The position numbers were made by a program, and so were the translations under genes. From positions 516,910 to 580,909 of the forward strand of contig NZ_BLJO01000002.1 of NCBI RefSeq assembly GCF_009932555.1: a stretch of 64,000 nt of DNA, in the 5' to 3' direction. Source of the stretch: Steroidobacter agaridevorans. Lineage in GTDB: Bacteria > Pseudomonadota > Gammaproteobacteria > Steroidobacterales > Steroidobacteraceae. The notes below the pieces were generated by a model. The model was given only the letters and a program-made list of their open reading frames with translations. It ran no database searches and had not been told where the DNA came from. Each line of letters begins with the position of its first letter. Position 1 is the first letter of the stretch. Below, piece after piece: positions 1 to 64,000 of this stretch.

Positions 1-929
1 CCACCCATATTGCCGGCGACTGGGGCACGACCCACCTACGGCTGCATTTATGCCGGGGCGCCACGGTACTCGACAAGGTCGACGGCGCCGGTATTGGCTC
101 GTTGACCGTCAGCGCCGAAGCCACGCTGTTCGGGGCGCTCGACCCGTGGGCTCGCAAGTATGGGGCTTTGCCCATTTGGCTCGCCGGCATGGTCGGCTCA
201 CGTAACGGTTGGCGGGAAGTCCCGTACGCCGCATGTCCGGCTGGCGCCGCGGAGCTGCGCTCTGCACTGCTTCGCTTCGATGCGCGCGGTCATTCGATCG
301 CCATTGCCGCCGGTGTCTCCTGCACCAACCCACTTGGCGCACCGGATGTCATGCGCGGCGAGGAAACACAGATTCTCGGCGCGATTGCCACTCATCCTGC
401 ACTGGGACGCGGGCGAAACATCCTCGCGCTGCCGGGCACCCATACCAAATGGGCGCTGGTGGAAGACGGCAAGCTCAAATCGTTCCAAACCAGCCTATCC
501 GGCGAGCTGTACGCCCTGCTGCGAGATCGCAGCACCCTGCTCAAAGCCTCGGCGGTCGAATCGAACGAAGAGGCGGAGCGGCGCGGCTTCGCGGCCGGCC
601 TGCAACGCAGCCTGGAAATGCGCAACGTGCCGCTCAGTCACTTGTTGTTCGAAGTGCGCGCCCGCCAGTTGATTGAGGGCATGACGCACGCCGAAGCCTC
701 CACTTACCTGTCCGGCCTCATCATCGGTCAGGACGTGCTGGGAGCCTTGCCTTGGTTCGATGGAACGTTGCGAGCGAGCACCGCCGTGCCGATCATCGGC
801 GCGCCCAAGCTCGCCGAGCTCTACGCAGCCGCCCTCGCCGCCCATGGCATTGAAACCGTGCCGCTGGACGCCACCGAGTTGACCATCGCCGGCCTCAACG
901 CCCTCGCCCACGCCGATATCGCGGAGTAA
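1..929 (+). CDS. dgoK: 2-dehydro-3-deoxygalactonokinase (5' end outside window)
   Basis: Phosphorylates 2-keto-3-deoxygalactonate in the cytosolic galactonate (De Ley-Doudoroff) pathway. The reading frame is open from base 3 and lacks only the first few codons. The visible N-terminus reads HIAGDWGTTHLRL, the phosphate-1 loop (DWGTT) of this ASKHA-fold kinase family, and the middle has the family's LPGTHTKWALV stretch. About 309 residues are visible, close to full length. The aldolase gene for the next step starts 6 bases downstream, so the two form an operon. The function rests on motif and context and is fairly sure. Confidence 0.9.
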   Translation, partial: THIAGDWGTTHLRLHLCRGATVLDKVDGAGIGSLTVSAEATLFGALDPWARKYGALPIWLAGMVGSRNGWREVPYAACPAGAAELRSALLRFDARGHSIAIAAGVSCTNPLGAPDVMRGEETQILGAIATHPALGRGRNILALPGTHTKWALVEDGKLKSFQTSLSGELYALLRDRSTLLKASAVESNEEAERRGFAAGLQRSLEMRNVPLSHLLFEVRARQLIEGMTHAEASTYLSGLIIGQDVLGALPWFDGTLRASTAVPIIGAPKLAELYAAALAAHGIETVPLDATELTIAGLNALAHADIAE

Positions 930-935
930 TTTTTC

Positions 936-1565
936 GTGTCCACGCCCGTCGCTCTCCCGCCTTTGATCGCCATCCTGCGCGGCATCCGTCCCGATGAAAT
1001 ATTGGACGTGGCCAAAGCCCTGGTCGACGCCGGCATCCGCGGCATCGAAGTGCCGCTGAATTCACCCGAGCCGCTGGTGAGCATCCGCCGCTTGACGGAG
1101 CGATACGGCAACGAATGTCTCTGCGGCGCCGGCACGGTGCTCAAGGCCGCGCAGGTCGACGCCGTCGCCGAAGCCGGCGGCAAGTTGATCGTGACGCCCA
1201 ATATCGATCGGGCCGTCATCGCACGCAGTGTGGAGCTGGGGCTGCAGGCTGTCCCCGGCTTTGCGACTGCAACCGAGGCATTTGCAGCGATCGATGCCGG
1301 CGCGACGGCGCTGAAGTTGTTCCCCGCCTCGACCTATGGCGTACAGCACGTGAAAGCGCTCCGGGCCGTGTTGCCGGGGACTAAAGTGTTCGCGGTCGGC
1401 GGCGTCGGCGCTCACAATCTGGCGGAATGGGCCCAAGCCGGCATCGACGGCATCGGTTTCGGCACGGACATCTATGCGCCGGGCCGCACCGCCGCCGAAG
1501 TTGGAGCGCGAGCGACCGCCATCGTCAGCGCCTGGAACCAGGCACGGGGATCCGCCAACGCGTGA
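936..1565 (+). CDS. dgoA: 2-dehydro-3-deoxy-6-phosphogalactonate aldolase
   Basis: Class I aldolase that splits 2-keto-3-deoxy-6-phosphogalactonate into pyruvate and glyceraldehyde 3-phosphate. The 209-aa product has the KDPG/KDPGal aldolase layout: an early IEVPLNSP strand carrying the catalytic Glu, and GATALKLFPAS, whose Lys forms the Schiff base. The start is GTG at 936, 6 bases after dgoK, with no strong ribosome site, so it is probably translated by coupling to dgoK. Substrate preference for the galacto form over KDPG is inferred from the neighbouring dgoK. Confidence 0.9.
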   Translation: MSTPVALPPLIAILRGIRPDEILDVAKALVDAGIRGIEVPLNSPEPLVSIRRLTERYGNECLCGAGTVLKAAQVDAVAEAGGKLIVTPNIDRAVIARSVELGLQAVPGFATATEAFAAIDAGATALKLFPASTYGVQHVKALRAVLPGTKVFAVGGVGAHNLAEWAQAGIDGIGFGTDIYAPGRTAAEVGARATAIVSAWNQARGSANA

Positions 1566-1614
1566 TCGTGATATGTTGCTCCCATAACTCAGGGGCAGAG
1601 ATAAGCCAGGTAGC

Positions 1615-2457
1615 ATGCGCAAACCCAGCGGACAAAACCTGACCTACGGCATCGTCGAAGAATTGGGTCACGCCGTCGTCACCCAGACCTACGGCGACGG
1701 GGTGCCGTTTCCCATCGAGGCCGAGCTGTGCAAACAGTTCGGCGCGAGCCGCACCGTGCTCCGGGAAGCGGTCAAGATGCTCACCGCCAAGGGCCTGCTC
1801 AGCGCCCGCCCGCGGCAAGGCACCTGGGTCGAGCCGGAAAGCAATTGGAATCTGCTCGATCCCGATGTGCTGCGCTGGCTGCTGGAGCGAAAGTTCTCGC
1901 TCGAGCTGCTCGCCGAGTTCACCGAGATTCGTTACGCGATCGAACCCATGGCGGCAGCGCTCGCCGCTCGCAGCGCCACGCCCGAAGGCATCGCCCGCAT
2001 CCGTCGCGCTGTCGAGCGCATGAAAACGGCGGCCCTCGGTGAGGACGATCCGCTCGAATCCGACATCGCCTTTCACGTCGCCGTGCTGCATGCGACGGGC
2101 AACCGCTTCTACGCGCAGCTCGAAGACGTGATCAACGCGGCGCTGCGCATCTCGATCCGGCTCACCAACTCGGTCAAAGGCGTGCCGCAGGCCGACGTTG
2201 GTATTCACCAAAAAGTGCTCGACGCCATCGAGGCCGGCGACGCCAACAAAGCCCGCACCATCATGGAAGGCATCATCAGCGAAGTGCTGGACCTGATCAG
2301 CACGGCTCGAAAGAAGAACAACAAGGTCTCAGCCGCTGCAGCCTCATCGCGTGCAAGCGCGACACGCCCGACCGCCGCAGCTGCGCCACGCTCGACATCG
2401 GCGCGCGCCGCGGCCGCAGGCCGCAATGGCGCGGCAGCACGTCGGCGAAGCACGTAA
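1615..2457 (+). CDS. dgoR: FadR/GntR-family regulator of galactonate genes
   Basis: Probable effector-responsive repressor of the dgo genes. Residues about 8-75 form a GntR winged helix (CKQFGASRTVLREAVKML then a wing with RQGTWV). Residues about 90-220 form an alpha-helical FCD ligand domain. The last 40 or so residues are a low-complexity tail of Ala, Ser, Thr and Arg ending in RRRST, which the family normally lacks. The tail could be a non-conserved extension or extra DNA contact; nothing in the sequence decides this. It lies 49 bases after dgoA on the same strand, the usual place for a local regulator. The gene symbol is by synteny. Confidence 0.8.
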   Translation: MRKPSGQNLTYGIVEELGHAVVTQTYGDGVPFPIEAELCKQFGASRTVLREAVKMLTAKGLLSARPRQGTWVEPESNWNLLDPDVLRWLLERKFSLELLAEFTEIRYAIEPMAAALAARSATPEGIARIRRAVERMKTAALGEDDPLESDIAFHVAVLHATGNRFYAQLEDVINAALRISIRLTNSVKGVPQADVGIHQKVLDAIEAGDANKARTIMEGIISEVLDLISTARKKNNKVSAAAASSRASATRPTAAAAPRSTSARAAAAGRNGAAARRRST

Positions 2458-2458
2458 C

Positions 2459-4819
2459 TCAGCGATCGCCGAGCAGCGCGTACAGATCCATCTGGCGGCT
2501 GTCGCCGATGACCTGCTCGAAGTCCAATCCCAAAGTCGCGAGCACCGGCTCGGCGACCGGCTTGATCTGTTTGATCACATAGTGCTCGCGATCCAGCGGA
2601 TGCTGAATGTTGTCGATCGGCTCGGGGCCCGCGGTCGTAATCACATAACTGATTAGCCGACCCAGCGGTTGAGTCGACTTGCGGGCAGCCACGACGTGCG
2701 GCGGCGTCGTGGCGGTGTACTCCTCGGTGTCTTTCCGAAGATTCTTTTTGTAGACCAACTGGTCGTCCAACTTGCCATCGCGCACCCGGCCGACGATGTC
2801 GGCGAGATAGACATCGACCGGCTGATCCGTGAACAAGCGGTGATACAGCTCGCGCTGGACTTGTTTGGCAAGCGCCGTCCAGTCACGCCGCACGACCTCC
2901 ATGCCGACGAACTGCACGCCGTCGATATCGGCCGCATTGAGCAAGCCCGCGTACCGTTTGCTGGCGCCGCGCGTGCTGCCTCTGGCTCGCGGCAGGAACA
3001 ATCGCAGGTAGAGCTTCTCGAACTTCAGCTCCATCTTGCTGGTCACGCGCCATTCCTGGCCGATGTATTGAGCGATGTCTCGATTCAGCTTGGCCGCAAG
3101 CTCCTTGCCCAGGGCGCGCGCCTCGTCGGCGTCGGGCATGCCGGAACGAACGAACAAGCTGTCCGTGTCGCCGTAGAGCACGGTGTAACCCGCGCTTTCG
3201 AACCACTGCTTGGACCAGAGCAGAATCTCCCGGCCCGTGCCAGTGATGGAGTTGGCGAGCGCCGGGTTGTAGAAGCGGCAGGCTGGCGTACCCAGCACGC
3301 CGTAGCACGAGTTCATCAAGATCTTGATGGCGTGCGAGGCCACTTCGTCGCCATGCTTCTTGGCGACATCGCGCCGGGGGAACAGCTCATCGAGCACTCT
3401 CGGCAGGATGGCCGGCTCCCTGCGAAACGCACCGCCCGGCGTTTCGATCAAATCGTCGGTGGGCTGCGGCCGCGCCACATACGACAAGGGATCGATATTG
3501 AACGTGCGGATGATGCTGGGATACAGACTCTTGAAGTCGAACACCCAGACATTGCGATGCAAACCGGTGAGCGGCTCGAGCACGTGGCCGCCCTGTTGAG
3601 CCTCATACACACGCGAATCGCTGGAACGGACGGTCGGCGCGACGATGCCGAGCTTTTCCAGCTCCGACAGATATAGGAAATCGAACGAGGCGATGCTGGC
3701 CGCGACGCGATCCGGCGTCATGCCCGTGAGTTGACTGCGCGCCACGGCGAGGTGGATCACATTCAACTTCGCGACGATTTCGAATACCAGCCGCGCATCG
3801 GTGCGAGCGTACAACGCGAACGCCGGCAGATCGTGACGATAGTTGTGAATGATCTCGGCCAGACGATCGCGCACATCGCCCGCCACCGCTTTGCCTTCAC
3901 CGAGCACTTCTCGGGCAACGGCATCGAGCGAGTAATCGTCCATGCGGACGAATGCGCCGCGCAGCAGATCGATGCCGTCCATGACCAATCGGCCGGGAAT
4001 GCTCGCCTGGCCGCTGCCGAAATAACCTTCCGCCTTGCGAATGCGGATCGCGCCCGCGTCGCGGCCGAGGCTGAAGGGATGCCGCAATCGCTGCGCCATC
4101 TTCTGCAACGCCGTCAAATCGAAGTCGACGATGTTCCAGCCGGTGATCACGTCGGGATCGAGCCGCTGCACCCGTTCGCAGAATGCGTTGAGTGCGGAAT
4201 ATTCGTCGACGCAGCGCGTGGCCTTCTCGGGCATCGGACGATCGCTGCCGTCGACGATCAGCACTTCGTCGATCTCGTTCGAGTACATCGAGATGGCGAG
4301 CAGACGCTCCCCTTTGCCGTCGGTCTCGATATCGAACGACAGGACGCGCGGCTCGATTCTCACATCCGCCGGCCGAAGCACGGGGTTATCGAACACCCAA
4401 GTGATGCCCTCGCCCGGCGTCGCCTCGCCCTCGATCTCACAACCGCCTTTGATGCCGCGCTCGATCAGATAGCGAATCGCAAACCGCACGTCCGCTTCGT
4501 AGGTGTCGACACCGACGTCATGCAACCGGTCGCGCAGACCGGGCACATCGGTCGGCGTCTCCATATCGAAGCGCGATACCGGCTCGCCGTTGAAGGTGCG
4601 CTTCTCCAATGCAACAGATTGCTGGGAGGTCAGCGCACTCGCCCGCTCGACATCCGCCGTTCGAATGTAGAAGTGCGGCCGCTGGCGATTGTCGCGGACC
4701 AGAAAGGTGCCGCCGTCCTCGAGTCGACCGTAAATATGGATGACAGGAACGCGCGTTCCGGCAGAGCCGGAGACGACGCGATAACTGGCCTGGAGAATGA
4801 AGCCGCGGAGCTTGAGCAC
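2459..4819 (-). CDS. polB: DNA polymerase II, family B
   Basis: Family B replicative/repair polymerase with 3'-5' proofreading, used in translesion synthesis and fork restart in Enterobacteria. At 786 aa it matches the usual length of about 783. Exonuclease motifs are SFDIETD (about residue 161), NIVDFD and YARTDARL. Polymerase motifs are DFKSLYPSI (motif A), KILMNSCYG (motif B) and YGDTDSLF (motif C), so all catalytic aspartates are present. It is transcribed away from the MarR-GNAT gene. I saw no LexA box of the CTGT-N8-ACAG type upstream, so SOS control is not supported here. The C-terminus abuts dgoR tail to tail. Confidence 0.95.
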   Translation of the reverse strand: MLKLRGFILQASYRVVSGSAGTRVPVIHIYGRLEDGGTFLVRDNRQRPHFYIRTADVERASALTSQQSVALEKRTFNGEPVSRFDMETPTDVPGLRDRLHDVGVDTYEADVRFAIRYLIERGIKGGCEIEGEATPGEGITWVFDNPVLRPADVRIEPRVLSFDIETDGKGERLLAISMYSNEIDEVLIVDGSDRPMPEKATRCVDEYSALNAFCERVQRLDPDVITGWNIVDFDLTALQKMAQRLRHPFSLGRDAGAIRIRKAEGYFGSGQASIPGRLVMDGIDLLRGAFVRMDDYSLDAVAREVLGEGKAVAGDVRDRLAEIIHNYRHDLPAFALYARTDARLVFEIVAKLNVIHLAVARSQLTGMTPDRVAASIASFDFLYLSELEKLGIVAPTVRSSDSRVYEAQQGGHVLEPLTGLHRNVWVFDFKSLYPSIIRTFNIDPLSYVARPQPTDDLIETPGGAFRREPAILPRVLDELFPRRDVAKKHGDEVASHAIKILMNSCYGVLGTPACRFYNPALANSITGTGREILLWSKQWFESAGYTVLYGDTDSLFVRSGMPDADEARALGKELAAKLNRDIAQYIGQEWRVTSKMELKFEKLYLRLFLPRARGSTRGASKRYAGLLNAADIDGVQFVGMEVVRRDWTALAKQVQRELYHRLFTDQPVDVYLADIVGRVRDGKLDDQLVYKKNLRKDTEEYTATTPPHVVAARKSTQPLGRLISYVITTAGPEPIDNIQHPLDREHYVIKQIKPVAEPVLATLGLDFEQVIGDSRQMDLYALLGDR

Positions 4820-4888
4820 CCGCGAATTGTGCTCTAAACGCGCCGCCGTCGCGAGCCGGAAAACCTGCCAGCGGCCGGCCAGGACCGA

Positions 4889-4907
4889 TACTTGACAGCG
4901 TCAAGTA
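4889..4907. promoter_or_regulatory. perfect 19-bp palindrome, probable MarR-type operator
   Basis: TACTTGAC-N3-GTCAAGTA has perfect 8-bp arms. It lies 69 bases before the polB start and 35 bases before the MarR-GNAT start. Its length and symmetry suit a MarR dimer. Autoregulation of the adjacent gene is the simplest reading, and effects on polB are possible. Confidence 0.6.
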
Positions 4908-4942
4908 ATTGCGCGAATGTCTGCGCGCAGGGAGGAAACCGT

Positions 4943-5872
4943 ATGAATGCAGCGTCAGAGACCATCATCGCCGACATCCGGCAGTTCAACCGCTTCTACA
5001 CCCGGACCATCGGCGTGCTCGGCAACAACCTGTTGGGCGGCGATTATTCGTTGACCGAAGTGCGCGTGCTGTACGAGATCGCCAACAACGAAAGCGTCAT
5101 GGCGGCCGACCTGGTGCGCGCTCTCGGCATGGACTTCGGCTACGTCAGCCGGATCCTCGCGCAGTTCGAAAAGCGCGGTTGGCTCAAGCGCGAGCGCTCC
5201 GAGGACGACGGCCGCAAATCTCACCTGTTACTCACGGCGAAGGGCCGCAAGGCGTTCGCCAGCGTGAATCAGCAAGCGCGCGATGAAGTCGCGAAGCTGC
5301 TGGAACCCCTGCCCTGGCATCAACAATTGCAACTGCAAGCGCATCTACGACAAGTGCAATCGCTCCTCAGCCCGCAGCCCGCCACGCCGGCCGTCCGGCT
5401 GCGAACCCATCGAGCCGGCGACATGGGCTGGATCATCCAGCGGCACGGCGCGCTGTATGAAAAGGAATATGGCTTCAACAGTGAATTCGAAGCACTGGTC
5501 GCGGAGATCTGCGCCAAGTTTCTGCGGGAATACGATCCCGCGGCCGAGCGCTGTTGGATCGCGGAACTCGGTGACGCGCCAGTCGGCACGATCATGCTGG
5601 TGCGTGGTGCCGACGGCATCGCGAAGCTGCGTCTGCTGCTAGTCGAGGACAGCGCTCGAGGCCACGGCGTCGGCCGCATGCTCGTGCAAGAGTGCGTCAG
5701 CTTTGCACGGCAGGCAGGTTACAAGGGCATGACACTCTGGACGCAGAGCACCCTGCTCGCGGCGCGCAAGCTCTATGTAGCGGCCGGCTTCAAGCTGGAA
5801 AAAAGCGAGCCCCACCACAGCTTCGGCCAATCGCTGGTCGGCGAGACCTGGGGACTGCAATTCGATGCATGA
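4943..5872 (+). CDS. MarR-family regulator fused to a GNAT acetyltransferase
   Basis: A 309-aa two-domain protein. Residues about 1-150 are a MarR winged helix (LTEVRVLYEIANN, then DLVRALGMDFGYVSRILAQFEKRGWL and the wing RSEDDGRKSHLLLT). Residues about 155-309 are a GNAT fold with the acetyl-CoA loop region (LVEDSARGHGVGRML) and LYVAAGFKLEKSEPHHSFG. The start is ATG 4943, preceded by GGAGG at 4931; upstream in-frame starts would lie inside the operator palindrome. Such fusions are known in bacteria, but the acetyl acceptor is usually unknown. It may respond to a small amine or amino acid, given the amino-acid genes that follow; this is inference. Confidence 0.85.
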   Translation: MNAASETIIADIRQFNRFYTRTIGVLGNNLLGGDYSLTEVRVLYEIANNESVMAADLVRALGMDFGYVSRILAQFEKRGWLKRERSEDDGRKSHLLLTAKGRKAFASVNQQARDEVAKLLEPLPWHQQLQLQAHLRQVQSLLSPQPATPAVRLRTHRAGDMGWIIQRHGALYEKEYGFNSEFEALVAEICAKFLREYDPAAERCWIAELGDAPVGTIMLVRGADGIAKLRLLLVEDSARGHGVGRMLVQECVSFARQAGYKGMTLWTQSTLLAARKLYVAAGFKLEKSEPHHSFGQSLVGETWGLQFDA

Positions 5873-5938
5873 GCCTCGACGCTTCGCCTCCGCAGCGAAA
5901 TCTGCACCGCCACGAAGCGCTCGTCACGGCGGCAACCC

Positions 5939-5953
5939 ATAGCCGCGCGCCAT
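5939..5953 (+). promoter_or_regulatory. LysR-type box upstream of the dadA-like gene
   Basis: ATAG-CCGCGCG-CCAT fits the LysR T-N11-A pattern with one mismatch to ATAG-N7-CTAT. It ends 88 bases before the start codon. Four related boxes occur in this locus, all starting or ending in the half-site ATAGC. Confidence 0.55.
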
Positions 5954-6040
5954 GGGATATTGCAGAAAAGCCATTCGTTCCCGCAGCGGCGCACGGCTAG
6001 CATGCCTCGAGGGATGAATACCTGAGGACGTGCGGTCGGT

Positions 6041-7243
6041 ATGAGAGTCATCGTCATCGGAGCCGGTGTGGTCGGCGCCGCTACGGCTTATTTTCTTGCT
6101 CGGGGCGAGCACGAAGTCACGGTGCTCGACCGGCACGGGCGGCCTGGCCAGGGGGCGTCCTTCGGCAACGCCGGGCAGCTCTCGTACTCCTATACGGACA
6201 CGCTGGCCGATGTCGGAATGTTACGCCGCCTGCCTGGCATGCTGCTGGGCCGGGACCGCAGCATGCGCATTCAGCTGGATCTGCCGTTGCTGCCGTGGGG
6301 CGTGCAGTTTCTGTGGCGCTGTACGCGACGGCGAGCCGATGCGGCCACGGTCCAGCTCCTGCACCTGGCTGCCAGATCCGCGAACGCGCTCGAGTCGCTG
6401 CTGAAGGATGCGCCGCTCGACTTTGGCTATCGCGCCGCTGGCAAGCTCATGATCACCGGGTCGGGGCAGACGCTCGCCGGGCTGCAGCGTCGCGCCGACT
6501 TGAAACGTCAGCACGGCGTGCGCGTGGATATCATCGGTGCGAAAGACTGCCTCGCGATCGAACCGGCGCTCGAGGCATGGCGCAGCCCGATTCTCGGTGC
6601 AGCCTACGCCCAAAACGATAGCGCCGGCGATGCCGAGTCGTTCACGCGCAGTCTGTGCAATTACCTGATCACCCACGGCCTGGCGCGTGTCATCACTGGC
6701 GCTGAGGTGCAAAGTCTCGTGCGCCATCGAGGCCGGATCATCGGCGTGCAGACCCCATCGGGGCTGCTCGAAAGCGATGCTGTCGTCATCTGCGCCGGCA
6801 TCGGCGCGCGCCAGCTGGTTCGCGGCCTGCCGTTGTGTCTGCCCATCTATCCACTCAAAGGCTACAGCCTGACTGCGGCTCCAGGCGCCCACGCACCTAA
6901 GGTCAGCTTGACCGATCTGGATCGGCGCATCGTCTTCGCCAGTCTCGCGGGTCGCATGCGTCTGGCCGGCCTCGCCGATTGCGTCGGCGACGATGACAGC
7001 ATCGACGCTCGACGCGTGACCGAACTGATGCGACTCGGCAGCGAAGTGCTGCCCGAAGCCGCCCATTTCGACGCCGCCCAGCCCTGGGCAGGCTTGCGAC
7101 CAGCGACACCGAGCGGCCTGCCGCTGGTCGGCGGCACACGCGTGCCCGGTTTGTTTTTGAACGTCGGGCACGGCGCGCTGGGCTGGACGTTGGCGTGCGG
7201 TACGGCTCAACAGCTTGCCGAGCAACTACCCAAACGTATCTGA
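6041..7243 (+). CDS. FAD-dependent D-amino-acid dehydrogenase-like oxidoreductase
   Basis: A DAO-family flavoenzyme resembling DadA, which oxidises amino acids to 2-oxo acids through an imine and passes electrons to the membrane. The N-terminus has the Rossmann FAD motif VIGAGVVGAATAYFLA. It continues with the DadA-like phrase QGASFGNAGQLSYSY and a C-terminal PWAGLRPATPSGLPLVGG block. At 400 aa it is slightly shorter than typical DadA. It has its own LysR box upstream and stands before the TonB receptor and GGT genes, so it likely consumes amino acids freed from gamma-glutamyl peptides. Stereospecificity cannot be told from the sequence. Confidence 0.8.
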   Translation: MRVIVIGAGVVGAATAYFLARGEHEVTVLDRHGRPGQGASFGNAGQLSYSYTDTLADVGMLRRLPGMLLGRDRSMRIQLDLPLLPWGVQFLWRCTRRRADAATVQLLHLAARSANALESLLKDAPLDFGYRAAGKLMITGSGQTLAGLQRRADLKRQHGVRVDIIGAKDCLAIEPALEAWRSPILGAAYAQNDSAGDAESFTRSLCNYLITHGLARVITGAEVQSLVRHRGRIIGVQTPSGLLESDAVVICAGIGARQLVRGLPLCLPIYPLKGYSLTAAPGAHAPKVSLTDLDRRIVFASLAGRMRLAGLADCVGDDDSIDARRVTELMRLGSEVLPEAAHFDAAQPWAGLRPATPSGLPLVGGTRVPGLFLNVGHGALGWTLACGTAQQLAEQLPKRI

Positions 7244-7255
7244 GTCGCGCAACCC

Positions 7256-7270
7256 ATAGCCTCAGGCTGT
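7256..7270 (+). promoter_or_regulatory. LysR-type box upstream of the TonB receptor operon
   Basis: ATAG-CCTCAGG-CTGT has one mismatch to ATAG-N7-CTAT and an inner near-palindrome ATAGCCT-C-AGGCTGT. It ends 81 bases before the receptor start. It probably controls the receptor and the GGT gene that follows in the same operon. Confidence 0.55.
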
Positions 7271-7350
7271 GCTCCGCGCACCGATTGGAATGCCTGCAGA
7301 CCGCGGGCGCTCCCTATACTCGAATCGGCTCGTTCCCTGGGGAAACATCA

Positions 7351-10287
7351 ATGAAAAAACGTGCGCTGCTGATTTCTTCTTCGCTGGTCACCTTGTGCTG
7401 GACACCGTTGACTACGACACAGGCCGCCGATGCCGGCACGCCCGCGCCGCAGCTCGAGGAGATCGTGGTGATCGGCTCGAACATCCGCAACGCCGACGTG
7501 GAACAGACCTTGCCGGTCACACTGCTCGACGCTGAGGCGTTGCGGAGTATCGCGCCATCGACTGCCGAGGATCTGATTCAGGCGCTGCCGTTCTCCGGCG
7601 CGATGGAGTTCAACTCCAGCACTCCTAGTCCGAACAAGGCACGAGGCGATGTCGCTGCTGTCAATCTGCGCGGCCTCGGCTCTGGCAATACGCTGGTGCT
7701 GTTGAACGGTCGCCGGCTGGCGCGCAGCCCGGCGGGGCAACTGATCGACGACGTGCCGGTGCAATCGGTCAACGTCAACGTGATTCCGGTCGGCGGCCTC
7801 GAGCGCGTCGAAGTCCTGCGCGACGGCGCCGCCGCCCTGTATGGCTCCGACGCGGTAGCGGGCGTAATGAACTTCGTCACCGATCGCGACTACGAGGGCC
7901 TGTCGCTGAGCGGACAGTTCCTCGACAGCGAGCACACCAGCCAGCAGGAAACCAGCGTCGATGCGCTGTGGGGCACGAGCTTCAACGACGGACGCACGCG
8001 ACTGACGGTCGGTGCGAACTGGTTCAGCCGCAAGGCCATGAAGAATTCCGAAACCGCAATCACCGCGAGCGCCGATCGTCGTGCACTTGCGCCAGCCGGC
8101 TTCGAGAACGACGCGCAGTTGAACAACAACTCCGCCGGCACGCCCTACGGCGAGTTTCAGGCCGGACGGTTTATGGGCACCAACTTCGCACCTGCCTCGG
8201 TCCGTCGCAACGGCGCGCTGCTGACCACCAGCACCGGCATCTTCCACGTGCAACCGGCGTCCGAAGCCGGCGCGCTGGCGCCCACCGCACAGAATGGCAT
8301 CTCCATCGACGATGGCAGCCAGAGCTTGCGCTACGACTTCACCGCGAACGCGCAGATCGTGCCGGACTCGGATCGATTCAACCTGAGCGCGGGCTTCACG
8401 CACGACTTCGATGCCGGCGTCACGTTGTTCGCCGACGCGCTGTTCTACCGCTCGCAATCCGAAAATTACGACGCCGAACAATCCTTCGACAATGGCAACG
8501 CCTTCGTGGTGGTGCCGGCCAGCAACTATTGGAATCCCTTCGGCGCGGCGACCCTGCCCGATGGCTCGCCAAACCCGAACCGGATCGCCGGCTTGAATGC
8601 ACCGGCCGGCGGCCTCGATGTGCTGGTCCGCCAGTTCCGCGTGCTCGAACTCGGCTCACGCACGATCGAAGTCGATTCGAATCAGCATCACCTCGTGTTC
8701 GGATTGCGGGGCGACAGTGGCGACTGGAGCTGGGAGACCGCCGGCGTCGTCAGCGAAGCCGAGCACGAAGATCGTCAATACAACCGGGCCTCGAAGACGG
8801 CCCTGGTCGCAGCGCTCGCCAATTCCACGCCGTCCGCACTCAACGTGTTCGGCGGACCGAACGTCAACAATGCCGCGACGCTCGACGCCATTCGGGTCAC
8901 TGAGCTCAATCGCTTCGAGACAGCGCTGTATAGCGTCGATGCGCGCGCATCGAATGCATCGCTGTTCAGCATTTGGGGCGGCGACGCCGGTCTCGCCGCG
9001 GGCGTCGAGTGGAGACGCGAAGAGCTGGTCGAAGATCGCGACCCGCACCGCGACGGCACGATCACCTTCATCGATCCGACCTTCGGAATCACCGACGGCA
9101 GCGATGTCGCCGGGTTGCCGGCGGTCGCCGACGCGAAAGGATCGCGCAACGTCACCTCTGCCTACTCCGAGCTCGCGCTGCCGCTGGTTGGCGCGCCGAA
9201 TCGCGTCGCTGGCGTATATGCGTTGGAAATGCAACTCGCGGCTCGCTTCGAGGACTACAGCGACTTCGGCAGCCTGGTGAAACCCAAGCTCAGCCTCGCC
9301 TGGCGCCCGATCGAATCGCTGCTGGTGCGCGCCTCCGCGTCGGAAGGTTTCCAGGCACCCAACCTGCTGCTCACCAGCCGCGGCGAGACGATCACTTCGC
9401 GTTCCGGTCTGAACGATGTCTATCGCTCGCAAGTCACCGGCGATCCCGAGGATGCCGGCAACGGCTTCTTCCGACAGGGCGTGAATCAGGGCAATGACCT
9501 GCTCGAGCCGGAAGAATCCGAAAGCTATGCCGTCGGTCTGGAATGGCGGCCGTTCGACTCCGTCGAGCTGTCGGTCGATCGCTGGTGGGTCGAGACCGAC
9601 GATGCCATCGCAACGCTGGGTTATCAGACACAGCTCGACCTCGATGCTTCGCTGCGCGCCGCGGGTAGCTCGAATCCGAACGTGATCCGCGACGATTTCA
9701 TTTCGCCCGAAGACCTGGCTTTGTTTGCGGATCCGATGCGCAATCCGACGGGCCGTGCGCCCGTGGGCCGGCTGATTCAGGTCATCGATCCGTACATCAA
9801 TGCCGATCGTCGTAACGCGGAAGGTTGGGACCTGGCGGCGAGTTGGCGCATCGACACCGACAATCTCGGCCGCTTCACCTTGCGCGCCGATGCCATGCAT
9901 CTCACCAAGATCGAGCTGATCAAGGGCGACCTGGTGCTCGACCGTCTGCGCTTCAACGGCAATCCCGAGTGGAAAGTCAGCAGCAGCGTGAGCTGGAATG
10001 GCGGCAACTTCGGCGCCACGGTGTTTGCCCGGTGGGTGAGCAGCTTCAACGAAGACACCGTCAATCAAGACACCACCAACGCCTTGCTGACTGTCGAAGA
10101 CTGGCTCACCGTCGATGCGTCGGTCGACTACCAGATTCTCGATTCCCTGCAGCTGCGCCTCGGAGCCAAGAACATCCTCGACGAAGACCCGCCGATCGCG
10201 GACGACACCAACACCGGCTATTTCGCGGAATATCACAATCCGCTCGGACGCCTTTACTATCTGCGGCTGCAGTATCAGTTCCAATGA
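7351..10287 (+). CDS. TonB-dependent outer-membrane receptor
   Basis: An outer-membrane active transporter of 978 aa. Residues 1-26 form a signal peptide (Lys-rich start, hydrophobic core, cut near TQAA). The mature N-terminus has EEIVVIGSNIR, a TonB-box-like start, followed by a plug with NLRGLGSGNTLVLLNGRR and VEVLRDGAAALYGSDAVAGVMNF broken over residues about 60-165. The rest is beta-barrel and ends in aromatic-rich YYLRLQYQF plus Gln. The ATG at 7351 has GGGGAA before it. A GGT gene begins 10 bases after the stop, so the likely cargo is a gamma-glutamyl peptide such as glutathione. The substrate is inferred from context only. Confidence 0.9.
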   Translation: MKKRALLISSSLVTLCWTPLTTTQAADAGTPAPQLEEIVVIGSNIRNADVEQTLPVTLLDAEALRSIAPSTAEDLIQALPFSGAMEFNSSTPSPNKARGDVAAVNLRGLGSGNTLVLLNGRRLARSPAGQLIDDVPVQSVNVNVIPVGGLERVEVLRDGAAALYGSDAVAGVMNFVTDRDYEGLSLSGQFLDSEHTSQQETSVDALWGTSFNDGRTRLTVGANWFSRKAMKNSETAITASADRRALAPAGFENDAQLNNNSAGTPYGEFQAGRFMGTNFAPASVRRNGALLTTSTGIFHVQPASEAGALAPTAQNGISIDDGSQSLRYDFTANAQIVPDSDRFNLSAGFTHDFDAGVTLFADALFYRSQSENYDAEQSFDNGNAFVVVPASNYWNPFGAATLPDGSPNPNRIAGLNAPAGGLDVLVRQFRVLELGSRTIEVDSNQHHLVFGLRGDSGDWSWETAGVVSEAEHEDRQYNRASKTALVAALANSTPSALNVFGGPNVNNAATLDAIRVTELNRFETALYSVDARASNASLFSIWGGDAGLAAGVEWRREELVEDRDPHRDGTITFIDPTFGITDGSDVAGLPAVADAKGSRNVTSAYSELALPLVGAPNRVAGVYALEMQLAARFEDYSDFGSLVKPKLSLAWRPIESLLVRASASEGFQAPNLLLTSRGETITSRSGLNDVYRSQVTGDPEDAGNGFFRQGVNQGNDLLEPEESESYAVGLEWRPFDSVELSVDRWWVETDDAIATLGYQTQLDLDASLRAAGSSNPNVIRDDFISPEDLALFADPMRNPTGRAPVGRLIQVIDPYINADRRNAEGWDLAASWRIDTDNLGRFTLRADAMHLTKIELIKGDLVLDRLRFNGNPEWKVSSSVSWNGGNFGATVFARWVSSFNEDTVNQDTTNALLTVEDWLTVDASVDYQILDSLQLRLGAKNILDEDPPIADDTNTGYFAEYHNPLGRLYYLRLQYQFQ

Positions 10288-10297
10288 GGACGTGCGT

Positions 10298-12043
10298 ATG
10301 AGCCGACGGATTCGTATCGCGGTGTGGGCCGCCTGCATGCTGGCAACGCATGCGAGCATCGCTGCACCGTCGGCCGCCCCGCCGCCCCACGGGCCGGTCC
10401 TCGACTTCTACGACAGCGGCATTGTCGAGTACAGCGCGGTGTTCCATCCGGTCATCGCGCGCGAAGCGATGGTCGCAAGTCAGAACGACCTGGCTTCTCG
10501 CATCGGCCTCGAAGTACTGGAACGCGGCGGGAATGCGGTGGATGCAGCGGTCGCTGTGGGCTTCGCGCTTGCAGTCGTACTGCCGCGCGCCGGCAATCTC
10601 GGGGGCGGCGGCTTCATGCTCTTGCATATGCCTGAGGACAAGCTCACGACGTCCTTCGACTATCGCGAGAGCGCGCCCACAAACGTGGCGCCGAAAGATT
10701 TCCTCGGCCCGGACGGGAAGATCACGGAAGCCGCCAAAGTGTCGTGGCAATCGGCAGCGGTGCCGGGCACCGTTGCCGGCCTGCATCTGGCATGGTCCCG
10801 CTACGGCTCACGTCCGTGGGCGGAGCTGGTGCAACCGGCGATTCGGCTCGCCGAGCGCGGCTATGCGATCAGTTATGACTTCGCGGGGCTGCTGGAGCTG
10901 AAAAAATCCTGGTTGCAGGAGGACGACGCGGTCAAGCGTGCTTACTATCGTGCCGATGGCACGAGCTATCGTGCTGGCGAGATCCTCCGCCAACCTGATC
11001 TCGCGCGCACACTGCGCCGTATCGCCCGCTCGGGGCCGCAGGATTTCTATAAAGGTGAAACTGCACGCCGCATCGTCGCAGACATGCAGCACTTCGGCGG
11101 CGGCATCACGGCCGAGGACTTGGCGTCATACCGCGCGATCGAGCGCCAGCCGATTTCCGGTGAGTATCGAGGTTATCGCATCGTCGGCATGGCGCCGCCA
11201 AGCTCCGGTGGCATCGGCGTCATTCAAACATTGAACGTGCTCGGACAATTTCCTGTCGCGGATTGGGGCGCGAGCTCAGCGCGAGCGCTGCACGTCTTCG
11301 CCGAAGCCTCGCGTCATGTGAGCGCGGACCGCGGCCGGTTTCTCGCCGATCCTGACTTCGTGTCCGTGCCGACCGAGCGCCTCATCTCGCAACAACACGC
11401 GCAGGAAATCGCGGCGCGCATTTCTCCAACCAAGGCGGGCTCGGCCGCGGAGATCCGCTCGTTCGTCGGCTCGGGCCTGGACTCGCCGTCGACGACGCAC
11501 TACTCCATCGTCGATAAACATCGCAATGTGGTGTCGAACACGTACACCCTGGGATTTTCGTTCGGCAACGGACACATGATTCGCGGCACCGGCGTGCTGC
11601 TCAACAATTCGACCACGACGTTCTCGATGAACGCCACCGGCCGTCCGCCTCGCCCCAACGATCTGCAAGCGGGCAAACGCGCGTTGAGCACGCAGGCGCC
11701 GACCCTGGTCTTCAAAGATGAGAAGCCCTATCTCGTGACTGGCAGCCCCGGTGGCGCGCGCATCATCAGCGCCGTCGCGCAAGTCGTCGACAACGTGCTC
11801 ACACACCAGATGAACATCGCAGAAGCCAGCGCCGAGCGGCGCGTGCACGCCGATCTGGATCGTGACGTGCTGATGCTCGAACCCGGCTTCAATCGCGACA
11901 CCGCCGCGGCGTTGCAGGCCCTGGGTCATCGCATCGAATGGGCCTACGCGTTCGGCAGCACGCAGTCGATCATGATTCAGGGCGACTATTTGTATGGCGC
12001 CTCCGATCCACGCCGGCCGGATGCTCTGAGCGTGGGCGAGTGA
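10298..12043 (+). CDS. ggt: gamma-glutamyltransferase 1 (periplasmic)
   Basis: Ntn-hydrolase that removes or transfers the gamma-glutamyl group of glutathione and related peptides in the periplasm. It has 581 aa with a signal peptide ending near ASIA at residues 20-22. The large subunit has GNAVDAAVAVGFALAVV and the GGGGF loop. The processing site and nucleophile are in STTHYSIVD with Thr399, which should become the N-terminus of the small subunit, and the oxyanion-side GSPGG is present. The start at 10298, 10 bases after the receptor stop, gives a proper signal peptide, whereas earlier starts lie inside the receptor gene. It is one of three GGT paralogues here. Confidence 0.92.
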   Translation: MSRRIRIAVWAACMLATHASIAAPSAAPPPHGPVLDFYDSGIVEYSAVFHPVIAREAMVASQNDLASRIGLEVLERGGNAVDAAVAVGFALAVVLPRAGNLGGGGFMLLHMPEDKLTTSFDYRESAPTNVAPKDFLGPDGKITEAAKVSWQSAAVPGTVAGLHLAWSRYGSRPWAELVQPAIRLAERGYAISYDFAGLLELKKSWLQEDDAVKRAYYRADGTSYRAGEILRQPDLARTLRRIARSGPQDFYKGETARRIVADMQHFGGGITAEDLASYRAIERQPISGEYRGYRIVGMAPPSSGGIGVIQTLNVLGQFPVADWGASSARALHVFAEASRHVSADRGRFLADPDFVSVPTERLISQQHAQEIAARISPTKAGSAAEIRSFVGSGLDSPSTTHYSIVDKHRNVVSNTYTLGFSFGNGHMIRGTGVLLNNSTTTFSMNATGRPPRPNDLQAGKRALSTQAPTLVFKDEKPYLVTGSPGGARIISAVAQVVDNVLTHQMNIAEASAERRVHADLDRDVLMLEPGFNRDTAAALQALGHRIEWAYAFGSTQSIMIQGDYLYGASDPRRPDALSVGE

Positions 12044-12052
12044 TCGCCGCTC

Positions 12053-13270
12053 TCACTTCAGGAAGTTGAGGAATGCGGTGATCACCAGCGCGTTGGTGAA
12101 ATCAAGAAAGAACGCGCCCACCAGCGGTGCGACCAGGAACGCACGAGGCGCCGCACCGAAGCGTTCGACCAGCGTGCGCATCACGGCCATGGCATTGGCC
12201 GTCGTTCCAAGCATGAAGCCGAGGAATCCACCGGACGTCACGGCAGCGTCGTAGTCGCGGCCCATCAATGGAAACACCGGCCACAGCGAGAACATCGCGA
12301 CCAGGACGACTTGCACCAGCAGCATCACGATGAGCGGCCCCGCCATCGAGGCGAGCTTGGTGAGGTCGAGCGTCATGAGCGCCATCACCAGGAAGAACGA
12401 CAACGCCACGGCGCCCAGCAGGTCCAGCGCCGTATGCGACAGTTTCAGCCAGCGAGTGCGATCGTCGATGTTGCGCAGAATGGCGGCTGCCAACATCGCG
12501 CCGATGTACTCCGGCAGCGTCACTCCGAGCGAAGTAATGCCTGCACTGATGGCTGTGCCCACCCACATGGCGACGAGCACGGCCGCGACCGTCTTGAGCG
12601 CGGTGTGAACTTGCAACGAGTCCTCGCCCAGCGGCTCAGCTTCGGATGCAGGAAGATCGGTAGAGAGTTGTGTCGGCGACTTGGCCGCGGCATTCGGCTC
12701 AGCGCCGCGCAGTCGATGACGCGCGATCAACAGCGATCCGATCGGACCACCCACCAATCCGCCCAGCACGATGCCGCCCATGGCCGTTGCCACCGCAACC
12801 GTCGCCGCGCTCTCGATGCCCGCAGCTTCGAACAACGGCGCGAATGCCAGTCCTGTTGCGGGCCCTCCGGTGAGCGTGACCGATCCTGTCAGCACGCCCA
12901 GCGCCGGCGGCAATCCGAAGCCCAGCGCGAGCGCGATGCCCACCAGGTTCTGCACGATGGCGAAGCCCGTCACGAGAGCCAATAGCACGACCACCTGCGT
13001 GCCACCCGCGCGCAGCAGCGCGAGACTGGCCGAGAATCCCAGGGTGGTGAAGAACGCCACCAGCAAAGGACGCTGTAATGTGGTGTCGAACGTTGCGACC
13101 GGCCAGTCGTTGGCGCGTGCCACGACGATGGCCAGCGCCGCCAGCAGACCGCCAAGCACCGGCGCTGGAATATTGAGCCGCGCGAGCCCCGGAATCGTGC
13201 GCTGTAGGAAATATCCAAAGAACAACAGGCAGGCGCATGATGCCAGTGTCTCCACCAATCCGAACGTCAT
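12053..13270 (-). CDS. gltS: sodium/glutamate symporter
   Basis: Inner-membrane Na+-driven glutamate carrier of the GltS (ESS) family, 405 aa with about ten membrane segments. Conserved features visible are the N-terminal PAPVLGG loop and the GFGLPPALGVLTGSVTLTGG re-entrant loop, plus its second-half counterpart. The start ATG at 13270 overlaps the stop of the upstream GGT gene as ATGA, so the two are translationally coupled. The pairing makes sense: GGT releases glutamate in the periplasm and GltS imports it. Confidence 0.92.
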   Translation of the reverse strand: MTFGLVETLASCACLLFFGYFLQRTIPGLARLNIPAPVLGGLLAALAIVVARANDWPVATFDTTLQRPLLVAFFTTLGFSASLALLRAGGTQVVVLLALVTGFAIVQNLVGIALALGFGLPPALGVLTGSVTLTGGPATGLAFAPLFEAAGIESAATVAVATAMGGIVLGGLVGGPIGSLLIARHRLRGAEPNAAAKSPTQLSTDLPASEAEPLGEDSLQVHTALKTVAAVLVAMWVGTAISAGITSLGVTLPEYIGAMLAAAILRNIDDRTRWLKLSHTALDLLGAVALSFFLVMALMTLDLTKLASMAGPLIVMLLVQVVLVAMFSLWPVFPLMGRDYDAAVTSGGFLGFMLGTTANAMAVMRTLVERFGAAPRAFLVAPLVGAFFLDFTNALVITAFLNFLK

Positions 13271-15000
13271 GGTTGGGTCGCCACGCTGTTGACTGTACCT
13301 TCGCGTCTCGAATCGGCCGCACCGAGCATCGTTCCATCTGCCTGCCGCCACAGGCCGTGCAGGCCCGATTCCTCGCCTCTCGGCGGGCGGAGTTGCAGAC
13401 CGAGGCGTGCCAGTTCCTCGACGACGCCTGGCGCAAATCTTTCTGTCTCAGCCACGAACTCGCCGCCCCGAGCGATCAGATTCGGCAGTTCGATCGCCGA
13501 CCGAAGATCCATGCCCCAGGCCAACGTCGCGAGCAGCGTCTTGCCGTTGTATGCGGGAATGGCATTGCCGCCGGGCGAACCGAGCGCCGCGACGAACCGT
13601 CCCTGCAGATCGAGCACGACGATGGGCGCCATGGAAGAACGCGGCCGTTTGCCGCCGGCCACTGCGTTGGCGGCCGGACGCTCGCCGTCGCGTGGATTCA
13701 GCGAGAAATCGGTCATCTGATTGTTGAGCACGAAGCCGCCGACGGTGCGACCCGAGCCGAAATACGTCTCGACGGTGGTCGTCATCGAGACCACCATGCC
13801 GCTGGCATCGCCGATGACGAAATGACTCGTGCCTGCCGCCTCCGCGGTCGCATCCTCACCGACTCGCCTGGCCGGAAACTCACCGGCCGCCGGCGCTACG
13901 CTCACATCGCGATCGATCAGTCGGGCACGTGCCTCGATGTAGTCGGGAGCCAGCAGCTCGCTCACCGGCACCTCGACGAAACGAGGATCGGCCACATAGC
14001 GGTCGCGATCCGCATACATCAAACGACTCGCCTGCGCGAACAGCAGCCACGCCCTTGGATCGTCCGGGCGGCGCTGCTCGATGTCGGTCCGCTCCAGCAG
14101 CGCCAGCAGCTGCAAGACGCCAACGCCGCTCGACGGCGGTGGCGGCACACAGACTTGATGTGCCCAGACGATTCGACACAACGGCGCCACCTCGTCCACC
14201 GAATAGCTCGCCAGATCGGCCTCGGTCATGGCGCCGCCCAAGGGCGCGGCTTGGGTGCGAGCGACGATCTGTTGCGCCAAGGTCCCTCGATACAATGCAT
14301 CGGCGCCGGTCGTTGCGAGCGATTGCAGCGTGCTTGCGTAGGCTGGATTGCGAAACCGATCGCCCGCTTGCAACGGCGTACCGTCCGGCCTCGCGAACAG
14401 TGTACGCACGTCAGCCGTTTGCACCTGCGGATACGAGCCGTTCAAGTAACGCGCCATGCGTGGTGAGACTTCGAATCCTGCTCGCGCAAGACGAATTGCA
14501 GGCTCGAATGTTTCGACCCAGGGTCGCCGACCGAACTTGCCGTGCCCCCGCTCCAGCAAACGCATCACTCCCGGCACGCCCGTGGCTCGTCCGGAGACCA
14601 CCGCTGCCGCGCGCGTCAGCGGCGTATCGGCCGTCGCCATGAACATATCGGACTGTGCCGCCGCCGGCGCCGCTTCCCGGCCGTTGAACGCGCTGACCTG
14701 ACGCGTGCTCGGGTCATACACCAGGAGAAAAGCGCCGCCACCGATGCCAGAGCTTTGCGGCTCGGTGAGCCCCAGCACCAGCTGGACTGCAATGGCTGCA
14801 TCCACCGCGCTACCGCCGTTACGCAGGACTTCGATTCCAGCCGCGACAGCATGGGGATTCGCAGCCGTAACCCATCCGGTTCCGGTCGCAGACGGCACTG
14901 GCTTCGCGCTCGGCGATGCACAGGCAGCAAGCAAGCCCACCAGGCATGCCGTCGACCAGGCGCGGAGCACGGAGCTCATGGCTTTGAATGGAAGTCGCAT
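13267..15000 (-). CDS. ggt: gamma-glutamyltransferase 2 (lipoprotein)
   Basis: A GGT-family Ntn-hydrolase with a lipoprotein signal (LVGLLAAC, Cys27 in this numbering), so probably anchored in a membrane facing the periplasm. GSAVDAAIAVQLVLGLTEPQSSGIGGGAF is the large-subunit core, with the run broken here by the Gly loop. The nucleophile lies in GTSHFVIGD, with Thr in the TSH position, and the small subunit has ALGSPGGN. Several in-frame ATGs exist (15018, 15000, 14979). The distance to the LysR box would favour 14979, a GAG-containing leader favours 15000, and I cannot decide between them. It is coupled to gltS by an ATGA overlap. Confidence 0.88.
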   Translation of the reverse strand: MRLPFKAMSSVLRAWSTACLVGLLAACASPSAKPVPSATGTGWVTAANPHAVAAGIEVLRNGGSAVDAAIAVQLVLGLTEPQSSGIGGGAFLLVYDPSTRQVSAFNGREAAPAAAQSDMFMATADTPLTRAAAVVSGRATGVPGVMRLLERGHGKFGRRPWVETFEPAIRLARAGFEVSPRMARYLNGSYPQVQTADVRTLFARPDGTPLQAGDRFRNPAYASTLQSLATTGADALYRGTLAQQIVARTQAAPLGGAMTEADLASYSVDEVAPLCRIVWAHQVCVPPPPSSGVGVLQLLALLERTDIEQRRPDDPRAWLLFAQASRLMYADRDRYVADPRFVEVPVSELLAPDYIEARARLIDRDVSVAPAAGEFPARRVGEDATAEAAGTSHFVIGDASGMVVSMTTTVETYFGSGRTVGGFVLNNQMTDFSLNPRDGERPAANAVAGGKRPRSSMAPIVVLDLQGRFVAALGSPGGNAIPAYNGKTLLATLAWGMDLRSAIELPNLIARGGEFVAETERFAPGVVEELARLGLQLRPPRGEESGLHGLWRQADGTMLGAADSRREGTVNSVATQP

Positions 15001-15057
15001 TTCTCGCATCATCACCAAGCCGGGCGCAGGCGTCCAACTCCGATCCGCTCATACGTC

Positions 15058-15072
15058 ATAGCGTGAAGCTAT
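15058..15072 (-). promoter_or_regulatory. perfect LysR-type box upstream of ggt2-gltS
   Basis: ATAG-CGTGAAG-CTAT is a perfect ATAG-N7-CTAT dyad inside the longer palindrome CATAGC-N5-GCTATG. It overlaps the stop codon of the lysR gene and lies 58-79 bases before the possible starts of the GGT gene. Confidence 0.65.
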
Positions 15073-15974
15073 GCTCGCAGAGTTTCCGCCAGCACGGCCT
15101 GCAACGTCGCCATGAAGCGCCCGGCCATCACCGACAGCGGCCGATCCTCCAGATGCACGGCGTGGATGTTGAAGCGCAACGCCGGCTCCAGCGCGCGAAA
15201 GTCCAGCGCGTCCGGCCCGGCTTGCGAGGCACTGGCTCGCGCCGTCAGCTCATCGACAACGGCAATGGCAGCGCCGAAGCGCACCAGCGCAGCGGCCAGG
15301 TAAAACGTTTGCACCGACACGACTTCCTGCACATTCAGATTCCGCTGTGCCAACGCCGCGCTGAACAGGTCTCCGACCGGACCGCTCGCCGACAGCCCCA
15401 CGATGTCCCGATTGCGCAGCCACGACAGCTCCAATCTGGGCGGCAGCGCCGGAAACTGCTCGCGCCGATACAGGATCATCACTTCGCCCTGGCCGATCGT
15501 GGTCGACTTCAATTGCGGATGAGGCGGTAGATCGTAGGCGAACGCGGCCTCGCAGCTGCGCTCGAGCAAGGCCCGCTCCACGTCATTGTGGTGCAGGGTC
15601 ATGATCTCGAATGTCACTTCCGGATGTTGCTCGCGGAACCGCGAGATCGCCGCCGGCGCGATCCCCAACCCCATTGCCGGCAGCACAGCCAATCGCAGAT
15701 GACCGCTCTTGCCGCCGCGTAGATTGCGCGCCGTGCGTCGCATGGACCCCAGGCGTTGCTGGATGTCGGCGGCCTCGCGAAACAACACATGCGCATCGTC
15801 GGTCGGCACCAGCCGACCTTTCACCCGTTTGAACAAGACGAACCCGAGCTGGTCCTCGGCGTGCTTCAGCAATTTGCTGAGCGAAGGTTGCGAGATGCTG
15901 AGCGCACGCGCGGCGGTGCTGATCGACCCGTTGACGTAGATGGCATGGAAAGCTTCGATGTGGCGTGCGCGCAT
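15069..15974 (-). CDS. LysR-family regulator, probable activator of the GGT locus
   Basis: A 301-aa LysR protein. Residues 1-62 form the winged helix-turn-helix (GSISTAARALSISQPSLSKLLKHAE, broken here only by prose), and residues about 90-300 form a type 2 periplasmic-binding-like effector domain (GHLRLAVLPAMGLGIAPAAI onward). It sits between GGT genes 2 and 3. Five ATAG-N7-CTAT-type boxes occur upstream of the dadA-like gene, the TonB receptor, ggt2, ggt3 and ridA, so it is the obvious candidate to bind them. The effector may be glutamate or a gamma-glutamyl compound (inference). A lone CATAGC half-site at 15985-15990 precedes its own start. Confidence 0.88.
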   Translation of the reverse strand: MRARHIEAFHAIYVNGSISTAARALSISQPSLSKLLKHAEDQLGFVLFKRVKGRLVPTDDAHVLFREAADIQQRLGSMRRTARNLRGGKSGHLRLAVLPAMGLGIAPAAISRFREQHPEVTFEIMTLHHNDVERALLERSCEAAFAYDLPPHPQLKSTTIGQGEVMILYRREQFPALPPRLELSWLRNRDIVGLSASGPVGDLFSAALAQRNLNVQEVVSVQTFYLAAALVRFGAAIAVVDELTARASASQAGPDALDFRALEPALRFNIHAVHLEDRPLSVMAGRFMATLQAVLAETLRA

Positions 15975-16027
15975 GGATCGAAAGCATAGCTCAACGGGCC
16001 GATCAGCCGAGATAACTCCGTCCCGTG

Positions 16028-19000
16028 TTATGGATCCGGTGTCTGCACCATGGCGCTGCCGCCGCCACGACGCCAGGCCTCCGACACCGCACGCACCTTG
16101 TTGTTCGGCAGGAACTCCACCGCATTCACCGCGCCGGTGCCATAGGTGAGGCCGCTGATGTCGAACAGCTGGCCGCGCTCGAGCAGGTCGTCGTACTCGG
16201 GAATCAGCGCGAACTCCGGCTCCACCAGCGTGTGGCCGAACGCGCTGGTATTACGCTGCGTGGCGCGAGGCGCCTCCACTGCGACCGGCAGGCTCATGCC
16301 GAAGTCGAGGCGGTTGAGCAGGACCTGCAGCACTGTCGTGATGATGGTCTCGCCGCCGGGCGAACCGATCGCCAGTACCGGATTGCCGTTCTGGAACACC
16401 ATGGTCGGCGACATGCTGCTCAAGGGCCGCATGCCGGGGCGAGGTCCGTTCGGATGCCCCACCGGAGACTTGGAAGGCACACGCGTGTTGAGCTCGTTGT
16501 TGAGAATGAAACCGTAGCCCGGCACCACCGCGCCATTGCCGCCGATGGAGTTCAGCGTGTGCGTGTAGGCGACGATGTTGCCATCGCCATCGGCCGTGGT
16601 GAGATGAATCGTCGATGAGCCATCGTCGCCGCCGCCGCCGCCGCTTTCCATGACATCGAGGTCGTACACCGCGAGATCGTCGATATCGAACGAGCCGCCC
16701 GTCACGCCGGTGCCGCCGGTGGACTCCAATGCGCCAATCAGCAGCTTGCCCGGCGCAGTCACATCGGCATTGGACAGCTCGCCGAGCCAGCTCAGCGGCT
16801 CAGGAGAACCATCGGCCCAGATCCGCACCTTCATGGTCGCGCCTTCCACACGGAATCGCAGCCATTGCCAGGCGGTCGTGCGTGTATGCGTCAATGTGCG
16901 AAGCGCGAACGCGCCATTACTCTGCCGCACACGAAACATCCGGACCTCATCCAGGTCGGACTGGATCTCGATACCGTAGCCATTGTGCGGCGACCCGAGC
17001 GAATTCCAGCTGTCGGCGCGCAGCCAGAAGCGCAGGCTGCGATCGTCGGTGAGATCGTTCATACGGAAGCGCACCAGCAGCTCGCTGTTGGTCAGCGATG
17101 CCATGTTGGCCGTGGCCCGTGCGTATGCGAACTGTGTCTTGTCGAGATAGAGGTGTCCGGCATTGGCCTGCACGTCGATCGAGGCGCCCACCCCCGGATT
17201 GCTGTTGCCCGTGCCGAACTGCGTTGTGAACTGTCCGGTCGAATCCCAAGTCGCACCGTTCGCCGCGGTGAAATTCGAGGCGAATGCGACCGGCTTCAGA
17301 TCCGTTACGAACATGTCGTCGATGCGAAATCCGCCGCCGCTCGTCGCTGTGGTCCCGAGCTCGATCAGGGCCGTGAGGAATCCGCCTCCGGCCGTCACCG
17401 TTGTATCCTGCATCGTGTGCGTCCACGTGTGGCGCGGCTCATTGTCACCGTCATCCCACAAACGAACGCTGAGCTGATCGCCTTCGACACGGAATCGCAG
17501 CCACTGCCAATCCAGTGAGCGCGCGTGCGTAAACGAAGCGAGCGCGAACACTGCGTTGCCGTTGCGTGTGCGGATGATGCGCACCGTGTCGCTCGATGAG
17601 CTGATCTCGACGGCATAACCGTTGAAAGGCGACGTCGTTGCATTCCAACCGTCGGCTCGCAGCCAGAAGCGCAGGCGGCGATCTCCAGTCAGACTGTCCG
17701 GCTTGAACCGCACCAACAACTCGGTGTCGGGCGCCGCATCCATCTGCGCGGCGGCGCGAACATAGGAGAACTGCGCCGAGGTGATTTGCATGTCACCACT
17801 CTCATCCAGCACCTCGATCGACTCGCTCGAGGTGCGAGTTTCCGACACGAACTGACCACCAGCATCCCACGCAGCACCATTGCTCAATCCGGTGAAATCG
17901 AAAGTGACCGCGCCGGCGCCATCGGCCGGCAAGGGCTTCGCTTTGAGCAACGGATTAGCATCGAAAGGCCAGGGATCGGATGCAGCGACGAAGCGTTGCG
18001 TGCCACGATCCTGGATGTGCTGGCGAACGTGCTCCGCATAGTTCTCCGAGAGCAGGCCGTCAACCGGCATGGGATTGGCGTACGTCAGCGGATCGCCCAG
18101 GTAAGCCGAGCGATCGGCGAACGCGCGCCGTGATGTTTCGAGGTAGTAATGCAAGGCCTGCTCGCGCGGCAGGCTGGCCATTGGATAGCCTTCGAGCACG
18201 TTGAGCATTTCACCGATCGTGGTGCCGCCGGAAGAGGACGGCGGCGGGCCGTAGATGTCGTAGCCGCGATAGTTGACGTGCAGCGCTGCGTACTCAGGAA
18301 CGGTGTAGCTGCTCAGATCGGAGGTGAGCATGTTGCCGGGCTGCACGTAGAACGGAATGGGCGTGCCCGTCGTGCGCACCGGCGGTGAATTCACCGTAGC
18401 AACAATCGCACTCGCGACCGCGCCGCTGTAGAACGCGCTGCTGCCGCTGGTCGCGATCAGCTGATACATGTCGGCCAGATCCTGATTGGTCACCAGCGAG
18501 CCGATTGCCGGCACGCTGCAATCGGAATTCAGGTAGATGGCGATGGTCGAGGTGAAGGCGCAGAGGCGCTCCTGATTCTCGGTGACCTCGCGGATGTAGT
18601 TGGCATCCGCATAGAAGCCGTCCTCGGCCACATCGATGGCAGGCTGCAAGATTTGCGCGAGCGTCACTGCCCCCGAGCCGTACAGCGTGACTGCCTTCTC
18701 CCAGGCTTTGACGACGCCGGGAACGCCGACCGCAGCACCGCTGTTGTTGCGCACGGCCTCATCGTATTCCTCGCCGCTGACCGGATCGATGAATGTTTCC
18801 TCGTCGAACGAAGCCGGCGCGCTGCTGCGATGATCCAGCACCAGCACGCGGTCGTCGTCGGCAAGATAGATCTGCATGTAGCCGCCGCCACCGATGCCGC
18901 CGGAGAATGGCCGGACCACGCCTTGAACCGCGGAGGCTGCCACGGCCGCATCCACCGCGTTTCCGCCAGCGTTGAGAATCGTGATTGCCGCTTGCGTCGC

Positions 19001-19159
19001 CAGCGGATGCTCGGTCGCAGCCGCTCCGCCAGAACCGGTCGCCGTCGGCGACTGCGAATACCAAGGGAGTCGATCCGCACTGGCAGTACCAGCAAAGCTC
19101 GCCAGCGTCATCGCCAGCGAGATCGTTGGTATCGAACGAGATAGGCGCCTGCTCCTCAT
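16028..19159 (-). CDS. gamma-glutamyltransferase 3 with two inserted lectin-like domains
   Basis: A 1043-aa exported GGT homologue, about 460 residues longer than normal. The start at 19159 gives a signal peptide ending GTASA (residue 28). Residues about 40-415 are the GGT large subunit (GNAVDAAVAASAVQG, GGIGGGGY). Residues about 416-622 and 623-836 are two similar beta-rich repeats. Each has RxLRFWLRADxWN, an NGYxxEI strand, a (D/A)WQWLRFRVEG strand and a closing G(S/F)xIDD strand, as in concanavalin-like or LamG-like domains. A Gly-rich linker (837-848) follows, then the nucleophile Thr850 in STIHLTTADGDGN and the small subunit with GSPGGE. The insert therefore sits just before the self-cleavage site. 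Ligand unknown. Confidence 0.85.
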   Translation of the reverse strand: MRSRRLSRSIPTISLAMTLASFAGTASADRLPWYSQSPTATGSGGAAATEHPLATQAAITILNAGGNAVDAAVAASAVQGVVRPFSGGIGGGGYMQIYLADDDRVLVLDHRSSAPASFDEETFIDPVSGEEYDEAVRNNSGAAVGVPGVVKAWEKAVTLYGSGAVTLAQILQPAIDVAEDGFYADANYIREVTENQERLCAFTSTIAIYLNSDCSVPAIGSLVTNQDLADMYQLIATSGSSAFYSGAVASAIVATVNSPPVRTTGTPIPFYVQPGNMLTSDLSSYTVPEYAALHVNYRGYDIYGPPPSSSGGTTIGEMLNVLEGYPMASLPREQALHYYLETSRRAFADRSAYLGDPLTYANPMPVDGLLSENYAEHVRQHIQDRGTQRFVAASDPWPFDANPLLKAKPLPADGAGAVTFDFTGLSNGAAWDAGGQFVSETRTSSESIEVLDESGDMQITSAQFSYVRAAAQMDAAPDTELLVRFKPDSLTGDRRLRFWLRADGWNATTSPFNGYAVEISSSSDTVRIIRTRNGNAVFALASFTHARSLDWQWLRFRVEGDQLSVRLWDDGDNEPRHTWTHTMQDTTVTAGGGFLTALIELGTTATSGGGFRIDDMFVTDLKPVAFASNFTAANGATWDSTGQFTTQFGTGNSNPGVGASIDVQANAGHLYLDKTQFAYARATANMASLTNSELLVRFRMNDLTDDRSLRFWLRADSWNSLGSPHNGYGIEIQSDLDEVRMFRVRQSNGAFALRTLTHTRTTAWQWLRFRVEGATMKVRIWADGSPEPLSWLGELSNADVTAPGKLLIGALESTGGTGVTGGSFDIDDLAVYDLDVMESGGGGGDDGSSTIHLTTADGDGNIVAYTHTLNSIGGNGAVVPGYGFILNNELNTRVPSKSPVGHPNGPRPGMRPLSSMSPTMVFQNGNPVLAIGSPGGETIITTVLQVLLNRLDFGMSLPVAVEAPRATQRNTSAFGHTLVEPEFALIPEYDDLLERGQLFDISGLTYGTGAVNAVEFLPNNKVRAVSEAWRRGGGSAMVQTPDP

Positions 19160-19213
19160 TTCGCGTGCTCCCTGACTGATGATGCGGGAGCCTCGCGTAC
19201 GGACGGGGATTCC

Positions 19214-19256
19214 GTCCAATTCGAAGATGCGGCAAAGGTATGGGGTCAGGCTATGG
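19214..19256 (-). promoter_or_regulatory. 43-bp conserved upstream element with LysR box (before ggt3)
   Basis: Contains the box ATAG-CCTGACC-CCAT (bottom strand, 19240-19254), 81 bases before the ggt3 start. The whole element shares its first 10 and last 12 bases exactly, at the same 21-base spacing, with the element before ridA at 19675-19717. It is probably promoter plus activator site. Confidence 0.55.
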
Positions 19257-19267
19257 GGGAGCCCCTG

Positions 19268-19624
19268 TCATGGAATCGCGGCGATGACGGCAATCTCGAC
19301 GAGGCACTCGGGCCGTGCAAGCCGCGCCTCGACCGTCGCCCTCGCCGGCGCACAGCCGCTCGCGACCCAGGCATCCCACACCTCATTCATTTCCGCGAAT
19401 GCCTCGATGTCCGAGAGCCAGATGGATGCCGACAGCAAGTGCTCTTTGTTCGTCCCCGCCTCGGCCAGGAGCCGATCGATCTGCTCGAGAATGAATCGGG
19501 TTTGTTCACCGACCGTCCGTTCGGTCGCGCCCGCCGGCACGACCTGACCGGCGAGATACGCGATTCCGCCATGCATGACGACCTGACTCATGCGCGGACC
19601 GCTTCGGATACGTTTGATCGTCAT
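19268..19624 (-). CDS. ridA: RidA/YjgF-family imine deaminase
   Basis: A 118-aa RidA-family protein, which hydrolyses reactive enamines and imines made by PLP enzymes and amino-acid oxidases to 2-oxo acids plus ammonia. The family core is visible: AYLAGQVVP early, the EQIDRLLAEAG helix, and the ending RPECLVEIAVIAAIP; the Arg of PARATVEARLA is the usual substrate-binding residue. It has its own LysR box 77 bases upstream. Its job is likely to clear imines released by the DadA-like oxidase of the locus (inference). A second family member lies at 23823. Confidence 0.88.
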   Translation of the reverse strand: MTIKRIRSGPRMSQVVMHGGIAYLAGQVVPAGATERTVGEQTRFILEQIDRLLAEAGTNKEHLLSASIWLSDIEAFAEMNEVWDAWVASGCAPARATVEARLARPECLVEIAVIAAIP

Positions 19625-19674
19625 CGATGTCTCCTTCCGGAAGTCACAGATAGTTTGCGCGGCTGCGTCAACCG

Positions 19675-19717
19675 GTCCAATTCGAATACTCCGATCGGAT
19701 ATAGGGACAGGCTATGG
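19675..19717 (-). promoter_or_regulatory. 43-bp conserved upstream element with perfect LysR box (before ridA)
   Basis: Contains ATAG-CCTGTCC-CTAT (bottom strand, 19701-19715), a perfect ATAG-N7-CTAT box 77 bases before the ridA start. It shares both ends with the element at 19214-19256, including TTCGAATTGGAC on the start-proximal side. Confidence 0.6.
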
Positions 19718-19831
19718 CTGCGAGCCACCTCTGCGACGGCTTCGATCGAAGGCAGTGGCAACGTGCACGTTCGGGAACGTTGGCGCCGCTGGGATCATTC
19801 CGTCAGCGTCGCCAACCGTCCCGGAGGCAGC

Positions 19832-20209
19832 ATGGCCACCGCCCGCAGGAAACGCTGGTCGCAACGAGTCACCCAGACCAGCGATGCGCTTACCCTGGAG
19901 GAAGGCGTATTCACCCGAGCCAGCTCTCGCGGCATCGCCCTCTCCTTGAAGCGCTCGGCCGATCGCAGTCACAAGCGCAAGTCCTCGCCGTATCGCTCCG
20001 CGATGTCCATGCTGACCTTCTACGGCAATCGCGCCGGCAAAACATTGCCCGCCTCCAGCAAACGCAAGCTCGAAGGCGCCAAGGAGGAGCTGCGCAAGTT
20101 GTACGGCAAGTCCCCTAAGAAGAAGGCAGTTGAAAAGAAGGCGGCCAAGAAGAAGACGGCCCGGAAGAAGACCAGCAAGTCCGCGAAGCGACGGAAAGCC
20201 CGCGGCTAG
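19832..20209 (+). CDS. DUF3175-like basic protein
   Basis: A 125-aa basic protein. Residues about 5-90 match the style of DUF3175 proteins (RKRWSQRVTQTSDALTLEEGVF, GIALSLKRSA, SAMSMLTFYGNRAGKTL, with the longer run broken here). The last 35 residues are a Lys/Ala tail like those of histone H1-like or HU-like bacterial proteins, so it may bind nucleic acid. GGAGG at 19823 decides the ATG at 19832; a longer upstream reading frame has no such site. Function unknown. Confidence 0.7.
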   Translation: MATARRKRWSQRVTQTSDALTLEEGVFTRASSRGIALSLKRSADRSHKRKSSPYRSAMSMLTFYGNRAGKTLPASSKRKLEGAKEELRKLYGKSPKKKAVEKKAAKKKTARKKTSKSAKRRKARG

Positions 20210-20232
20210 GGAACGTTCCCAAGCGCTGAGCG

Positions 20233-22464
<2,232 letters not shown>

Positions 22465-22466
22465 CG

Positions 22467-23714
22467 TCACTGCTGAGCGATTCTGCCGGCGCGCTGCCGA
22501 ATTCTGCGTTCCTGCCTCGCTTCGGTCAGGCGCATCCGGAACATGAAACGCGTCTCGTCCGGGGATGAAGTCGCTGTGAGGGAGCCGCCATGGGCTCTCG
22601 CGATCTCGCTCGCGATGTACAAGCCCAGACCCAACCCGTGAGGCTCTGAAGACATCCGCACGAACGGATAAAACAACTTGTCGAGCACCGCGGCCGGAAT
22701 GGGCTCGCCGCTATTGCTCACATCGATGGCCAATTGATTGTCCTCGATGCGAGCGGCCACTCTGACCGGGGCACGGGGCGCACCGTGGAGCAATGCGTTG
22801 GACAGCAGATTCGACACCAGCTGACCGACCCGCGCGCGATCGCAATTCACCCTGCCGAGCGCGCCCAGCGACAGATCGATCATTCGATCCGGCCACGCGG
22901 TCTGCAGCTCATCGATCACATGTAACAACGTCGGCTCGAGCGGCTCTTTGGCATTCCTGTCGAGCGACAGTCCGCCGCCCAAGCGGCCGCGAGCGAAATC
23001 GAGCACGTTGTCGATCAAGCCTGTCATGCGCCGGATGCAGCCTTGCATCAGCGTGAGCACATCCTGGGATTGATCGTCGAGCTGCTGCTTCATCAACACA
23101 CGGCTGCCCGCCGAGATCGCCGCCAGCGGATTGCGCAGATCGTGACCGAGCACGGCGATGAACTGCTCGCGCAGATCCGAATTGTGGCGCTCATCCACCA
23201 GCAGCGCGGCGTTGGCGTCGATCTTCTTCTGGGCGTCGTAATGAAAGCCCACCAGCTCGGCGAACAGCTTGAACATGCCGACGGTTGCTTCGTTGCTCAG
23301 CTTGGCTGGCAACGGATCGAGCGCACACAAGGTGCCGAAGAACTCGCCATCGGGCAGCACGATGGGCAGCGAGATATAACTCTGAAAGCCGTATTTGGCC
23401 GGGATGGGATGACGGCAGAAGTGCTGATCCTGGGCGACGTGATCGATCACGACCGCCTGGCCGTGCTGGCGGATCTCGTTGCAGATCGTGGTTTCGATCT
23501 CCAGCTCGCCACCCGGCTCGAGCCCGATGCCAAGCTCGTCGCGGACCTGGCACGCGATCCAGCGATCCTCGGTGACACGCGCCACTGCCGCAAAACGCAT
23601 CTTCGTCACCCGGCAGATGACATTGAGCATCGCGGTAATGGCGTCGATCCGGCCCGCCCTGGCCACGTCTGCCTGTAATTCCTGCTCCGTTGGAACGCGC
23701 ATGGGCGGCGTCAT
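22467..23714 (-). CDS. GAF-domain sensor histidine kinase
   Basis: A cytoplasmic 415-aa kinase. Residues about 20-165 form a GAF sensor domain (ETTICNEIRQHGQAVVI, SYISLPIVLPDGEFFGTLCALD). The dimerisation/phospho-acceptor helix has FIAVLGHDLRNPLAAI with the phosphorylated His near residue 192. The ATPase domain has the N-box NLLSNALLHGAP and G-boxes HGLGLGLYIASEIARAHGG. No transmembrane segment and no response regulator lie next to it, so the partner is unknown. It meets glgX tail to tail with a 2-base gap. Confidence 0.88.
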   Translation of the reverse strand: MTPPMRVPTEQELQADVARAGRIDAITAMLNVICRVTKMRFAAVARVTEDRWIACQVRDELGIGLEPGGELEIETTICNEIRQHGQAVVIDHVAQDQHFCRHPIPAKYGFQSYISLPIVLPDGEFFGTLCALDPLPAKLSNEATVGMFKLFAELVGFHYDAQKKIDANAALLVDERHNSDLREQFIAVLGHDLRNPLAAISAGSRVLMKQQLDDQSQDVLTLMQGCIRRMTGLIDNVLDFARGRLGGGLSLDRNAKEPLEPTLLHVIDELQTAWPDRMIDLSLGALGRVNCDRARVGQLVSNLLSNALLHGAPRAPVRVAARIEDNQLAIDVSNSGEPIPAAVLDKLFYPFVRMSSEPHGLGLGLYIASEIARAHGGSLTATSSPDETRFMFRMRLTEARQERRIRQRAGRIAQQ

Positions 23715-23822
23715 AGCACGACGCCCGCCCTAAGTCATGGGAAATATTTCGGCGGGCGGATTGCCCGAGCCGGCCCGGATGGTGAAACTACGCGGCCCTT
23801 GGTTAACCCCTGAGTAAGAGCA

Positions 23823-24176
23823 ATGAGCGAGATCAAGCGTTACGACGTCGGCGCGCGGATGAGCGGCATCGTCGTCCACAACGGCACCGTGTACCTGTCC
23901 GGTTACGTGGCCGAAAATGCGGCCGGCCAGCCGGTGGCTGCGCAGACTGCGGACATTCTGCAGCAGATCGACAAGGCGCTCGCGTCGGTGGGCAGCGATA
24001 AGAGCCGCCTGCTCCAGGCCACGATCTGGCTGGCCGACATGAGCACGTTCGCCGAAATGAACTCGGTGTGGGACAAGTGGGTCAGCCCCGGCAACACGCC
24101 GGTGCGCGCTTGCGTGGAAGCCAAGCTCGCCCAGCCGAAGTGGACCGTGGAGATCCGCGTGATCGCGGCTCAGTAA
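23823..24176 (+). CDS. RidA/YjgF-family protein, second copy
   Basis: A 117-aa RidA-family protein (GTVYLSGYVA, DILQQIDKALASVGSDKSRLL, with the Arg in PVRACVEAKLAQP, ending VEIRVIAAQ). It resembles the RidA at 19268 in length and block order but has no LysR box upstream, so it is probably a separate housekeeping copy. ATG 23823 follows GTAAGAGCA, a weak ribosome site. Confidence 0.85.
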   Translation: MSEIKRYDVGARMSGIVVHNGTVYLSGYVAENAAGQPVAAQTADILQQIDKALASVGSDKSRLLQATIWLADMSTFAEMNSVWDKWVSPGNTPVRACVEAKLAQPKWTVEIRVIAAQ

Positions 24177-24268
24177 GTATCGTCTCGAAGGCAGCGCTCA
24201 CTCTCGAGCGCTGCTGCCCCCGGTAGTTCACTACTGCGGGCCGCGGATCGAGCCCGTACGATCGTTGC

Positions 24269-25936
24269 ATGATCGACGACGCGGGCGAATACCAATTCAA
24301 GCCGCATGAACGGCCGATGATGCCGGGCTCGCCCGCATCGCCCGACCATCCCGCCCCACGCCGTGTGGGTTACTTCCTGATCGGCGTGTTGATCGGCATC
24401 ACCGGCGCGATGGGCAACGCCCTGGTCTCGGCCAATCTCCAGAACATCCAGGGCGCCCTCGGCCTGTACAGCGACCAGGCAGCGTGGATGACGACGGTCT
24501 ACACCATGACCAACGTCTCCATGAGCCTGCTGCTGGTGAAGTTTCGCCAGCAGTTCGGTCTCGTGCCCTTCGTGCGTATCTTCCTCACCGCCTACATCGT
24601 GCTGACGGCCGCGCACGTGTTCGTCCACGAGTATTCCACGTCGCTCATCGTCCGAGCGGCGAGCGGCATCGCCGCCAGCGCACTATCCACGCTCGGCTTG
24701 TTGTACATGGTGCAATCGATGCCGGCCGCGCATCGGCTCAAAGGAATCGTGCTCGGCATCGGCATTCCGCAACTCGCCACTCCGCTCGCGCGTCTGTTCT
24801 CATCGGACCTGCTCGAGCTCGGGCAATGGCGAGCGTTGTATATATTCGAACTGGGGCTTTCGATTCTGTGCCTGGCCGCGGTGGTGCTGTTGCGCCTGCC
24901 ACCGAGCGAGCGCATGAAGGCGTTCGAGAAGCTCGATTTCGTCACCTTCGCCCTGTATGCGCCGGGCGTCGCGCTGCTTTGTGCATTTCTTGGATTGGGC
25001 CGCGTGCTCTGGTGGACCGAAGCGCCGTGGCTCGGCTACGCACTGTGTGGCGCGATTGTATTGATCGCTACCGCATTGCTAATCGAGCACAACCGCGCCA
25101 ATCCATTGTTGAACACTCGATGGATGGGCAGCACGCTGATCCTTCGCTTTGCGTTCGTCGCGACCACGGTGCGCGTGTTGCTGTCGGAGCAGACCTTCGG
25201 CGCGATCGGATTGCTGACGGCGCTCGGGATCAACAACGATCAGCTGTTCAACCTGTTCGTCGTGATCTCCCTCGTGACCGCCATCGGCATCGCCGCCAGT
25301 GCGCTCACCGTGAACCCCGCCAATCTCGGCCGGCCGATTTTCGTGTCGGTAGCGCTGATCGCCATCGGTGCGTTTATCGATGCACACGCCACGAACCTTA
25401 CGCGCCCCGCCAACATGTACATCAGCCAGTCGTTGATCGCGTTTGCGGCCGTGTACTTCATGGGGCCGACGCTGTTGATCGGCATCCTGCAAGCCATGGC
25501 CCGCGGCCCGAACCATATCGTCAGCTTCTCTGCCGTCTTCAGCATCTCACAATCGCTGGGCGGCCTGGCGGGCTCGGCATTCCTCGGCAGCTTTCAGATC
25601 GTGCGCGAGAAGTTTCATTCCCACGCCATCGTGCAATCGCTGACGCTGACGGACCCGCAAGTTGCAGCCCGTCTGCAAACATTGCGTGGCGCTTATGGCG
25701 GCGTGGTCACCGACCCGACGCTGCGTTCGGCGGAAGGCGCGGCATTGCTGTCTCAGCAAGTCACCCGCGAGGCCAACGTACTCGCCTTCAATGACGTGTT
25801 TCTCACCGTCTGCGTGCTCGCCTGCCTGACGCTGTTGTGGATTGGTGCGCGTCAGGTTCGCATGTACATCACGGGCGAAAATCCGATGGCGGGCGCCTTG
25901 GCCGCCATCGCGAAGAAACGAGCCCAACAACAATGA
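24269..25936 (+). CDS. DHA2-type MFS drug exporter
   Basis: Inner-membrane proton-driven exporter of the EmrB type, 555 aa with about 14 membrane segments. The first helix GYFLIGVLIGITGAMGNALV and the loop DQAAWMTTVYTMT are typical of the DHA2 family. An EmrA-like adaptor and a NodT-type outer-membrane factor follow with almost no gap, which makes a complete three-part efflux system. The substrate cannot be read from sequence, though hydrophobic toxins or fatty acids are usual for the family. Confidence 0.88.
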   Translation: MIDDAGEYQFKPHERPMMPGSPASPDHPAPRRVGYFLIGVLIGITGAMGNALVSANLQNIQGALGLYSDQAAWMTTVYTMTNVSMSLLLVKFRQQFGLVPFVRIFLTAYIVLTAAHVFVHEYSTSLIVRAASGIAASALSTLGLLYMVQSMPAAHRLKGIVLGIGIPQLATPLARLFSSDLLELGQWRALYIFELGLSILCLAAVVLLRLPPSERMKAFEKLDFVTFALYAPGVALLCAFLGLGRVLWWTEAPWLGYALCGAIVLIATALLIEHNRANPLLNTRWMGSTLILRFAFVATTVRVLLSEQTFGAIGLLTALGINNDQLFNLFVVISLVTAIGIAASALTVNPANLGRPIFVSVALIAIGAFIDAHATNLTRPANMYISQSLIAFAAVYFMGPTLLIGILQAMARGPNHIVSFSAVFSISQSLGGLAGSAFLGSFQIVREKFHSHAIVQSLTLTDPQVAARLQTLRGAYGGVVTDPTLRSAEGAALLSQQVTREANVLAFNDVFLTVCVLACLTLLWIGARQVRMYITGENPMAGALAAIAKKRAQQQ

Positions 25937-25943
25937 GCCCGCA

Positions 25944-27089
25944 GTGGTGAACGACGCTCCTCCCGAAGAACCCCGCGTCACCGAACCCATCGAAACGCCG
26001 GTGCAGAAGACTGCGCCCACCGGCTGGGCGCCGCCGAAGCACACACTGCTCACGACCGTCATCGTCATCGTTGGCGCGCTCCTGGGCGTGTTGATCGTGC
26101 TGTATGCGTGGGAGTTGCCTCCTTTCACGCGAGCCATCCAAACCACGGACAACGCCTACGTGCGCGGGCAAACGACGCTGATCAGTCCCCAAGTGAGCGG
26201 CTATGTCGTCGCGGTTCCTGTGCAGGACTACGAGACCATCAAAGCTCACGACGTGCTCGCGCAGATCGACGACCGCATTTATCGGCAGCGAGTCGATCAA
26301 GCGCGCGCCAACCTGTCTGCGGCCAACGCCAATCGCAACAACTCGGCACAGACGCTGCGCTCCAAGCAGGCGAGCGCGAATGCGCAGGCGGCATCGTTGG
26401 AGAATGCCAAAGCACAGCTGGCCAGGGCGCAGGCGGATGCGAAACGCGTGGAGGAATTGATCGCCGATGGATCGGTCTCGTTCCGTGAGCGCGATCAGAT
26501 CCTCGCAGCGCTGAGGGCTGCCGAAGCTGCGGTCGATCAATCCCGTGCTGCGGGTGAGATCGCAAGACAAGACATCGTGGCCGTCGAAGTCGGCCGCGGT
26601 GGGCTCGATGCCGCTGTCGAGTCCGCCCAGGCGGCGCTGAAGCTTGCCGAGATCGATCTCTCCAACACAACGATTCGCTCACCCGTCGACGGACAGCTCG
26701 GCGACGTTGGCGTGCGCGTCGGCCAGTACGTTACCGCTGGCACTCAACTGATGTATGTGGTGCCCGCCAAACTCTGGGTCAGGGCCAACTTCAAAGAAGC
26801 ACAGACCGCACATATGGCGCCCGGTCAACCCGCCGTGTTCTATGTCGACGCGCTTGCTGGGGCCCGCCTCACCGGACGCGTCGAAAGCATGGCGCCCGCC
26901 ACGGGCTCCGAATTCGCCGTGCTCAAGTCGGACAACACGACCGGCAATTTCGTGAAGGTGGCGCAGCGAATGTCAGTTCGCATCGCCGTGGATCCCGGTC
27001 AGCCGCTCGCCCAGCGATTGCGGCCCGGCATGTCGGTCGAGGTGGAAGTGGATACGCGCGGACACGCTCAAGCGCACGGGAAGCAATGA
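25944..27089 (+). CDS. EmrA/HlyD-family membrane fusion protein
   Basis: Periplasmic adaptor of the efflux system, 381 aa. One N-terminal membrane anchor (residues about 30-52, TTVIVIVGALLGVLIVLY) is followed by a lipoyl half (TTDNAYVRGQTTLISPQVSGY, run broken at Y), a long coiled coil rich in Ala and Gln, the second lipoyl half, and a beta-barrel domain. GTG at 25944 or 25947 is the best start, 7-10 bases after the transporter stop; I saw no ATG in a suitable place. Its stop overlaps the next gene's start. Confidence 0.85.
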   Translation: MVNDAPPEEPRVTEPIETPVQKTAPTGWAPPKHTLLTTVIVIVGALLGVLIVLYAWELPPFTRAIQTTDNAYVRGQTTLISPQVSGYVVAVPVQDYETIKAHDVLAQIDDRIYRQRVDQARANLSAANANRNNSAQTLRSKQASANAQAASLENAKAQLARAQADAKRVEELIADGSVSFRERDQILAALRAAEAAVDQSRAAGEIARQDIVAVEVGRGGLDAAVESAQAALKLAEIDLSNTTIRSPVDGQLGDVGVRVGQYVTAGTQLMYVVPAKLWVRANFKEAQTAHMAPGQPAVFYVDALAGARLTGRVESMAPATGSEFAVLKSDNTTGNFVKVAQRMSVRIAVDPGQPLAQRLRPGMSVEVEVDTRGHAQAHGKQ

Positions 27090-28474
27090 TGGGCATCCGC
27101 GGCTTGCAGTCATCGATGGCCCTGCTCCTCTGCCTGCTCGGCGGCTGCATGCTCTCGAATCGTCCACCGCCGCCCGCTGCTTCGATCAGTCCTCCCCCGC
27201 GGTGGCGCGTTTCGGTCGGTCCGACGGTTGAAATCGAGCGCGAGTGGTGGCGTGGCTACGGCGATCCCGTGCTCGACAAACTGATCGAGCGCGCCTTGGC
27301 CAACAATGCCGATGTCGCCATCGCCGCAGCGCGCGTCCGAGAAGCACAGGCGCAGGAGCGCCAAGCCCGGTCGCGTTTGTTTCCCTCGCTGGATCTGGCC
27401 GTGGGCGGAGCTCGAGCGCGCTCGCTGAGTGCATTCGGCACGCCCTCGACTGCTTCATCCATCGAACCGCAATTGCAGGCGGCATGGGAAGTGGATTTGT
27501 TTGGCCGCGTTCGCAACCTCGCGGGCGCCGCGCGTCAGCAATACTTTGCGAGCGAAGCTGCACACGACGCCGTCGTTCTTGCCGTTGCCTCGACGACTGC
27601 CAGCTCCTACATCACCTTGTGCGCGCTCGATGCACGGCTCAAGGTCACTCGCGAAACACTCGTCGCCCGCACCGAAGCGCTGCATATCGCGGAGTCCAGA
27701 GCACGCGTGGGCTATTCCTCTCGCCTCGACCTGGCGCAGGCCCGCGCCGAGTTTGAATCGACCGCGCAGACTGTCCCTCAACTCGAGCTCGCCATCGCCC
27801 AGCAGGAGAACGCGCTGAGCTCGTTGATCGGTGAACCGCCCGGGTCGATCGAACGTGGCGCGCAACTGGCAGCGCTGCATATCCCACCGATTCCCGCGGG
27901 CCTGCCCGCCGATGTACTGCGTCGTCGTCCCGATATCGCACAAGCCGAGTATCAACTCGCCGCGACCGACCTCAACCTCGCCGCTTCACGCAAAGCGTTC
28001 TTGCCGAACGTGCAGATTACCGGAGCGGCCGGCGCGGTGTTTGCGAGCGGACTCGACGATGATCCGGTCAGCTTGTTCTCGCTCGGCGCCAGTGTGCTCG
28101 CGCCAATCCTCGATGGCGGGCTGGCTGCAGCCCAACGCGATGAGGCCGCGGCGCTTCGCGATCAAGCCGCCTTCAACTATCGCGCAACCGTGCTCGCCGC
28201 ACTCTCGGAAGTCGAAGACAGCCTGGTCGCCCTGCAACGCCTGGCCGAGCAAGCCAAACATGTCGAAGCCCAACGCAACGCGCTCGCCGAGGCGTTCTTT
28301 CACGCAACCAATCGCTACCGCGCTGGATATTCCCCTCACCTCGACCAGCTCGACGCACAACGTGGCTTGCTCTCGGCAGAGTTGTCACTGGTGCAAATTC
28401 AAGCCGATGGCCTGACCGCCAGCGTGAATCTATATCGCGCCATGGGCGGTGGCTGGCAGGCGCCGAATCGATAG
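27086..28474 (+). CDS. NodT-family outer-membrane efflux lipoprotein
   Basis: Outer-membrane channel of 462 aa in the TolC superfamily, RND/NodT lipoprotein type. The signal peptide ends in the lipobox LLGGC (Cys21). The body shows the two-repeat OEP layout: EWWRGYGDPVLDKLIERALANN opens repeat 1 (broken here) and ADVLRRRPDIAQAEYQLAATDLNL marks the start of repeat 2. The ATG overlaps the adaptor's TGA. It completes the tripartite exporter. Confidence 0.9.
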   Translation: MMGIRGLQSSMALLLCLLGGCMLSNRPPPPAASISPPPRWRVSVGPTVEIEREWWRGYGDPVLDKLIERALANNADVAIAAARVREAQAQERQARSRLFPSLDLAVGGARARSLSAFGTPSTASSIEPQLQAAWEVDLFGRVRNLAGAARQQYFASEAAHDAVVLAVASTTASSYITLCALDARLKVTRETLVARTEALHIAESRARVGYSSRLDLAQARAEFESTAQTVPQLELAIAQQENALSSLIGEPPGSIERGAQLAALHIPPIPAGLPADVLRRRPDIAQAEYQLAATDLNLAASRKAFLPNVQITGAAGAVFASGLDDDPVSLFSLGASVLAPILDGGLAAAQRDEAAALRDQAAFNYRATVLAALSEVEDSLVALQRLAEQAKHVEAQRNALAEAFFHATNRYRAGYSPHLDQLDAQRGLLSAELSLVQIQADGLTASVNLYRAMGGGWQAPNR

Positions 28475-28538
28475 CACTCGACCGGGAACTTGTCCGGAGG
28501 CGCATCGATTGAACGGTTCTCCACCGGACGGTGCTGCC

Positions 28539-28916
28539 ATGATCAATCACGTCTCGCTCGGGACCAACGATGTAGAGCGCGCACGGCGGTTCTACGATCC
28601 CCTCTTTGCCCTGCTCGGCTTTCGCTTGCTCAAGTGCGATGACACTGGCGCGCATTACGGCACCGGCGAAATTCTCTTCAGCCTGGTCGTTCCTACTAAT
28701 AAACAACCTGCGACGGCCGGCAACGGAACTCACATCGCGTTCCAGGCGCGCAGCCGGAAGATGGTCGATGAGTTCCACGCCGTCGCATTGAAGAACGGCG
28801 GACGCAGCGATGGCGCGCCCGGCATCCGCCCCGAATATGACGGTCACTATTACGGCGCGTTCGTGTACGACCCTGACGGTAACAAGATCGAAGCACTGAG
28901 CTACTCAGCCAGGTAG
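28539..28916 (+). CDS. VOC-family (glyoxalase-like) protein
   Basis: A 125-aa vicinal-oxygen-chelate fold protein. It has two beta-alpha-beta modules starting INHVSLGTNDVERARRFYDPLFALLGF and GNGTHIAFQARSRKMVDEF, with the metal-site-like His near the start and YDPDGNKIEAL, whose Glu is the usual last ligand. The ATG at 28539 gives the normal N-terminus MINHVSLG. Substrate unknown; family members act on lactoylglutathione, catechols or antibiotics. Confidence 0.8.
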   Translation: MINHVSLGTNDVERARRFYDPLFALLGFRLLKCDDTGAHYGTGEILFSLVVPTNKQPATAGNGTHIAFQARSRKMVDEFHAVALKNGGRSDGAPGIRPEYDGHYYGAFVYDPDGNKIEALSYSAR

Positions 28917-28960
28917 TCCCACCCTCGTTCCGAAAAAGTCGGTTGCCACGGCCGACCTTA

Positions 28961-28998
28961 GGTGTTACAACTCGTCACATGTTACGAGCGATAACACC
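28961..28998. promoter_or_regulatory. 38-bp near-perfect palindrome abutting the blaI-like start
   Basis: Reads GGTGTTA-N3-CTCGT-N-ACATGT-N-ACGAG-N3-TAACACC, symmetrical except at four position pairs. The centre ACATGT resembles the TACA/TGTA core of BlaI/MecI operators. It ends directly before the ATG at 28999, leaving no room for a normal ribosome site. Confidence 0.7.
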
Positions 28999-29370
28999 AT
29001 GAAGGGCGCCCGTGCGCCGTTGGGCGATCTCGAGCACGAGTTGCTCGCGATCCTGTGGCAACACGGCGAGATGACGGCTTTTGCCGTCCGTCAGCAAGTG
29101 GCCCGCGATTTGAAGGACGCCACGATCCGCACGGTGCTACGGCGCCTGGAGGAAAAGGATTACGTCGATCACACGGTCGTGAACGGAACGTTTGTTTATC
29201 GCGCCAAGGAAACGCCGGAATCGGCCGCGGCCAACGCGGTTCACGACATCGTTCAGCGCTACTGCGGCGGCTCGCTCGAGCGCATGTTGCTCGGACTGGT
29301 CGACTCGGGCTTGGTGAGCGCGGATCAGCTGAAAACGCTGGCCGGCAAGCTCCGGCGCAAGCCTCGTTGA
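28999..29370 (+). CDS. BlaI/MecI/CopY-family repressor
   Basis: A 123-aa winged-helix repressor. Residues about 8-80 hold the DNA-binding domain (LGDLEHELLAILWQHGEMTAF, recognition helix region DATIRTVLRRLEEKDYV, broken here), and the C-terminal half is a dimerisation helix pair. No BlaR-type M56 sensor protease gene is adjacent, so how it is inactivated is unclear. It is the first gene of an operon with an ABC-type exporter. The palindrome just before it suggests autoregulation and control of the exporter genes. Confidence 0.85.
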   Translation: MKGARAPLGDLEHELLAILWQHGEMTAFAVRQQVARDLKDATIRTVLRRLEEKDYVDHTVVNGTFVYRAKETPESAAANAVHDIVQRYCGGSLERMLLGLVDSGLVSADQLKTLAGKLRRKPR

Positions 29371-29384
29371 TGTAACGAGCACCG

Positions 29385-30698
29385 ATGGCGATCCCCGCGC
29401 CTCAACCCTCGATTGCCGGTCCAGCGATGGATCGGCGGATCGAACATTCCGCGTGGTCGCTGCGACGCTGGCCGCTCGGCGCCAGGATCGGAATCGCTGC
29501 TGTGATCATCGGCACCGCGTGCCTGCTGTTGATAAAACTGATCGCAGGCACAGGCGAGCGAACCCTCAGGCTGCCGCTCGAGCAAATATCGACCGCGACC
29601 GTATCGCAAGGTTTGTTTCGTGATCTGATTCCCCTGAACGCGCGAGTCGTGCCGCGAGAAACCGTTTATGTCGATGCCATCGACGGTGGCCGCGTCGACC
29701 GCATTTACGTCGAAGCGGGCGACGTGGTCGCAGCCGGCCAGCCCATCATCGCACTCAGCAACACCAACCTCGCGCTGCAGGTCATTCAACAGGAATCGCA
29801 GCTCAATCAGGCGATCTCACAGCTGCAGCAGAACGAGATCGCGCTCGAACAGAACCATCTCGTGAACGAGCGCGGGCTCGCGGAGATCGACTATAAAATT
29901 CTGAATCTGCAGCGCGCCATGGAGCGCCGTGAGACGCTGGCCGGCAAGGGGCTGGTGTCTCGCGAGCAGCGCGACGAAATCGCCGACGAGCTTGCCTATT
30001 ATCGAAGGCTCAAGCCGATTCAATCCGACAGCAGCCGGCGCCAGTCCGAGCTGCGTGCCCGTTTGCTGCCGGCCATTCACGATCAGCTGCAGAACCTGCG
30101 TGGCAACCTCACGGTGGTGCACGACAAACTCGACAGCCTCGTCGTGCGCGCTCCGGTGTCTGGCCGTGTCACTGCGCTCGATTTGAAGGTCGGTGAGAAT
30201 CGCGCGCCCGGCGATCGTTTGGCGGAAGTGACGCCAGACTCGGGAATGAAACTCGTCGCCGATATCGATGAGTTCTATTTGTCACGAGTACGCACCGGCC
30301 AAACGGCCACCGTCGAGCTCAACGGCACCCCGACCGATCTCACCGTGCGACGGGTCTCACCGCAGGTCCGCAACGGACAGTTCCAGATCGATCTGGATTT
30401 TGGCGCCGAGCGCCCCGATGCCCTGGTGGCCGGCGCCGCCGCACAGGGCCGGCTCAGGCTCGGCGGCGACACGGACGCTTTGTTACTTCCCAACGGTCAG
30501 TTCATCGAGCGCACCGGCGGCGACTGGCTGTTCGTGATTGCAGCCGACGGCCAATCGGCGCAGCGCCGGCAAGTCCGGCTCGGCCGGCGTTCCATCGAGC
30601 AGCTCGAAGTACTCGACGGCCTTGCCCCGGGCGATCGCGTCATCACCTCGGACTACACCGGGCTCGACGCCGTGGATCGCATCGTCCTCACTCGTTAG
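29385..30698 (+). CDS. HlyD/MacA-like periplasmic adaptor of ABC exporter
   Basis: A 437-aa membrane fusion protein with one N-terminal anchor (IGIAAVIIGTACLLLIKLI, residues about 35-55). It has a lipoyl domain (NARVVPRETVYVDAIDGGRV), a long Gln/Leu-rich coiled-coil hairpin (residues about 125-245), and beta-barrel and membrane-proximal domains (ending LDGLAPGDRVITSDYTGLDAV, broken at the run limit). It starts 14 bases after the BlaI-like gene and ends 8 bases before the ATPase gene, so all four genes form one operon. Confidence 0.82.
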   Translation: MAIPAPQPSIAGPAMDRRIEHSAWSLRRWPLGARIGIAAVIIGTACLLLIKLIAGTGERTLRLPLEQISTATVSQGLFRDLIPLNARVVPRETVYVDAIDGGRVDRIYVEAGDVVAAGQPIIALSNTNLALQVIQQESQLNQAISQLQQNEIALEQNHLVNERGLAEIDYKILNLQRAMERRETLAGKGLVSREQRDEIADELAYYRRLKPIQSDSSRRQSELRARLLPAIHDQLQNLRGNLTVVHDKLDSLVVRAPVSGRVTALDLKVGENRAPGDRLAEVTPDSGMKLVADIDEFYLSRVRTGQTATVELNGTPTDLTVRRVSPQVRNGQFQIDLDFGAERPDALVAGAAAQGRLRLGGDTDALLLPNGQFIERTGGDWLFVIAADGQSAQRRQVRLGRRSIEQLEVLDGLAPGDRVITSDYTGLDAVDRIVLTR

Positions 30699-30706
30699 GA
30701 ACAGCC

Positions 30707-31393
30707 ATGCTCAAGCTCGACCGCATTTGCAGAACCTATCGCACGAGTGACGTCGAAACGGCCGCACTGGATGAGGTTTCTCTCGAGGTGCGTGCCGGCG
30801 AGTTCCTTTCCATCATGGGTCCGTCCGGTTGCGGCAAGTCCACGCTGCTCAACGTGCTCGGACTCATCGACAGCCCGACCTCTGGAGCGTACTGGTTCAT
30901 GGGCGAAGATGTGGCGCGCTGTTCGGAAGAACAGCTCACGCTGCGCCGCCGGTCGCGGGTCGGATTCGTTTTCCAGAATTTCAATCTCATCGAGGACCTC
31001 GACGTCGCGGAGAACGTCGAGGTGGCGTTGCTCTACGTCGGCATGTCTCGCGCCGAGCGCCGCAGCCGGGTCGCCGAAGCATTGGAACGCGTCGGGCTGA
31101 TGCATCGAGAACATCACATGCCGAAGCAATTGTCGGGCGGACAGCAACAACGCGTGGCAGTGGCCCGAGCGCTCGTCACACGGCCCAAGCTGCTCCTTGC
31201 GGATGAGCCCACCGGCAATCTCGATAGCGCAAACGGCGATGCCGTGCTCGATCTGCTCGGCGCGATCAATCGGGCCGGCACCACGATCGTCATGGTGACG
31301 CATTCCGCCGAGCACGCGAACCGGGCCCGTCGCATCGTGCATATGCTCGACGGTCGGATCGTCGAAGATCAGGAGATTGCGGTGGCATGCTAG
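30707..31393 (+). CDS. MacB/LolD-type ABC transporter ATPase
   Basis: A 228-aa ATP-binding subunit with Walker A GPSGCGKST (residues about 38-46), Q-loop FVFQNFNLI, signature LSGGQQQRVAVARAL, Walker B LLLADEPTGNLD and switch His in MVTHS. Its length and order match the LolD/MacB type that powers type VII ABC mechanotransmission systems. It overlaps the permease gene by 7 bases. Confidence 0.93.
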   Translation: MLKLDRICRTYRTSDVETAALDEVSLEVRAGEFLSIMGPSGCGKSTLLNVLGLIDSPTSGAYWFMGEDVARCSEEQLTLRRRSRVGFVFQNFNLIEDLDVAENVEVALLYVGMSRAERRSRVAEALERVGLMHREHHMPKQLSGGQQQRVAVARALVTRPKLLLADEPTGNLDSANGDAVLDLLGAINRAGTTIVMVTHSAEHANRARRIVHMLDGRIVEDQEIAVAC

Positions 31394-33852
31394 CCAACTA
31401 TTTCGCCGCGGCGATTCGCAATCTGCTGCGCAATCGCGCGTACACGCTGATCAATCTATTCGGGCTGTCGCTCGGGTTCGCAGCTGCCACCCTGATCGCA
31501 CTGTACGCCCGTGACGAGTTCAGCTACGACCGCTTCGTTCCAAACCACGATCGGATCTATCGGGTCGGCGAAATCATCGAGCCACCCGGCCGCAGCCCAA
31601 TGCGATTGAGCGTCACATCGACGACCGATGCCGAAGCGCTGAAGCTCGCATTTCCGGAAGTCGAGGCCGCGACCCGACTCATACCGAGCAATTTGCGACT
31701 GTCCGCGAAGCAGGACAATGAAGGCGCGACGCTCGCTTCCTTCTGGGCAGATCCGAGCTTCTTCGACGTATTTCCGCTCAGCGGGGTTGCAGGCAACCTC
31801 GCGAATGCGTTGAGCCAGCCCGACTCGCTCGTGTTGACGCGCCGAGCTGCGAGACAACTGTTCTCGCGCGAAGATGTGGTAGGCGAGACGATCCGCGTCG
31901 GACCGGACACCGTCATGCGTGTCGCAGCAGTCGTTGAGAATTTTCCCTCGAACAGTCATCTCAACGGCGAAGTCTTCCTTCCGGGCGCCGCAAGCTTCTC
32001 GCCGCTGGTCACGTTGACCGCCGAACAGCGTCAGCCCGGGGCGCTACGGAGCGAGAATGCATACACGTACGTTCGCCTTCGTGCTGCCGCGAACATTCAC
32101 GATGTTCGCTCGAGACTCGGCGCCTTCACCGACTCCCATGTTTCGGGCAGCGTGAACGGCACGCCGATCGCGAAGTCGTACACATTTACACTCACACCGC
32201 TCGCCGATATCCATCTCCAACCCCGCAGCATTGGCGACATCAAACCTCCGACGGATGTGAGGGTGCTGCACGCACTGATTGCGGTCGCTGTCCTCATCCT
32301 CGTCGTCGCGTGCGGCAACTTCATCAGCATGATGACGGCGCGGGCCTCGCGTCGTGCCGTCGAAGTGGGCGTGCGCAAGGCGGCTGGCGCCACTCAGCGT
32401 CAAATCATGATTCAGTTCATGGGCGAGTGCCTGTTCTATGCCCTGCTCGCTCTGCTCCCGGCCGTCGTTGCGGTGGAGCTCGTCCTTCCTGCATTCAACG
32501 GCTTCCTGCGGCGAGAGATCGCTTTCGACTATCTGACCGATCCGCGCCTCGGCTTGGGATTGATCGGGCTGACGATGCTGACGGGACTCGCGGCCGGCGC
32601 TTATCCAGCGCTCTATCTGTCGCGCTTCAAGCCTAACGCAGTGCTCCGGGGAACCGCGCTCACTCCTCAGTCGAGCCGCGCGCGGCAATCGCTGGTCGTC
32701 GCTCAATTTGCGATCCTGATCGCGCTGCTGGTCGCGACTTTCACCGTCAATCGCCAGATCCATTTTGCCATCGAGGATCGGCTGCGCCTGCCCACCGATC
32801 AGATCTATCTGGCGAGCGAGGCGCTCGGTTGCCCAAGCTCATTCACCGACGCGATACCGACGCTCGGCCGGGTCAAGGCCGTGACCTGTGTCTCCGGTTC
32901 CACCCTCGGCTTCGACCACATCTCCGTCAACTTCGTCTCGCCGCACGGCGGCGGCAACGTCAACGGCAGAGCGGCGCAAATCGATTATTCGTTCTTCGAT
33001 GTGTTCGGCATTCAGCCCATCGCCGGGCGCCTGCTCTCGCCGCAATTCGGTCAGGACGACCTGCTGCGCAAGGACCCCGCCACGGCCGACAATCCGACCG
33101 TCGTGGTCAATGAGGCGGCCGCACGCGCTCTCGGCTACTCCTCGCCCGCCGACGCCGTCGGCACGTTCGCCCGATGGCAGCGGCTCAGCTTCATGGACGG
33201 CCGGTTGCAGTTCCAAGGGCAGTCGAGCTCCAAGATCGCAGCGGTCGTTCCGGACTTCTCCATCGGTTCGGTGCGCGACGTCATCGGGCCGACCGCGTAT
33301 TACATCGACCCCACCGTGTCTGCTCGTATGGTCTTCAGATTCGACGGCGGCTCCGTGCAACAATCTTTGGAATCGGTGCGCGAGCTTTGGGAGAAACATT
33401 CCTCCACTGCGTTCCAGGGAATGTTTCTGGATCAGTTCGTCAATGCGCTGTACGAGGACGTGCTGACGCAGTCGGCGATATTCACCTGGTTCTCCGCGGT
33501 GGCCGTCGTGCTCGCCGCGCTGGGCCTGCTGGGGCTGGCGATTTTCACCGCCGAACGGCGTACCAAAGAAATCGGCTTGCGCAAAGTCATGGGCGCACGC
33601 CGCACCGACATCCTGCTGTTTCTCGGCTGGCAGTTCGCTCGCCCAGTGCTCTGGGCCAATCTCATCGCGTGGCCGTGCGCTTATCTGGTGATGCAACGCT
33701 GGCTGCAAGGCTTCGCGTACCACACCGATATCGGCATCCTGACCTTTGTCATCGCTGGCGCACTTGCCCTGGTCATCGCACTCGCCACCGTGGCGGGTCA
33801 CGCCATGCTCGTGGCCCGAGCCAAGCCCGTCGAGGCGCTTCGGTACGAGTAA
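31387..33852 (+). CDS. FtsX/MacB-type ABC permease with duplicated half
   Basis: An 821-aa permease. It has an N-terminal membrane helix (LINLFGLSLGFAAATLIALYA), a first periplasmic MacB core (about 60-270), a first FtsX membrane block (about 285-400, with RASRRAVEVGVRKAAGATQRQ broken here), a second periplasmic core (about 430-690), and a C-terminal FtsX block (about 695-821) with RRTKEIGLRKVMGARRTDI. This double-unit layout is known for exporters and signalling permeases. Together with the adaptor and ATPase it likely exports an antimicrobial or membrane-active compound; the substrate is unknown. Confidence 0.88.
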   Translation: MLANYFAAAIRNLLRNRAYTLINLFGLSLGFAAATLIALYARDEFSYDRFVPNHDRIYRVGEIIEPPGRSPMRLSVTSTTDAEALKLAFPEVEAATRLIPSNLRLSAKQDNEGATLASFWADPSFFDVFPLSGVAGNLANALSQPDSLVLTRRAARQLFSREDVVGETIRVGPDTVMRVAAVVENFPSNSHLNGEVFLPGAASFSPLVTLTAEQRQPGALRSENAYTYVRLRAAANIHDVRSRLGAFTDSHVSGSVNGTPIAKSYTFTLTPLADIHLQPRSIGDIKPPTDVRVLHALIAVAVLILVVACGNFISMMTARASRRAVEVGVRKAAGATQRQIMIQFMGECLFYALLALLPAVVAVELVLPAFNGFLRREIAFDYLTDPRLGLGLIGLTMLTGLAAGAYPALYLSRFKPNAVLRGTALTPQSSRARQSLVVAQFAILIALLVATFTVNRQIHFAIEDRLRLPTDQIYLASEALGCPSSFTDAIPTLGRVKAVTCVSGSTLGFDHISVNFVSPHGGGNVNGRAAQIDYSFFDVFGIQPIAGRLLSPQFGQDDLLRKDPATADNPTVVVNEAAARALGYSSPADAVGTFARWQRLSFMDGRLQFQGQSSSKIAAVVPDFSIGSVRDVIGPTAYYIDPTVSARMVFRFDGGSVQQSLESVRELWEKHSSTAFQGMFLDQFVNALYEDVLTQSAIFTWFSAVAVVLAALGLLGLAIFTAERRTKEIGLRKVMGARRTDILLFLGWQFARPVLWANLIAWPCAYLVMQRWLQGFAYHTDIGILTFVIAGALALVIALATVAGHAMLVARAKPVEALRYE

Positions 33853-34038
33853 TCGAGCCCTGAAAATCGGGTCTGCGGGAACGGAAGAAAGAGTGTAATA
33901 TCGCGCGCCGCGGGACGAATCGCCGGACGCTCAAGCTAGCGGCACCGCCATTTGCCCCGCCCAAATACCGGCGCATAACAACAACTTAGACCCCAAAGTT
34001 GTCGTAGAAGGTGCGGCCGTGTAGCATCGAAACAGTGT

Positions 34039-34115
34039 CGGGACGTGGCGCAGCCTGGTAGCGCACTTGCATGGGGTGCAAGGGGTCGCGAGTTCGAATC
34101 TCGCCGTCCCGACCA
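34039..34115 (+). tRNA. tRNA-Pro (anticodon GGG)
   Basis: A 77-nt cloverleaf: acceptor CGGGACG pairs with CGTCCCG, the D-loop has AGCCTGGTAGCGC, the anticodon stem CTTGC/GCAAG encloses loop ATGGGGT (anticodon GGG), the T arm has GTTCGAATC, and ACCA ends it with CCA encoded. Its 3' 46 nt form the att core used by the elements downstream. Confidence 0.95.
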
Positions 34116-34118
34116 ATC
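34070..34118 (+). repeat. att copy 1 (tRNA 3' end, left junction of element 1)
   Basis: A 49-bp sequence from the anticodon loop of tRNA-Pro to three bases past CCA. It is repeated without change at 44504-44552 and 52863-52911, and sequences on both sides of each copy differ. This is typical of site-specific integration into a tRNA 3' end. Confidence 0.92.
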
Positions 34119-34194
34119 TAAAACCCCGTAAAAACAAGCCTCTAAGCGCATCTCTTGCGCTTCCTCTTCAAGCTCGAAAATCGACGATTTTCTA

Positions 34195-34218
34195 TTCCGG
34201 CTACAGTTCCGGCTACAG
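34195..34218 (+). repeat. left arm-type sites of element 1
   Basis: Two tandem copies of TTCCGGCTACAG, 76 bases inside the left att. The same TCCGGCTACAG pair occurs at the right end (44347-44368), as expected for integrase arm-binding sites. Confidence 0.65.
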
Positions 34219-34300
34219 CCAGCTTTCAGCAAGAGCGGGCCGCCGCCAGTGGTGAGACACCGACGACGGCCCTGACCACAACTTGATCCTGGAGATCAAA

Positions 34301-34456
34301 GTCATGGCTGTGCTGATTATCCCGCGACCGGTTCGCGGATGCCTGTTTTGGTTTGTTGCTGAAGTGGGCTCCGAAGCCCTGGACGCCCCAATCCCCGCCT
34401 GGATCGGGGCGGAACCGCACTGTCCCGCCCTGTTGGGCGTCGGGGGTGCCGAATGA
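34301..34456 (+). CDS. small conserved element protein (MAVLIIPR type), 51 aa
   Basis: Starts MAVLIIPRPVRGCLFWFVAEV. Element 2 has a counterpart at 44827 starting MAVFIIPRIERGRLHFQVADL, so the first 20 residues and the leader GACGGCCCTGACCACAACTT upstream are conserved while the rest differs. CTGGAG lies 15 bases before the ATG. It overlaps the next gene as ATGA. Function unknown; it may be a leader peptide or a small regulator. Confidence 0.5.
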   Translation, partial: VMAVLIIPRPVRGCLFWFVAEVGSEALDAPIPAWIGAEPHCPALLGVGGAE

Positions 34457-34641
34457 GCGCCCTCGATCAATGGGACTTCGCCGTCCTCCACCTCGCTCTC
34501 GACTTCCTTGGCCATCACGCCGACACGGAATTGCTCAAGGCTCGCGAGCGGGGCAACCGACGGAAGCAGCTCTCAATGCTGGTCCTGCTCGAACAGATCG
34601 GGACGGTGCGCACGAAGCTGCGCTCGATGGTGTCGCCATGA
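34453..34641 (+). CDS. small element protein, 62 aa
   Basis: Second ORF of the left-end operon, coupled to its neighbours by ATGA overlaps on both sides. The sequence MSALDQWDFAVLHLALDFLGHHADTELL is mostly helical with no recognised motif (run broken by this note). A decayed copy of its start (GTGCCGAATGCGCGCCCTC) is found after att copy 3. Function unknown. Confidence 0.5.
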   Translation: MSALDQWDFAVLHLALDFLGHHADTELLKARERGNRRKQLSMLVLLEQIGTVRTKLRSMVSP

Positions 34642-34847
34642 AGGCGGCGACCGTCGATCCTGGCCGCCTGAAAGCAGCGGTCGGAGCTGAGCTTGGCCAC
34701 CTCCACAAAACCCATGCGCTGTTGATCGCCGTCCAGTTCGCTGCGAACCACGACGCCGACTTCGACGTGAGCGACGCGCTGGCCGTGATTCGGGATCGCG
34801 TGGAGCAATCGATCGCTCGCCTTGATGCGGCGGAGGTGCGGCCATGA
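34638..34847 (+). CDS. small element protein, 69 aa
   Basis: Third ORF of the left-end operon, ATGA-coupled at both ends. It is a helical protein (LKAAVGAELGHLHKTHALLIAVQFA) whose predicted helices resemble those of the third ORF of element 2 only loosely. Function unknown. Confidence 0.5.
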   Translation: MKAATVDPGRLKAAVGAELGHLHKTHALLIAVQFAANHDADFDVSDALAVIRDRVEQSIARLDAAEVRP

Positions 34848-35212
34848 TCAAGCAGGAAAGTCGCGCCTACTTCAAAGCACTAGGCGCTCACGTCTCGACG
34901 CTTCGCAAATCGCGAGGCATGACACAAGCGGAGCTGGCACGCGCTATCGGCGTGTCACAGCAGGCTGTGTTCGCGTACGAACTTGGCGACCGCCGCATTT
35001 CCGTGCTCGTGCTTGCCAAGCTCGCGAAGGTATTTTCGACCCCAGTCGGGGACCTCGTCGGCCTGTCCAAGCCAGTCCACGAGCGGAAGGGGCGGCTGTC
35101 TCCGCGCTGTATGAGACACGCGGAGCGGTTGCAGGCACTGTCGAAGACTCAACAGCGCTTTGTCATCCGAATCATCGACGTTCTGGAAACCAGTAATACA
35201 ACAAAGCACTGA
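34844..35212 (+). CDS. XRE-family helix-turn-helix regulator
   Basis: A 122-aa Cro/CI-type DNA-binding protein with the HTH at residues about 20-60 (GMTQAELARAIGVSQQAVFAYE). The C-terminal half is helical, ending VIRIIDVLETSNTTKH. The copy in element 2 differs at only five residues. It is the last gene of the four-ORF operon, followed by a strong terminator. It probably controls element gene expression; the GGTGTTGAC palindrome nearby is one candidate site. Confidence 0.85.
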   Translation: MIKQESRAYFKALGAHVSTLRKSRGMTQAELARAIGVSQQAVFAYELGDRRISVLVLAKLAKVFSTPVGDLVGLSKPVHERKGRLSPRCMRHAERLQALSKTQQRFVIRIIDVLETSNTTKH

Positions 35213-35241
35213 TGGCGATCCTTAAGGCAATGCTGCGAAGT

Positions 35242-35270
35242 GAGCCCGGCCCCGCGCCGGGCTCTTTATT
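35242..35270 (+). terminator. rho-independent terminator after xre (element 1)
   Basis: GAGCCCGGC / GCCGGGCTC 9-bp stem with a 5-base loop, followed by TTTATTT. It is conserved at 45783-45811. Confidence 0.85.
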
Positions 35271-35295
35271 TGGCGCAACCTCAACGATGTCTAGC

Positions 35296-35345
35296 GGCAG
35301 CGCCAAACCTCCCTGCTCTTTAATGCGGCCGAGGTTTGCGCCGCC
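35296..35345. other. conserved long hairpin, possible structured RNA
   Basis: GGCAGCGCCAAACCTC pairs with GAGGTTTGCGCCGCC across a 19-base loop, with one bulge and one G:T-type mismatch. The same structure is kept in element 2 at 45837-45886. No reading frame is conserved through it, because the elements differ by a 1-base indel nearby. Confidence 0.5.
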
Positions 35346-35429
35346 GTGAACCCGCCCAGCTACGCCGGAGCACGCATCAACGCATGCACCTCCTGTAAAC
35401 CCTCTTGCGGCCCCGGCGCGACCGGCAAA

Positions 35430-35450
35430 GGTGTTGACAGTGTCAACACC
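35430..35450. promoter_or_regulatory. perfect 21-bp palindrome (element 1)
   Basis: GGTGTTGAC-AGT-GTCAACACC lies between the xre terminator and the 3' end of the recombinase gene. It is unchanged at 45970-45990 in element 2. It could be an XRE operator or a processing site of the element. Confidence 0.6.
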
Positions 35451-35476
35451 AAGACAACGACAGAGAGCAAATTCCG

Positions 35477-36340
35477 CTAACTTCCAAGGTAGACCTTGGT
35501 GATCTCTATCCGCTCGTGCCCAAGCTCCCGGCTGATTATCAGGCGAGCTTCGAAATCCGCAAGGCGCTGAGAGACAGTCAAAGACTGCGTCGATGGCCCG
35601 CCAGCGGCTGGGGGTTTCCAGCCCGTCAGAGCTTCGTAGCGCAGTTGAGCATACGCGTGCCGCAATCCATGCATGCGCTTCAATTCCGCCAGCTTGCATT
35701 GCCGGTCGTAAACGTGGCGTTGTTCGATATACGTCTTCTCAGCGGGAATCAATGAGCGCTCGCCGACGAGCTTGTGTGCGAAGTCGAGCGCCGCCCGTTG
35801 TTCCGGCGTGATGATCGGAATAACGCGCTCACGACCACCTTTTGTCCATGAGCCTTTGATTCTCAGGTGGTCGCCTTGATCGGCATAGCGCGGCTGAAAC
35901 TTGATGCTCTCTTCGCGACGCAATCCGAACACCCTTTGCAATTCCAAGCTGGCGCGAACATACGGATCGCTGACCCTGCCTAGTTTGTCTTGCACCTCCG
36001 CCGCCTTGCTTACATTCGTCACAAACACTCGTTTGGGAATCTCAAGCTGGACGTTGCTGGACGCTATTAGTCCTTTCCTGCCGACCTTCTCGGCCCACCA
36101 GCGCAGATGCGCCATCCTGTTCTTGATCGTTCCCGCCGAGAGCCCATCATTCCGCCAACGTCCAAGCAGCGCATCTACATGCTTGCCGTTCAACGATGTG
36201 GCTTTCAATTGCCGGAAGCCGGCCTCCTTCAGTTGTCGAGCCATCAATTGCAAACAACCCTGTCGATCGCCTTGCGTGGCATGACTGCCATCTCGATTCC
36301 GGTCGCAAAGCTGACGCAGCGAATAAGCCAGACTATTCAT
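35477..36340 (-). CDS. Integrase_1-type tyrosine recombinase (element 1)
   Basis: A 287-aa tyrosine recombinase with a full catalytic set: Arg141 (FGLRREE), His224 and Arg227 (HGLRH), His275 (ELGHERI) and Tyr284 (KVYLGS). The N-terminal half (residues 1-115) is a core-binding domain. It resembles the Phage_integr_N/Integrase_1 type rather than the P4-like enzyme at the far end of the element. ATG 36340 is chosen because both element copies share the N-terminus MNxLAxxLRQLCDRNRDG. A palindrome, TGACCG-N2-CGGTCA, lies 56 bases upstream. It may resolve dimers or act on the nearby palindrome; this is inference. Confidence 0.82.
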   Translation of the reverse strand: MNSLAYSLRQLCDRNRDGSHATQGDRQGCLQLMARQLKEAGFRQLKATSLNGKHVDALLGRWRNDGLSAGTIKNRMAHLRWWAEKVGRKGLIASSNVQLEIPKRVFVTNVSKAAEVQDKLGRVSDPYVRASLELQRVFGLRREESIKFQPRYADQGDHLRIKGSWTKGGRERVIPIITPEQRAALDFAHKLVGERSLIPAEKTYIEQRHVYDRQCKLAELKRMHGLRHAYAQLRYEALTGWKPPAAGGPSTQSLTVSQRLADFEARLIISRELGHERIEITKVYLGS

Positions 36341-36395
36341 CGTGTTACTCCAAATGACATTGATCCAAATTCCACTAAACAACCTATTGCTGAGG

Positions 36396-36409
36396 TGACC
36401 GTGCGGTCA
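36396..36409. promoter_or_regulatory. palindrome upstream of recombinase gene (element 1)
   Basis: TGACCG-TG-CGGTCA, 56 bases before the recombinase start. In element 2 (46936-46949) it is TGACCG-CT-CGGTCA: the arms are kept while the centre changed, which suggests selection on an operator. Confidence 0.5.
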
Positions 36410-36549
36410 GTGTTAATGCCAACTCGCGCCAAGCGAGATCCCCCGAAGGGGCAAGGGCCAGGCACTCAGCGGAGCCTGTTGCCTCGTCTGAGGCTTCCGC
36501 CGTGCCTTCTGTTGAAAGCTCGGGCGGAGGTTTTGCATGGGTGAACACG

Positions 36550-36678
36550 ATGCGGATTCGCTTCGATAAGTTGTTTCCTATGTGGAAGTGGTTGAAGAAC
36601 GGAGCACCGATCACAGCCAGACGGCTGCGATCGGCGCAGAGAGTGACGACGCACGGCGACGTGCTTGGTGGTGCTTGA
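36550..36678 (+). CDS. conserved small ORF, 42 aa (element 1)
   Basis: Reads MRIRFDKLFPMWKWLKNGAP and on to DVLGGA. Element 2 has MRIYVDKLPPMWKWLKNGAP at 47091, with the same length, stop and C-terminus but several substitutions. The basic, Trp-rich motif is notable. Function unknown; coding status is suggested only by the shared frame. Confidence 0.4.
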   Translation: MRIRFDKLFPMWKWLKNGAPITARRLRSAQRVTTHGDVLGGA

Positions 36679-36926
36679 CGAAAGTGGCTCAACCTCCCAG
36701 GGGGAGGACGACGCGCGAGTGAGCCTGACGCGTCTGGGTGGGGCGACCGATTGGGTACGGCATCAGCGGGCTTCGTGCTCGCATGACGTGGCGCTATGCC
36801 CCGGCGCCGGTTGCCGGTGATTGTCTCCGCCGGCAGATCAGTCGGGAGCGAGTCTGCCCGGTGGCCATCATGTGAGCAACATTAAATACGATACGGCGCT
36901 CGACCATATTTTTGCTGCAGTTTCGC
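36679..36926. other. conserved non-coding block shared by both elements
   Basis: Nearly identical to 47220-47468 in element 2. It contains an AT-rich stretch (ATTAAATACGATACGGCG) in otherwise GC-rich DNA and ends in the hairpin at 36927. I see no convincing gene. A replication origin, transfer origin or RNA gene are options. Confidence 0.4.
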
Positions 36927-36957
36927 GGGCCGTCACTGCGGCGTGCAGTGACGGCCC
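36927..36957. other. strong hairpin (13-bp stem)
   Basis: GGGCCGTCACTGC-GGCGT-GCAGTGACGGCCC. It is identical at 47469-47499. No T-run follows it, so it is not a standard terminator. Sequence similarity between the two elements ends here. Confidence 0.6.
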
Positions 36958-37119
36958 TGACTTCCGGAAGAATCTGCAGCAGCAAGACTTGGATTGCTTC
37001 AGCACAAATCGTCGCGCCTTTCCGCGTCCACCTCGAATCGACCGCATGATTGCGCCTTGAGGCCGACGATCTGCCTTGAGCGAAGTATTCGACCAATCTC
37101 AGGGAGAGCCGGCGTTGTC

Positions 37120-37250
37120 CCGGCCCAAGTCGACCAAGCCTCTCTGGATGTACAAGGCTGCGTTGCTGGATCGGCTGCCGCATCACGTTCCTCATCGTGC
37201 AGATCGCGGGCGAGAGTTATCGCCTGAAGGACAAGCGGAAGGCGGGATAG
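37120..37250 (+). pseudogene. IS21-family istB 3' remnant
   Basis: One frame reads KPLWMYKAALLDRLPHH and, after a 1-base shift, IVQIAGESYRLKDKRKAG then stop. This matches the style of the C-terminus of IstB helper ATPases (LLDRLxHH, GESYRLK). The bases after the stop include CAGTGGTCAAACTATAC, as at an IS21 end. No istA or intact istB is present. The rest of 36958-37327 shows no gene. Confidence 0.4.
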
Positions 37251-37327
37251 ATCAAGCCGTCAGCAAATATTTAATAACAAACACCCAGTGGTCAAACTAT
37301 ACTTCGAGGTCTTCGGACTGAGGTGAG

Positions 37328-37696
37328 TCAAAATTCAGTCAGCGCTGGAATTGGCCCGGATGGCGCAGAGGGCTCTCCCTGAGAGGCCGCGATTACCTCT
37401 TCCCGGTAACCGTTGAGCTGAACGTATGTCCGGAATATCCGCGTGACCAGCTCGCTCCTGCTCCCAACGAGCAGTTTCCTGTAGAGCCTCTCTGTATGCG
37501 AATGCACGGTGTGGACCGAAATCGATAGTTGCTCCGCAACCTTGGCCTCGGAAAGGTCGGCGAGCATGAGCAGGCAGATCTCCGATTCTCGCGCTGAAAG
37601 TCGGAGATACGAGCGAATCGCTTGCCATTGCGTCTTGGAAATGAAGCTGACCGGTAACCGACTTCTATCTGAGCACTCGAGCCACTCGCCACCCAT
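37328..37696 (-). CDS. small LuxR-type helix-turn-helix protein
   Basis: A 122-aa protein with a GerE/LuxR HTH (LSARESEICLLMLADLSEAKVAEQLSISVHTVHSHTERLYRKL, residues about 31-73, broken here by this note). Only about 30 residues precede it, so there is no receiver or autoinducer domain. AAGGAGG 8 bases before ATG 37696 fixes the start. It lies downstream of and on the same strand as the periplasmic coiled-coil gene, facing away from the mau-like operon, and may regulate it. Confidence 0.75.
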   Translation of the reverse strand: MGGEWLECSDRSRLPVSFISKTQWQAIRSYLRLSARESEICLLMLADLSEAKVAEQLSISVHTVHSHTERLYRKLLVGSRSELVTRIFRTYVQLNGYREEVIAASQGEPSAPSGPIPALTEF

Positions 37697-37797
37697 TTCG
37701 CAACCCTCCTTGTTCTTTCGGCCCGCTCCAGTGCACAGAGAGTCCCGCAACGCCTTCCCTGAGGTTCGTTCACATTTGCCTGCGTAGCTGTCTTTGG

Positions 37798-38859
37798 CTA
37801 CTGGCTGATCAGATCCGTACGCCCAATGAACTCGAGGGCCGCTCGGCTCAGATCGATCTTGGCCCTGGCGCGCGCGAGCCTATGATCGAGCGTCGCCTGA
37901 TAGGCACTCAACTGCTGCGCAGACAGAGCGCTCGCAGCAGCCCGGGCCAGGCGCTCATTCGATGCCTGGATCGATTTGTAGTCACGTTCCAGCACCGCCA
38001 CATGTGCGCGCAAATTGTCCTCGGCGCTCTCAGGCGAAGCAACAGCTCGCCCGAAACCGCGAGGCGGAGTGCCCGTGTCCCGTTGTCTCGTCCGCTCATC
38101 GGCGATCGCCTTTACGAGCGCTTTGCGCTGATCCGGCCGAAGTTGTTCCCCGGCGCTCTCGAACGTCCGCTCCAGCGTGGCGACTTCGCGGCGGGCTTCC
38201 TTGGTCCGCTCTAATTCGATCCACTCGCGGTACTTGTCCGCACCAAGAAGCGCCTCGATCTCGGCATGCTGACGCTGCTCCCGCGACTGCTGGTTGAGAG
38301 TAGCGACGGTCGGTGCATCGCCCGACCCTTCAGCTCGATCTTTGTCAGTCACGCGTCCGGCCGACTCCTCGACCCACTGCAGCGAGTGATCCGCGAGAAG
38401 TTGCGCCAGCCGGCCAGCCATCTGAGGGGACAGCTGCAAAGCGTTAATACGCTCTGCATACATCTCCAGAGCAATCTGTTTCTGCAGCTCCCGGCTCGCG
38501 GCGCGATACTTTGGATCCTGCAGCAACTGCGATTGTTTGACGCCGAACAGGACCTCGATAGCCAGATTTCTATCCGCTGTCATCGGTTCGGCGATCGCAC
38601 GTTCCAATCGAGCCGCCACCGTATCGGCGCCTGCATGCGTCGATGCGTTGGGCGCTAATGCATTGGGCCGTGGCACCGGCTCGTCGGCCGGCGATGTCTT
38701 CTGCGGTACTTCCTCGAGTTCGGCCGCTCGGGGTTCATCGCGGGGGCATTCCTCGTTCGTCGCTGTCCTCAGCGCCGGTTCGGCGCGGGCCATGAGATAT
38801 ATAGTGGATGAAGCCAGCGCGAGCGTTGATAGGCTCAAGAGGATGACGGCTTTACTCAT
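37798..38859 (-). CDS. exported or anchored coiled-coil protein of unknown function
   Basis: A 353-aa protein with an N-terminal hydrophobic segment (VILLSLSTLALASSTIYLM) that acts as signal or anchor. A Pro/Glu-rich linker (residues about 30-75) and a long charged helical region (about 80-345) rich in Arg, Glu, Gln and Ala follow. LLGADKYREWIELE and LSPQMAGRLAQLL recall periplasmic Spy-like or phage-lysis helper helices, but I do not recognise the family. ATG 38859 puts the hydrophobic segment at the start. It is divergent from the mau-like operon, which shares its promoter region. Confidence 0.6.
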   Translation of the reverse strand: MSKAVILLSLSTLALASSTIYLMARAEPALRTATNEECPRDEPRAAELEEVPQKTSPADEPVPRPNALAPNASTHAGADTVAARLERAIAEPMTADRNLAIEVLFGVKQSQLLQDPKYRAASRELQKQIALEMYAERINALQLSPQMAGRLAQLLADHSLQWVEESAGRVTDKDRAEGSGDAPTVATLNQQSREQRQHAEIEALLGADKYREWIELERTKEARREVATLERTFESAGEQLRPDQRKALVKAIADERTRQRDTGTPPRGFGRAVASPESAEDNLRAHVAVLERDYKSIQASNERLARAAASALSAQQLSAYQATLDHRLARARAKIDLSRAALEFIGRTDLISQ

Positions 38860-38979
38860 ATCAAATGTCCATTTTGAACAGCAGTCACTCATGACTATAC
38901 GCTCAGCCTCCAAATCATCAACCGCCGGTCCGACGGCGCTGGCTGATGCCCGTCGGTTACGAATGGTTCGGCAATATCC

Positions 38980-39007
38980 ATGTAGGCTGCACAGGCGACA
39001 GCTACAT
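38980..39007. promoter_or_regulatory. imperfect inverted repeat in divergent promoter region
   Basis: ATGTAGGCTG and CAGCTACAT, separated by 9 bases with a one-base bulge. It lies between the coiled-coil gene and the mau-like operon and could bind the LuxR-type protein. No clear sigma-70 boxes were identified in 38860-39118. Confidence 0.3.
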
Positions 39008-39118
39008 AGCTGACTTGTCGGAATGCGCGAGACGCCGTAAGTACAACGACGACGTAACATCATCTGTACTGGTTGTGCAACGCGCGTCAGAACACTATCA
39101 ACTACGCAGCTCCACGCC

Positions 39119-39943
39119 ATGACAAACGTTCCATTGCACGAAAGATCGATATTGCACAGCGGCGAGGCAGCTGCCGTGCGCAATCAGTTCAAGATCGCAA
39201 CCTATATGCTCATCTGCGCAAGCGTCGCGGCTATCGGCGCGCTGGTTGCTGTCGATCTCACGTCGGCCGCGCTCGTGGCAGCCACCCTCTTCGGCTGGTC
39301 CGAAGTGGACGGCCTATGCGGAACCTCGCATGTCGGCACCCTGTCTCCGCTGCGCGTTCTGTCGAAGCGAATGTGGGTGAAGTCGGTAAGCGCATACACC
39401 GCCGGCGGATTGGCGACGGCCGCTTGCGTCGGCATGAGTGTTGGCGCCGTCGGCCAGCTGGCGCAGTTCGGCCATCCATATATTTCCGTGCTCATGTACG
39501 CACTGGTATCGGTGGTATCGCTCGGCCTCGCAGCGAGGGAGCTGAACCTGATCCAATTCCCGCTGCCGCAGATCCACCGACAGACGCACAAGGCCTGGGC
39601 CTCTGAATTCGGCGTCGCAAAAGCTGCCGGGATGTGGGGCTGCCACATCGGCCTCGCTTTCGCGACGGTCGTGCAGCATGGAGGCTTCTACGTTGTCGTA
39701 CTTTTGGCTGCCGTGTTGGGGCCGTCGAAAGGCGGACTCCTCTTCGCGACGTACTGGTTCGGGCGAACGCTCCCAATGTGGTTTGCGGGCACGTTGCCTA
39801 TCGATCGCTGCACCGCCCCGGAGCTGAATCGCCTTCTGCTTGAGAATCGCGCCGTGTACCGGCACGCCGCGGCAGCCGGCTTGTTGTGCATTCCAATCAT
39901 CGCGCTGCTGCTTGGCGTGGAGGTCGCGGTCACAACCGACTGA
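39119..39943 (+). CDS. polytopic membrane protein, first gene of mau-like operon (MauF-like position)
   Basis: A 274-aa protein with about six membrane segments (residues about 25-60, 95-112, 118-140, 168-190, 195-215, 245-268). A conserved-looking loop DGLCGTSHVGTLSPLRVL carries one Cys and one His, and a second loop has MWGCHIG. In methylamine dehydrogenase operons the first gene, mauF, encodes a multi-spanning membrane protein needed for making the enzyme. Position and topology fit, but I cannot prove homology by eye. It starts the six-gene operon. Confidence 0.5.
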   Translation: MTNVPLHERSILHSGEAAAVRNQFKIATYMLICASVAAIGALVAVDLTSAALVAATLFGWSEVDGLCGTSHVGTLSPLRVLSKRMWVKSVSAYTAGGLATAACVGMSVGAVGQLAQFGHPYISVLMYALVSVVSLGLAARELNLIQFPLPQIHRQTHKAWASEFGVAKAAGMWGCHIGLAFATVVQHGGFYVVVLLAAVLGPSKGGLLFATYWFGRTLPMWFAGTLPIDRCTAPELNRLLLENRAVYRHAAAAGLLCIPIIALLLGVEVAVTTD

Positions 39944-40004
39944 GCCGCCCAAGGATCCTCCGCACAAGGCGACGCCTATCATCACGGATCGAGGAATACT
40001 CGGC

Positions 40005-40622
40005 ATGTTCGAAACAACCTATGTCCTGCTTTGGGTCATCGCGATCATCCAAGGACTTGCGATCTGCTCCTTGATCCTAGATTTATCCGCGCTGCGCGAC
40101 GAAGCACCGAAAGGATTGAAGCCGGCGACCGAGGGGCTGCCGACCGGCAGTCCTGCACCTCGCTTTACCACGGTCGACGTGCGTTCGGGTGGGGTGATCG
40201 AGTGGTCCACATTGCGCGGCCGACGCACGGTGTTTCTGTTCCTGTCCGTCGACTGCGACACGTGCAAAATCCTGGTCTCGGAGTTGGCGTCGCTGGCTCC
40301 CGAGAGCTTGAGCGAAATACTCATCTGCTGCTCGGGCGCCGCCACGCGGTGTCGAGAAATCCTGGGTAGTCTGCCGAAGTCCGTGCCGATTCTCGATGAC
40401 AACCGCGCCTTGATCAGCAACCGATGCCGTTTGCGAACGCTGCCGGCATTAGTCGTCATCGATAGCGAATGGCAGATCGAAGCTTATCGCTATCCGGAGC
40501 ACTCCGCCGAGCTTCGGGATTTCCTTCCGGGCGCTCTCGCTGCGACAGCGCGCTCCGGGGCGGTTGCGAACTCGTTGCCAGCTGAAACCACTCCCAGTCA
40601 GCACGCTGTTGGCCAACACTGA
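40005..40622 (+). CDS. membrane-anchored thioredoxin-fold protein with CxxC (MauD-like)
   Basis: A 205-aa protein with an N-terminal anchor (YVLLWVIAIIQGLAICSLIL) then a redoxin domain facing the periplasm. PAPRFTTVDVRSGGVIEW precedes the strand FLFLSVDCDTCKILVSEL, where Cys84 and Cys87 form the active CxxC. The family includes MauD and TlpA, which handle disulfides during maturation of exported proteins. ATG 40005 is chosen because it gives the anchor directly. It probably works with the MauE-like protein and acts on the Cys-rich protein. Confidence 0.72.
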   Translation: MFETTYVLLWVIAIIQGLAICSLILDLSALRDEAPKGLKPATEGLPTGSPAPRFTTVDVRSGGVIEWSTLRGRRTVFLFLSVDCDTCKILVSELASLAPESLSEILICCSGAATRCREILGSLPKSVPILDDNRALISNRCRLRTLPALVVIDSEWQIEAYRYPEHSAELRDFLPGALAATARSGAVANSLPAETTPSQHAVGQH

Positions 40623-40625
40623 CGG

Positions 40626-41219
40626 GTGGTGCACACAATGACTATCGCCATGGACATCAGCGTCGTCACACTCAGCGCCCTCATCACGCTTGAGGCGCTG
40701 ACGTTGAGAACCATCCTGCGTGAAACGCGAGCACTGCAGGAGCTGTATGGAGTCGAGCCAGAACATGCCCCACGCAAGGGCTCACTTGGCATGCGAATGC
40801 CGAGCTTTTCGCTCCAAGAAATTGACTCAGGGCACTTAGTCACGGATCGGGACATGCGGGGTCAGCATGTGATGTTGCTGTTCGTCGCGCGCTCGAACGT
40901 TCTCGCGCTGGGTGTAGACACCTTCGCGGCTGTGGTGCAGGGATTGTTCACTCAAGCGGGAGAGCGGCTGTATCTCATCTGCGAGGGCGATACTGACGAC
41001 GCTCGTTGGATCCGAGATCGCAGCGACTTCTCCGCAAGGTATGGTGGGCGCTTGACTCTCTTAATCGCGCCGGACGCACACCTTCGGAAGCAGCTTCGTG
41101 CCACGTCCATGCCGAACTGCGTGGTGTTCGATGAGAAAGGCATCGTCAGGAAGATCGGCCACCCTGTAACCGAGCAACGAGCACCGGCGCCGAACCCGCC
41201 AGAGAAATCGCCGGAGTAG
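40626..41219 (+). CDS. second membrane-anchored thioredoxin-fold protein, lacking CxxC
   Basis: A 197-aa protein similar in layout to its neighbour: an N-terminal helix (MDISVVTLSALITLEALTL), then MRMPSFSLQEIDSGHLV and the strand MLLFVARSNVLAL, where the CxxC should stand but has no Cys. The later TSMPNCVVFDEKGIVRKIG keeps the cis-Pro region of the fold. It is therefore a redox-inactive paralogue, perhaps a chaperone-like partner of the active one. GTG 40626 or ATG 40638 may start it. Confidence 0.62.
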   Translation: MVHTMTIAMDISVVTLSALITLEALTLRTILRETRALQELYGVEPEHAPRKGSLGMRMPSFSLQEIDSGHLVTDRDMRGQHVMLLFVARSNVLALGVDTFAAVVQGLFTQAGERLYLICEGDTDDARWIRDRSDFSARYGGRLTLLIAPDAHLRKQLRATSMPNCVVFDEKGIVRKIGHPVTEQRAPAPNPPEKSPE

Positions 41220-41224
41220 CCAGC

Positions 41225-41653
41225 GTGGAGCAAACCGCAAGCACCGGATATCGGAAGATGGACAGCGAGGTGATGTGTGTAATCACCCGTTTCGAGGTTC
41301 GCTCGATCACGGCCCTGGTGCGACTGTACCGGTCGTTCCGGCGCATCAAAGCTCACTCGAAGAACATCGAGGGATTGATCGCCACGCGCTTTCTAATCGA
41401 GGGGCCACGCACTTGCATCACGCTGTCGCTGTGGAAGAACGGCGGCGCCATTCTGCAGTTCAACACGCGAGTCGTTGCTCACGTCCAGGCGGCAAATGCG
41501 TGTTTCCGCGATCTGGATCGAGGCAACGGACGCGCACACCTGTGGTCCGCTCAATTCAAACTTTTTGCCGTCAGCCCCCACAACCTCAACTGGGACGGCG
41601 TCGAAGTCACGAGCCCGCAACCGACACTCGCCCCAGAGCATCCTCACCTATGA
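41225..41653 (+). CDS. ABM/CrtA-like small protein in mau-like operon
   Basis: A 142-aa protein (or 126 aa from the Met at 41273). Blocks such as ITALVRLYRSFRRIKAHSKNI, RTCITLSLWKNGGAILQFNTR and HLWSAQFKLFAVSPHNLNW (each broken apart here) resemble the dimeric alpha-beta barrel fold of antibiotic biosynthesis monooxygenases and spheroidene monooxygenase-like proteins. It may bind haem or an aromatic substrate. The stop overlaps the MauE-like start as ATGA. This makes a possible oxidase of the cluster, but assignment is tentative. Confidence 0.5.
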   Translation: MEQTASTGYRKMDSEVMCVITRFEVRSITALVRLYRSFRRIKAHSKNIEGLIATRFLIEGPRTCITLSLWKNGGAILQFNTRVVAHVQAANACFRDLDRGNGRAHLWSAQFKLFAVSPHNLNWDGVEVTSPQPTLAPEHPHL

Positions 41654-42213
41654 GCACTCCGATGATTCCCCAGATCGCCCTCGCCGTGCAGCTTGCGGTC
41701 GGCTTGATCTTCCTGTGGTCGAGTCTGAGCAAGCTCGCGCACCCTGTCTCGTTCGTGGAAGGGCTGTCGGAGTACGCGATCTCGCGCACAATGCTCGCAA
41801 CCCCAATTGCCGTGGGCGTAATCCTAGCGGAAGGGTTCATCGCGCTGTCGCATCTCACCGGAGGGATGCTCGCGTCTGGCGTTTTCGGCGGCATAGTGCT
41901 GCTGCTGAGCTTCGCAAGCGTCCTCGTAGTCGTGCTCAAACGAGGCAAGCCCGTCCGATGCCTGTGCTTTGGAGTGACGCAGCAGGAACCTGTCTCATTT
42001 CAGACGTTTGCACGCGTGGGGCTGCTATTGGCTGCGGAGTTGTTGCTACAGTTCCTGCAGCGAGCCGGACTTCATTGGAACACACCGCTTGAGCTTACCC
42101 CAAGCGACCTTCTCGCAGCCCTGCTGTGCGCGGCGCTAGCTGTGCTTGCCGCGTCCTGGGTCATCGTTGCGCCGGAAATTCTCATTCGATTGTCGAACGC
42201 AGTCCCGCGATAA
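41650..42213 (+). CDS. MauE/DoxX-family redox membrane protein
   Basis: A 187-aa inner-membrane protein with four to five helices. Typical features are SSLSKLAHPVSFVEGLSEYAI near the start (broken here), a hydrophobic helix pair, and the cytosol/periplasm-boundary motif KPVRCLCFG with Cys104 and Cys106, the CxCFG signature of MauE. Known MauE proteins are needed to form disulfides in the methylamine dehydrogenase small subunit and pair with MauD. It is coupled to the upstream gene by ATGA. Confidence 0.75.
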   Translation: MSTPMIPQIALAVQLAVGLIFLWSSLSKLAHPVSFVEGLSEYAISRTMLATPIAVGVILAEGFIALSHLTGGMLASGVFGGIVLLLSFASVLVVVLKRGKPVRCLCFGVTQQEPVSFQTFARVGLLLAAELLLQFLQRAGLHWNTPLELTPSDLLAALLCAALAVLAASWVIVAPEILIRLSNAVPR

Positions 42214-42259
42214 CGAGGACAACGAATCGTCCTTGATCCGACGCCGATAGGGAGGTTTC

Positions 42260-42640
42260 ATGTCACGAGCAATCATCAAGGTGGTGGAAGGCGCTCTGAG
42301 CCGACGAAGATTTCTGTATTCGATTGCAACTGCGAGCGGTGCGCTACTCGCAGGAATCATGGGGACAGCTCGTGCCGGCGGCTCCTGCACGGTCATAGGC
42401 TGCTGCTGTCTGTGTGAAACCGGCCCCTACAATCCTGCGAACTGCGTGTGCGAATGGTCCTGGTGGTGCTGCTATGCCAGCAACCTCTACGCGTGCTACG
42501 AGTGCTTCGGGCCAAGCCATACGTGTTGCACAAAGGATTGTACCGGCGTGATTGCCTCCAAGATCGTCCACATCTCACCGGTGAACCCGCAAGTCTGCCC
42601 CGAATTCGAGTCGTGCCTCGGATGCGACATGTGCGGCTGA
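42260..42640 (+). CDS. Tat-exported Cys-rich small protein (18 Cys), probable substrate of the mau-like system
   Basis: A 126-aa protein. Residues 14-19 are SRRRFL, a twin-arginine motif, followed by a hydrophobic stretch and a cut site near TARA at residue 39. The mature part of about 87 residues holds 18 cysteines (43, 48, 49, 50, 52, 62, 64, 70, 71, 79, 82, 89, 90, 94, 113, 119, 122, 125), enough for nine disulfides, and a Trp cluster WSWW at 66-69. Methylamine dehydrogenase light chain is also a small exported protein with many disulfides and a Trp-derived cofactor, and its gene follows mauE-mauD. I cannot align this protein to it convincingly, so it may be a new family. Confidence 0.72.
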   Translation: MSRAIIKVVEGALSRRRFLYSIATASGALLAGIMGTARAGGSCTVIGCCCLCETGPYNPANCVCEWSWWCCYASNLYACYECFGPSHTCCTKDCTGVIASKIVHISPVNPQVCPEFESCLGCDMCG

Positions 42641-42644
42641 AGCT

Positions 42645-42890
42645 CTACTGTAGGGGGCTACGAGGATTTGAGAGGGAGTCGAGATATCGACGGATTGTGG
42701 ATCTGCGCCATCGATGCGCAGATCCCAGCCGGCCGGGCACGTCTGGCGGCGGAAATCGGCCGCGCGCAATCAGCTCCGATATCCATCGGCGGGTGTAACC
42801 GGTTGCCCGCTCCACGTCGCGCGTCTTTATAAATCCATCCAGTTCTTCGGCGATCTGCTCGGGGGTCGGGCTGGTGGAATGCGTCGGCAT
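42645..42890 (-). CDS. AlpA-like excisionase/regulator (element 1)
   Basis: An 81-aa MerR/AlpA-type helix-turn-helix protein. TRDVERATGYTRRWISELIARGRFPPPD is the typical recognition unit (broken here), and the wing ends HRWRRSTIRRYL. Such genes sit beside P4-like integrases and act as excisionase or integrase activator. It follows the integrase gene on the same strand. Copies are found at 47603 and 50848. Confidence 0.8.
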   Translation of the reverse strand: MPTHSTSPTPEQIAEELDGFIKTRDVERATGYTRRWISELIARGRFPPPDVPGRLGSAHRWRRSTIRRYLDSLSNPRSPLQ

Positions 42891-43002
42891 GTTTTCTGCA
42901 CCACTATTGAAGGTGGGCAGACTGTGCCGGTACGCATCAGCTATGTGCGAGTAACAATGTGGACCGACGCCAAACCGTATTGTTTTGGGACAGCTCGCTC
43001 GG

Positions 43003-44301
43003 TCATTGCCCTGATCCGCTTGCTCGCGCTATCGGCACGATCTTGCTCGGCTTGCCGTCGATGATCGAACGCAATTCCGCTTCCCATGTGGCGAGAGCAC
43101 GTTGCTTCTCGTCCCAGTATCCGTAGCGATCGTAGACAGCGGTGACGTCGCCACCCTCGCTGTGATTCAAAACCTTGCCGACGTGCAAACGCTGGATGCC
43201 GAGCGTGGTCATGTGCGTGGCGGCCGTGCGGCGCAAGTCGTGTGGCGTAAATGGCTCGCAGCCGAACAGCTTCTCGTCCACCTGATTGTTTCTCAGCGCT
43301 CGCGACAGAGCGCGCTCACTGATTGGCTCGGCAGGTTTGAGCGTCGAATGCACTGACGGCAGCAGATATGGGCGGCCATTCGCGAGTCTGCGCAACTCCT
43401 CGATGATCTCGATCGCAAGGTCGGTGAGCGGGACAACGTGCGGGCGTTCGCTCTTGTTGTCGCCGATACGCCAGAGTCGTTGGGCAACGTCAATATCGTT
43501 GAACTTCGCCTGCGCGATCTCACCGGGGCGCTGCGCGGTAACGAGGATAAGTTTCAGTGCAAGCCGGATCGGCAGTGAGATCTTCGTCTTCGCATCGTCC
43601 AGGCCGAGCCAGAACCGTCCGATCTCGTCTCGGTTAAGGCTGCGTTCCTTTGCGTGCTCCTGACCGCCGGGCTTCTTCAGAAGGCCGGCGGCCGGCGAGC
43701 TCGGGATCAAGTCACGCATTGCTGCGAAGTTGAATACTTGGGCCGTCAGGTCGCGGACCCGATTTGCCATTACAGTGCTACCACGCGCGAGGATCTTGTC
43801 GATGATTAGCACGAGGTCGCGCTTCGTGATGTCGCTCGCCGGTTTATCCTTCACCGGTGCCTGCAGAAGATGGACCCGCAGCAGCCGTATCGCTTCGCGC
43901 GGCCGTTTGCGGTGACGACGGGCGTGGTGCCACGCCCATTCGGCGATGACATTGCGGACCGTGACGGCCTCCGTTAGCTGTCGCGCTTCCTCCTGGCGCT
44001 GGTGCTCGATGCGCAGCCGTTCCCGCTCGACCTTCGGATCAAGGCCCTGCGCTAACTGCTTGCGGACTTCGGCATGCGCCTCGTGCGCTTGATCGAGCGT
44101 CATCGCGGGATATTCGCCGAGCGTCAGCCACACGGGCTTGCCGTTGCGCTGATAGCGGACCAACCACACGAGAGCGCCACCTGTGCGGTGACGGAGGATG
44201 AACCCGACACGGCCGGCCTCACTGTATGTTGTGTCCTCGGCGGGGCGGCTATCGAGCAAAGACTTCAGCCAAGTCGGGGTAAAGCGCTTTTTCGCCGGCA
44301 T
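43003..44301 (-). CDS. P4-like tyrosine integrase (element 1)
   Basis: A 432-aa integrase with an N-terminal arm-binding DUF4102-like domain (LVWLVRYQRNGKPVWLTLGEYPAMTL, broken here), a core-binding domain, and a C-terminal catalytic domain. Catalytic features are Arg in TAQRPGEIAQAKFNDID, HDLRRTAATHM, LNHSEGG and Tyr in TAVYDRYGY. It probably integrates element 1 at tRNA-Pro. It lies 200 bases inside att copy 2, near the arm-type sites. It differs clearly from the integrase of element 2, although both use the same att core. Confidence 0.9.
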   Translation of the reverse strand: MPAKKRFTPTWLKSLLDSRPAEDTTYSEAGRVGFILRHRTGGALVWLVRYQRNGKPVWLTLGEYPAMTLDQAHEAHAEVRKQLAQGLDPKVERERLRIEHQRQEEARQLTEAVTVRNVIAEWAWHHARRHRKRPREAIRLLRVHLLQAPVKDKPASDITKRDLVLIIDKILARGSTVMANRVRDLTAQVFNFAAMRDLIPSSPAAGLLKKPGGQEHAKERSLNRDEIGRFWLGLDDAKTKISLPIRLALKLILVTAQRPGEIAQAKFNDIDVAQRLWRIGDNKSERPHVVPLTDLAIEIIEELRRLANGRPYLLPSVHSTLKPAEPISERALSRALRNNQVDEKLFGCEPFTPHDLRRTAATHMTTLGIQRLHVGKVLNHSEGGDVTAVYDRYGYWDEKQRALATWEAELRSIIDGKPSKIVPIARASGSGQ

Positions 44302-44346
44302 GGTGTCGGTCTGGCCGGCAGTGCCTACGACATGCGAGGCGTTCGG

Positions 44347-44368
44347 TCCGGCTACAGTCCGGCTACAG
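44347..44368 (+). repeat. right arm-type sites of element 1
   Basis: Two tandem copies of TCCGGCTACAG, matching the left-end pair at 34195-34218. Confidence 0.65.
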
Positions 44369-44503
44369 TTTATTTCATTCTAGACCCTTCCGCAGCAGTG
44401 CTCGGAAGAGTAGGATTGAAGCCGCTGAAAGACTGGTTTTACCGGTATTTTCGTGGCTCGGAAGAGTGATGAACTAGGCGGGTGCGAGAGAGGCTTTCAA
44501 GCG

Positions 44504-44552
44504 CATGGGGTGCAAGGGGTCGCGAGTTCGAATCTCGCCGTCCCGACCAATC
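44504..44552 (+). repeat. att copy 2 (junction of elements 1 and 2)
   Basis: Exact 49-bp copy of the tRNA-Pro 3' end. Only the 3' half of the tRNA is present, so it is not a functional tRNA gene. Confidence 0.92.
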
Positions 44553-44595
44553 AATTCAACGACTTAGAACGACGGTCTTTTGGTGGTATCTCTCC

Positions 44596-44615
44596 AGGGT
44601 ACAGCTAAGGGTACA
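44596..44615 (+). repeat. left arm-type sites of element 2
   Basis: AGGGTACA twice with 12-base period, 44 bases inside att copy 2. The right end (52708-52728) has GGGGTACAG twice with the same period. The sequence differs from the element 1 arm sites, which fits the different integrase. Confidence 0.6.
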
Positions 44616-44826
44616 AAGTCGTCCGCTCCTGCCTTCATCCACTCGTAGCAGGAGAAAGTTCATGCAACCCGATGATTTTCCGTGCCTCACCGCCGGCCAC
44701 TCTCGACCGCTCGACGTCATCGTGCCCGCCTGATCGCGAAGTACTGAGTTCGAGAAGCGAGCCGCCGCGGTGTTAGAGCACCACGACGGCCCTGACCACA
44801 ACTTCACCTGAGTTAGAGGTGGTGTC

Positions 44827-44940
44827 ATGGCTGTGTTCATTATCCCGCGCATCGAGCGCGGTCGTCTCCATTTCCAAGTCGCTGACCTTCTCGTCCCAGA
44901 TCTGGCGCTAATCGTCGGAGGTGCCGCATGGACGGCATGA
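44827..44940 (+). CDS. small conserved element protein (MAVFIIPR type), 37 aa
   Basis: Counterpart of the 51-aa ORF of element 1: same leader, same start MAVFIIPR, then a different C-terminus ending AAWTA. It overlaps the next ORF by 13 bases. Conservation of only the first 20 residues could mean a leader peptide whose translation controls the operon. Confidence 0.45.
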   Translation: MAVFIIPRIERGRLHFQVADLLVPDLALIVGGAAWTA

Positions 44941-45143
44941 CCGACATCGCCGAAGCGCACGCCACTGCGCTTGTTTTGCGTGCCACCGCAAAGGCCGTTC
45001 GCGGCGAACGCGGCCCGCTGATGTTCCGACTCAATCGTGCCGCCGACATTCTCGATGGCATGGCTGCGCTCGCTGTGCGGTGCCTTGAACGCATCAAGCA
45101 GTTAGAAGAGGAACTGCGTCAGTTCCGGGCCGGTGGGAAGTGA
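44928..45143 (+). CDS. small element protein, 71 aa
   Basis: Second ORF of the left-end operon of element 2. A helical protein (AEAHATALVLRATAKAVRG, CLERIKQLEEELRQFRAGG), partly coiled coil. It occupies the same position as the 62-aa ORF of element 1 but is not clearly related. Its stop overlaps the next start as GTGA. Function unknown. Confidence 0.5.
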   Translation: MDGMTDIAEAHATALVLRATAKAVRGERGPLMFRLNRAADILDGMAALAVRCLERIKQLEEELRQFRAGGK

Positions 45144-45388
45144 GCGGCGCCGGCAAGGCCGGGAGGCGCCCCGAGCGCGCCTCGGGCCAGACAACGGCGC
45201 TCGGTCTGGACCCGCTCAATGTGGCAATCAGAAACATGCAATTGGCCCACGCCGTCGCGACAGTGGCGGAACGGGCAGCAACGCACGACATGGTCGAGGT
45301 TCACTGCCTGGCTGACGTGCTCGTCGCCATCATTCCTCTCATTGAGCACGGACTCGATGCGCTCGATGCACTGGAGGCGCGGCAATGA
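45140..45388 (+). CDS. small element protein, 82 aa
   Basis: Third ORF of the left-end operon of element 2, GTG start, coupled to both neighbours. Its C-terminal helical part (NMQLAHAVATVAERA, VLVAIIPLIEHGLDALDALEA) loosely recalls the 69-aa third ORF of element 1. Function unknown. Confidence 0.5.
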   Translation: MSGAGKAGRRPERASGQTTALGLDPLNVAIRNMQLAHAVATVAERAATHDMVEVHCLADVLVAIIPLIEHGLDALDALEARQ

Positions 45389-45753
45389 TCAAGCAGGAAA
45401 GCCGCACATACTTCAAAGCCCTCGGCGCATACGTCACTACACTACGGAAATCGCGAGGAATGACTCAAGCGGAGCTTGCGCGCGCTATCGGTGTGTCACA
45501 GCAGGCTGTGTTCGCGTACGAACTTGGCGACCGCCGCATCTCCGTGCTCGTGCTTGCCAAGCTCGCGAACGTATTTTCGACCCCGGTCGGAGACCTCGTC
45601 GGCCTGTCCAAGCCGGTACGCGAACGGAAGGGGCGATTGTCTCCGCGCTGTATGAGACACGCGGAGCGGTTGCAGGCACTGTCGAAGACGCAACAGCGCT
45701 TTGTCATCCGAATCATCGACGTTCTGGAAACCAGTAATACAACAAAGCACTGA
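45385..45753 (+). CDS. XRE-family helix-turn-helix regulator (element 2)
   Basis: A 122-aa protein identical to the element 1 XRE protein except at residues 8, 16, 18, 62 and 79. The HTH region (GMTQAELARAIGVSQQAVFAYE, broken at the run limit) is unchanged, so both regulators should recognise the same operator and the two elements may cross-regulate. ATG overlaps the preceding stop as ATGA. Confidence 0.85.
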   Translation: MIKQESRTYFKALGAYVTTLRKSRGMTQAELARAIGVSQQAVFAYELGDRRISVLVLAKLANVFSTPVGDLVGLSKPVRERKGRLSPRCMRHAERLQALSKTQQRFVIRIIDVLETSNTTKH

Positions 45754-45782
45754 TAGCGATCCATAAGGCAGTGCTGCGAAGT

Positions 45783-45811
45783 GAGCCCGGCCCCGCGCCG
45801 GGCTCTTTAAT
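45783..45811 (+). terminator. rho-independent terminator after xre (element 2)
   Basis: GAGCCCGGC / GCCGGGCTC stem followed by TTTAATT; same as in element 1. Confidence 0.85.
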
Positions 45812-45836
45812 TGGCGCAACCTTAACGATGCCAAGC

Positions 45837-45886
45837 GGCAGCGCCAAACCTCCCTGCTCTTTGATGCGGCCGAGGTTTGCGCCGCC
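45837..45886. other. conserved long hairpin (element 2)
   Basis: GGCAGCGCCAAACCTC pairs with GAGGTTTGCGCCGCC; counterpart of 35296-35345. Confidence 0.5.
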
Positions 45887-45969
45887 GTGAACCCGCCCAG
45901 CTACGCCGGAGCACGCATCAACGCATCCACCTCCTGCAAACCCCTCGCGGCTCCGGCGCGACCGGCAAA

Positions 45970-45990
45970 GGTGTTGACAGTGTCAACACC
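45970..45990. promoter_or_regulatory. perfect 21-bp palindrome (element 2)
   Basis: GGTGTTGAC-AGT-GTCAACACC, identical to 35430-35450 and in the same place, before the recombinase 3' end. Confidence 0.6.
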
Positions 45991-46016
45991 AAGACAACGA
46001 CAGCCAGCAAAGTCCG

Positions 46017-46880
46017 CTAACTTCCAAGGTAGACCTTGGTGATCTCTATCCGCTCGTGCCCAAGCTCCCGGCTGATTATCAGGCGAGCTTCGAAATCTGC
46101 AAGGCGCTGAGAGACAGTCAAAGACTGCGTCGATGGCCCGCCGGCTGCCGGGGGTTTCCAGCCCGTCAGAGCTTCGTAACGCAGTTGGGCGTACGCGTGC
46201 CGCAATCCATGCATGCGCTTCAATTCCGCCATCTTGCATTGGCGGTCGTAAACGTGACGTTGCTCGATGTACGTTTTGTCGGCAGGAATCAAAGAGCGCT
46301 CGCCCACGAGTTTGTGTGCGAAATCGAGGGCCGCCCGCTGTTCCGATGAGATGATTGGAATAACGCGCTCACGACCACCTTTCGTCCACGATCCTTTTAT
46401 TTTCAGGTGGTCGCCTTGATCGGCATAGTGCGGCTGGAACTTGATGCTCTCTTCACGGCGCAATCCGAACACTCTTTGCAATTCTAAGCTGGCGCGAACA
46501 TACGGATCGCTGACCCTGCCCAACTTGCCTTGAACCTCGGCCGCCTTGCTTACATTTGTCACAAACACTCGTTTTGGAATATCAAGCTGGATGTTGCTGG
46601 ACGCTATCAGCCCCTTCCTGCCGATCTTCTCAGCCCACCAGCGCAGATGCGCCATCCTGTTCTTGATCGTTCCCGCCGACAGTCCATCATTCCGCCAACG
46701 TCCAAGCAGCGCGTCTACATGCTTGCCGTTCAACGATGTGGCTTTCAATTGCCGGAAGCCGGCCTCCTTCAGTTGTCGAGCCATCAGTTTCAAACAATCC
46801 CGTCGATCGCCTTGCGTAGCATGGCTGCCATCTCGATTCCGGTCGCAAAGCTGACGCAACGTATGAGCCAAATTATTCAT
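46017..46880 (-). CDS. Integrase_1-type tyrosine recombinase (element 2)
   Basis: A 287-aa protein nearly identical to the recombinase at 35477. The catalytic residues are all present (FGLRREE, HGLRH, ELGHERI, KVYLGS). Substitutions are scattered (for example YSLRQL to HTLRQL and GCLQLM to DCLKLM), which shows the two copies have diverged under constraint rather than by recent duplication. Start and palindrome context are the same as in element 1. Confidence 0.82.
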   Translation of the reverse strand: MNNLAHTLRQLCDRNRDGSHATQGDRRDCLKLMARQLKEAGFRQLKATSLNGKHVDALLGRWRNDGLSAGTIKNRMAHLRWWAEKIGRKGLIASSNIQLDIPKRVFVTNVSKAAEVQGKLGRVSDPYVRASLELQRVFGLRREESIKFQPHYADQGDHLKIKGSWTKGGRERVIPIISSEQRAALDFAHKLVGERSLIPADKTYIEQRHVYDRQCKMAELKRMHGLRHAYAQLRYEALTGWKPPAAGGPSTQSLTVSQRLADFEARLIISRELGHERIEITKVYLGS

Positions 46881-46935
46881 CGTCTTCCTCCAAATGCCGT
46901 TAATCCAAATTCCACTAAACAACCTATTGCTGAGG

Positions 46936-46949
46936 TGACCGCTCGGTCA
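46936..46949. promoter_or_regulatory. palindrome upstream of recombinase gene (element 2)
   Basis: TGACCG-CT-CGGTCA, 56 bases before the recombinase start; see the element 1 copy at 36396. Confidence 0.5.
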
Positions 46950-47090
46950 GTGTTAATGCCAACTCGCGTCAAGCGAGATCCCCCGAAGGGGCAAGGGCCA
47001 GGCGCTCAGCGGAGCCTGTTGCCTCGGCTGAGGCTTCCGCCGTGCCTTCTGTTGAAAGCTCGGGCGGAGGTTTTGCAAAGGTGGAAGACG

Positions 47091-47219
47091 ATGCGGATCT
47101 ACGTGGATAAGTTGCCTCCTATGTGGAAGTGGTTGAAGAACGGAGCACCGATCGCAGCCATGCGGCTGCGATCGGCGCAGAGAGTGACGACGCACGATGA
47201 CGTGCTCGGCGGTGCGTGA
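47091..47219 (+). CDS. conserved small ORF, 42 aa (element 2)
   Basis: Reads MRIYVDKLPPMWKWLKNGAP then AAMRLRSAQRVTTHDDVLGGA, with frame and length kept against the element 1 copy. Function unknown. Confidence 0.4.
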   Translation: MRIYVDKLPPMWKWLKNGAPIAAMRLRSAQRVTTHDDVLGGA

Positions 47220-47468
47220 CCAAAGCGGCTCAACCTCCTTGGGGGAGGACGACGCGCGAGTGAGCTTGTCGCGTCTAGGTGGGGCGACCGATTGGGTACG
47301 GCATCAGCAGGCTTGGTGCTCGCATGATGTGGCGCTTATGCCCCGGCGCCGGTTGCCGGTGATTGTCTCCGCCGGCAGATCAGTCGCGAGCGAGTCTGCC
47401 CGGTGGCTATCATGTGAGCGACATTAAATACGATACGGCGCGCGACCATATTTTTGCTGCAGTTTCGA
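47220..47468. other. conserved non-coding block (element 2)
   Basis: Counterpart of 36679-36926, nearly identical and without a convincing gene. It ends in the hairpin at 47469. Confidence 0.4.
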
Positions 47469-47499
47469 GGGCCGTCACTGCGGCGTGCAGTGACGGCCC
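47469..47499. other. strong hairpin (element 2)
   Basis: GGGCCGTCACTGC-GGCGT-GCAGTGACGGCCC, as at 36927-36957. Confidence 0.6.
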
Positions 47500-47529
47500 G
47501 CGAAGCATCGGAAGAAGGTGCAGCAACAG

Positions 47530-47584
47530 TCAATCGACTGTTGCAGGCATCACCGGAGACGGAATCGGATTGGCGGAGCCCCGA
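47530..47584 (-). pseudogene. fragment of aqpS 3' end inside element 2
   Basis: The bottom strand reads RGSANPIPSPVMPATVD then stop, against RGSVKPSCAPAMPATVD at the end of the aqpS gene at 53917. The DNA TCAATCGACTGTTGC is shared exactly. Only the last codons of the gene are present. It marks an old exchange with an ars-carrying element. Confidence 0.55.
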
Positions 47585-47602
47585 CAAAAGCTCGTTAGCC
47601 CG

Positions 47603-47848
47603 TCAAGTCGGCGACCGCGGGCATTGCGAGATTGAGTCAAGATATCGACGGATTGTGGATCTGCGCCATCGATGTGCAGAACCCAGACAACCTGGCACGT
47701 CCGGCGGCGGAAAGCGTCCCCGCGCGATCAGCTCCGATATCCATCGGCGGCTGTAACCGGTCGCGCGCTCTACGTCGCGCGTCTCCACCAGTCCATCCAA
47801 CTCGTCGGCGATCTGCTCCGGGGTCGGTCGTCGGGAATACGTCGGCAT
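47603..47848 (-). CDS. AlpA-like regulator (element 2, left copy)
   Basis: An 81-aa protein like that of element 1 (TRDVERATGYSRRWISEL and HRWRRSTIRRYL). Here no integrase gene lies next to it, so it is an orphan left by loss of an integrase or by fusion of two elements. The start MPTYSRRPTPEQ is shared with the other copies. Confidence 0.75.
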   Translation of the reverse strand: MPTYSRRPTPEQIADELDGLVETRDVERATGYSRRWISELIARGRFPPPDVPGCLGSAHRWRRSTIRRYLDSISQCPRSPT

Positions 47849-48127
47849 GTCTGTTGCACCGCTATGAGGTGCGCAGACAGTGCCGGTAGGCCGGCCGAGC
47901 GCGAACAACAATGCAGAAAAGTCCTACCCGCATTGTTGGCTACTAATTTCTCGCTACACAGGACCGGCGGTACGCGCGGCGCCTGATCGGGTTGCATCGT
48001 GACGCAGTCTCGCCCGAGCGGGGATGCGAAAACCTGATAGGCGCTGCCTATGCGCTCGGCTCAAGCTCCGAGCATCGGCCGCTTAAGCGAACTGCTCAAG
48101 GCAATCTTCTGATTGCGGAGGTGCTCC

Positions 48128-48685
48128 ATGCGCGCGCGTCATCGACTTCTTGCCGTCTCATTCGGCCTGACGATTGCCACGACGTGCGCAATTGCTCAGA
48201 CCCCGATCGTGTATCCCGCGAAGAAACAAACCGCTGAACAACAACAGAAAGACACTGGCGAATGTGCCGCGTGGGCGAAGCAGACGACGGGCGTGGACCC
48301 GGCTGTCCTGGCCGCGGCTCCAGCAGCTTCCGCTCCACCGACGCCTGCCGCGCAGCCGGACGCTGATTCAAAGGGACCACAAGGGGAGCGCGTGCGTGGC
48401 GCTGCGCGGGGCGCCGTAGCGGGAGCGGCAGTCGGTGAGATTGCCGACAACGATGCGGATAAGGGTGCCGCAGTGGGTGCGACGGTTGGTGCGGTCGCCG
48501 CAGGCGGACGCGCACGTCGCGAAAGCAAAGAGAAGCAGGAAAAGGCGGCTGAGCAGCAGGAACAGGCCGCTGCGGAACAAAAGGCGGCAGACCAGGCGAC
48601 GGAAGCCAAAAGGCAAGAGCAGCTTGCAACCTACAACCGTGCGAATGCCGCCTGTCTGGAGGGGCGCGGCTACGTGTTGAAGTAA
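48128..48685 (+). CDS. exported glycine-zipper protein
   Basis: A 185-aa protein with a signal peptide (residues 1-23, ending AIAQ). The middle has a glycine-zipper unit (RGAARGAVAGAAVGEIADND, broken from AAVGATVGAVAAGG), as in YMGG-like and Rick_17kDa proteins that insert in or bind membranes. An Ala/Gln/Glu-rich coiled coil and a C-terminal ACLEGRGYVLK follow. The two cysteines (CAAW and ACLEGRGY) recur in related proteins. Cargo of element 2, possibly envelope-associated. Confidence 0.65.
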   Translation: MRARHRLLAVSFGLTIATTCAIAQTPIVYPAKKQTAEQQQKDTGECAAWAKQTTGVDPAVLAAAPAASAPPTPAAQPDADSKGPQGERVRGAARGAVAGAAVGEIADNDADKGAAVGATVGAVAAGGRARRESKEKQEKAAEQQEQAAAEQKAADQATEAKRQEQLATYNRANAACLEGRGYVLK

Positions 48686-48811
48686 TGTCGTGGGAGACAG
48701 GACGGCGATCAGGCGTGCACTCAATGCGATCGTGAATGGGCCGCGACGACGGAACCAATGGTTGAGCGTCGGCCCGGCAACACGTCTTCGCCGTTCGAGC
48801 CCCCTCACCCG

Positions 48812-50293
48812 TTACTTCCCGCTGGTGCTTGCCGCCGTGAGCTTGTCCAGCACCTGATCGAGCGAAAAGCTGCCGACCTTCTGACTCGGTGGAAACTCCT
48901 TGAACGTCGCGAGGAACTCCCCGACATACTCTTGCGCCGGCACGAGCAGGAACAAGCGGTCGACTCTCCATTTGCTGTAGCCGATGCCAACTTCTTCAGC
49001 GCGCTCGAACGGGTCGGAGCGCAAGTTGATGATCTTGGGCAAACGCAGCGGCACGAAGGGCTCCTGCCAAACATCGAGACCATGGGCGCGCTGCTCCTGA
49101 AAGACGATCTTCCAGTCGCCGTACCGCAACCCGACCAGCGAGCCATCGTCGTTCCAGTAGAAGAATTCCTTGCGCGGATTTGATCCCTTCCCGGCAACCG
49201 CGTCGGTGATGTTGTAGCCGTCCAGATGGACTTTGAAGGTCTCCTTGCCGACCTTCATGCCCTTGAGCAACTGCTCCTTCACATCTGGCACGCCGGCGGC
49301 CGCCAAGAGCGTCGGCAGCATGTCCTCGTGAGAGAAGAGTTCGTTGTTGATGCTGCCCGGCTGGATGACTCCAGGCCAACGGATCATGCAGGGCACACGG
49401 TATCCACCTTCCCAATTCTCGTTCTTCTCTCCACGGAACGGTGTGGTTCCGCCATCGGGCCACGTACAAGACTCTGCACCGTTGTCGGTGGAGTACATGA
49501 CGATGGTGTTGTCCTCGAGACCGAGTTCCTTGAGCTTATCGAGGATCTGCCCAACGTGGGCGTCGTGCTCGATCATTCCGTCCGGATATACGCCAAGCCC
49601 CGTTTTGCCTTCGCTCTCAGGCTTCAGGTGCGTGTTGACGTGCATGCGCGTGGAGTTCCACCAGACGAAGAACGGCTGGTCGGCTTTCTTTGCCTTCTCC
49701 AGATAGTCGAGCGTGGCATTGGTGACTTCGTCGTCGATGGTCTGCATGCGCTTCCTGCCAAGCGGGCCGGTGCCTTCAATTTTCTGTGTACCGTCCGGAT
49801 TCGCCCAGCAGTGGAGCACGCCGCGTGTCTGATATTTCCTGATCAGCGCAGGATCCTTGAAGTAGTCGGGGTTCTCGAACTCTTCCTCTGCGTTGAGATG
49901 ATAGAGCGAGCCGAAGAACTCATCGAAGCCGTGAGCCGTGGGTAGTGTCTCATCCGCGTCACCCAGGTGATTCTTGCCGAACTGCGCGGTTGTGTAGCCC
50001 TGTGCCTTGAGTAGCTCGGCAATGGTGACATCGCGCGCCTGCAGCCCTTCCTTCGCACCAGGCAGACCGACTTTGAGCAGGCCGGTGCGGAAACCGGATT
50101 GGCCAGTAATGAAGCAAGCCCGGCCGGCGGTGCAACTCTGTTGCCCATACCAGTCAGTAAATAGGGCTCCTTCCTTTGCGATTCGATCGATGTTGGGCGT
50201 CTTGTATCGCATCATGCCCAGGTTGTAGGCGCTGATGTTCCAGTAGCCGATGTCATCGCCCCAGAGAATTAGGATGTTCGGTTGCTTGGCCAT
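48812..50293 (-). CDS. arylsulfatase (sulfatase family)
   Basis: A 493-aa alkaline-phosphatase-superfamily enzyme that hydrolyses sulfate esters. NILILWGDDIG holds the first metal-binding Asp pair. Cys54 in SCTAGRACFITG is the residue converted to formylglycine; the motif CTAGR has Ala where CxPxR is usual, a known variant. FGKNHLGD and YSTDNGAE complete the active site. No signal peptide is seen, and no formylglycine-generating enzyme is adjacent, so activation must come from elsewhere. The gene runs alone in the cargo of element 2. Confidence 0.88.
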   Translation of the reverse strand: MAKQPNILILWGDDIGYWNISAYNLGMMRYKTPNIDRIAKEGALFTDWYGQQSCTAGRACFITGQSGFRTGLLKVGLPGAKEGLQARDVTIAELLKAQGYTTAQFGKNHLGDADETLPTAHGFDEFFGSLYHLNAEEEFENPDYFKDPALIRKYQTRGVLHCWANPDGTQKIEGTGPLGRKRMQTIDDEVTNATLDYLEKAKKADQPFFVWWNSTRMHVNTHLKPESEGKTGLGVYPDGMIEHDAHVGQILDKLKELGLEDNTIVMYSTDNGAESCTWPDGGTTPFRGEKNENWEGGYRVPCMIRWPGVIQPGSINNELFSHEDMLPTLLAAAGVPDVKEQLLKGMKVGKETFKVHLDGYNITDAVAGKGSNPRKEFFYWNDDGSLVGLRYGDWKIVFQEQRAHGLDVWQEPFVPLRLPKIINLRSDPFERAEEVGIGYSKWRVDRLFLLVPAQEYVGEFLATFKEFPPSQKVGSFSLDQVLDKLTAASTSGK

Positions 50294-50363
50294 GACCTAA
50301 TTCCTCTCGTTCATCTGGACGATGTCGAAACAGGCATTCGGGAATGCGTGGTCTCGTCTGTTG

Positions 50364-50600
50364 TCAGCTTCCCTCCGGCGCGCGACATTGCCTATCTGAA
50401 TAACGCAGTAGGATGTGCCAGAGGATGCCGAGCAGCGCAATCAATTCTCCCGCGACCACCGGGAGATCCATGCTGAGCATCATGAGCGAGAACTCGCATA
50501 GTCCGATCAGGGTTCGGGGTACTGCGGTGTACCCCTTCTCGAACGAAATGTAAGGTAAGCGCGGGGATCGAAGGAAATTTGGCGTAGAGCCGGGCAGGAG
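50364..50600 (-). pseudogene. possible 3' end of a truncated membrane-protein gene
   Basis: An open frame on the bottom strand reads IGLCEFSLMMLSMDL then VVAGELIALLGILWHILLRYS and stops just before the sulfatase gene. One clear hydrophobic helix is present, but no good start codon or ribosome site. It looks like the tail of a broken membrane protein gene; coding status is weak. Nothing else is seen in 50294-50629. Confidence 0.25.
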
Positions 50601-50629
50601 CTACTGGCGCAACGCCCGCTTCACGCGGG

Positions 50630-50752
50630 GAAGGTGCGGTTCCTCGCGTGTGCCGCGGCGATCCTCGCGGCCTCCCTTCAACGTTCCGCCTGGCTGCGTG
50701 GAGCGGAGCTCATCGAGGCTAGTCCAAAGCTTGCGAATCTGGTCGATGTCTG
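50630..50752 (-). pseudogene. integrase gene fragment (120 bp)
   Basis: Closely similar to 51838-51962 within the element 2 integrase; the bottom strand encodes IRKLWTSLDELRSTQPGG and GREDRRGTREEP. Both ends break off abruptly. It is a relic of a second integrase copy. Confidence 0.7.
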
Positions 50753-50847
50753 AGCCTGCCCACGCAGGTCGGAGCCAATGGTTTTGTGTTCTACAGTTCG
50801 TTCTTGCTCGATCTTTAAGGGGCGGCAAGGGAGCCCGCTGGGTCTCT

Positions 50848-51084
50848 TCAACGCGCGGGTTGCGAGAGGGAATCGAGATATCGACGGATTGTGGATCTAC
50901 GCCATCGATGCGCAGATCCCCGGCGGCCTCGCACATCCGGAGGCGGAAAGCACCCGCGCGCGATCAGCACTGAAATCCATCGGCGGGTGTAACAGGTCGC
51001 GCGCTCTACGTCGCGGGTCTCGACCAGTCCATCAAGTTCTTCGGCGATCTGTTCCGGTGTCGGGCGTCGGGATTGCGTCGGCAT
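50848..51084 (-). CDS. AlpA-like regulator (element 2, right copy)
   Basis: A 78-aa protein beside the integrase. The HTH is ERATCYTRRWISVLIARGCF: a Gly to Cys change and Glu to Val in the recognition region against ATGYTRRWISELIARGRF of the other copies. It may have changed or lost DNA binding. It lies downstream of the integrase gene on the same strand. Confidence 0.7.
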   Translation of the reverse strand: MPTQSRRPTPEQIAEELDGLVETRDVERATCYTRRWISVLIARGCFPPPDVRGRRGSAHRWRRSTIRRYLDSLSQPAR

Positions 51085-51204
51085 GTTTGCTCCAGCACTG
51101 TTGAGGGTGTGCCGACTGTGACCGTACTCATCAGGTAAGCGCGAGCAACAATACGGAATAGGCCGCACCCGCATTGTTGATTGCAGCTGTCCTTGGAGTT
51201 TGCT

Positions 51205-52614
51205 TCAAGCAGCCGTCTGCTTCGCGGCTTGCCTTTCCCCCAGCGCCACGACGTTCGACTCTCCAGCGACAATTCGCTGTAGTTCCGAGGCCCACTGATC
51301 CAGCGCCGCGCGCTTCTCGTCCTCGTAGGGGTGTTTGTTGTAGACCTTAAGCATTCCTTGCAACTTGTGATTGAGCACCTTTTCCACCCAGATGAAGTTG
51401 ATGCCGAGGCGGTTCATATGGGTGGCAGCGGTCCGGCGCAGATCATGCGGCGTCCAGTGCTCAAGTCCGCATTGGTTGCGGGCAGCCGCCCTCGTCAGCG
51501 ACTTTTCTTCCATCGAAGCATCGCCGAGTCTCTTGCTGTGTGCGGTAGGAAAGACATAGGCCGAATCGCGGTTCTGTTTGGCCTGCTCGTCCTTGAGTTC
51601 CTGTAGTAGTTTGATCGCCAGCTCGGACAGCGGCACTCTGTGTGCTTTCTCTCGCCGATTCTCATCCTCGGCACTGTCCGCTTTCTTGCGGCGCTTCTTC
51701 GCGGTTTTCAGATGCGCTTCGGGGATGGTCCACAGCTTTTTGTCCAGATCGATGTCGCTCCACCGCGCTTTGAGCAATTCCCCGCGACGCTGTGCCGTGA
51801 CCAGCAGCAGTTTCAATCCGATCGCGACGGCGCGGGACAGGCGCGGTTCCTCGCGTGTTCCACGGCGATCCTCGCGGCCTTTCTTCAGTGTTCCGCCTGG
51901 CTGTGTAGAGCGGAGCTCATCGAGGCTCGTCCAGAGCTTGCGAATCTCGTCTACATCGAGGGCGCGCTCTCGCGGCTCCTCGGGATTCTGCTTCTCAAGG
52001 TCCGCCATCTTTTTCGCATCGATATCGTGTCCTTGGCTTGCGCCGAAACGCCAGAGCTTCTTGATCAACGAGACCGTGTCGTTGGCCACCGCCGGCGCCC
52101 GCTCATCGATCGCGCGTGTGAGCAGTACCGCATCGCGCAAGGTTAATTCACTGACTTTGCGGTAGCGCCATTTCGGCTTGGCCTCGGTACCCAGGATCTC
52201 CGCGTTCAACAACCTTTCGCATTGCCCGGGATCTTTGTGCCGTTTGCGGACGTACTCGGCGACGAACTCGGCAGCGAGTTGCTCGACGGTCAGCGCGGCG
52301 GCGGCCGCTGCCTTTGCTCTGTCCGTCGCGATCTTCTGCTGCTTCTGGTGTTCCTTGGGATCAATGCCGCGCCCTCGGAGCTTGTGGTTCTCTTTCAGGC
52401 GCTCGTGAAACGTCGAGAGAGTAATCGCCGGGAACGGACCAATCGTGATCGGATCACCGTTGTTGCGGTCACGGAAGACCTTGCGGCCGTTCGGGTAGAT
52501 GCGCAGTTGGCCGCCGGGGACTGGATTGCCCTCTGCGTCCTCGCATGGAATGGAAACATCGTATCGCCTGGCTTTTGGTTTCAGCGCCTTGATCTGGGTC
52601 GTTGTGAGTGCCAC
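51205..52614 (-). CDS. P4-like tyrosine integrase (element 2)
   Basis: A 469-aa integrase with a DUF4102-like N-terminus (LRIYPNGRKVFRDRN and ITIGPFPAITLSTFHERL), a core domain (residues about 110-215) and a catalytic domain with VTAQRRGELLKARWSDID, HDLRRTAATHM, LNHKLQG and the Tyr in LKVYNKHPYE. The best start is GTG 52614 (MALTTTQIKALKPKARRYDV-type N-terminus); upstream codons lie in the att-proximal non-coding region. Its arm-type sites (GGGTACA pairs) flank element 2. Confidence 0.88.
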   Translation of the reverse strand: MALTTTQIKALKPKARRYDVSIPCEDAEGNPVPGGQLRIYPNGRKVFRDRNNGDPITIGPFPAITLSTFHERLKENHKLRGRGIDPKEHQKQQKIATDRAKAAAAAALTVEQLAAEFVAEYVRKRHKDPGQCERLLNAEILGTEAKPKWRYRKVSELTLRDAVLLTRAIDERAPAVANDTVSLIKKLWRFGASQGHDIDAKKMADLEKQNPEEPRERALDVDEIRKLWTSLDELRSTQPGGTLKKGREDRRGTREEPRLSRAVAIGLKLLLVTAQRRGELLKARWSDIDLDKKLWTIPEAHLKTAKKRRKKADSAEDENRREKAHRVPLSELAIKLLQELKDEQAKQNRDSAYVFPTAHSKRLGDASMEEKSLTRAAARNQCGLEHWTPHDLRRTAATHMNRLGINFIWVEKVLNHKLQGMLKVYNKHPYEDEKRAALDQWASELQRIVAGESNVVALGERQAAKQTAA

Positions 52615-52707
52615 GTCTGTACCCCGCGTACCCCGTTGTGAATGCAAACGACCGGGGCGGACATGCTTCTCGCGATGGTGTCGCGACCCATCTGCGCGTA
52701 TTGCGCC

Positions 52708-52728
52708 GGGGTACAGCGAGGGGTACAG
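52708..52728 (+). repeat. right arm-type sites of element 2
   Basis: GGGGTACAG twice with 12-base period, matching the left-end pair at 44596-44615. Confidence 0.6.
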
Positions 52729-52862
52729 TCTGATTCGTTCTTGGCCCTTCCGCAATGCTCCCAGCAATGGAGTAGCGGAAAGCCTAGAAAACACGGCAGA
52801 AGCGGACACTTACGTCGTTTTGAGTTAGGAACATTTGGGCACTCTCACGAAGCGAGAAAGTT

Positions 52863-52911
52863 CATGGGGTGCAAGGGGTCGCGAGTTCGAATCTCGCCGT
52901 CCCGACCAATC
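52863..52911 (+). repeat. att copy 3 (right end of element 2)
   Basis: Exact 49-bp copy of the tRNA-Pro 3' end; only the 3' half of the tRNA is present. Confidence 0.92.
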
Positions 52912-53165
52912 ACAAAACCCCTCGAATTTCAGCTCTTAGCGCTCCTTCGCGCCACTCCTTCGAGCTTCGAAAACCGGTCGATTTCTCGATCCAGCTACAC
53001 CTCCGGCTACACCTAGCGTTCGGCACAAGAGCGGGCCGCCCGCCAGTGCCGGTTCGTCGGTGACGATCTTGCGGACGTCGGGGTGCCGAATGCGCGCCCT
53101 CGATCACTGTCCCAGCTGGTACGCGAACGGAAGGGCCGGATCGTCGGAGGAAGCTGCAGCAACCC
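52912..53165. mobile_element. decayed left end of a third related element
   Basis: After att copy 3 the sequence resembles the left end of element 1. A tandem pair TCCAGCTACACC/TCCGGCTACACC (52990-53013) matches its arm sites, then AAGAGCGGGCCGCC and GGTGCCGAATGCGCGCCCTC match its tiny-ORF region. This runs straight into an xre fragment (GTACGCGAACGGAAGGG). Large internal deletions have removed the rest. No gene remains. Confidence 0.65.
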
Positions 53166-53300
53166 TCATTCGACTGACGCAGATATCGCCGGAGCGAGGC
53201 TCGGCTTGGCGGAGCCCCGCCGACCCGGCGGCGCTCCGCGCTTCAACGTCCACTCGAATAGCAGCCATGCGAGACCTGTCGCAAGCGTCGCGCCGATCAG
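53166..53300 (-). pseudogene. duplicated aqpS 3' fragment
   Basis: The bottom strand encodes LIGATLATGLAWLLFEWTLK and RRGSAKPSLAPAISASVE then stop, matching the last 43 residues of AqpS (53917). It has an open frame but no 5' part. With the intact gene it brackets arsN1. Confidence 0.75.
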
Positions 53301-53336
53301 AAGAGGTCAGCAGGTCGCGATAGGGACCCGAGAAAA

Positions 53337-53840
53337 CTACAGGGTCAGTTGCCAGTAAGTAACATCGACCCACCGGTTGAACTTGAAACCAACTTCCTTG
53401 AAATGGGCGACCTTCTCGAAGCCAAACTTCTGGTGCAGCCGCAGACTCGCCTCGTTCGGCAGCGCGACTCCGCCAATAACAGCATGTGCCCCAACTGCCT
53501 TCAGCGCGGCAAACAACTGCGCGTACAACCGCGACCCAGTTCCGGAATTGTCGAGCCCGGAGCGCACGTAGACCGTCACTTCCGTGGAGTGCCTATAAGC
53601 AGCGCGCACCTTCCACTTGTGCGCGTAAGCAAAGCCAGTGACTCGATGGTCGCGCGTGGCTACGAACCAAGGCAGCGAAGTAGCTTGAATGTCGGCAATT
53701 CGCTGCGCCATTTCAGGAGCCGATACCGGTTCCTCTTCGAAGGTGATCGTGCTCGTCAGCACGTAGTGGTTGTAGATCTCTGCGATCTGTCCGGCGTCAT
53801 CGAGAGTTGCGGGGCGGATTAACTCGTCCAATACATCCAT
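53337..53840 (-). CDS. arsN1: GNAT N-acetyltransferase, ArsN1/phosphinothricin type
   Basis: A 167-aa acetyltransferase. IRPATLDDAGQIAEIYNHYV and the ending GFKFNRWVDVTYWQL are typical of the family that acetylates phosphinothricin, methionine sulfoximine or arsinothricin. The acetyl-CoA loop is SGLDNSGTGSRLYAQL. In an ars operon the arsinothricin role (ArsN1) is most likely, by context. It is last in the ars operon, 76 bases after aqpS, and starts at ATG 53840. Confidence 0.78.
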   Translation of the reverse strand: MDVLDELIRPATLDDAGQIAEIYNHYVLTSTITFEEEPVSAPEMAQRIADIQATSLPWFVATRDHRVTGFAYAHKWKVRAAYRHSTEVTVYVRSGLDNSGTGSRLYAQLFAALKAVGAHAVIGGVALPNEASLRLHQKFGFEKVAHFKEVGFKFNRWVDVTYWQLTL

Positions 53841-53916
53841 GCAAGTTCCTCCAAGAGACCTTGGGCCCGCAGTCGAATGGCGGAGCCGATATGTTCCGCC
53901 AGCCCTGCATTCAAAA

Positions 53917-54648
53917 TCAATCGACTGTTGCGGGCATCGCCGGAGCGCAACTCGGCTTGACGGAGCCCCGCCGGCTCGGCCGCGCTCGGCGCTTCGTCCG
54001 TTCGAATAGCAACCATGAGAGACCTGTCGCAATCGTTGCGCCGATCAGCTGGGCCGCAATGAATGCTGGCGCATCGGCCGGACGTATGCCGGCGAAGGTG
54101 TCGGTAAGTGCTCTAGCGACAGTGATCGCTGGATTCGCGAACGATGTGGATGCAGTAAACCAGTACGCTGCGCCAATCCACAAGGCAACGAGCCAGGGAG
54201 CGTCACGCTCGCGTCGATGGCCGAGCACGACGAGCAGCAAGCCGCACGTTGCGACAATCTCGGATGCGAATTGCGCTGGACCACTGCGGATGTGTGTAGA
54301 TATCTGCAGCAGCGGTAGATCGAACATCGCATGCGCGAGCATCGCGCCGACGCAGCAACCCGCAACCTGAACAGGAACGTAAGCGAGCGCGGCGGCCCAC
54401 GTCATTCTTCGAAGTAGCGCCATGACCAGCGTCACCGCTGGATTGAAGTGAGCGCCGCTCACCCGAGCGAATAGCGAGATCAGCACGACAAGAATTGCAA
54501 CCGTCGCGCCCGTGTTCGCCAAGAGCGCAACGCCGGAATTTCCCGCCGCCAATTGCGCGCCCATGATTCCAGAGCCGACGACCGTAGCCGCCAGGAGAAT
54601 GCCGCCGCATGCCTCGGCCGCAAGTCGGTGAGGCAGCGCTGCATTCAT
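53917..54648 (-). CDS. aqpS: aquaglyceroporin, arsenite channel
   Basis: A 243-aa MIP-family channel with six helices and the two NPA boxes HFNPAVT (residues 67-73) and FANPAIT. In ars operons such channels let arsenite made by ArsC leave the cell, replacing an ArsB pump, and no ArsB or Acr3 gene is present here. Its start overlaps the arsC stop as ATGA. The last 43 codons are duplicated at 53166, and the last 15 or so appear at 47530. Confidence 0.88.
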   Translation of the reverse strand: MNAALPHRLAAEACGGILLAATVVGSGIMGAQLAAGNSGVALLANTGATVAILVVLISLFARVSGAHFNPAVTLVMALLRRMTWAAALAYVPVQVAGCCVGAMLAHAMFDLPLLQISTHIRSGPAQFASEIVATCGLLLVVLGHRRERDAPWLVALWIGAAYWFTASTSFANPAITVARALTDTFAGIRPADAPAFIAAQLIGATIATGLSWLLFERTKRRARPSRRGSVKPSCAPAMPATVD

Positions 54649-55139
54649 AGATGCCCGATTTCGTTGAGTCGATGCTTGAGCGTTTGTTGATCCAGCGAAG
54701 CAATTGGAAGAGCGACGAATGCCTTGATTCTCTTTTCCAGCGCATCGAAGGCTTCACGGAAGGCGCTGCGCTTGTCAGCGTCGCTTCCCTCGACGGCAGC
54801 GGGGTCAGTGATGCCCCAATGCGCGGTCATCGGATGTCCGAGCCATACCGGGCAGACCTCGCCAGCCGCGTTGTCGCAAACCGTGAATATGAAATCGAGC
54901 GTCGGAGCGCCCGGCCCGGCGAATTCATCCCGGCTTTTGCTACGCAAGTCAGCGGTCGGAAACTCCAGGCGCTCCAGCAGCTCGAGCACCAGCGGATGCA
55001 CGGCCCCCTTGGGATAACTTCCGGCACTGAAGCCGCGGAACTGGCCCGCGCCCCAACGATTGACCAGTGCTTCCGCCAGAATGCTGCGCGCCGAGTTACC
55101 CGTGCACAGGATAAGCACGCTGTACGAATGCTTGCTCAT
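54645..55139 (-). CDS. arsC: arsenate reductase, LMW-phosphatase type
   Basis: A 164-aa thioredoxin-coupled arsenate reductase. The P-loop LCTGNSARS holds nucleophile Cys12 and Arg18. The second Cys in FTVCDNAAGEVCPVWLG provides the redox relay, and the acid Asp lies in WGITDPA. It reduces arsenate to arsenite in the cytosol. The gene lies between arsN2 and aqpS in one operon. Confidence 0.92.
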   Translation of the reverse strand: MSKHSYSVLILCTGNSARSILAEALVNRWGAGQFRGFSAGSYPKGAVHPLVLELLERLEFPTADLRSKSRDEFAGPGAPTLDFIFTVCDNAAGEVCPVWLGHPMTAHWGITDPAAVEGSDADKRSAFREAFDALEKRIKAFVALPIASLDQQTLKHRLNEIGHL

Positions 55140-55142
55140 GGC

Positions 55143-55583
55143 TCACGTCAGTCGCTTCGACATACATACGGCAGACGCAGGACACAGCGAGCGAAACTCG
55201 GCGGTTGCCTGAATCAGCCTCGGTACGCTTGCACGTTCGACGCGGGTGTAACCGTGACGAGTAAAGAATTGCTCGGCGGTCTGCGTGAGCAGTACCAACT
55301 CGCGAATGCCAAGCGCTGACGCATGACGTTCAAGCGCGTCGAGCAACGAGCTACCGAGACCGCCATTCTGGCGACCCTTGGCAATCGCCACGGAACGGAC
55401 GAGCGCCGCATCTCCAAAAACCTGCACACCACCTGTCCCGATGAGCTCGTCGCCATCTTCGATGACGACGAACTCAGGACGGCACTCGGCGAGGTCCGAC
55501 GTCGGCAAGCTATTCGCCTGCAACAGCGCGATGATTCGCGTCGAATCGTTTAGCGTCGCTGTTCGGACCTGTGTCGTCGTCAT
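55143..55583 (-). CDS. arsN2: GNAT N-acetyltransferase, ArsN2 type
   Basis: A 146-aa acetyltransferase with the acetyl-CoA loop GRQNGGLGSSLLDALERHA and the family-typical LLTQTAEQFFTRHGYTRVERASVP (broken here). ArsN2-like proteins are common in ars operons, but their substrate is not settled. ATG 55583 overlaps the arsI stop as ATGA. Note that the operon contains both ArsN types. Confidence 0.78.
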   Translation of the reverse strand: MTTTQVRTATLNDSTRIIALLQANSLPTSDLAECRPEFVVIEDGDELIGTGGVQVFGDAALVRSVAIAKGRQNGGLGSSLLDALERHASALGIRELVLLTQTAEQFFTRHGYTRVERASVPRLIQATAEFRSLCPASAVCMSKRLT

Positions 55584-56044
55584 GCGCAGCACTTCTGCGC
55601 AGACTTCGATTGCACAACGGACCTTGGCTCACAGCAGGCGCCAGGCGCTGCCGCGTGCGTTTGCTCACCGCCACCGTACTCTGTGCTTTCGCCCGTTGTG
55701 AGAAACGTTTCCCACTGAATGCCTTGCGGGTCGGCGATCCAGCTCTTTTCACTCTGAGCGTAACAACACGTCGTCGCGCCGTCCTCGCGGATCGGACCTT
55801 CAGCTTGCTGCAGGCGTTCGTAGACCTCGGCCAGTTCCGGCTTGTTCTCGACCTGGATGCCAAGGTGCCGAATGCCCGGCTCGGAGCGCCGCTTGCTGAT
55901 CGCGAAGTTCACGCGCGGATCCTCGAGCATCCATTTGGCGTAATCGTTCTTTACAACCGCAGGTTCAGCAGCGAACAGGGCTCGATAGAAGCGGATGGAA
56001 TCTTCGATATCGTTGACGCTGACATGGACGTGAAGGCGTTTCAT
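55580..56044 (-). CDS. arsI: ArsI-type C-As lyase (VOC fold)
   Basis: A 154-aa VOC-family Fe(II) dioxygenase that cuts the carbon-arsenic bond of trivalent organoarsenicals such as methylarsenite. HVHVSVNDIEDSIRFYRALF opens the first module, IRHLGIQVEN gives the metal His, and the vicinal Cys93-Cys94 in TTCCYAQSEKSW bind arsenic. The C-terminus is Cys-rich (ACCEP, KCCA). ATG 56044 overlaps the arsR stop as ATGA. Confidence 0.88.
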   Translation of the reverse strand: MKRLHVHVSVNDIEDSIRFYRALFAAEPAVVKNDYAKWMLEDPRVNFAISKRRSEPGIRHLGIQVENKPELAEVYERLQQAEGPIREDGATTCCYAQSEKSWIADPQGIQWETFLTTGESTEYGGGEQTHAAAPGACCEPRSVVQSKSAQKCCA

Positions 56045-56409
56045 GCTGTTCTCCGAGTCTTGCGTGTAGTGGCTTGGCGTCCGACCGGCGCTGGCGCGCA
56101 TTTCGAGCCGCAATCGGCCGATGCGCTGCCAACGCAGCAGTTTTCGGTGAGATAGCCGACAAGATCATTCATCGTGCCGAAGTCGGCCGCGTAGATGAGC
56201 TGACGGCTCATGCGCTGCTGCGAGATCAATCCGGCTCGTTGCAGCGATTGAAGATGAAAGGTCAGCGATGACGGCGCCAGCTTCAGCCGTGCCGCTATCT
56301 CTCCCGCTGCCAAACCCTCGGGTCCGGCTTCCACCAACATTCGATAGACCGCCAAGCGATGCTCGTGCGCCAGGGCGGCAAGTGCGGCGACGGCTTCAGG
56401 TGATCTCAT
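56041..56409 (-). CDS. arsR: ArsR-family arsenite-responsive repressor
   Basis: A 122-aa winged-helix repressor. HTH region KLAPSSLTFHLQSLQRAGL. The As(III) site is probably C-terminal, with Cys91, Cys92, Cys100 and Cys104 (ENCCVGSASADCGSKC), as in the ArsR type with a CC pair at its end. It heads the ars operon and likely represses it until arsenite binds. Confidence 0.9.
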   Translation of the reverse strand: MRSPEAVAALAALAHEHRLAVYRMLVEAGPEGLAAGEIAARLKLAPSSLTFHLQSLQRAGLISQQRMSRQLIYAADFGTMNDLVGYLTENCCVGSASADCGSKCAPAPVGRQATTRKTRRTA

Positions 56410-56422
56410 GACTATCCGACCA

Positions 56423-56438
56423 TTCGAGGATTGTCGAA
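56423..56438. promoter_or_regulatory. inverted repeat upstream of arsR
   Basis: TTCGA-GGATTG-TCGAA, ending 13 bases before the arsR start. A candidate ArsR operator by position and symmetry; the arms are short. Confidence 0.4.
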
Positions 56439-56806
56439 ATGATGATCCACTTTGAGTGATCCTGTCAATCGACTTTGGAGGACCCGCAGGACATTCGCGG
56501 AGGTTGCTGATTCAGCTCGCGGGCTGAATGTGGACGTCGGCACCCAATTGAGATTTGATCGAGCAGCGGCGGCCTTGCTGTTCCGGGGCCGGGCGGGATT
56601 GTGTCGGCGCGAGTTCCCTGACTCCGCTGTCCAGATCGGGATTGACCACGCGTAATGTTCGGTCTCATCCTATGCTCGACGCCCTGCAACAGATTCCGCA
56701 GAATACCGGCAAGGTGGGCGGCCGCTGCAAGGGTTAGCACACAAGTAATATAAGTACAGCGGTGACGTATGCGCGCAGCTCGGCGCCATGCGTAAAGGAC
56801 AATTTC
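56439..56806. other. intergenic region without recognised gene
   Basis: Short open frames exist on both strands, but none has a ribosome site, motif or plausible codon pattern. No copy of the 49-bp att core is found here, so the right end of the decayed third element is not marked. Confidence 0.4.
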
Positions 56807-59320
56807 ATGCGTGCATTACGCCTGCTTGGCGTGTTCATTGCGTTCGGCTGCATTTCTGCGTGCAGCGGCGGCGGCGGTGGTGGTGGCGGCGGGTCTAATG
56901 GCAATTTCAGCATCGCCTCGACGAGCGTGACGTTCACGGCTCCTCTGAATGGCGTGACGCCTGCACCGCAGACCATCACCGGCTCGATCACCGGCGTTCA
57001 GAGTAACGTCTATCTGTACGTCCTTCATACCGACACGGCCATCGCGACCGCCTCGGTAAGCGTCACGGGAAGCACCAGCGGCGAGCTGACGATCTTTCCG
57101 AAGCGGCCGCAAGCCATCGGTCTCGGAACGTTCACCGATACGGTCACGGTGCGCGCCTGCCTGGACTCTAACTGCGCTCGCGAAATTTCCGGCAGTCCCC
57201 GCACGATCTCGGTGACCTACAACGTCGTGGGAATCGCCGTCGAACAGGCCAGCGTCGCTTTGTCCGCCGTTGAAGGGACGCCATCGCAACCGGCCACGGT
57301 GAATGTGCGCAATGCATCCGGCAACGGCGCCCTGACTGCGAGCGTGACCTACAACACCGGTAGTGATTGGCTGACCGTGACCCTAGCCAATGCAGCGTCA
57401 ACGACGCCGACAGCGACGTTAGTCGGTGCATCGAACCTTGCTCCAGGCAACTACAGCGCGGTCGTGCGATTCACGGCGGGCAGTCTCTCCGCAACTATGC
57501 TCGTTACATATAACGTCGCGAGCAATCTCGGCTTGGCTGCGAGCAACGTCAGCTTCAGCGCGGCCACGGGACAAAACCTGCCGCCGCCCGCGCAAGATCT
57601 GAATGTCACCGCTGCGCTCGCATCCACCACCTATTCCATTGCCGTTACGTATGGAGCTAATGGCTCGGGCTGGCTAAACGCGAGCGGCGGCAACGCGCCA
57701 GGGGTTCTGACACTGCAACCGAACGCGACCAACCTCGGACCAGGAACGTTCGCAGCCTCCGTCGTGCTGACGCCGGCAACCGGATCGAGCATTACCCTGC
57801 CGGTGACCTACACGCTCACCGCGTCTTCGTTGATCCTGCAGCCGACGACTTCGGCTTTCACGATCAACGCGGCTTCCACCTCGGCAAACTCGTTTCTGCA
57901 AAGGACCGTTACCACCGATGCTACGGGCGCCGCCCTGAACTGGACCGCCACTTCCTCGGTGCCGTGGCTTACGGTGACCGGCAGCGGCACTTCCGGCGGC
58001 CAGGCGATTCTGGCTTTAGTGCCTTCCGAGCTGGAAGATCTGCGGAACGGCCAGCTCGCGGCGGTCGTGACTTTCAACTTCACCGGCACCGGCGTGCCCA
58101 ACGCAAGCAGCACCTATGCGGTCACGCTGAACCTCGATCTGCCGACGGTCGACTTCGTTGCACCGTATGTCGCATACACCAATGAACAGAAGGAAGTCGT
58201 CATTCGCGGTTCCGGATTCAGGCAAGCCAATCTGCCGCAAGTGATGTTTGGTAACGCGCCTGCCGCTTCCGTCAACGTGCGCAGCAATACCGAGATCCGC
58301 GCGGTTCCGCCCGCCGGTCTCGCCGATGGCGAGCGGCCGGCAATAATTATCGACAACAATCTCGGCCTGGACCGCTCGCAGGCAGAACTGGTCGTGCGCG
58401 ATCATCCCAACTATCCGTACTTTGCGCTGGCCAGGGATGGCGGCGGCATTCCCAGCCAACACGTCATCTACGACGCAGAGCGCGACGCCGTCATCACCTC
58501 GATCACCCGGCCCGTGAACATTGTAACGAGATATCAATACCTCTCCGGCAGCGGCACCTGGAGCGCGACCACGCTCCCCTATCCAGAACTCGTCGATATC
58601 GCCATGAGTCCGGATGGGCGCGAGCTGTTGGTGCTATCGTCGGGCCGCTTGCATCGCGCAGATCCCGTGACACTGGTGTCGACCAGCAGCGTCGCCGTGC
58701 CGAACTTCAATTCTGTTACAACGAGCCAGCTCGCCGTCGCCAACGACGGCAAAGTCATCATTCGGGATTCGGCACGCGTGTACTCGTTGCTGGACGACAC
58801 CTTCACCACCTTGCCGGGCATGACGGGCTATAACGGCATCAACATGAGTCCCGACGGCAGCCGCGCGACGATGGGCGCGGCCACCAATTCATTCGACATC
58901 CCCCTGTCGTACTACGATTCGGCGACCGGCACTCTGAACACAACCAACGCATTCCAGTACTACTCGCCCGGCAGCATGGATCGACACGCGACCAAATCGC
59001 TGTCCGGTCCGTACGTGCGTAACGATGACTTCTCGGTGTTCGGCGAGTTGCGATTAGGCGGCGGTAGTCTGCTCGGCGATGTTCTGTCGCCGGACGGCGA
59101 GCGCGTCTACGTCTTCCGATACGGTACGGGCAGCAATCCCACAGGCACCATCCGTATATTCGATGCACGTGTGTCGCAACCGGTGCTGCCGGAGCTGACG
59201 CCGCCAATCACCATTCCCGCCTCGGACTATCCGGGCGGCACACAGCTGCGGATCAGCCTCGACAGCCGAACGCTGTTCCTGCTCGGCGAGGATCATTTTG
59301 TGGTGCAGCCGGTGCCCTAG
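56807..59320 (+). CDS. large Gly-rich-start lipoprotein with IPT-like and propeller-like regions
   Basis: An 837-aa surface or periplasmic lipoprotein. The signal peptide ends in the lipobox SAC (Cys19), followed by nine glycines as a tether. Residues about 30-440 are Thr/Ser/Val-rich repeats of about 90 residues resembling BACON or Ig-like units (VTYNTGSDWLTVTLAN, SWLxVT). Residues about 445-525 form an IPT/TIG-like unit (VDFVAPYVAYTNEQKEVVIRG, broken). The C-terminal third has beta-propeller repeats with MSPDGRELLVLSSGRL and LSPDGERVYVF. It is related to the protein at 60648. Role unknown; carbohydrate or surface binding is possible. Confidence 0.72.
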   Translation: MRALRLLGVFIAFGCISACSGGGGGGGGGSNGNFSIASTSVTFTAPLNGVTPAPQTITGSITGVQSNVYLYVLHTDTAIATASVSVTGSTSGELTIFPKRPQAIGLGTFTDTVTVRACLDSNCAREISGSPRTISVTYNVVGIAVEQASVALSAVEGTPSQPATVNVRNASGNGALTASVTYNTGSDWLTVTLANAASTTPTATLVGASNLAPGNYSAVVRFTAGSLSATMLVTYNVASNLGLAASNVSFSAATGQNLPPPAQDLNVTAALASTTYSIAVTYGANGSGWLNASGGNAPGVLTLQPNATNLGPGTFAASVVLTPATGSSITLPVTYTLTASSLILQPTTSAFTINAASTSANSFLQRTVTTDATGAALNWTATSSVPWLTVTGSGTSGGQAILALVPSELEDLRNGQLAAVVTFNFTGTGVPNASSTYAVTLNLDLPTVDFVAPYVAYTNEQKEVVIRGSGFRQANLPQVMFGNAPAASVNVRSNTEIRAVPPAGLADGERPAIIIDNNLGLDRSQAELVVRDHPNYPYFALARDGGGIPSQHVIYDAERDAVITSITRPVNIVTRYQYLSGSGTWSATTLPYPELVDIAMSPDGRELLVLSSGRLHRADPVTLVSTSSVAVPNFNSVTTSQLAVANDGKVIIRDSARVYSLLDDTFTTLPGMTGYNGINMSPDGSRATMGAATNSFDIPLSYYDSATGTLNTTNAFQYYSPGSMDRHATKSLSGPYVRNDDFSVFGELRLGGGSLLGDVLSPDGERVYVFRYGTGSNPTGTIRIFDARVSQPVLPELTPPITIPASDYPGGTQLRISLDSRTLFLLGEDHFVVQPVP

Positions 59321-59469
59321 CCACGACAGCTCACCGCAACAGGTCTCATGGAGACCGAGCAAAAGAACGAGCTGCGCGCGATAGCTGACGGGTTGTGCGC
59401 AGCCCGTCAGGGCGTCTGATTCGTAGTTGCTGCAAGCTTCAACTATGACTTCGGCAGGGAGAAGAAGTG

Positions 59470-60096
59470 ATGCATGGAAAGCGTTCGTTGCGCCTCTGCT
59501 CGTTGGTCGTCAGCGGGTGCCTGTTGGGCGCATGCAAGGACGGCGAGGATGAAAAGTCTTACGATTGTTCCGTCTTCCCTGCGGCAGAGTCCTCTCCTTA
59601 CATACTGCCTTGGCACGTCGGCCATAAATACGTGGCAAGGCCCCACGCCGCACGCGAGACGACCCTGATGCGGTATGCGATCGATGTGCCGATGCCTATC
59701 GGAACAGACATTCTGGCCATTCGCGCCGGTGTCGTGATCGGCGTGATCGAGAACTACGTGGATGGCGACAACACGCCCGGGCACGAGAACTGGGTGTTCG
59801 TGCGTCATGAAGATAATACGGTCGCCGCCTATGCACACTTGACGAACATGGGAGCCGTGGTCGAGGTGGGTGAGTCCGTCGCCCAGGGAGCATTGATCGG
59901 ATGGAGCGGACACACGGGCAACAGCACCGAGCCTCATCTCCACTTCGATGTGAGGCCCGCTTGTCTCGGAGGCCTGCCTTGCACATCACTCCCGTCGGAA
60001 ACGGTTCCTCTGAATTTCAGAAACGCGCAGCCCAGTCGCGGCGACCTGTCATGCGGACTGCGAGCAGGCGTGTCCTATACAGCCTTGGCGGAGTGA
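59470..60096 (+). CDS. M23/LytM-like lipoprotein
   Basis: A 208-aa protein with the lipobox LLGAC (near residue 22). The LytM-like domain spans about 75-170: MRYAIDVPMPIGTDILAIRAGVV, then AYAHLTNMG, GWSGHTGN and PHLHFDVRP. The HxH and the Asp ligand are present, but the first zinc His of HxxxD is replaced (RYAID), so it may be a non-catalytic or altered member. ATG 59470 follows GAGAAGAAGTG. Its last 22 bases overlap the convergent Sel1 gene. Confidence 0.7.
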   Translation: MHGKRSLRLCSLVVSGCLLGACKDGEDEKSYDCSVFPAAESSPYILPWHVGHKYVARPHAARETTLMRYAIDVPMPIGTDILAIRAGVVIGVIENYVDGDNTPGHENWVFVRHEDNTVAAYAHLTNMGAVVEVGESVAQGALIGWSGHTGNSTEPHLHFDVRPACLGGLPCTSLPSETVPLNFRNAQPSRGDLSCGLRAGVSYTALAE

Positions 60097-60641
60097 TATT
60101 CCCGTCGCAATGCAGCCTCGATGCGCGCAACCAGTTCGGCGGCATCGGCTGCATCGTTCTTCAGCGCAAGCCTCGCCCACCCGGCCGCCATTTCCAGATC
60201 AGCTTCGGTGCCCTGCCCCGTGAATAGACACTGCGCGACCGCCGCCTGCGCCTCGACATGTCCCCCTTCCGCCGCCTGCAACCAATGCTCGAACGTCCGC
60301 TCGAGCGATCGCTCCACGCCTGCACCGTCGCGATAGCACAACGCAAGCGAAAAGTGACTCGCCGCATCACCGGCATTGGCACCCTCTTGATACAGACGAG
60401 CCGCTTCGACGGCGTTCTTCTCGACACCGTAACCCACACTGTGGAAGGCGGCCAGAAGCCGCCGCGCCTCAGCCGATCCATGCGCGACCGCGCGGCGGGC
60501 CCAATACACGGCCCTCCCCGCATCGCCGCCGCGGCCACGCCTGTCGTGATGGCTCAGCGCCCTCTCAAACTCAAACCTGGCGACGCCCGCGGCAGCCAGC
60601 AGCCACATGCCGCCATGTCGAATCAAACCAATGATCGTCAT
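60075..60641 (-). CDS. Sel1-repeat protein
   Basis: A 188-aa protein with an N-terminal hydrophobic stretch (GGMWLLAAAGVA) and about three Sel1-like TPR repeats: AEARRLLAAFHSVGYGVEKN, AASHFSLALCYRDGAGVERS and VEAQAAVAQCLFTGQGTEAD. Such proteins scaffold interactions, often at the envelope. It begins 6 bases downstream of the Gly-rich lipoprotein gene on the same strand, so the two are probably co-transcribed. Confidence 0.78.
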   Translation of the reverse strand: MTIIGLIRHGGMWLLAAAGVARFEFERALSHHDRRGRGGDAGRAVYWARRAVAHGSAEARRLLAAFHSVGYGVEKNAVEAARLYQEGANAGDAASHFSLALCYRDGAGVERSLERTFEHWLQAAEGGHVEAQAAVAQCLFTGQGTEADLEMAAGWARLALKNDAADAAELVARIEAALRREYHSAKAV

Positions 60642-60647
60642 GTCCCC

Positions 60648-62609
60648 TCACGGCAGCGGAATCACCAGCGCTCGCTCGTTGCCCGCGATGAATACTGCCT
60701 GCTCGTCGTGGCTCACCAATATCTGCAGCTTGGTCGCATCGGCCCCAGGCCTTTGACCCACCGTGATGGCAGGCAGCACTTCGGTAAACGCTCCACCGGA
60801 GACCGCGGTCAAGTTGAAGGTGCGGACCGTGCCGTTCTGGTCATACGCATACGCCCGCTGGCCGCTGGGCGAGAGCGCCGCGGCTCGGGTCGTCTGGGGT
60901 AGCGAGCCCAATAGCTGGAAGTCCCGCGAATACACGTGCCTGTGGTCGAACAATGCGCGCTCGCCGGTACGATCCAGGTCAACGGCGGCAGCCGAAGCAG
61001 GAGAAGTAAGACGAGTCAGCTGATCGGTGCTGGCGTCATATTTCAAAGGACCAGAGTTCGCGCTTCCCACCAGTACGACCGAACCGTCGCGGCTAGCGGC
61101 CACGTTGCCGGCGTGAACTGGATAGGAAGGCGTGAACGTACGAAAGCCGGGCCGGAGTTGAGGATACGACTGCACGGAGTCGAGGCTCGTGGAGAAGATG
61201 AGCTGGCCATTGTTCGCGGCCGCCATTGCAATGGCTTCCATTGCCGATCCACGTGTCGGCATGTTCAGCTCGCTATTCAGCGTCGTGGGATCCAGCTCGG
61301 AAAAAGCAAACATTCCGTTCGTGTTTCCGACCAGTGCTTCGTGGGTGGCGACAACGATGCGCCGACCGTCGGTCGTCAATGCGCATGCACCTATGTTGGG
61401 AACCGAGACGGCTGTCGGAACAGAGCCGCCTCCGGACAATGAGTAACGTAACACCTGCGACGAGTCAGCGTCGCGGACTCCAACGAACAGGAAGTCGCGC
61501 TCGGGATCGTGAGCCAGGCAAACCGCCGCGTCGACGGTGGAGCTGGGATAGTCGAGCACGGCGGACGAATAGTTGTCTGGAGCGACGACCCGCAGCGCCG
61601 CCCGGGTGCGTGCCGGCTGGCCATTGACGAGGCTGACCTCGTAGTTGCCCTCGGTCAAAATGGGATGACGCGCCCGAATCTCCGTATCGTTGACGACGGT
61701 ATAGGAAACCGCGTCTATTCCACCGAAACGGACCCCGGTGATGGGATATCGCCTCAGGTTTGTGCCGCGGATGATTACATCGTTCTGAGTTCCGGCGAGC
61801 GCCACGTACGGCGCGACGTAATCCACGCGTATGCGGCTGATGTCGACGGTCACGCCAAGGTAGGTAGCAACGCCGCGGGTAGGCACCAAGCTGAAGTTCA
61901 GGAAATGAGCGCCACTCTCATACGAGTCGTAAACCTCAGGCAGCAGCGTTGCAGTGACTCGGGTCGTGGCGCCCGTATTACCCCTTGGCGGATCGAAAGC
62001 GATCCAGGGCGAGGTCGGCAGGACCCAATCCTGCGCAGGATAGCCCGTGACGTCGAAAGTGCGGACCAGATCGCCTGACGCAATCGTATCGCCGACCTGG
62101 TAGTTGAGCCTGCCCGGCGACGCGGTCACACCGTCGATGGTGTATGTGACGTTGATGGTCTGGGGCGTGCCGATGATGCCTGAAGTGCATGCGATGCTCG
62201 TGGTGCAGGCGGTCACGGTGATGACGCTGCTGTAACTTCCGGGGCCGCCAAGAGTCATGGGAGCAACGGGATAGACCTGGGCCGTGCCGGAGGTCGGCCC
62301 GGAGATGGCGATATTGCCGACCGAGCTGACGGCAGGGCCCGAAACGCGCGCATTGATGTACAGCGTTTGTGGCGAGACGCCGCTGACCGTGCCGGTAATC
62401 GTCATCGGCGGCAAGGCGCCGCTTTCGATGGAGGTGGCCGAAAATGTCAGCGAAGCCGGCGAGATCGTAAACTGACCTTGATTCCCCGAAGAGCCGCCTC
62501 CGCCGCCCCCACCACCACTGTCACCGCCGCCTCCGCCACCGCAAGCGGACAACATGAATCCCATGCACAAGACGACCATCGTCCCATGACGACCTGCATT
62601 CGCTGCCAT
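60648..62609 (-). CDS. Gly-rich-start lipoprotein with IPT-like and propeller-like regions, second copy
   Basis: A 653-aa lipoprotein with the lipobox LSAC (Cys23) and a long Gly/Ser tether. Two Ig-like regions (residues about 45-250) are followed by VDYVAPYVALAGTQNDVIIRG (about 262-282, broken here), which closely matches the IPT start of the protein at 56807. The rest is a propeller-like region (ACALTTDGRRIVVATH, ASRDGSVVLVGS, LSPSGQRAYAYD). It is shorter than its paralogue by about two Ig-like units. The pair flank the M23-like gene; they may act in one envelope function. Confidence 0.7.
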   Translation of the reverse strand: MAANAGRHGTMVVLCMGFMLSACGGGGGGDSGGGGGGGGSSGNQGQFTISPASLTFSATSIESGALPPMTITGTVSGVSPQTLYINARVSGPAVSSVGNIAISGPTSGTAQVYPVAPMTLGGPGSYSSVITVTACTTSIACTSGIIGTPQTINVTYTIDGVTASPGRLNYQVGDTIASGDLVRTFDVTGYPAQDWVLPTSPWIAFDPPRGNTGATTRVTATLLPEVYDSYESGAHFLNFSLVPTRGVATYLGVTVDISRIRVDYVAPYVALAGTQNDVIIRGTNLRRYPITGVRFGGIDAVSYTVVNDTEIRARHPILTEGNYEVSLVNGQPARTRAALRVVAPDNYSSAVLDYPSSTVDAAVCLAHDPERDFLFVGVRDADSSQVLRYSLSGGGSVPTAVSVPNIGACALTTDGRRIVVATHEALVGNTNGMFAFSELDPTTLNSELNMPTRGSAMEAIAMAAANNGQLIFSTSLDSVQSYPQLRPGFRTFTPSYPVHAGNVAASRDGSVVLVGSANSGPLKYDASTDQLTRLTSPASAAAVDLDRTGERALFDHRHVYSRDFQLLGSLPQTTRAAALSPSGQRAYAYDQNGTVRTFNLTAVSGGAFTEVLPAITVGQRPGADATKLQILVSHDEQAVFIAGNERALVIPLP

Positions 62610-62772
62610 GCGTGTCCCGCTGAACTTTGAATTGTGATTGTTAGCGCTAGTCTAAAGGATCGCTCGGCGGCCGAACAAATATTCGGACGCCCTGCTCCCT
62701 CAGCGCGCGCCAACCGGCATCAACGGAAGCTCAACCCGGGACGGGATGTCTTTTCGGCTGGAAAGTTCTGGA

Positions 62773-63057
62773 TCAGCTCGTCGCCGCCTGCCACTGCGGA
62801 TTTCGCTGGCGCCATGCCAGCAGCATGTTCTGAATCTGCACATTGAGCTTGTTGGGATTGTCGATGTCCCTGCCGACGAAGTTGCGCTGGAACAGCTCGC
62901 CCAGATCGCCGGGGTTGGCGTTTTGAACGATCGTGTTTCTTTGAGCGGTGTCTGTTGCATCCAGCAGACGAAGCATCAACGTTTGTTGCACGGGCGACAG
63001 ACCGCGCAAGATATGACCGATAAATGCATCCACGCTCGCTACAGGTACATCGCTCAT
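62773..63057 (-). CDS. small hypothetical protein, 94 aa
   Basis: A soluble, helical, acidic protein (VDAFIGHILRGLSPVQQTLMLRLLD, then PGDLGELFQRNFVGRDIDNP and LLAWRQRNPQW; the first is broken here). No motif is recognised. It lies divergent from the ECF sigma gene and upstream of the lipoprotein gene on the same strand, 163 bases away. Coding potential looks good from composition. Function unknown. Confidence 0.55.
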   Translation of the reverse strand: MSDVPVASVDAFIGHILRGLSPVQQTLMLRLLDATDTAQRNTIVQNANPGDLGELFQRNFVGRDIDNPNKLNVQIQNMLLAWRQRNPQWQAATS

Positions 63058-63217
63058 CGCTTACTCCGTGCTCAAGATTCGCAGCGATTCTAGATCGGGA
63101 ATCCTCGAAACGCCATGCGCTCATGGGAGCGCATATGGCTTTGTAAACTATCCAGAACGATCCATAGGCATGTAAGAAAATCAGCCCTGCCTGCTACTAA
63201 TAGTGCAAAGGAGACAG

Positions 63218-63727
63218 ATGCTGAAAGCCGAACGCGATCGGATATTCGAGGAGTGGATGGAGGCGCACCAGGCCATCCTGTTCAAGGTGGCGCGCGCCTA
63301 CGGCGCGACGCACGCCGATCGCGAGGATCTTTTTCAGCAGATGGCTCTGCAGGTGTGGCATTCCATCGAAGCGTTTCGCGGCGAGGCTGCTGTCAGCACT
63401 TGGATCTACCAAGTGGCATTGAATACGGCGCTCGCGTGGAATCGCAAGGAGCGCAAACATGGACAGGGCCGGCAGGATCTGGAGGCTGCGACGGGCTTGC
63501 TCGTCTCACCTGCCAGTCACGACCCGCGGCTCGAGTGGATCTACCAGCGGATCGCGGAGCTCGATGAAGTCAACCGCTCGCTCGCACTGCTGATGCTCGA
63601 CGGCTTCAGCTATCGCGACATGTCGCAAATCCTCGGCATCAGTGAAAGCAACGTCGGCGTGAAGATCAATCGCATCAAGGCGACGCTGGTCGCGCAGCTG
63701 GCGAAGGAATCGAACGATGAACTTTGA
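63218..63727 (+). CDS. ECF-type RNA polymerase sigma factor
   Basis: A 169-aa sigma-70 family factor. Region 2 spans about 10-80 (FKVARAYGATHADREDLFQQM, AAVSTWIYQVALNTALAW) and region 4 about 108-160 (SLALLMLDGFSYRDMSQILGISESNVGVKINRIK, broken here by prose). AAGGAG 5 bases before ATG 63218 fixes the start. It overlaps the next gene by 11 bases, the common layout for a sigma factor with its membrane anti-sigma partner. Confidence 0.88.
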   Translation: MLKAERDRIFEEWMEAHQAILFKVARAYGATHADREDLFQQMALQVWHSIEAFRGEAAVSTWIYQVALNTALAWNRKERKHGQGRQDLEAATGLLVSPASHDPRLEWIYQRIAELDEVNRSLALLMLDGFSYRDMSQILGISESNVGVKINRIKATLVAQLAKESNDEL

Positions 63728-64000
63728 TCAGATGCTCGAGACCTGGCGCACTCAGGACAAGGCGCCGCTCTACGGTGTGAGGCGCGAGCTGCTTCGGCTG
63801 GGCGTTCCAGGAGAGCAGGCCGATCTGGACCGTGCGCTGGGCCGGGATTTGTGGGGCGTCTACTGGGGCACTCTGGGAACGAGCGTCGCGTGGCTAGCGG
63901 TCGTGTTCGGGCTGCTCTTCGCGGCGATTTCCTGGGGCGATGTCATTCCGAGCGCGTGGGACTACGTGGCGCTGGGCATCGGCATAGGGACGATTCTGTT
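63717..64000 (+). CDS. putative membrane protein coupled to the sigma factor (3' end outside window)
   Basis: The visible 94 residues read MNFDQMLETWRTQDKAPLYG, then a soluble helix and two membrane segments (SVAWLAVVFGLLFAAI and a second at the window edge). Position and overlap with the ECF sigma gene suggest an anti-sigma-like regulator, but no zinc or anti-sigma motif is visible in this part. The gene runs off the end of the window. Confidence 0.55.
   Translation, partial: MNFDQMLETWRTQDKAPLYGVRRELLRLGVPGEQADLDRALGRDLWGVYWGTLGTSVAWLAVVFGLLFAAISWGDVIPSAWDYVALGIGIGTIL

Follow-up and report, generated by a model that had tools for sequence, protein, structure and literature searches.

The roles of MauF, MauE and MauD in the making of methylamine dehydrogenase are still partly conjecture. 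As far as the accessible text of PMC2474590 indicates, an amine dehydrogenase operon can also lack MauF. The nearest published idea to the locus described here comes from Streptomyces candidate RiPP clusters, in which MauE/MauD occur with Cys-rich precursors. According to the accessible text of PMC7794033, three candidate families carry MauE and one also MauD, their precursors each contain at least 8 Cys, and no other mau orthologues are reported in the three genomes named. The role of MauE is described there as speculative and that of MauD as unclear; disulfide formation by MauE is a speculation of that paper itself.

We analysed a window of 64,000 nucleotides from Steroidobacter agaridevorans (contig NZ_BLJO01000002.1). 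As a preliminary description had stated, it contains six packed genes on one strand, the forward one, within 3.5 kb (39119-42640). In common with the operons of methylamine (mau) and aromatic amine (aau) dehydrogenases, the locus encodes MauD- and MauE-like proteins followed by a protein that is rich in Cys and bears a Tat-type signal, and in common with mau it also encodes a MauF-like protein. In contrast to those operons, it has no recognised heavy chain, MauG or acceptor, its client is unmatched by the light-chain family PF02975, it contains an additional CxxC-less sister and a gene without family, and its D-like gene precedes its E-like gene. Mau-type helpers adjoin an unrelated small protein, one-fifth of whose residues are Cys and which seems to be exported; this suggests that they have been re-used to assemble something undescribed. 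We consider it probable, though well short of certain, that the operon is a stand-alone, mau-derived oxidative-folding line re-dedicated to one new Cys-rich client, the product of gene 6. Such an orphan set, whose client is small and which has no heavy chain or known quinone chemistry, would isolate the presumed disulfide-building step for study and would demonstrate that the Mau machinery is transferable to new clients.

Relationship of genes 1 to 5 to Mau proteins

Profiles built from known Mau proteins only were searched against the open reading frames of 85 other MauE loci, ten of which are cut short by contig ends, and against nine proteins of the window. Gene 1 (39119..39943) encodes a membrane protein of 274 aa and was the sole match (E 1.9e-9) of a profile made from two known MauFs; no MauF was found at the 85 comparison loci, so that this test contained no positive among them. 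A phmmer comparison with Paracoccus MauF gave 25 bits. The likeness spans most of the length at about 25% identity; the conserved Cys is present, and three residues of the MauF motif CGYS (Cys, Gly, Ser) are retained, in keeping with a MauF-like protein. Gene 2 (40005..40622), a thioredoxin-fold protein of 205 aa with a CDTC motif, was detected with a profile that combined four known MauDs (E 1.5e-5; 31 bits by phmmer), and the only other matches of this profile were the ten MauDs of loci with a light chain. Its match to the NCBIfam MauD model was weak (E 5.5e-4, 19.4 bits, far below the cut-off of 188.6).

Gene 5 (41650..42213), whose start overlaps the end of gene 4 by 4 bases, encodes a MauE-type membrane protein of 187 aa with the motif CLCFG. 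It matched the Pfam MauE family PF07291 with E 4.4e-19 and 70.5 bits, within the range of the MauEs of the ten light-chain loci (64-102.6 bits), whereas the other 74 places listed scored at most 57.5 bits. The MauE profile ranked gene 5 at position 11, directly behind the MauEs of those ten loci; this small profile gave it 40.5 bits, against 39.4 for a MauE of a locus without a light chain. The CxC of gene 5 aligns with that of known MauEs, and the CxxC of gene 2 is likewise kept. The MauF-like, CxxC thioredoxin-fold and MauE-type labels given earlier to genes 1, 2 and 5 are thus borne out, and MauE- and MauD-type proteins are a feature that the operon shares with mau and aau. A MauE tree of 67 rows (an open reading frame matched the profile at 62 of the 85 loci, and 23 were left out) placed gene 5 among the amine-dehydrogenase MauEs, though in no resolved position there, and apart from two further groups that hold 41 and 10 rows; its branch is very long, and we treat the tree as weak evidence.

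At the comparison loci, a light chain was present in 10 of 85, and MauD was found at exactly these ten. Six open reading frames had a Tat motif followed by at least 6 Cys, all of them at light-chain loci (6 of the 10). The remaining 75 loci, with other MauE-family membrane proteins of Pseudomonadota, have the MauE domain in common with gene 5, but neither MauD nor a Tat-type Cys-rich protein was found there. Gene 6 follows the E- and D-like genes, in the same place as MauA.

Gene 3 (40626..41219, alternative start 40638) encodes an AhpC/TSA-like protein of 197 aa with an N-terminal hydrophobic segment. Its match to PF00578 (AhpC/TSA) was weak and below the cut-off (E 3.9e-4), and its likeness to MauD was also weak, about 10 bits. 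Its only Cys residues are at 119 and 165 and form no CxxC, in agreement with its description as a CxxC-less sister of gene 2. The ABM/CrtA label proposed for gene 4 (41225..41653, 142 aa, later ATG start possible) was not confirmed: no Pfam or NCBIfam family matched up to E 10, the three PDB sequence matches had E 1.3-1.5, and the structure model was of low confidence (pLDDT 38).

The Cys-rich protein encoded by gene 6

Gene 6 (42260..42640) encodes a protein of 126 aa whose N-terminal region holds the motif SRRRFL; the NCBIfam model TAT_signal_seq scored 14.3 bits (E 0.039), under its cut-off of 16.7. With the boundary set by reading, after ARA, the mature part (42377-42637) has 87 residues with 18 Cys and 3 Trp, all Trp lying in EWSWWCC, much as the preliminary description had it. 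No Pfam family matched gene 6, and no sequence relative was found in the PDB. Single-sequence models of the mature part reached pLDDT 61.8 for the best of five and 30-45 for the rest, and the 14 matches of a fold search all had E 3.6 or worse.

The mau-like genes might be decayed remnants, with gene 6 an unrelated or spurious reading frame. The lack of homologues fits such a view, as does the presence of 12-13 Cys per 87 residues in shadow-like frames in other parts of the window. The GC content of gene 6 by codon position (0.47, 0.59, 0.69) is also unlike the coding-like pattern of genes 1-5, although Cys and Trp codons yield exactly such values. However, all six frames are intact and tightly packed, and gene 6 has both a Tat-type signal and a preceding ribosome site, AGGGAGG. 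Among the 303 open reading frames of at least 80 aa in the window, gene 6 ranks first by Cys fraction (0.143, against 0.116 for the runner-up), and all 33 stop-free 87-residue stretches with at least 14 Cys in the six frames of the window are located at gene 6. Decay or chance is therefore a very improbable explanation.

The Cys residues of gene 6 are arranged in CC, CCC and CxC runs, which would also suit a thiolate protein of the metallothionein or Csp kind. Such a protein would acquire its metal in the cytoplasm and be exported in folded form via Tat, with the redox proteins keeping its thiols reduced. The Tat pathway transports folded proteins, which favours this idea, as does a sub-threshold Cation_efflux match of gene 5 (E 0.099, 12.8 bits, cut-off 26.6). 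The scanned genes, however, include no metal regulator or metal-binding family, and the absence of a PDB sequence relative of gene 6 also counts against it. Moreover, the disulfide formation on which PMC7794033 speculates for MauE, in its accessible text, is the opposite of keeping thiols reduced. We therefore regard metal binding as rather unlikely.

The profile check proposed for the 126-aa protein did not identify gene 6 as a methylamine dehydrogenase light chain. It had no PF02975 match up to E 10, whereas three known light chains used as controls scored 177-184 bits; a PF02975 search of the whole genome found none. Against a profile of six light chains gene 6 scored -17.2 bits, and 1893 of 2000 full shuffles and 1941 of 2000 Cys-keeping shuffles scored as high; its pairwise score of 45 was reached by 569 and 530 of 1000 shuffles. 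Nor did its signal peptide resemble those of light chains more than expected by chance (324 of 1000 shuffles as high). The heavy chain (PF06433) was not found in the genome; this search had no positive control among the control genomes, none of which gave a match, but the model itself detects Paracoccus MauB (E 2.4e-211). MauG-family PF03150 had four matches in the genome, three above the cut-off, all away from the window's contig. The earlier statement that both are missing thus stands for the heavy chain and, on this contig and in the cluster, for MauG, but not genome-wide for MauG.

The known cofactor TTQ requires two separate Trp residues, those at the TTQ sites of the light chain. Gene 6 lacks two such Trp, since its only three sit in one cluster, and no oxidising enzyme for this cluster was recognised in the operon. 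The suggested undescribed system accordingly holds up in its orphan mau-like set and Cys-rich client but finds no support in its possible Trp modification. A protein with a Trp-derived quinone or a cross-linked Trp-Cys cofactor, made without a heavy chain, would explain the Mau-type helpers, the position of EWSWWCC next to Cys and the MauG-family genes elsewhere in the genome. Against it stand the missing second, distant Trp, the lack of light-chain kinship, the negative genome search for a heavy chain, and the absence of a recognised oxygenase, acceptor cytochrome or amicyanin among the six genes; it seems to us decidedly improbable. We give the same low probability to a reading in which a small protein acts alone and carries a novel redox centre formed post-translationally, for instance a quinone derived from Trp, or a cross-link between Trp and Cys, in EWSWWCC. 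The MauF/MauD/MauE line would build it, genes 3 and 4 would stand in for the heavy chain and MauG, and it would have spread as cargo of the island.

Genomic island and search for homologues

The operon lies in an integrated genomic island of 10.4 kb (34119..44552) bounded by perfect 50-bp direct repeats (34069-34118 and 44503-44552), the 31-bp core of which is present again at 52878-52908. The insertion target is a tRNA-Pro (GGG) gene predicted by ARAGORN on the forward strand (34039..34115), its 3' end inside the repeat. A tyrosine integrase gene on the reverse strand (43003..44301, PF00589, E 9.6e-21) adjoins the right repeat. The claim of a mobile element is upheld as regards an integrated island, but not as regards movement. 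Also on the reverse strand are a small HTH_17/AlpA-like gene (42645..42890; sub-threshold matches to PF12728, E 7.1e-5, and to PF05930, E 0.023), a LuxR-type (GerE) gene (37328..37750, PF00196, E 8.8e-13) that possibly regulates the operon, and a divergent gene without family (37798..38892). The start of the latter at 38892 was picked by reading, the longest open reading frame beginning at 39183; its product has one N-terminal hydrophobic segment followed by a long soluble part, and its membership of the Mau-like system is uncertain.

Searches of genomes, plasmids, phages and IMG/VR with gene 6 yielded no homologue, and neither did a species-wide scan (81 pattern stretches, no relatives). Two weak genome matches were rejected: one crosses stops, and the other reaches 30-33% identity over a short distance only, within an open frame of 90 residues amid longer open frames. 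A species-wide scan that started from a MauF alignment headed by gene 1 gave 213 stretches and two relatives, both Methylorubrum; such scans depend on short conserved stretches, and distant relatives can escape them. Plasmids searched with each of genes 1 to 6, phages with gene 6 and IMG/VR with genes 6 and 1 contained no relative; nor did PADLOC, and PHROGs gave nothing better than E 0.22. The gene 1/MauF profile matched only the own genome among 14 genomes of the genus, and one further weak match (E 5.9e-5) was found among 398 genomes of the phylum. With gene 5 as the query, 274 genomes of the class yielded one other MauE, with no operon-like neighbours within 3.3 kb. Since these searches brought up no homologue of either gene 6 or the operon, conservation of the pairing of gene 6 with the Mau-like genes is not demonstrable.

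Proposed function and comparison with candidate RiPP clusters

Under the preferred reading of a re-dedicated folding line, the signal read from its sequence would direct gene 6 to export via Tat, and its 18 Cys would be oxidised in the periplasm to up to nine disulfides. The mau model and the co-location of the genes suggest that gene 5 would relay oxidising equivalents via its CxC, that gene 2 would shuffle or proof-read disulfides through CDTC, and that gene 1 would support both in the membrane; on the same grounds, gene 3 may be a non-catalytic client binder. For the finished product of gene 6, a protein locked by disulfides and either secreted or periplasmic seems likeliest, possibly resembling a bacteriocin or a RiPP. 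In favour of this reading we counted the profile matches of genes 1, 2 and 5, the Pfam MauE score of gene 5, the finding of MauD and of Tat-type Cys-rich proteins at light-chain loci only, the MauA-like place of gene 6 and the kept CxC and CxxC. Against it we counted the low identity (20-28%) that genes 1, 2 and 5 show to Mau proteins, the one-bit margin of gene 5, its long branch, the lack of MauA kinship of gene 6, the missing homologues, the MauF test without a positive and the speculative status of disulfide formation by MauE.

The operon could also be a candidate RiPP or bacteriocin cluster, in which gene 6 encodes a precursor, its disulfide-rich part being set free as a peptide for antagonism or signalling, while genes 3 and 4 serve modification or immunity. 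Its rarity and its carriage on an island fit this idea, but the six genes include no recognised transporter, peptidase or known RiPP enzyme, and for a bacteriocin it would be unusual to leave by the Tat route as a mature protein of 87 residues. We consider it unlikely, though the strongest of the alternatives; it overlaps the re-dedicated folding line, naming an end use for a common machinery, so the two are not mutually exclusive. A further argument for it is the pairing of MauE with Cys-rich precursors in the Streptomyces candidate families (PMC7794033, accessible text). Both those decRiPPter families and the present operon combine MauE (in one family also MauD) with a small Cys-rich precursor; judged by the description in that text, the operon differs in its MauF-like protein, Tat-type signal, 18 Cys, different phylum and location on an integrated island.

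The six-gene operon and its Mau-like proteins

Six genes were found almost end to end on the + strand at 39119-42640, where the preliminary description had placed them. Genes 4 and 5 overlap by 4 bases, and the remaining intergenic gaps are 61, 3, 5 and 46 bases. Genes 1-5 show a coding-like GC content by codon position; that of gene 6 is shifted, in line with its wealth of Cys and Trp. Gene 6 also has a ribosome site, AGGGAGG. The operon is a real, unusual orphan set of the methylamine dehydrogenase (mau) maturation type, with a new putative Cys-rich client.

A Pfam search identified gene 5 (41650-42213) as a MauE family member (PF07291, E 4.4e-19) with its CxC retained. The same search revealed no match for gene 1 (39119-39943) and none for Paracoccus MauF either; therefore, we compared the proteins directly with named mau loci. 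By phmmer, residues 37-229 of gene 1 scored 25 bits against Paracoccus MauF, and gene 2 (40005-40622), which retains its CxxC, scored 31 bits against a MauD. Gene 3 (40626-41219), proposed as a CxxC-less sister, is indeed a distant relative that lacks the motif. Gene 4 (41225-41653) matched no recognised family, and no match bears out its ABM/CrtA-like label.

A MauE match at E 1e-6 was present in 71 of 317 Pseudomonadota genomes, the window's own included. For comparison, we took 85 loci of about 5 kb per side (ten shortened by contig ends), comprising the 84 MauE places listed besides gene 5, plus a weaker MauE match from the genome that carries the window. Ten of them, from eight genomes, hold a methylamine/aromatic amine dehydrogenase light chain. 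In a window-free test, profiles from known Mau proteins alone were searched up to E 1 against the ORFs of at least 45 aa of these loci and nine window proteins. The MauD profile matched ten MauDs and gene 2. The MauF profile matched gene 1 alone, but no MauF was found in the 85 loci, so this test has no positive beyond its own building blocks. With the MauE profile, gene 5 ranked 11, behind the MauEs from the ten loci with a light chain. The MauE that followed scored only one bit less and came from a locus lacking a light chain. The Pfam MauE score of gene 5 is 70.5 bits, compared with 64-102.6 in the light-chain loci and at most 57.5 in the other 74 listed places.

A Cys-rich protein not recognisable as a light chain

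By reading, gene 6 (42260-42640) carries a signal of the twin-arginine type (SRRRFL ... ARA), scoring just under the cut-off of the NCBIfam Tat signal model. The 87 residues of its mature part include 18 Cys, and its three Trp fall in EWSWWCC, as the preliminary description had read it. The Cys fraction of 0.143 is the highest of 303 window ORFs of at least 80 aa (runner-up 0.116). Among 87-residue stop-free six-frame stretches, 55 hold at least 12 Cys; gene 6 accounts for 38 of these and two further places for 17. All 33 with at least 14 Cys lie at gene 6. PF02975 gave no match to gene 6. With a profile built from six light chains the score was -17.2 bits, a value reached by 1893 of 2000 full and 1941 of 2000 Cys-keeping shuffles. 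Gene 6 was therefore rejected as a recognisable light chain; what it has in common with light chains is signal type, Cys wealth and position.

No light chain was found in the window's genome. The heavy chain, given in the preliminary description as absent together with MauG, was not found there either, nor in 14 control genomes; the heavy-chain model does find Paracoccus MauB. For MauG the claim holds only for the window's contig, since the genome has four MauG-family matches, three above the cut-off, on other contigs. On contigs C6 and C3, two genes (L021, L022) match the MauG/cytochrome c peroxidase family strongly.

In the 85 loci, MauD occurs in exactly the ten that hold a light chain. Screening for frames of at most 260 aa that hold at least 10 Cys in 80 residues gave 32, of which nine were light chains, the tenth being missed; the other 23 lack a Tat motif and, by reading, resemble shadow frames. 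A Tat motif followed by at least six Cys was found in six ORFs, all light chains; this strict motif misses four of the ten. Hence none of the 75 loci that lack a light chain was found to have the window's combination.

Proposed function and distribution

Sequence kinship, the retained CxC and CxxC, the Tat-type signal and the operon layout are the observed basis of a proposed mechanism. Gene 6 would be exported by Tat, and its Cys may be oxidised to up to nine disulfides by the MauE/MauD-type proteins, with putative support from the MauF-like gene 1 and binding by gene 3. The Trp-derived quinone once suggested for gene 6 finds no backing, as there is a single Trp cluster and no oxidising enzyme was recognised nearby.

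According to a Streptomyces study (PMC7794033), MauE accompanies three candidate RiPP families, one of which has MauD too. Every family has a precursor with 8 or more Cys, and the study argues for a new role of MauE and MauD. The window operon exemplifies this idea in a different phylum; it includes a MauF-like protein, and its Cys-rich protein has a Tat-type signal and 18 Cys. No description of an orphan set containing MauF was found in open-licence PubMed Central papers.

In genome samples that overlap and are small relative to the whole, gene 6 was found only in its own genome among 398 phylum genomes, and gene 1 was found neither by sequence in 295 other order genomes nor by profile in 13 other genus members; its profile gave one weak match in the 398. 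Plasmids, phages, IMG/VR and a species-wide pattern scan yielded no gene 6 relatives. Two further weak gene 6 matches among 296 order genomes were rejected on reading.

Tandem islands in tRNA-Pro

The operon lies in an island (34119-44552) beside tRNA-Pro(GGG) (34039-34115), the 3' part of which is inside a 50-bp repeat. An identical copy lies at 44503-44552, and its 31-bp core recurs at 52878-52908. Integrase genes lie just inside the second (43003-44301) and third copies (51205-52809; PF00589, E 4.7e-25), and the two units share 83-97% identity over stretches at their left ends. The repeat copies, two integrases and similar left ends identify a tandem pair of related islands, the first with the mau-like cargo. 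The second (44553-52908) shares its tRNA-Pro site and has as cargo a sulfatase gene (48812-50293; PF00884, E 1.4e-51). Their GC contents are 0.597 and 0.596, with 0.633 in the left and 0.609 in the right flank. Both carry a similar left module (34844-36382 and 45385-46922), in which a Cro/C1-type regulator is joined by a second tyrosine recombinase, this one of the Integrase_1 type. The stretch 42670-42907, which holds the small HTH_17/AlpA-like gene beside gene 6, recurs with 84% identity at 47628-47865 in the second island.
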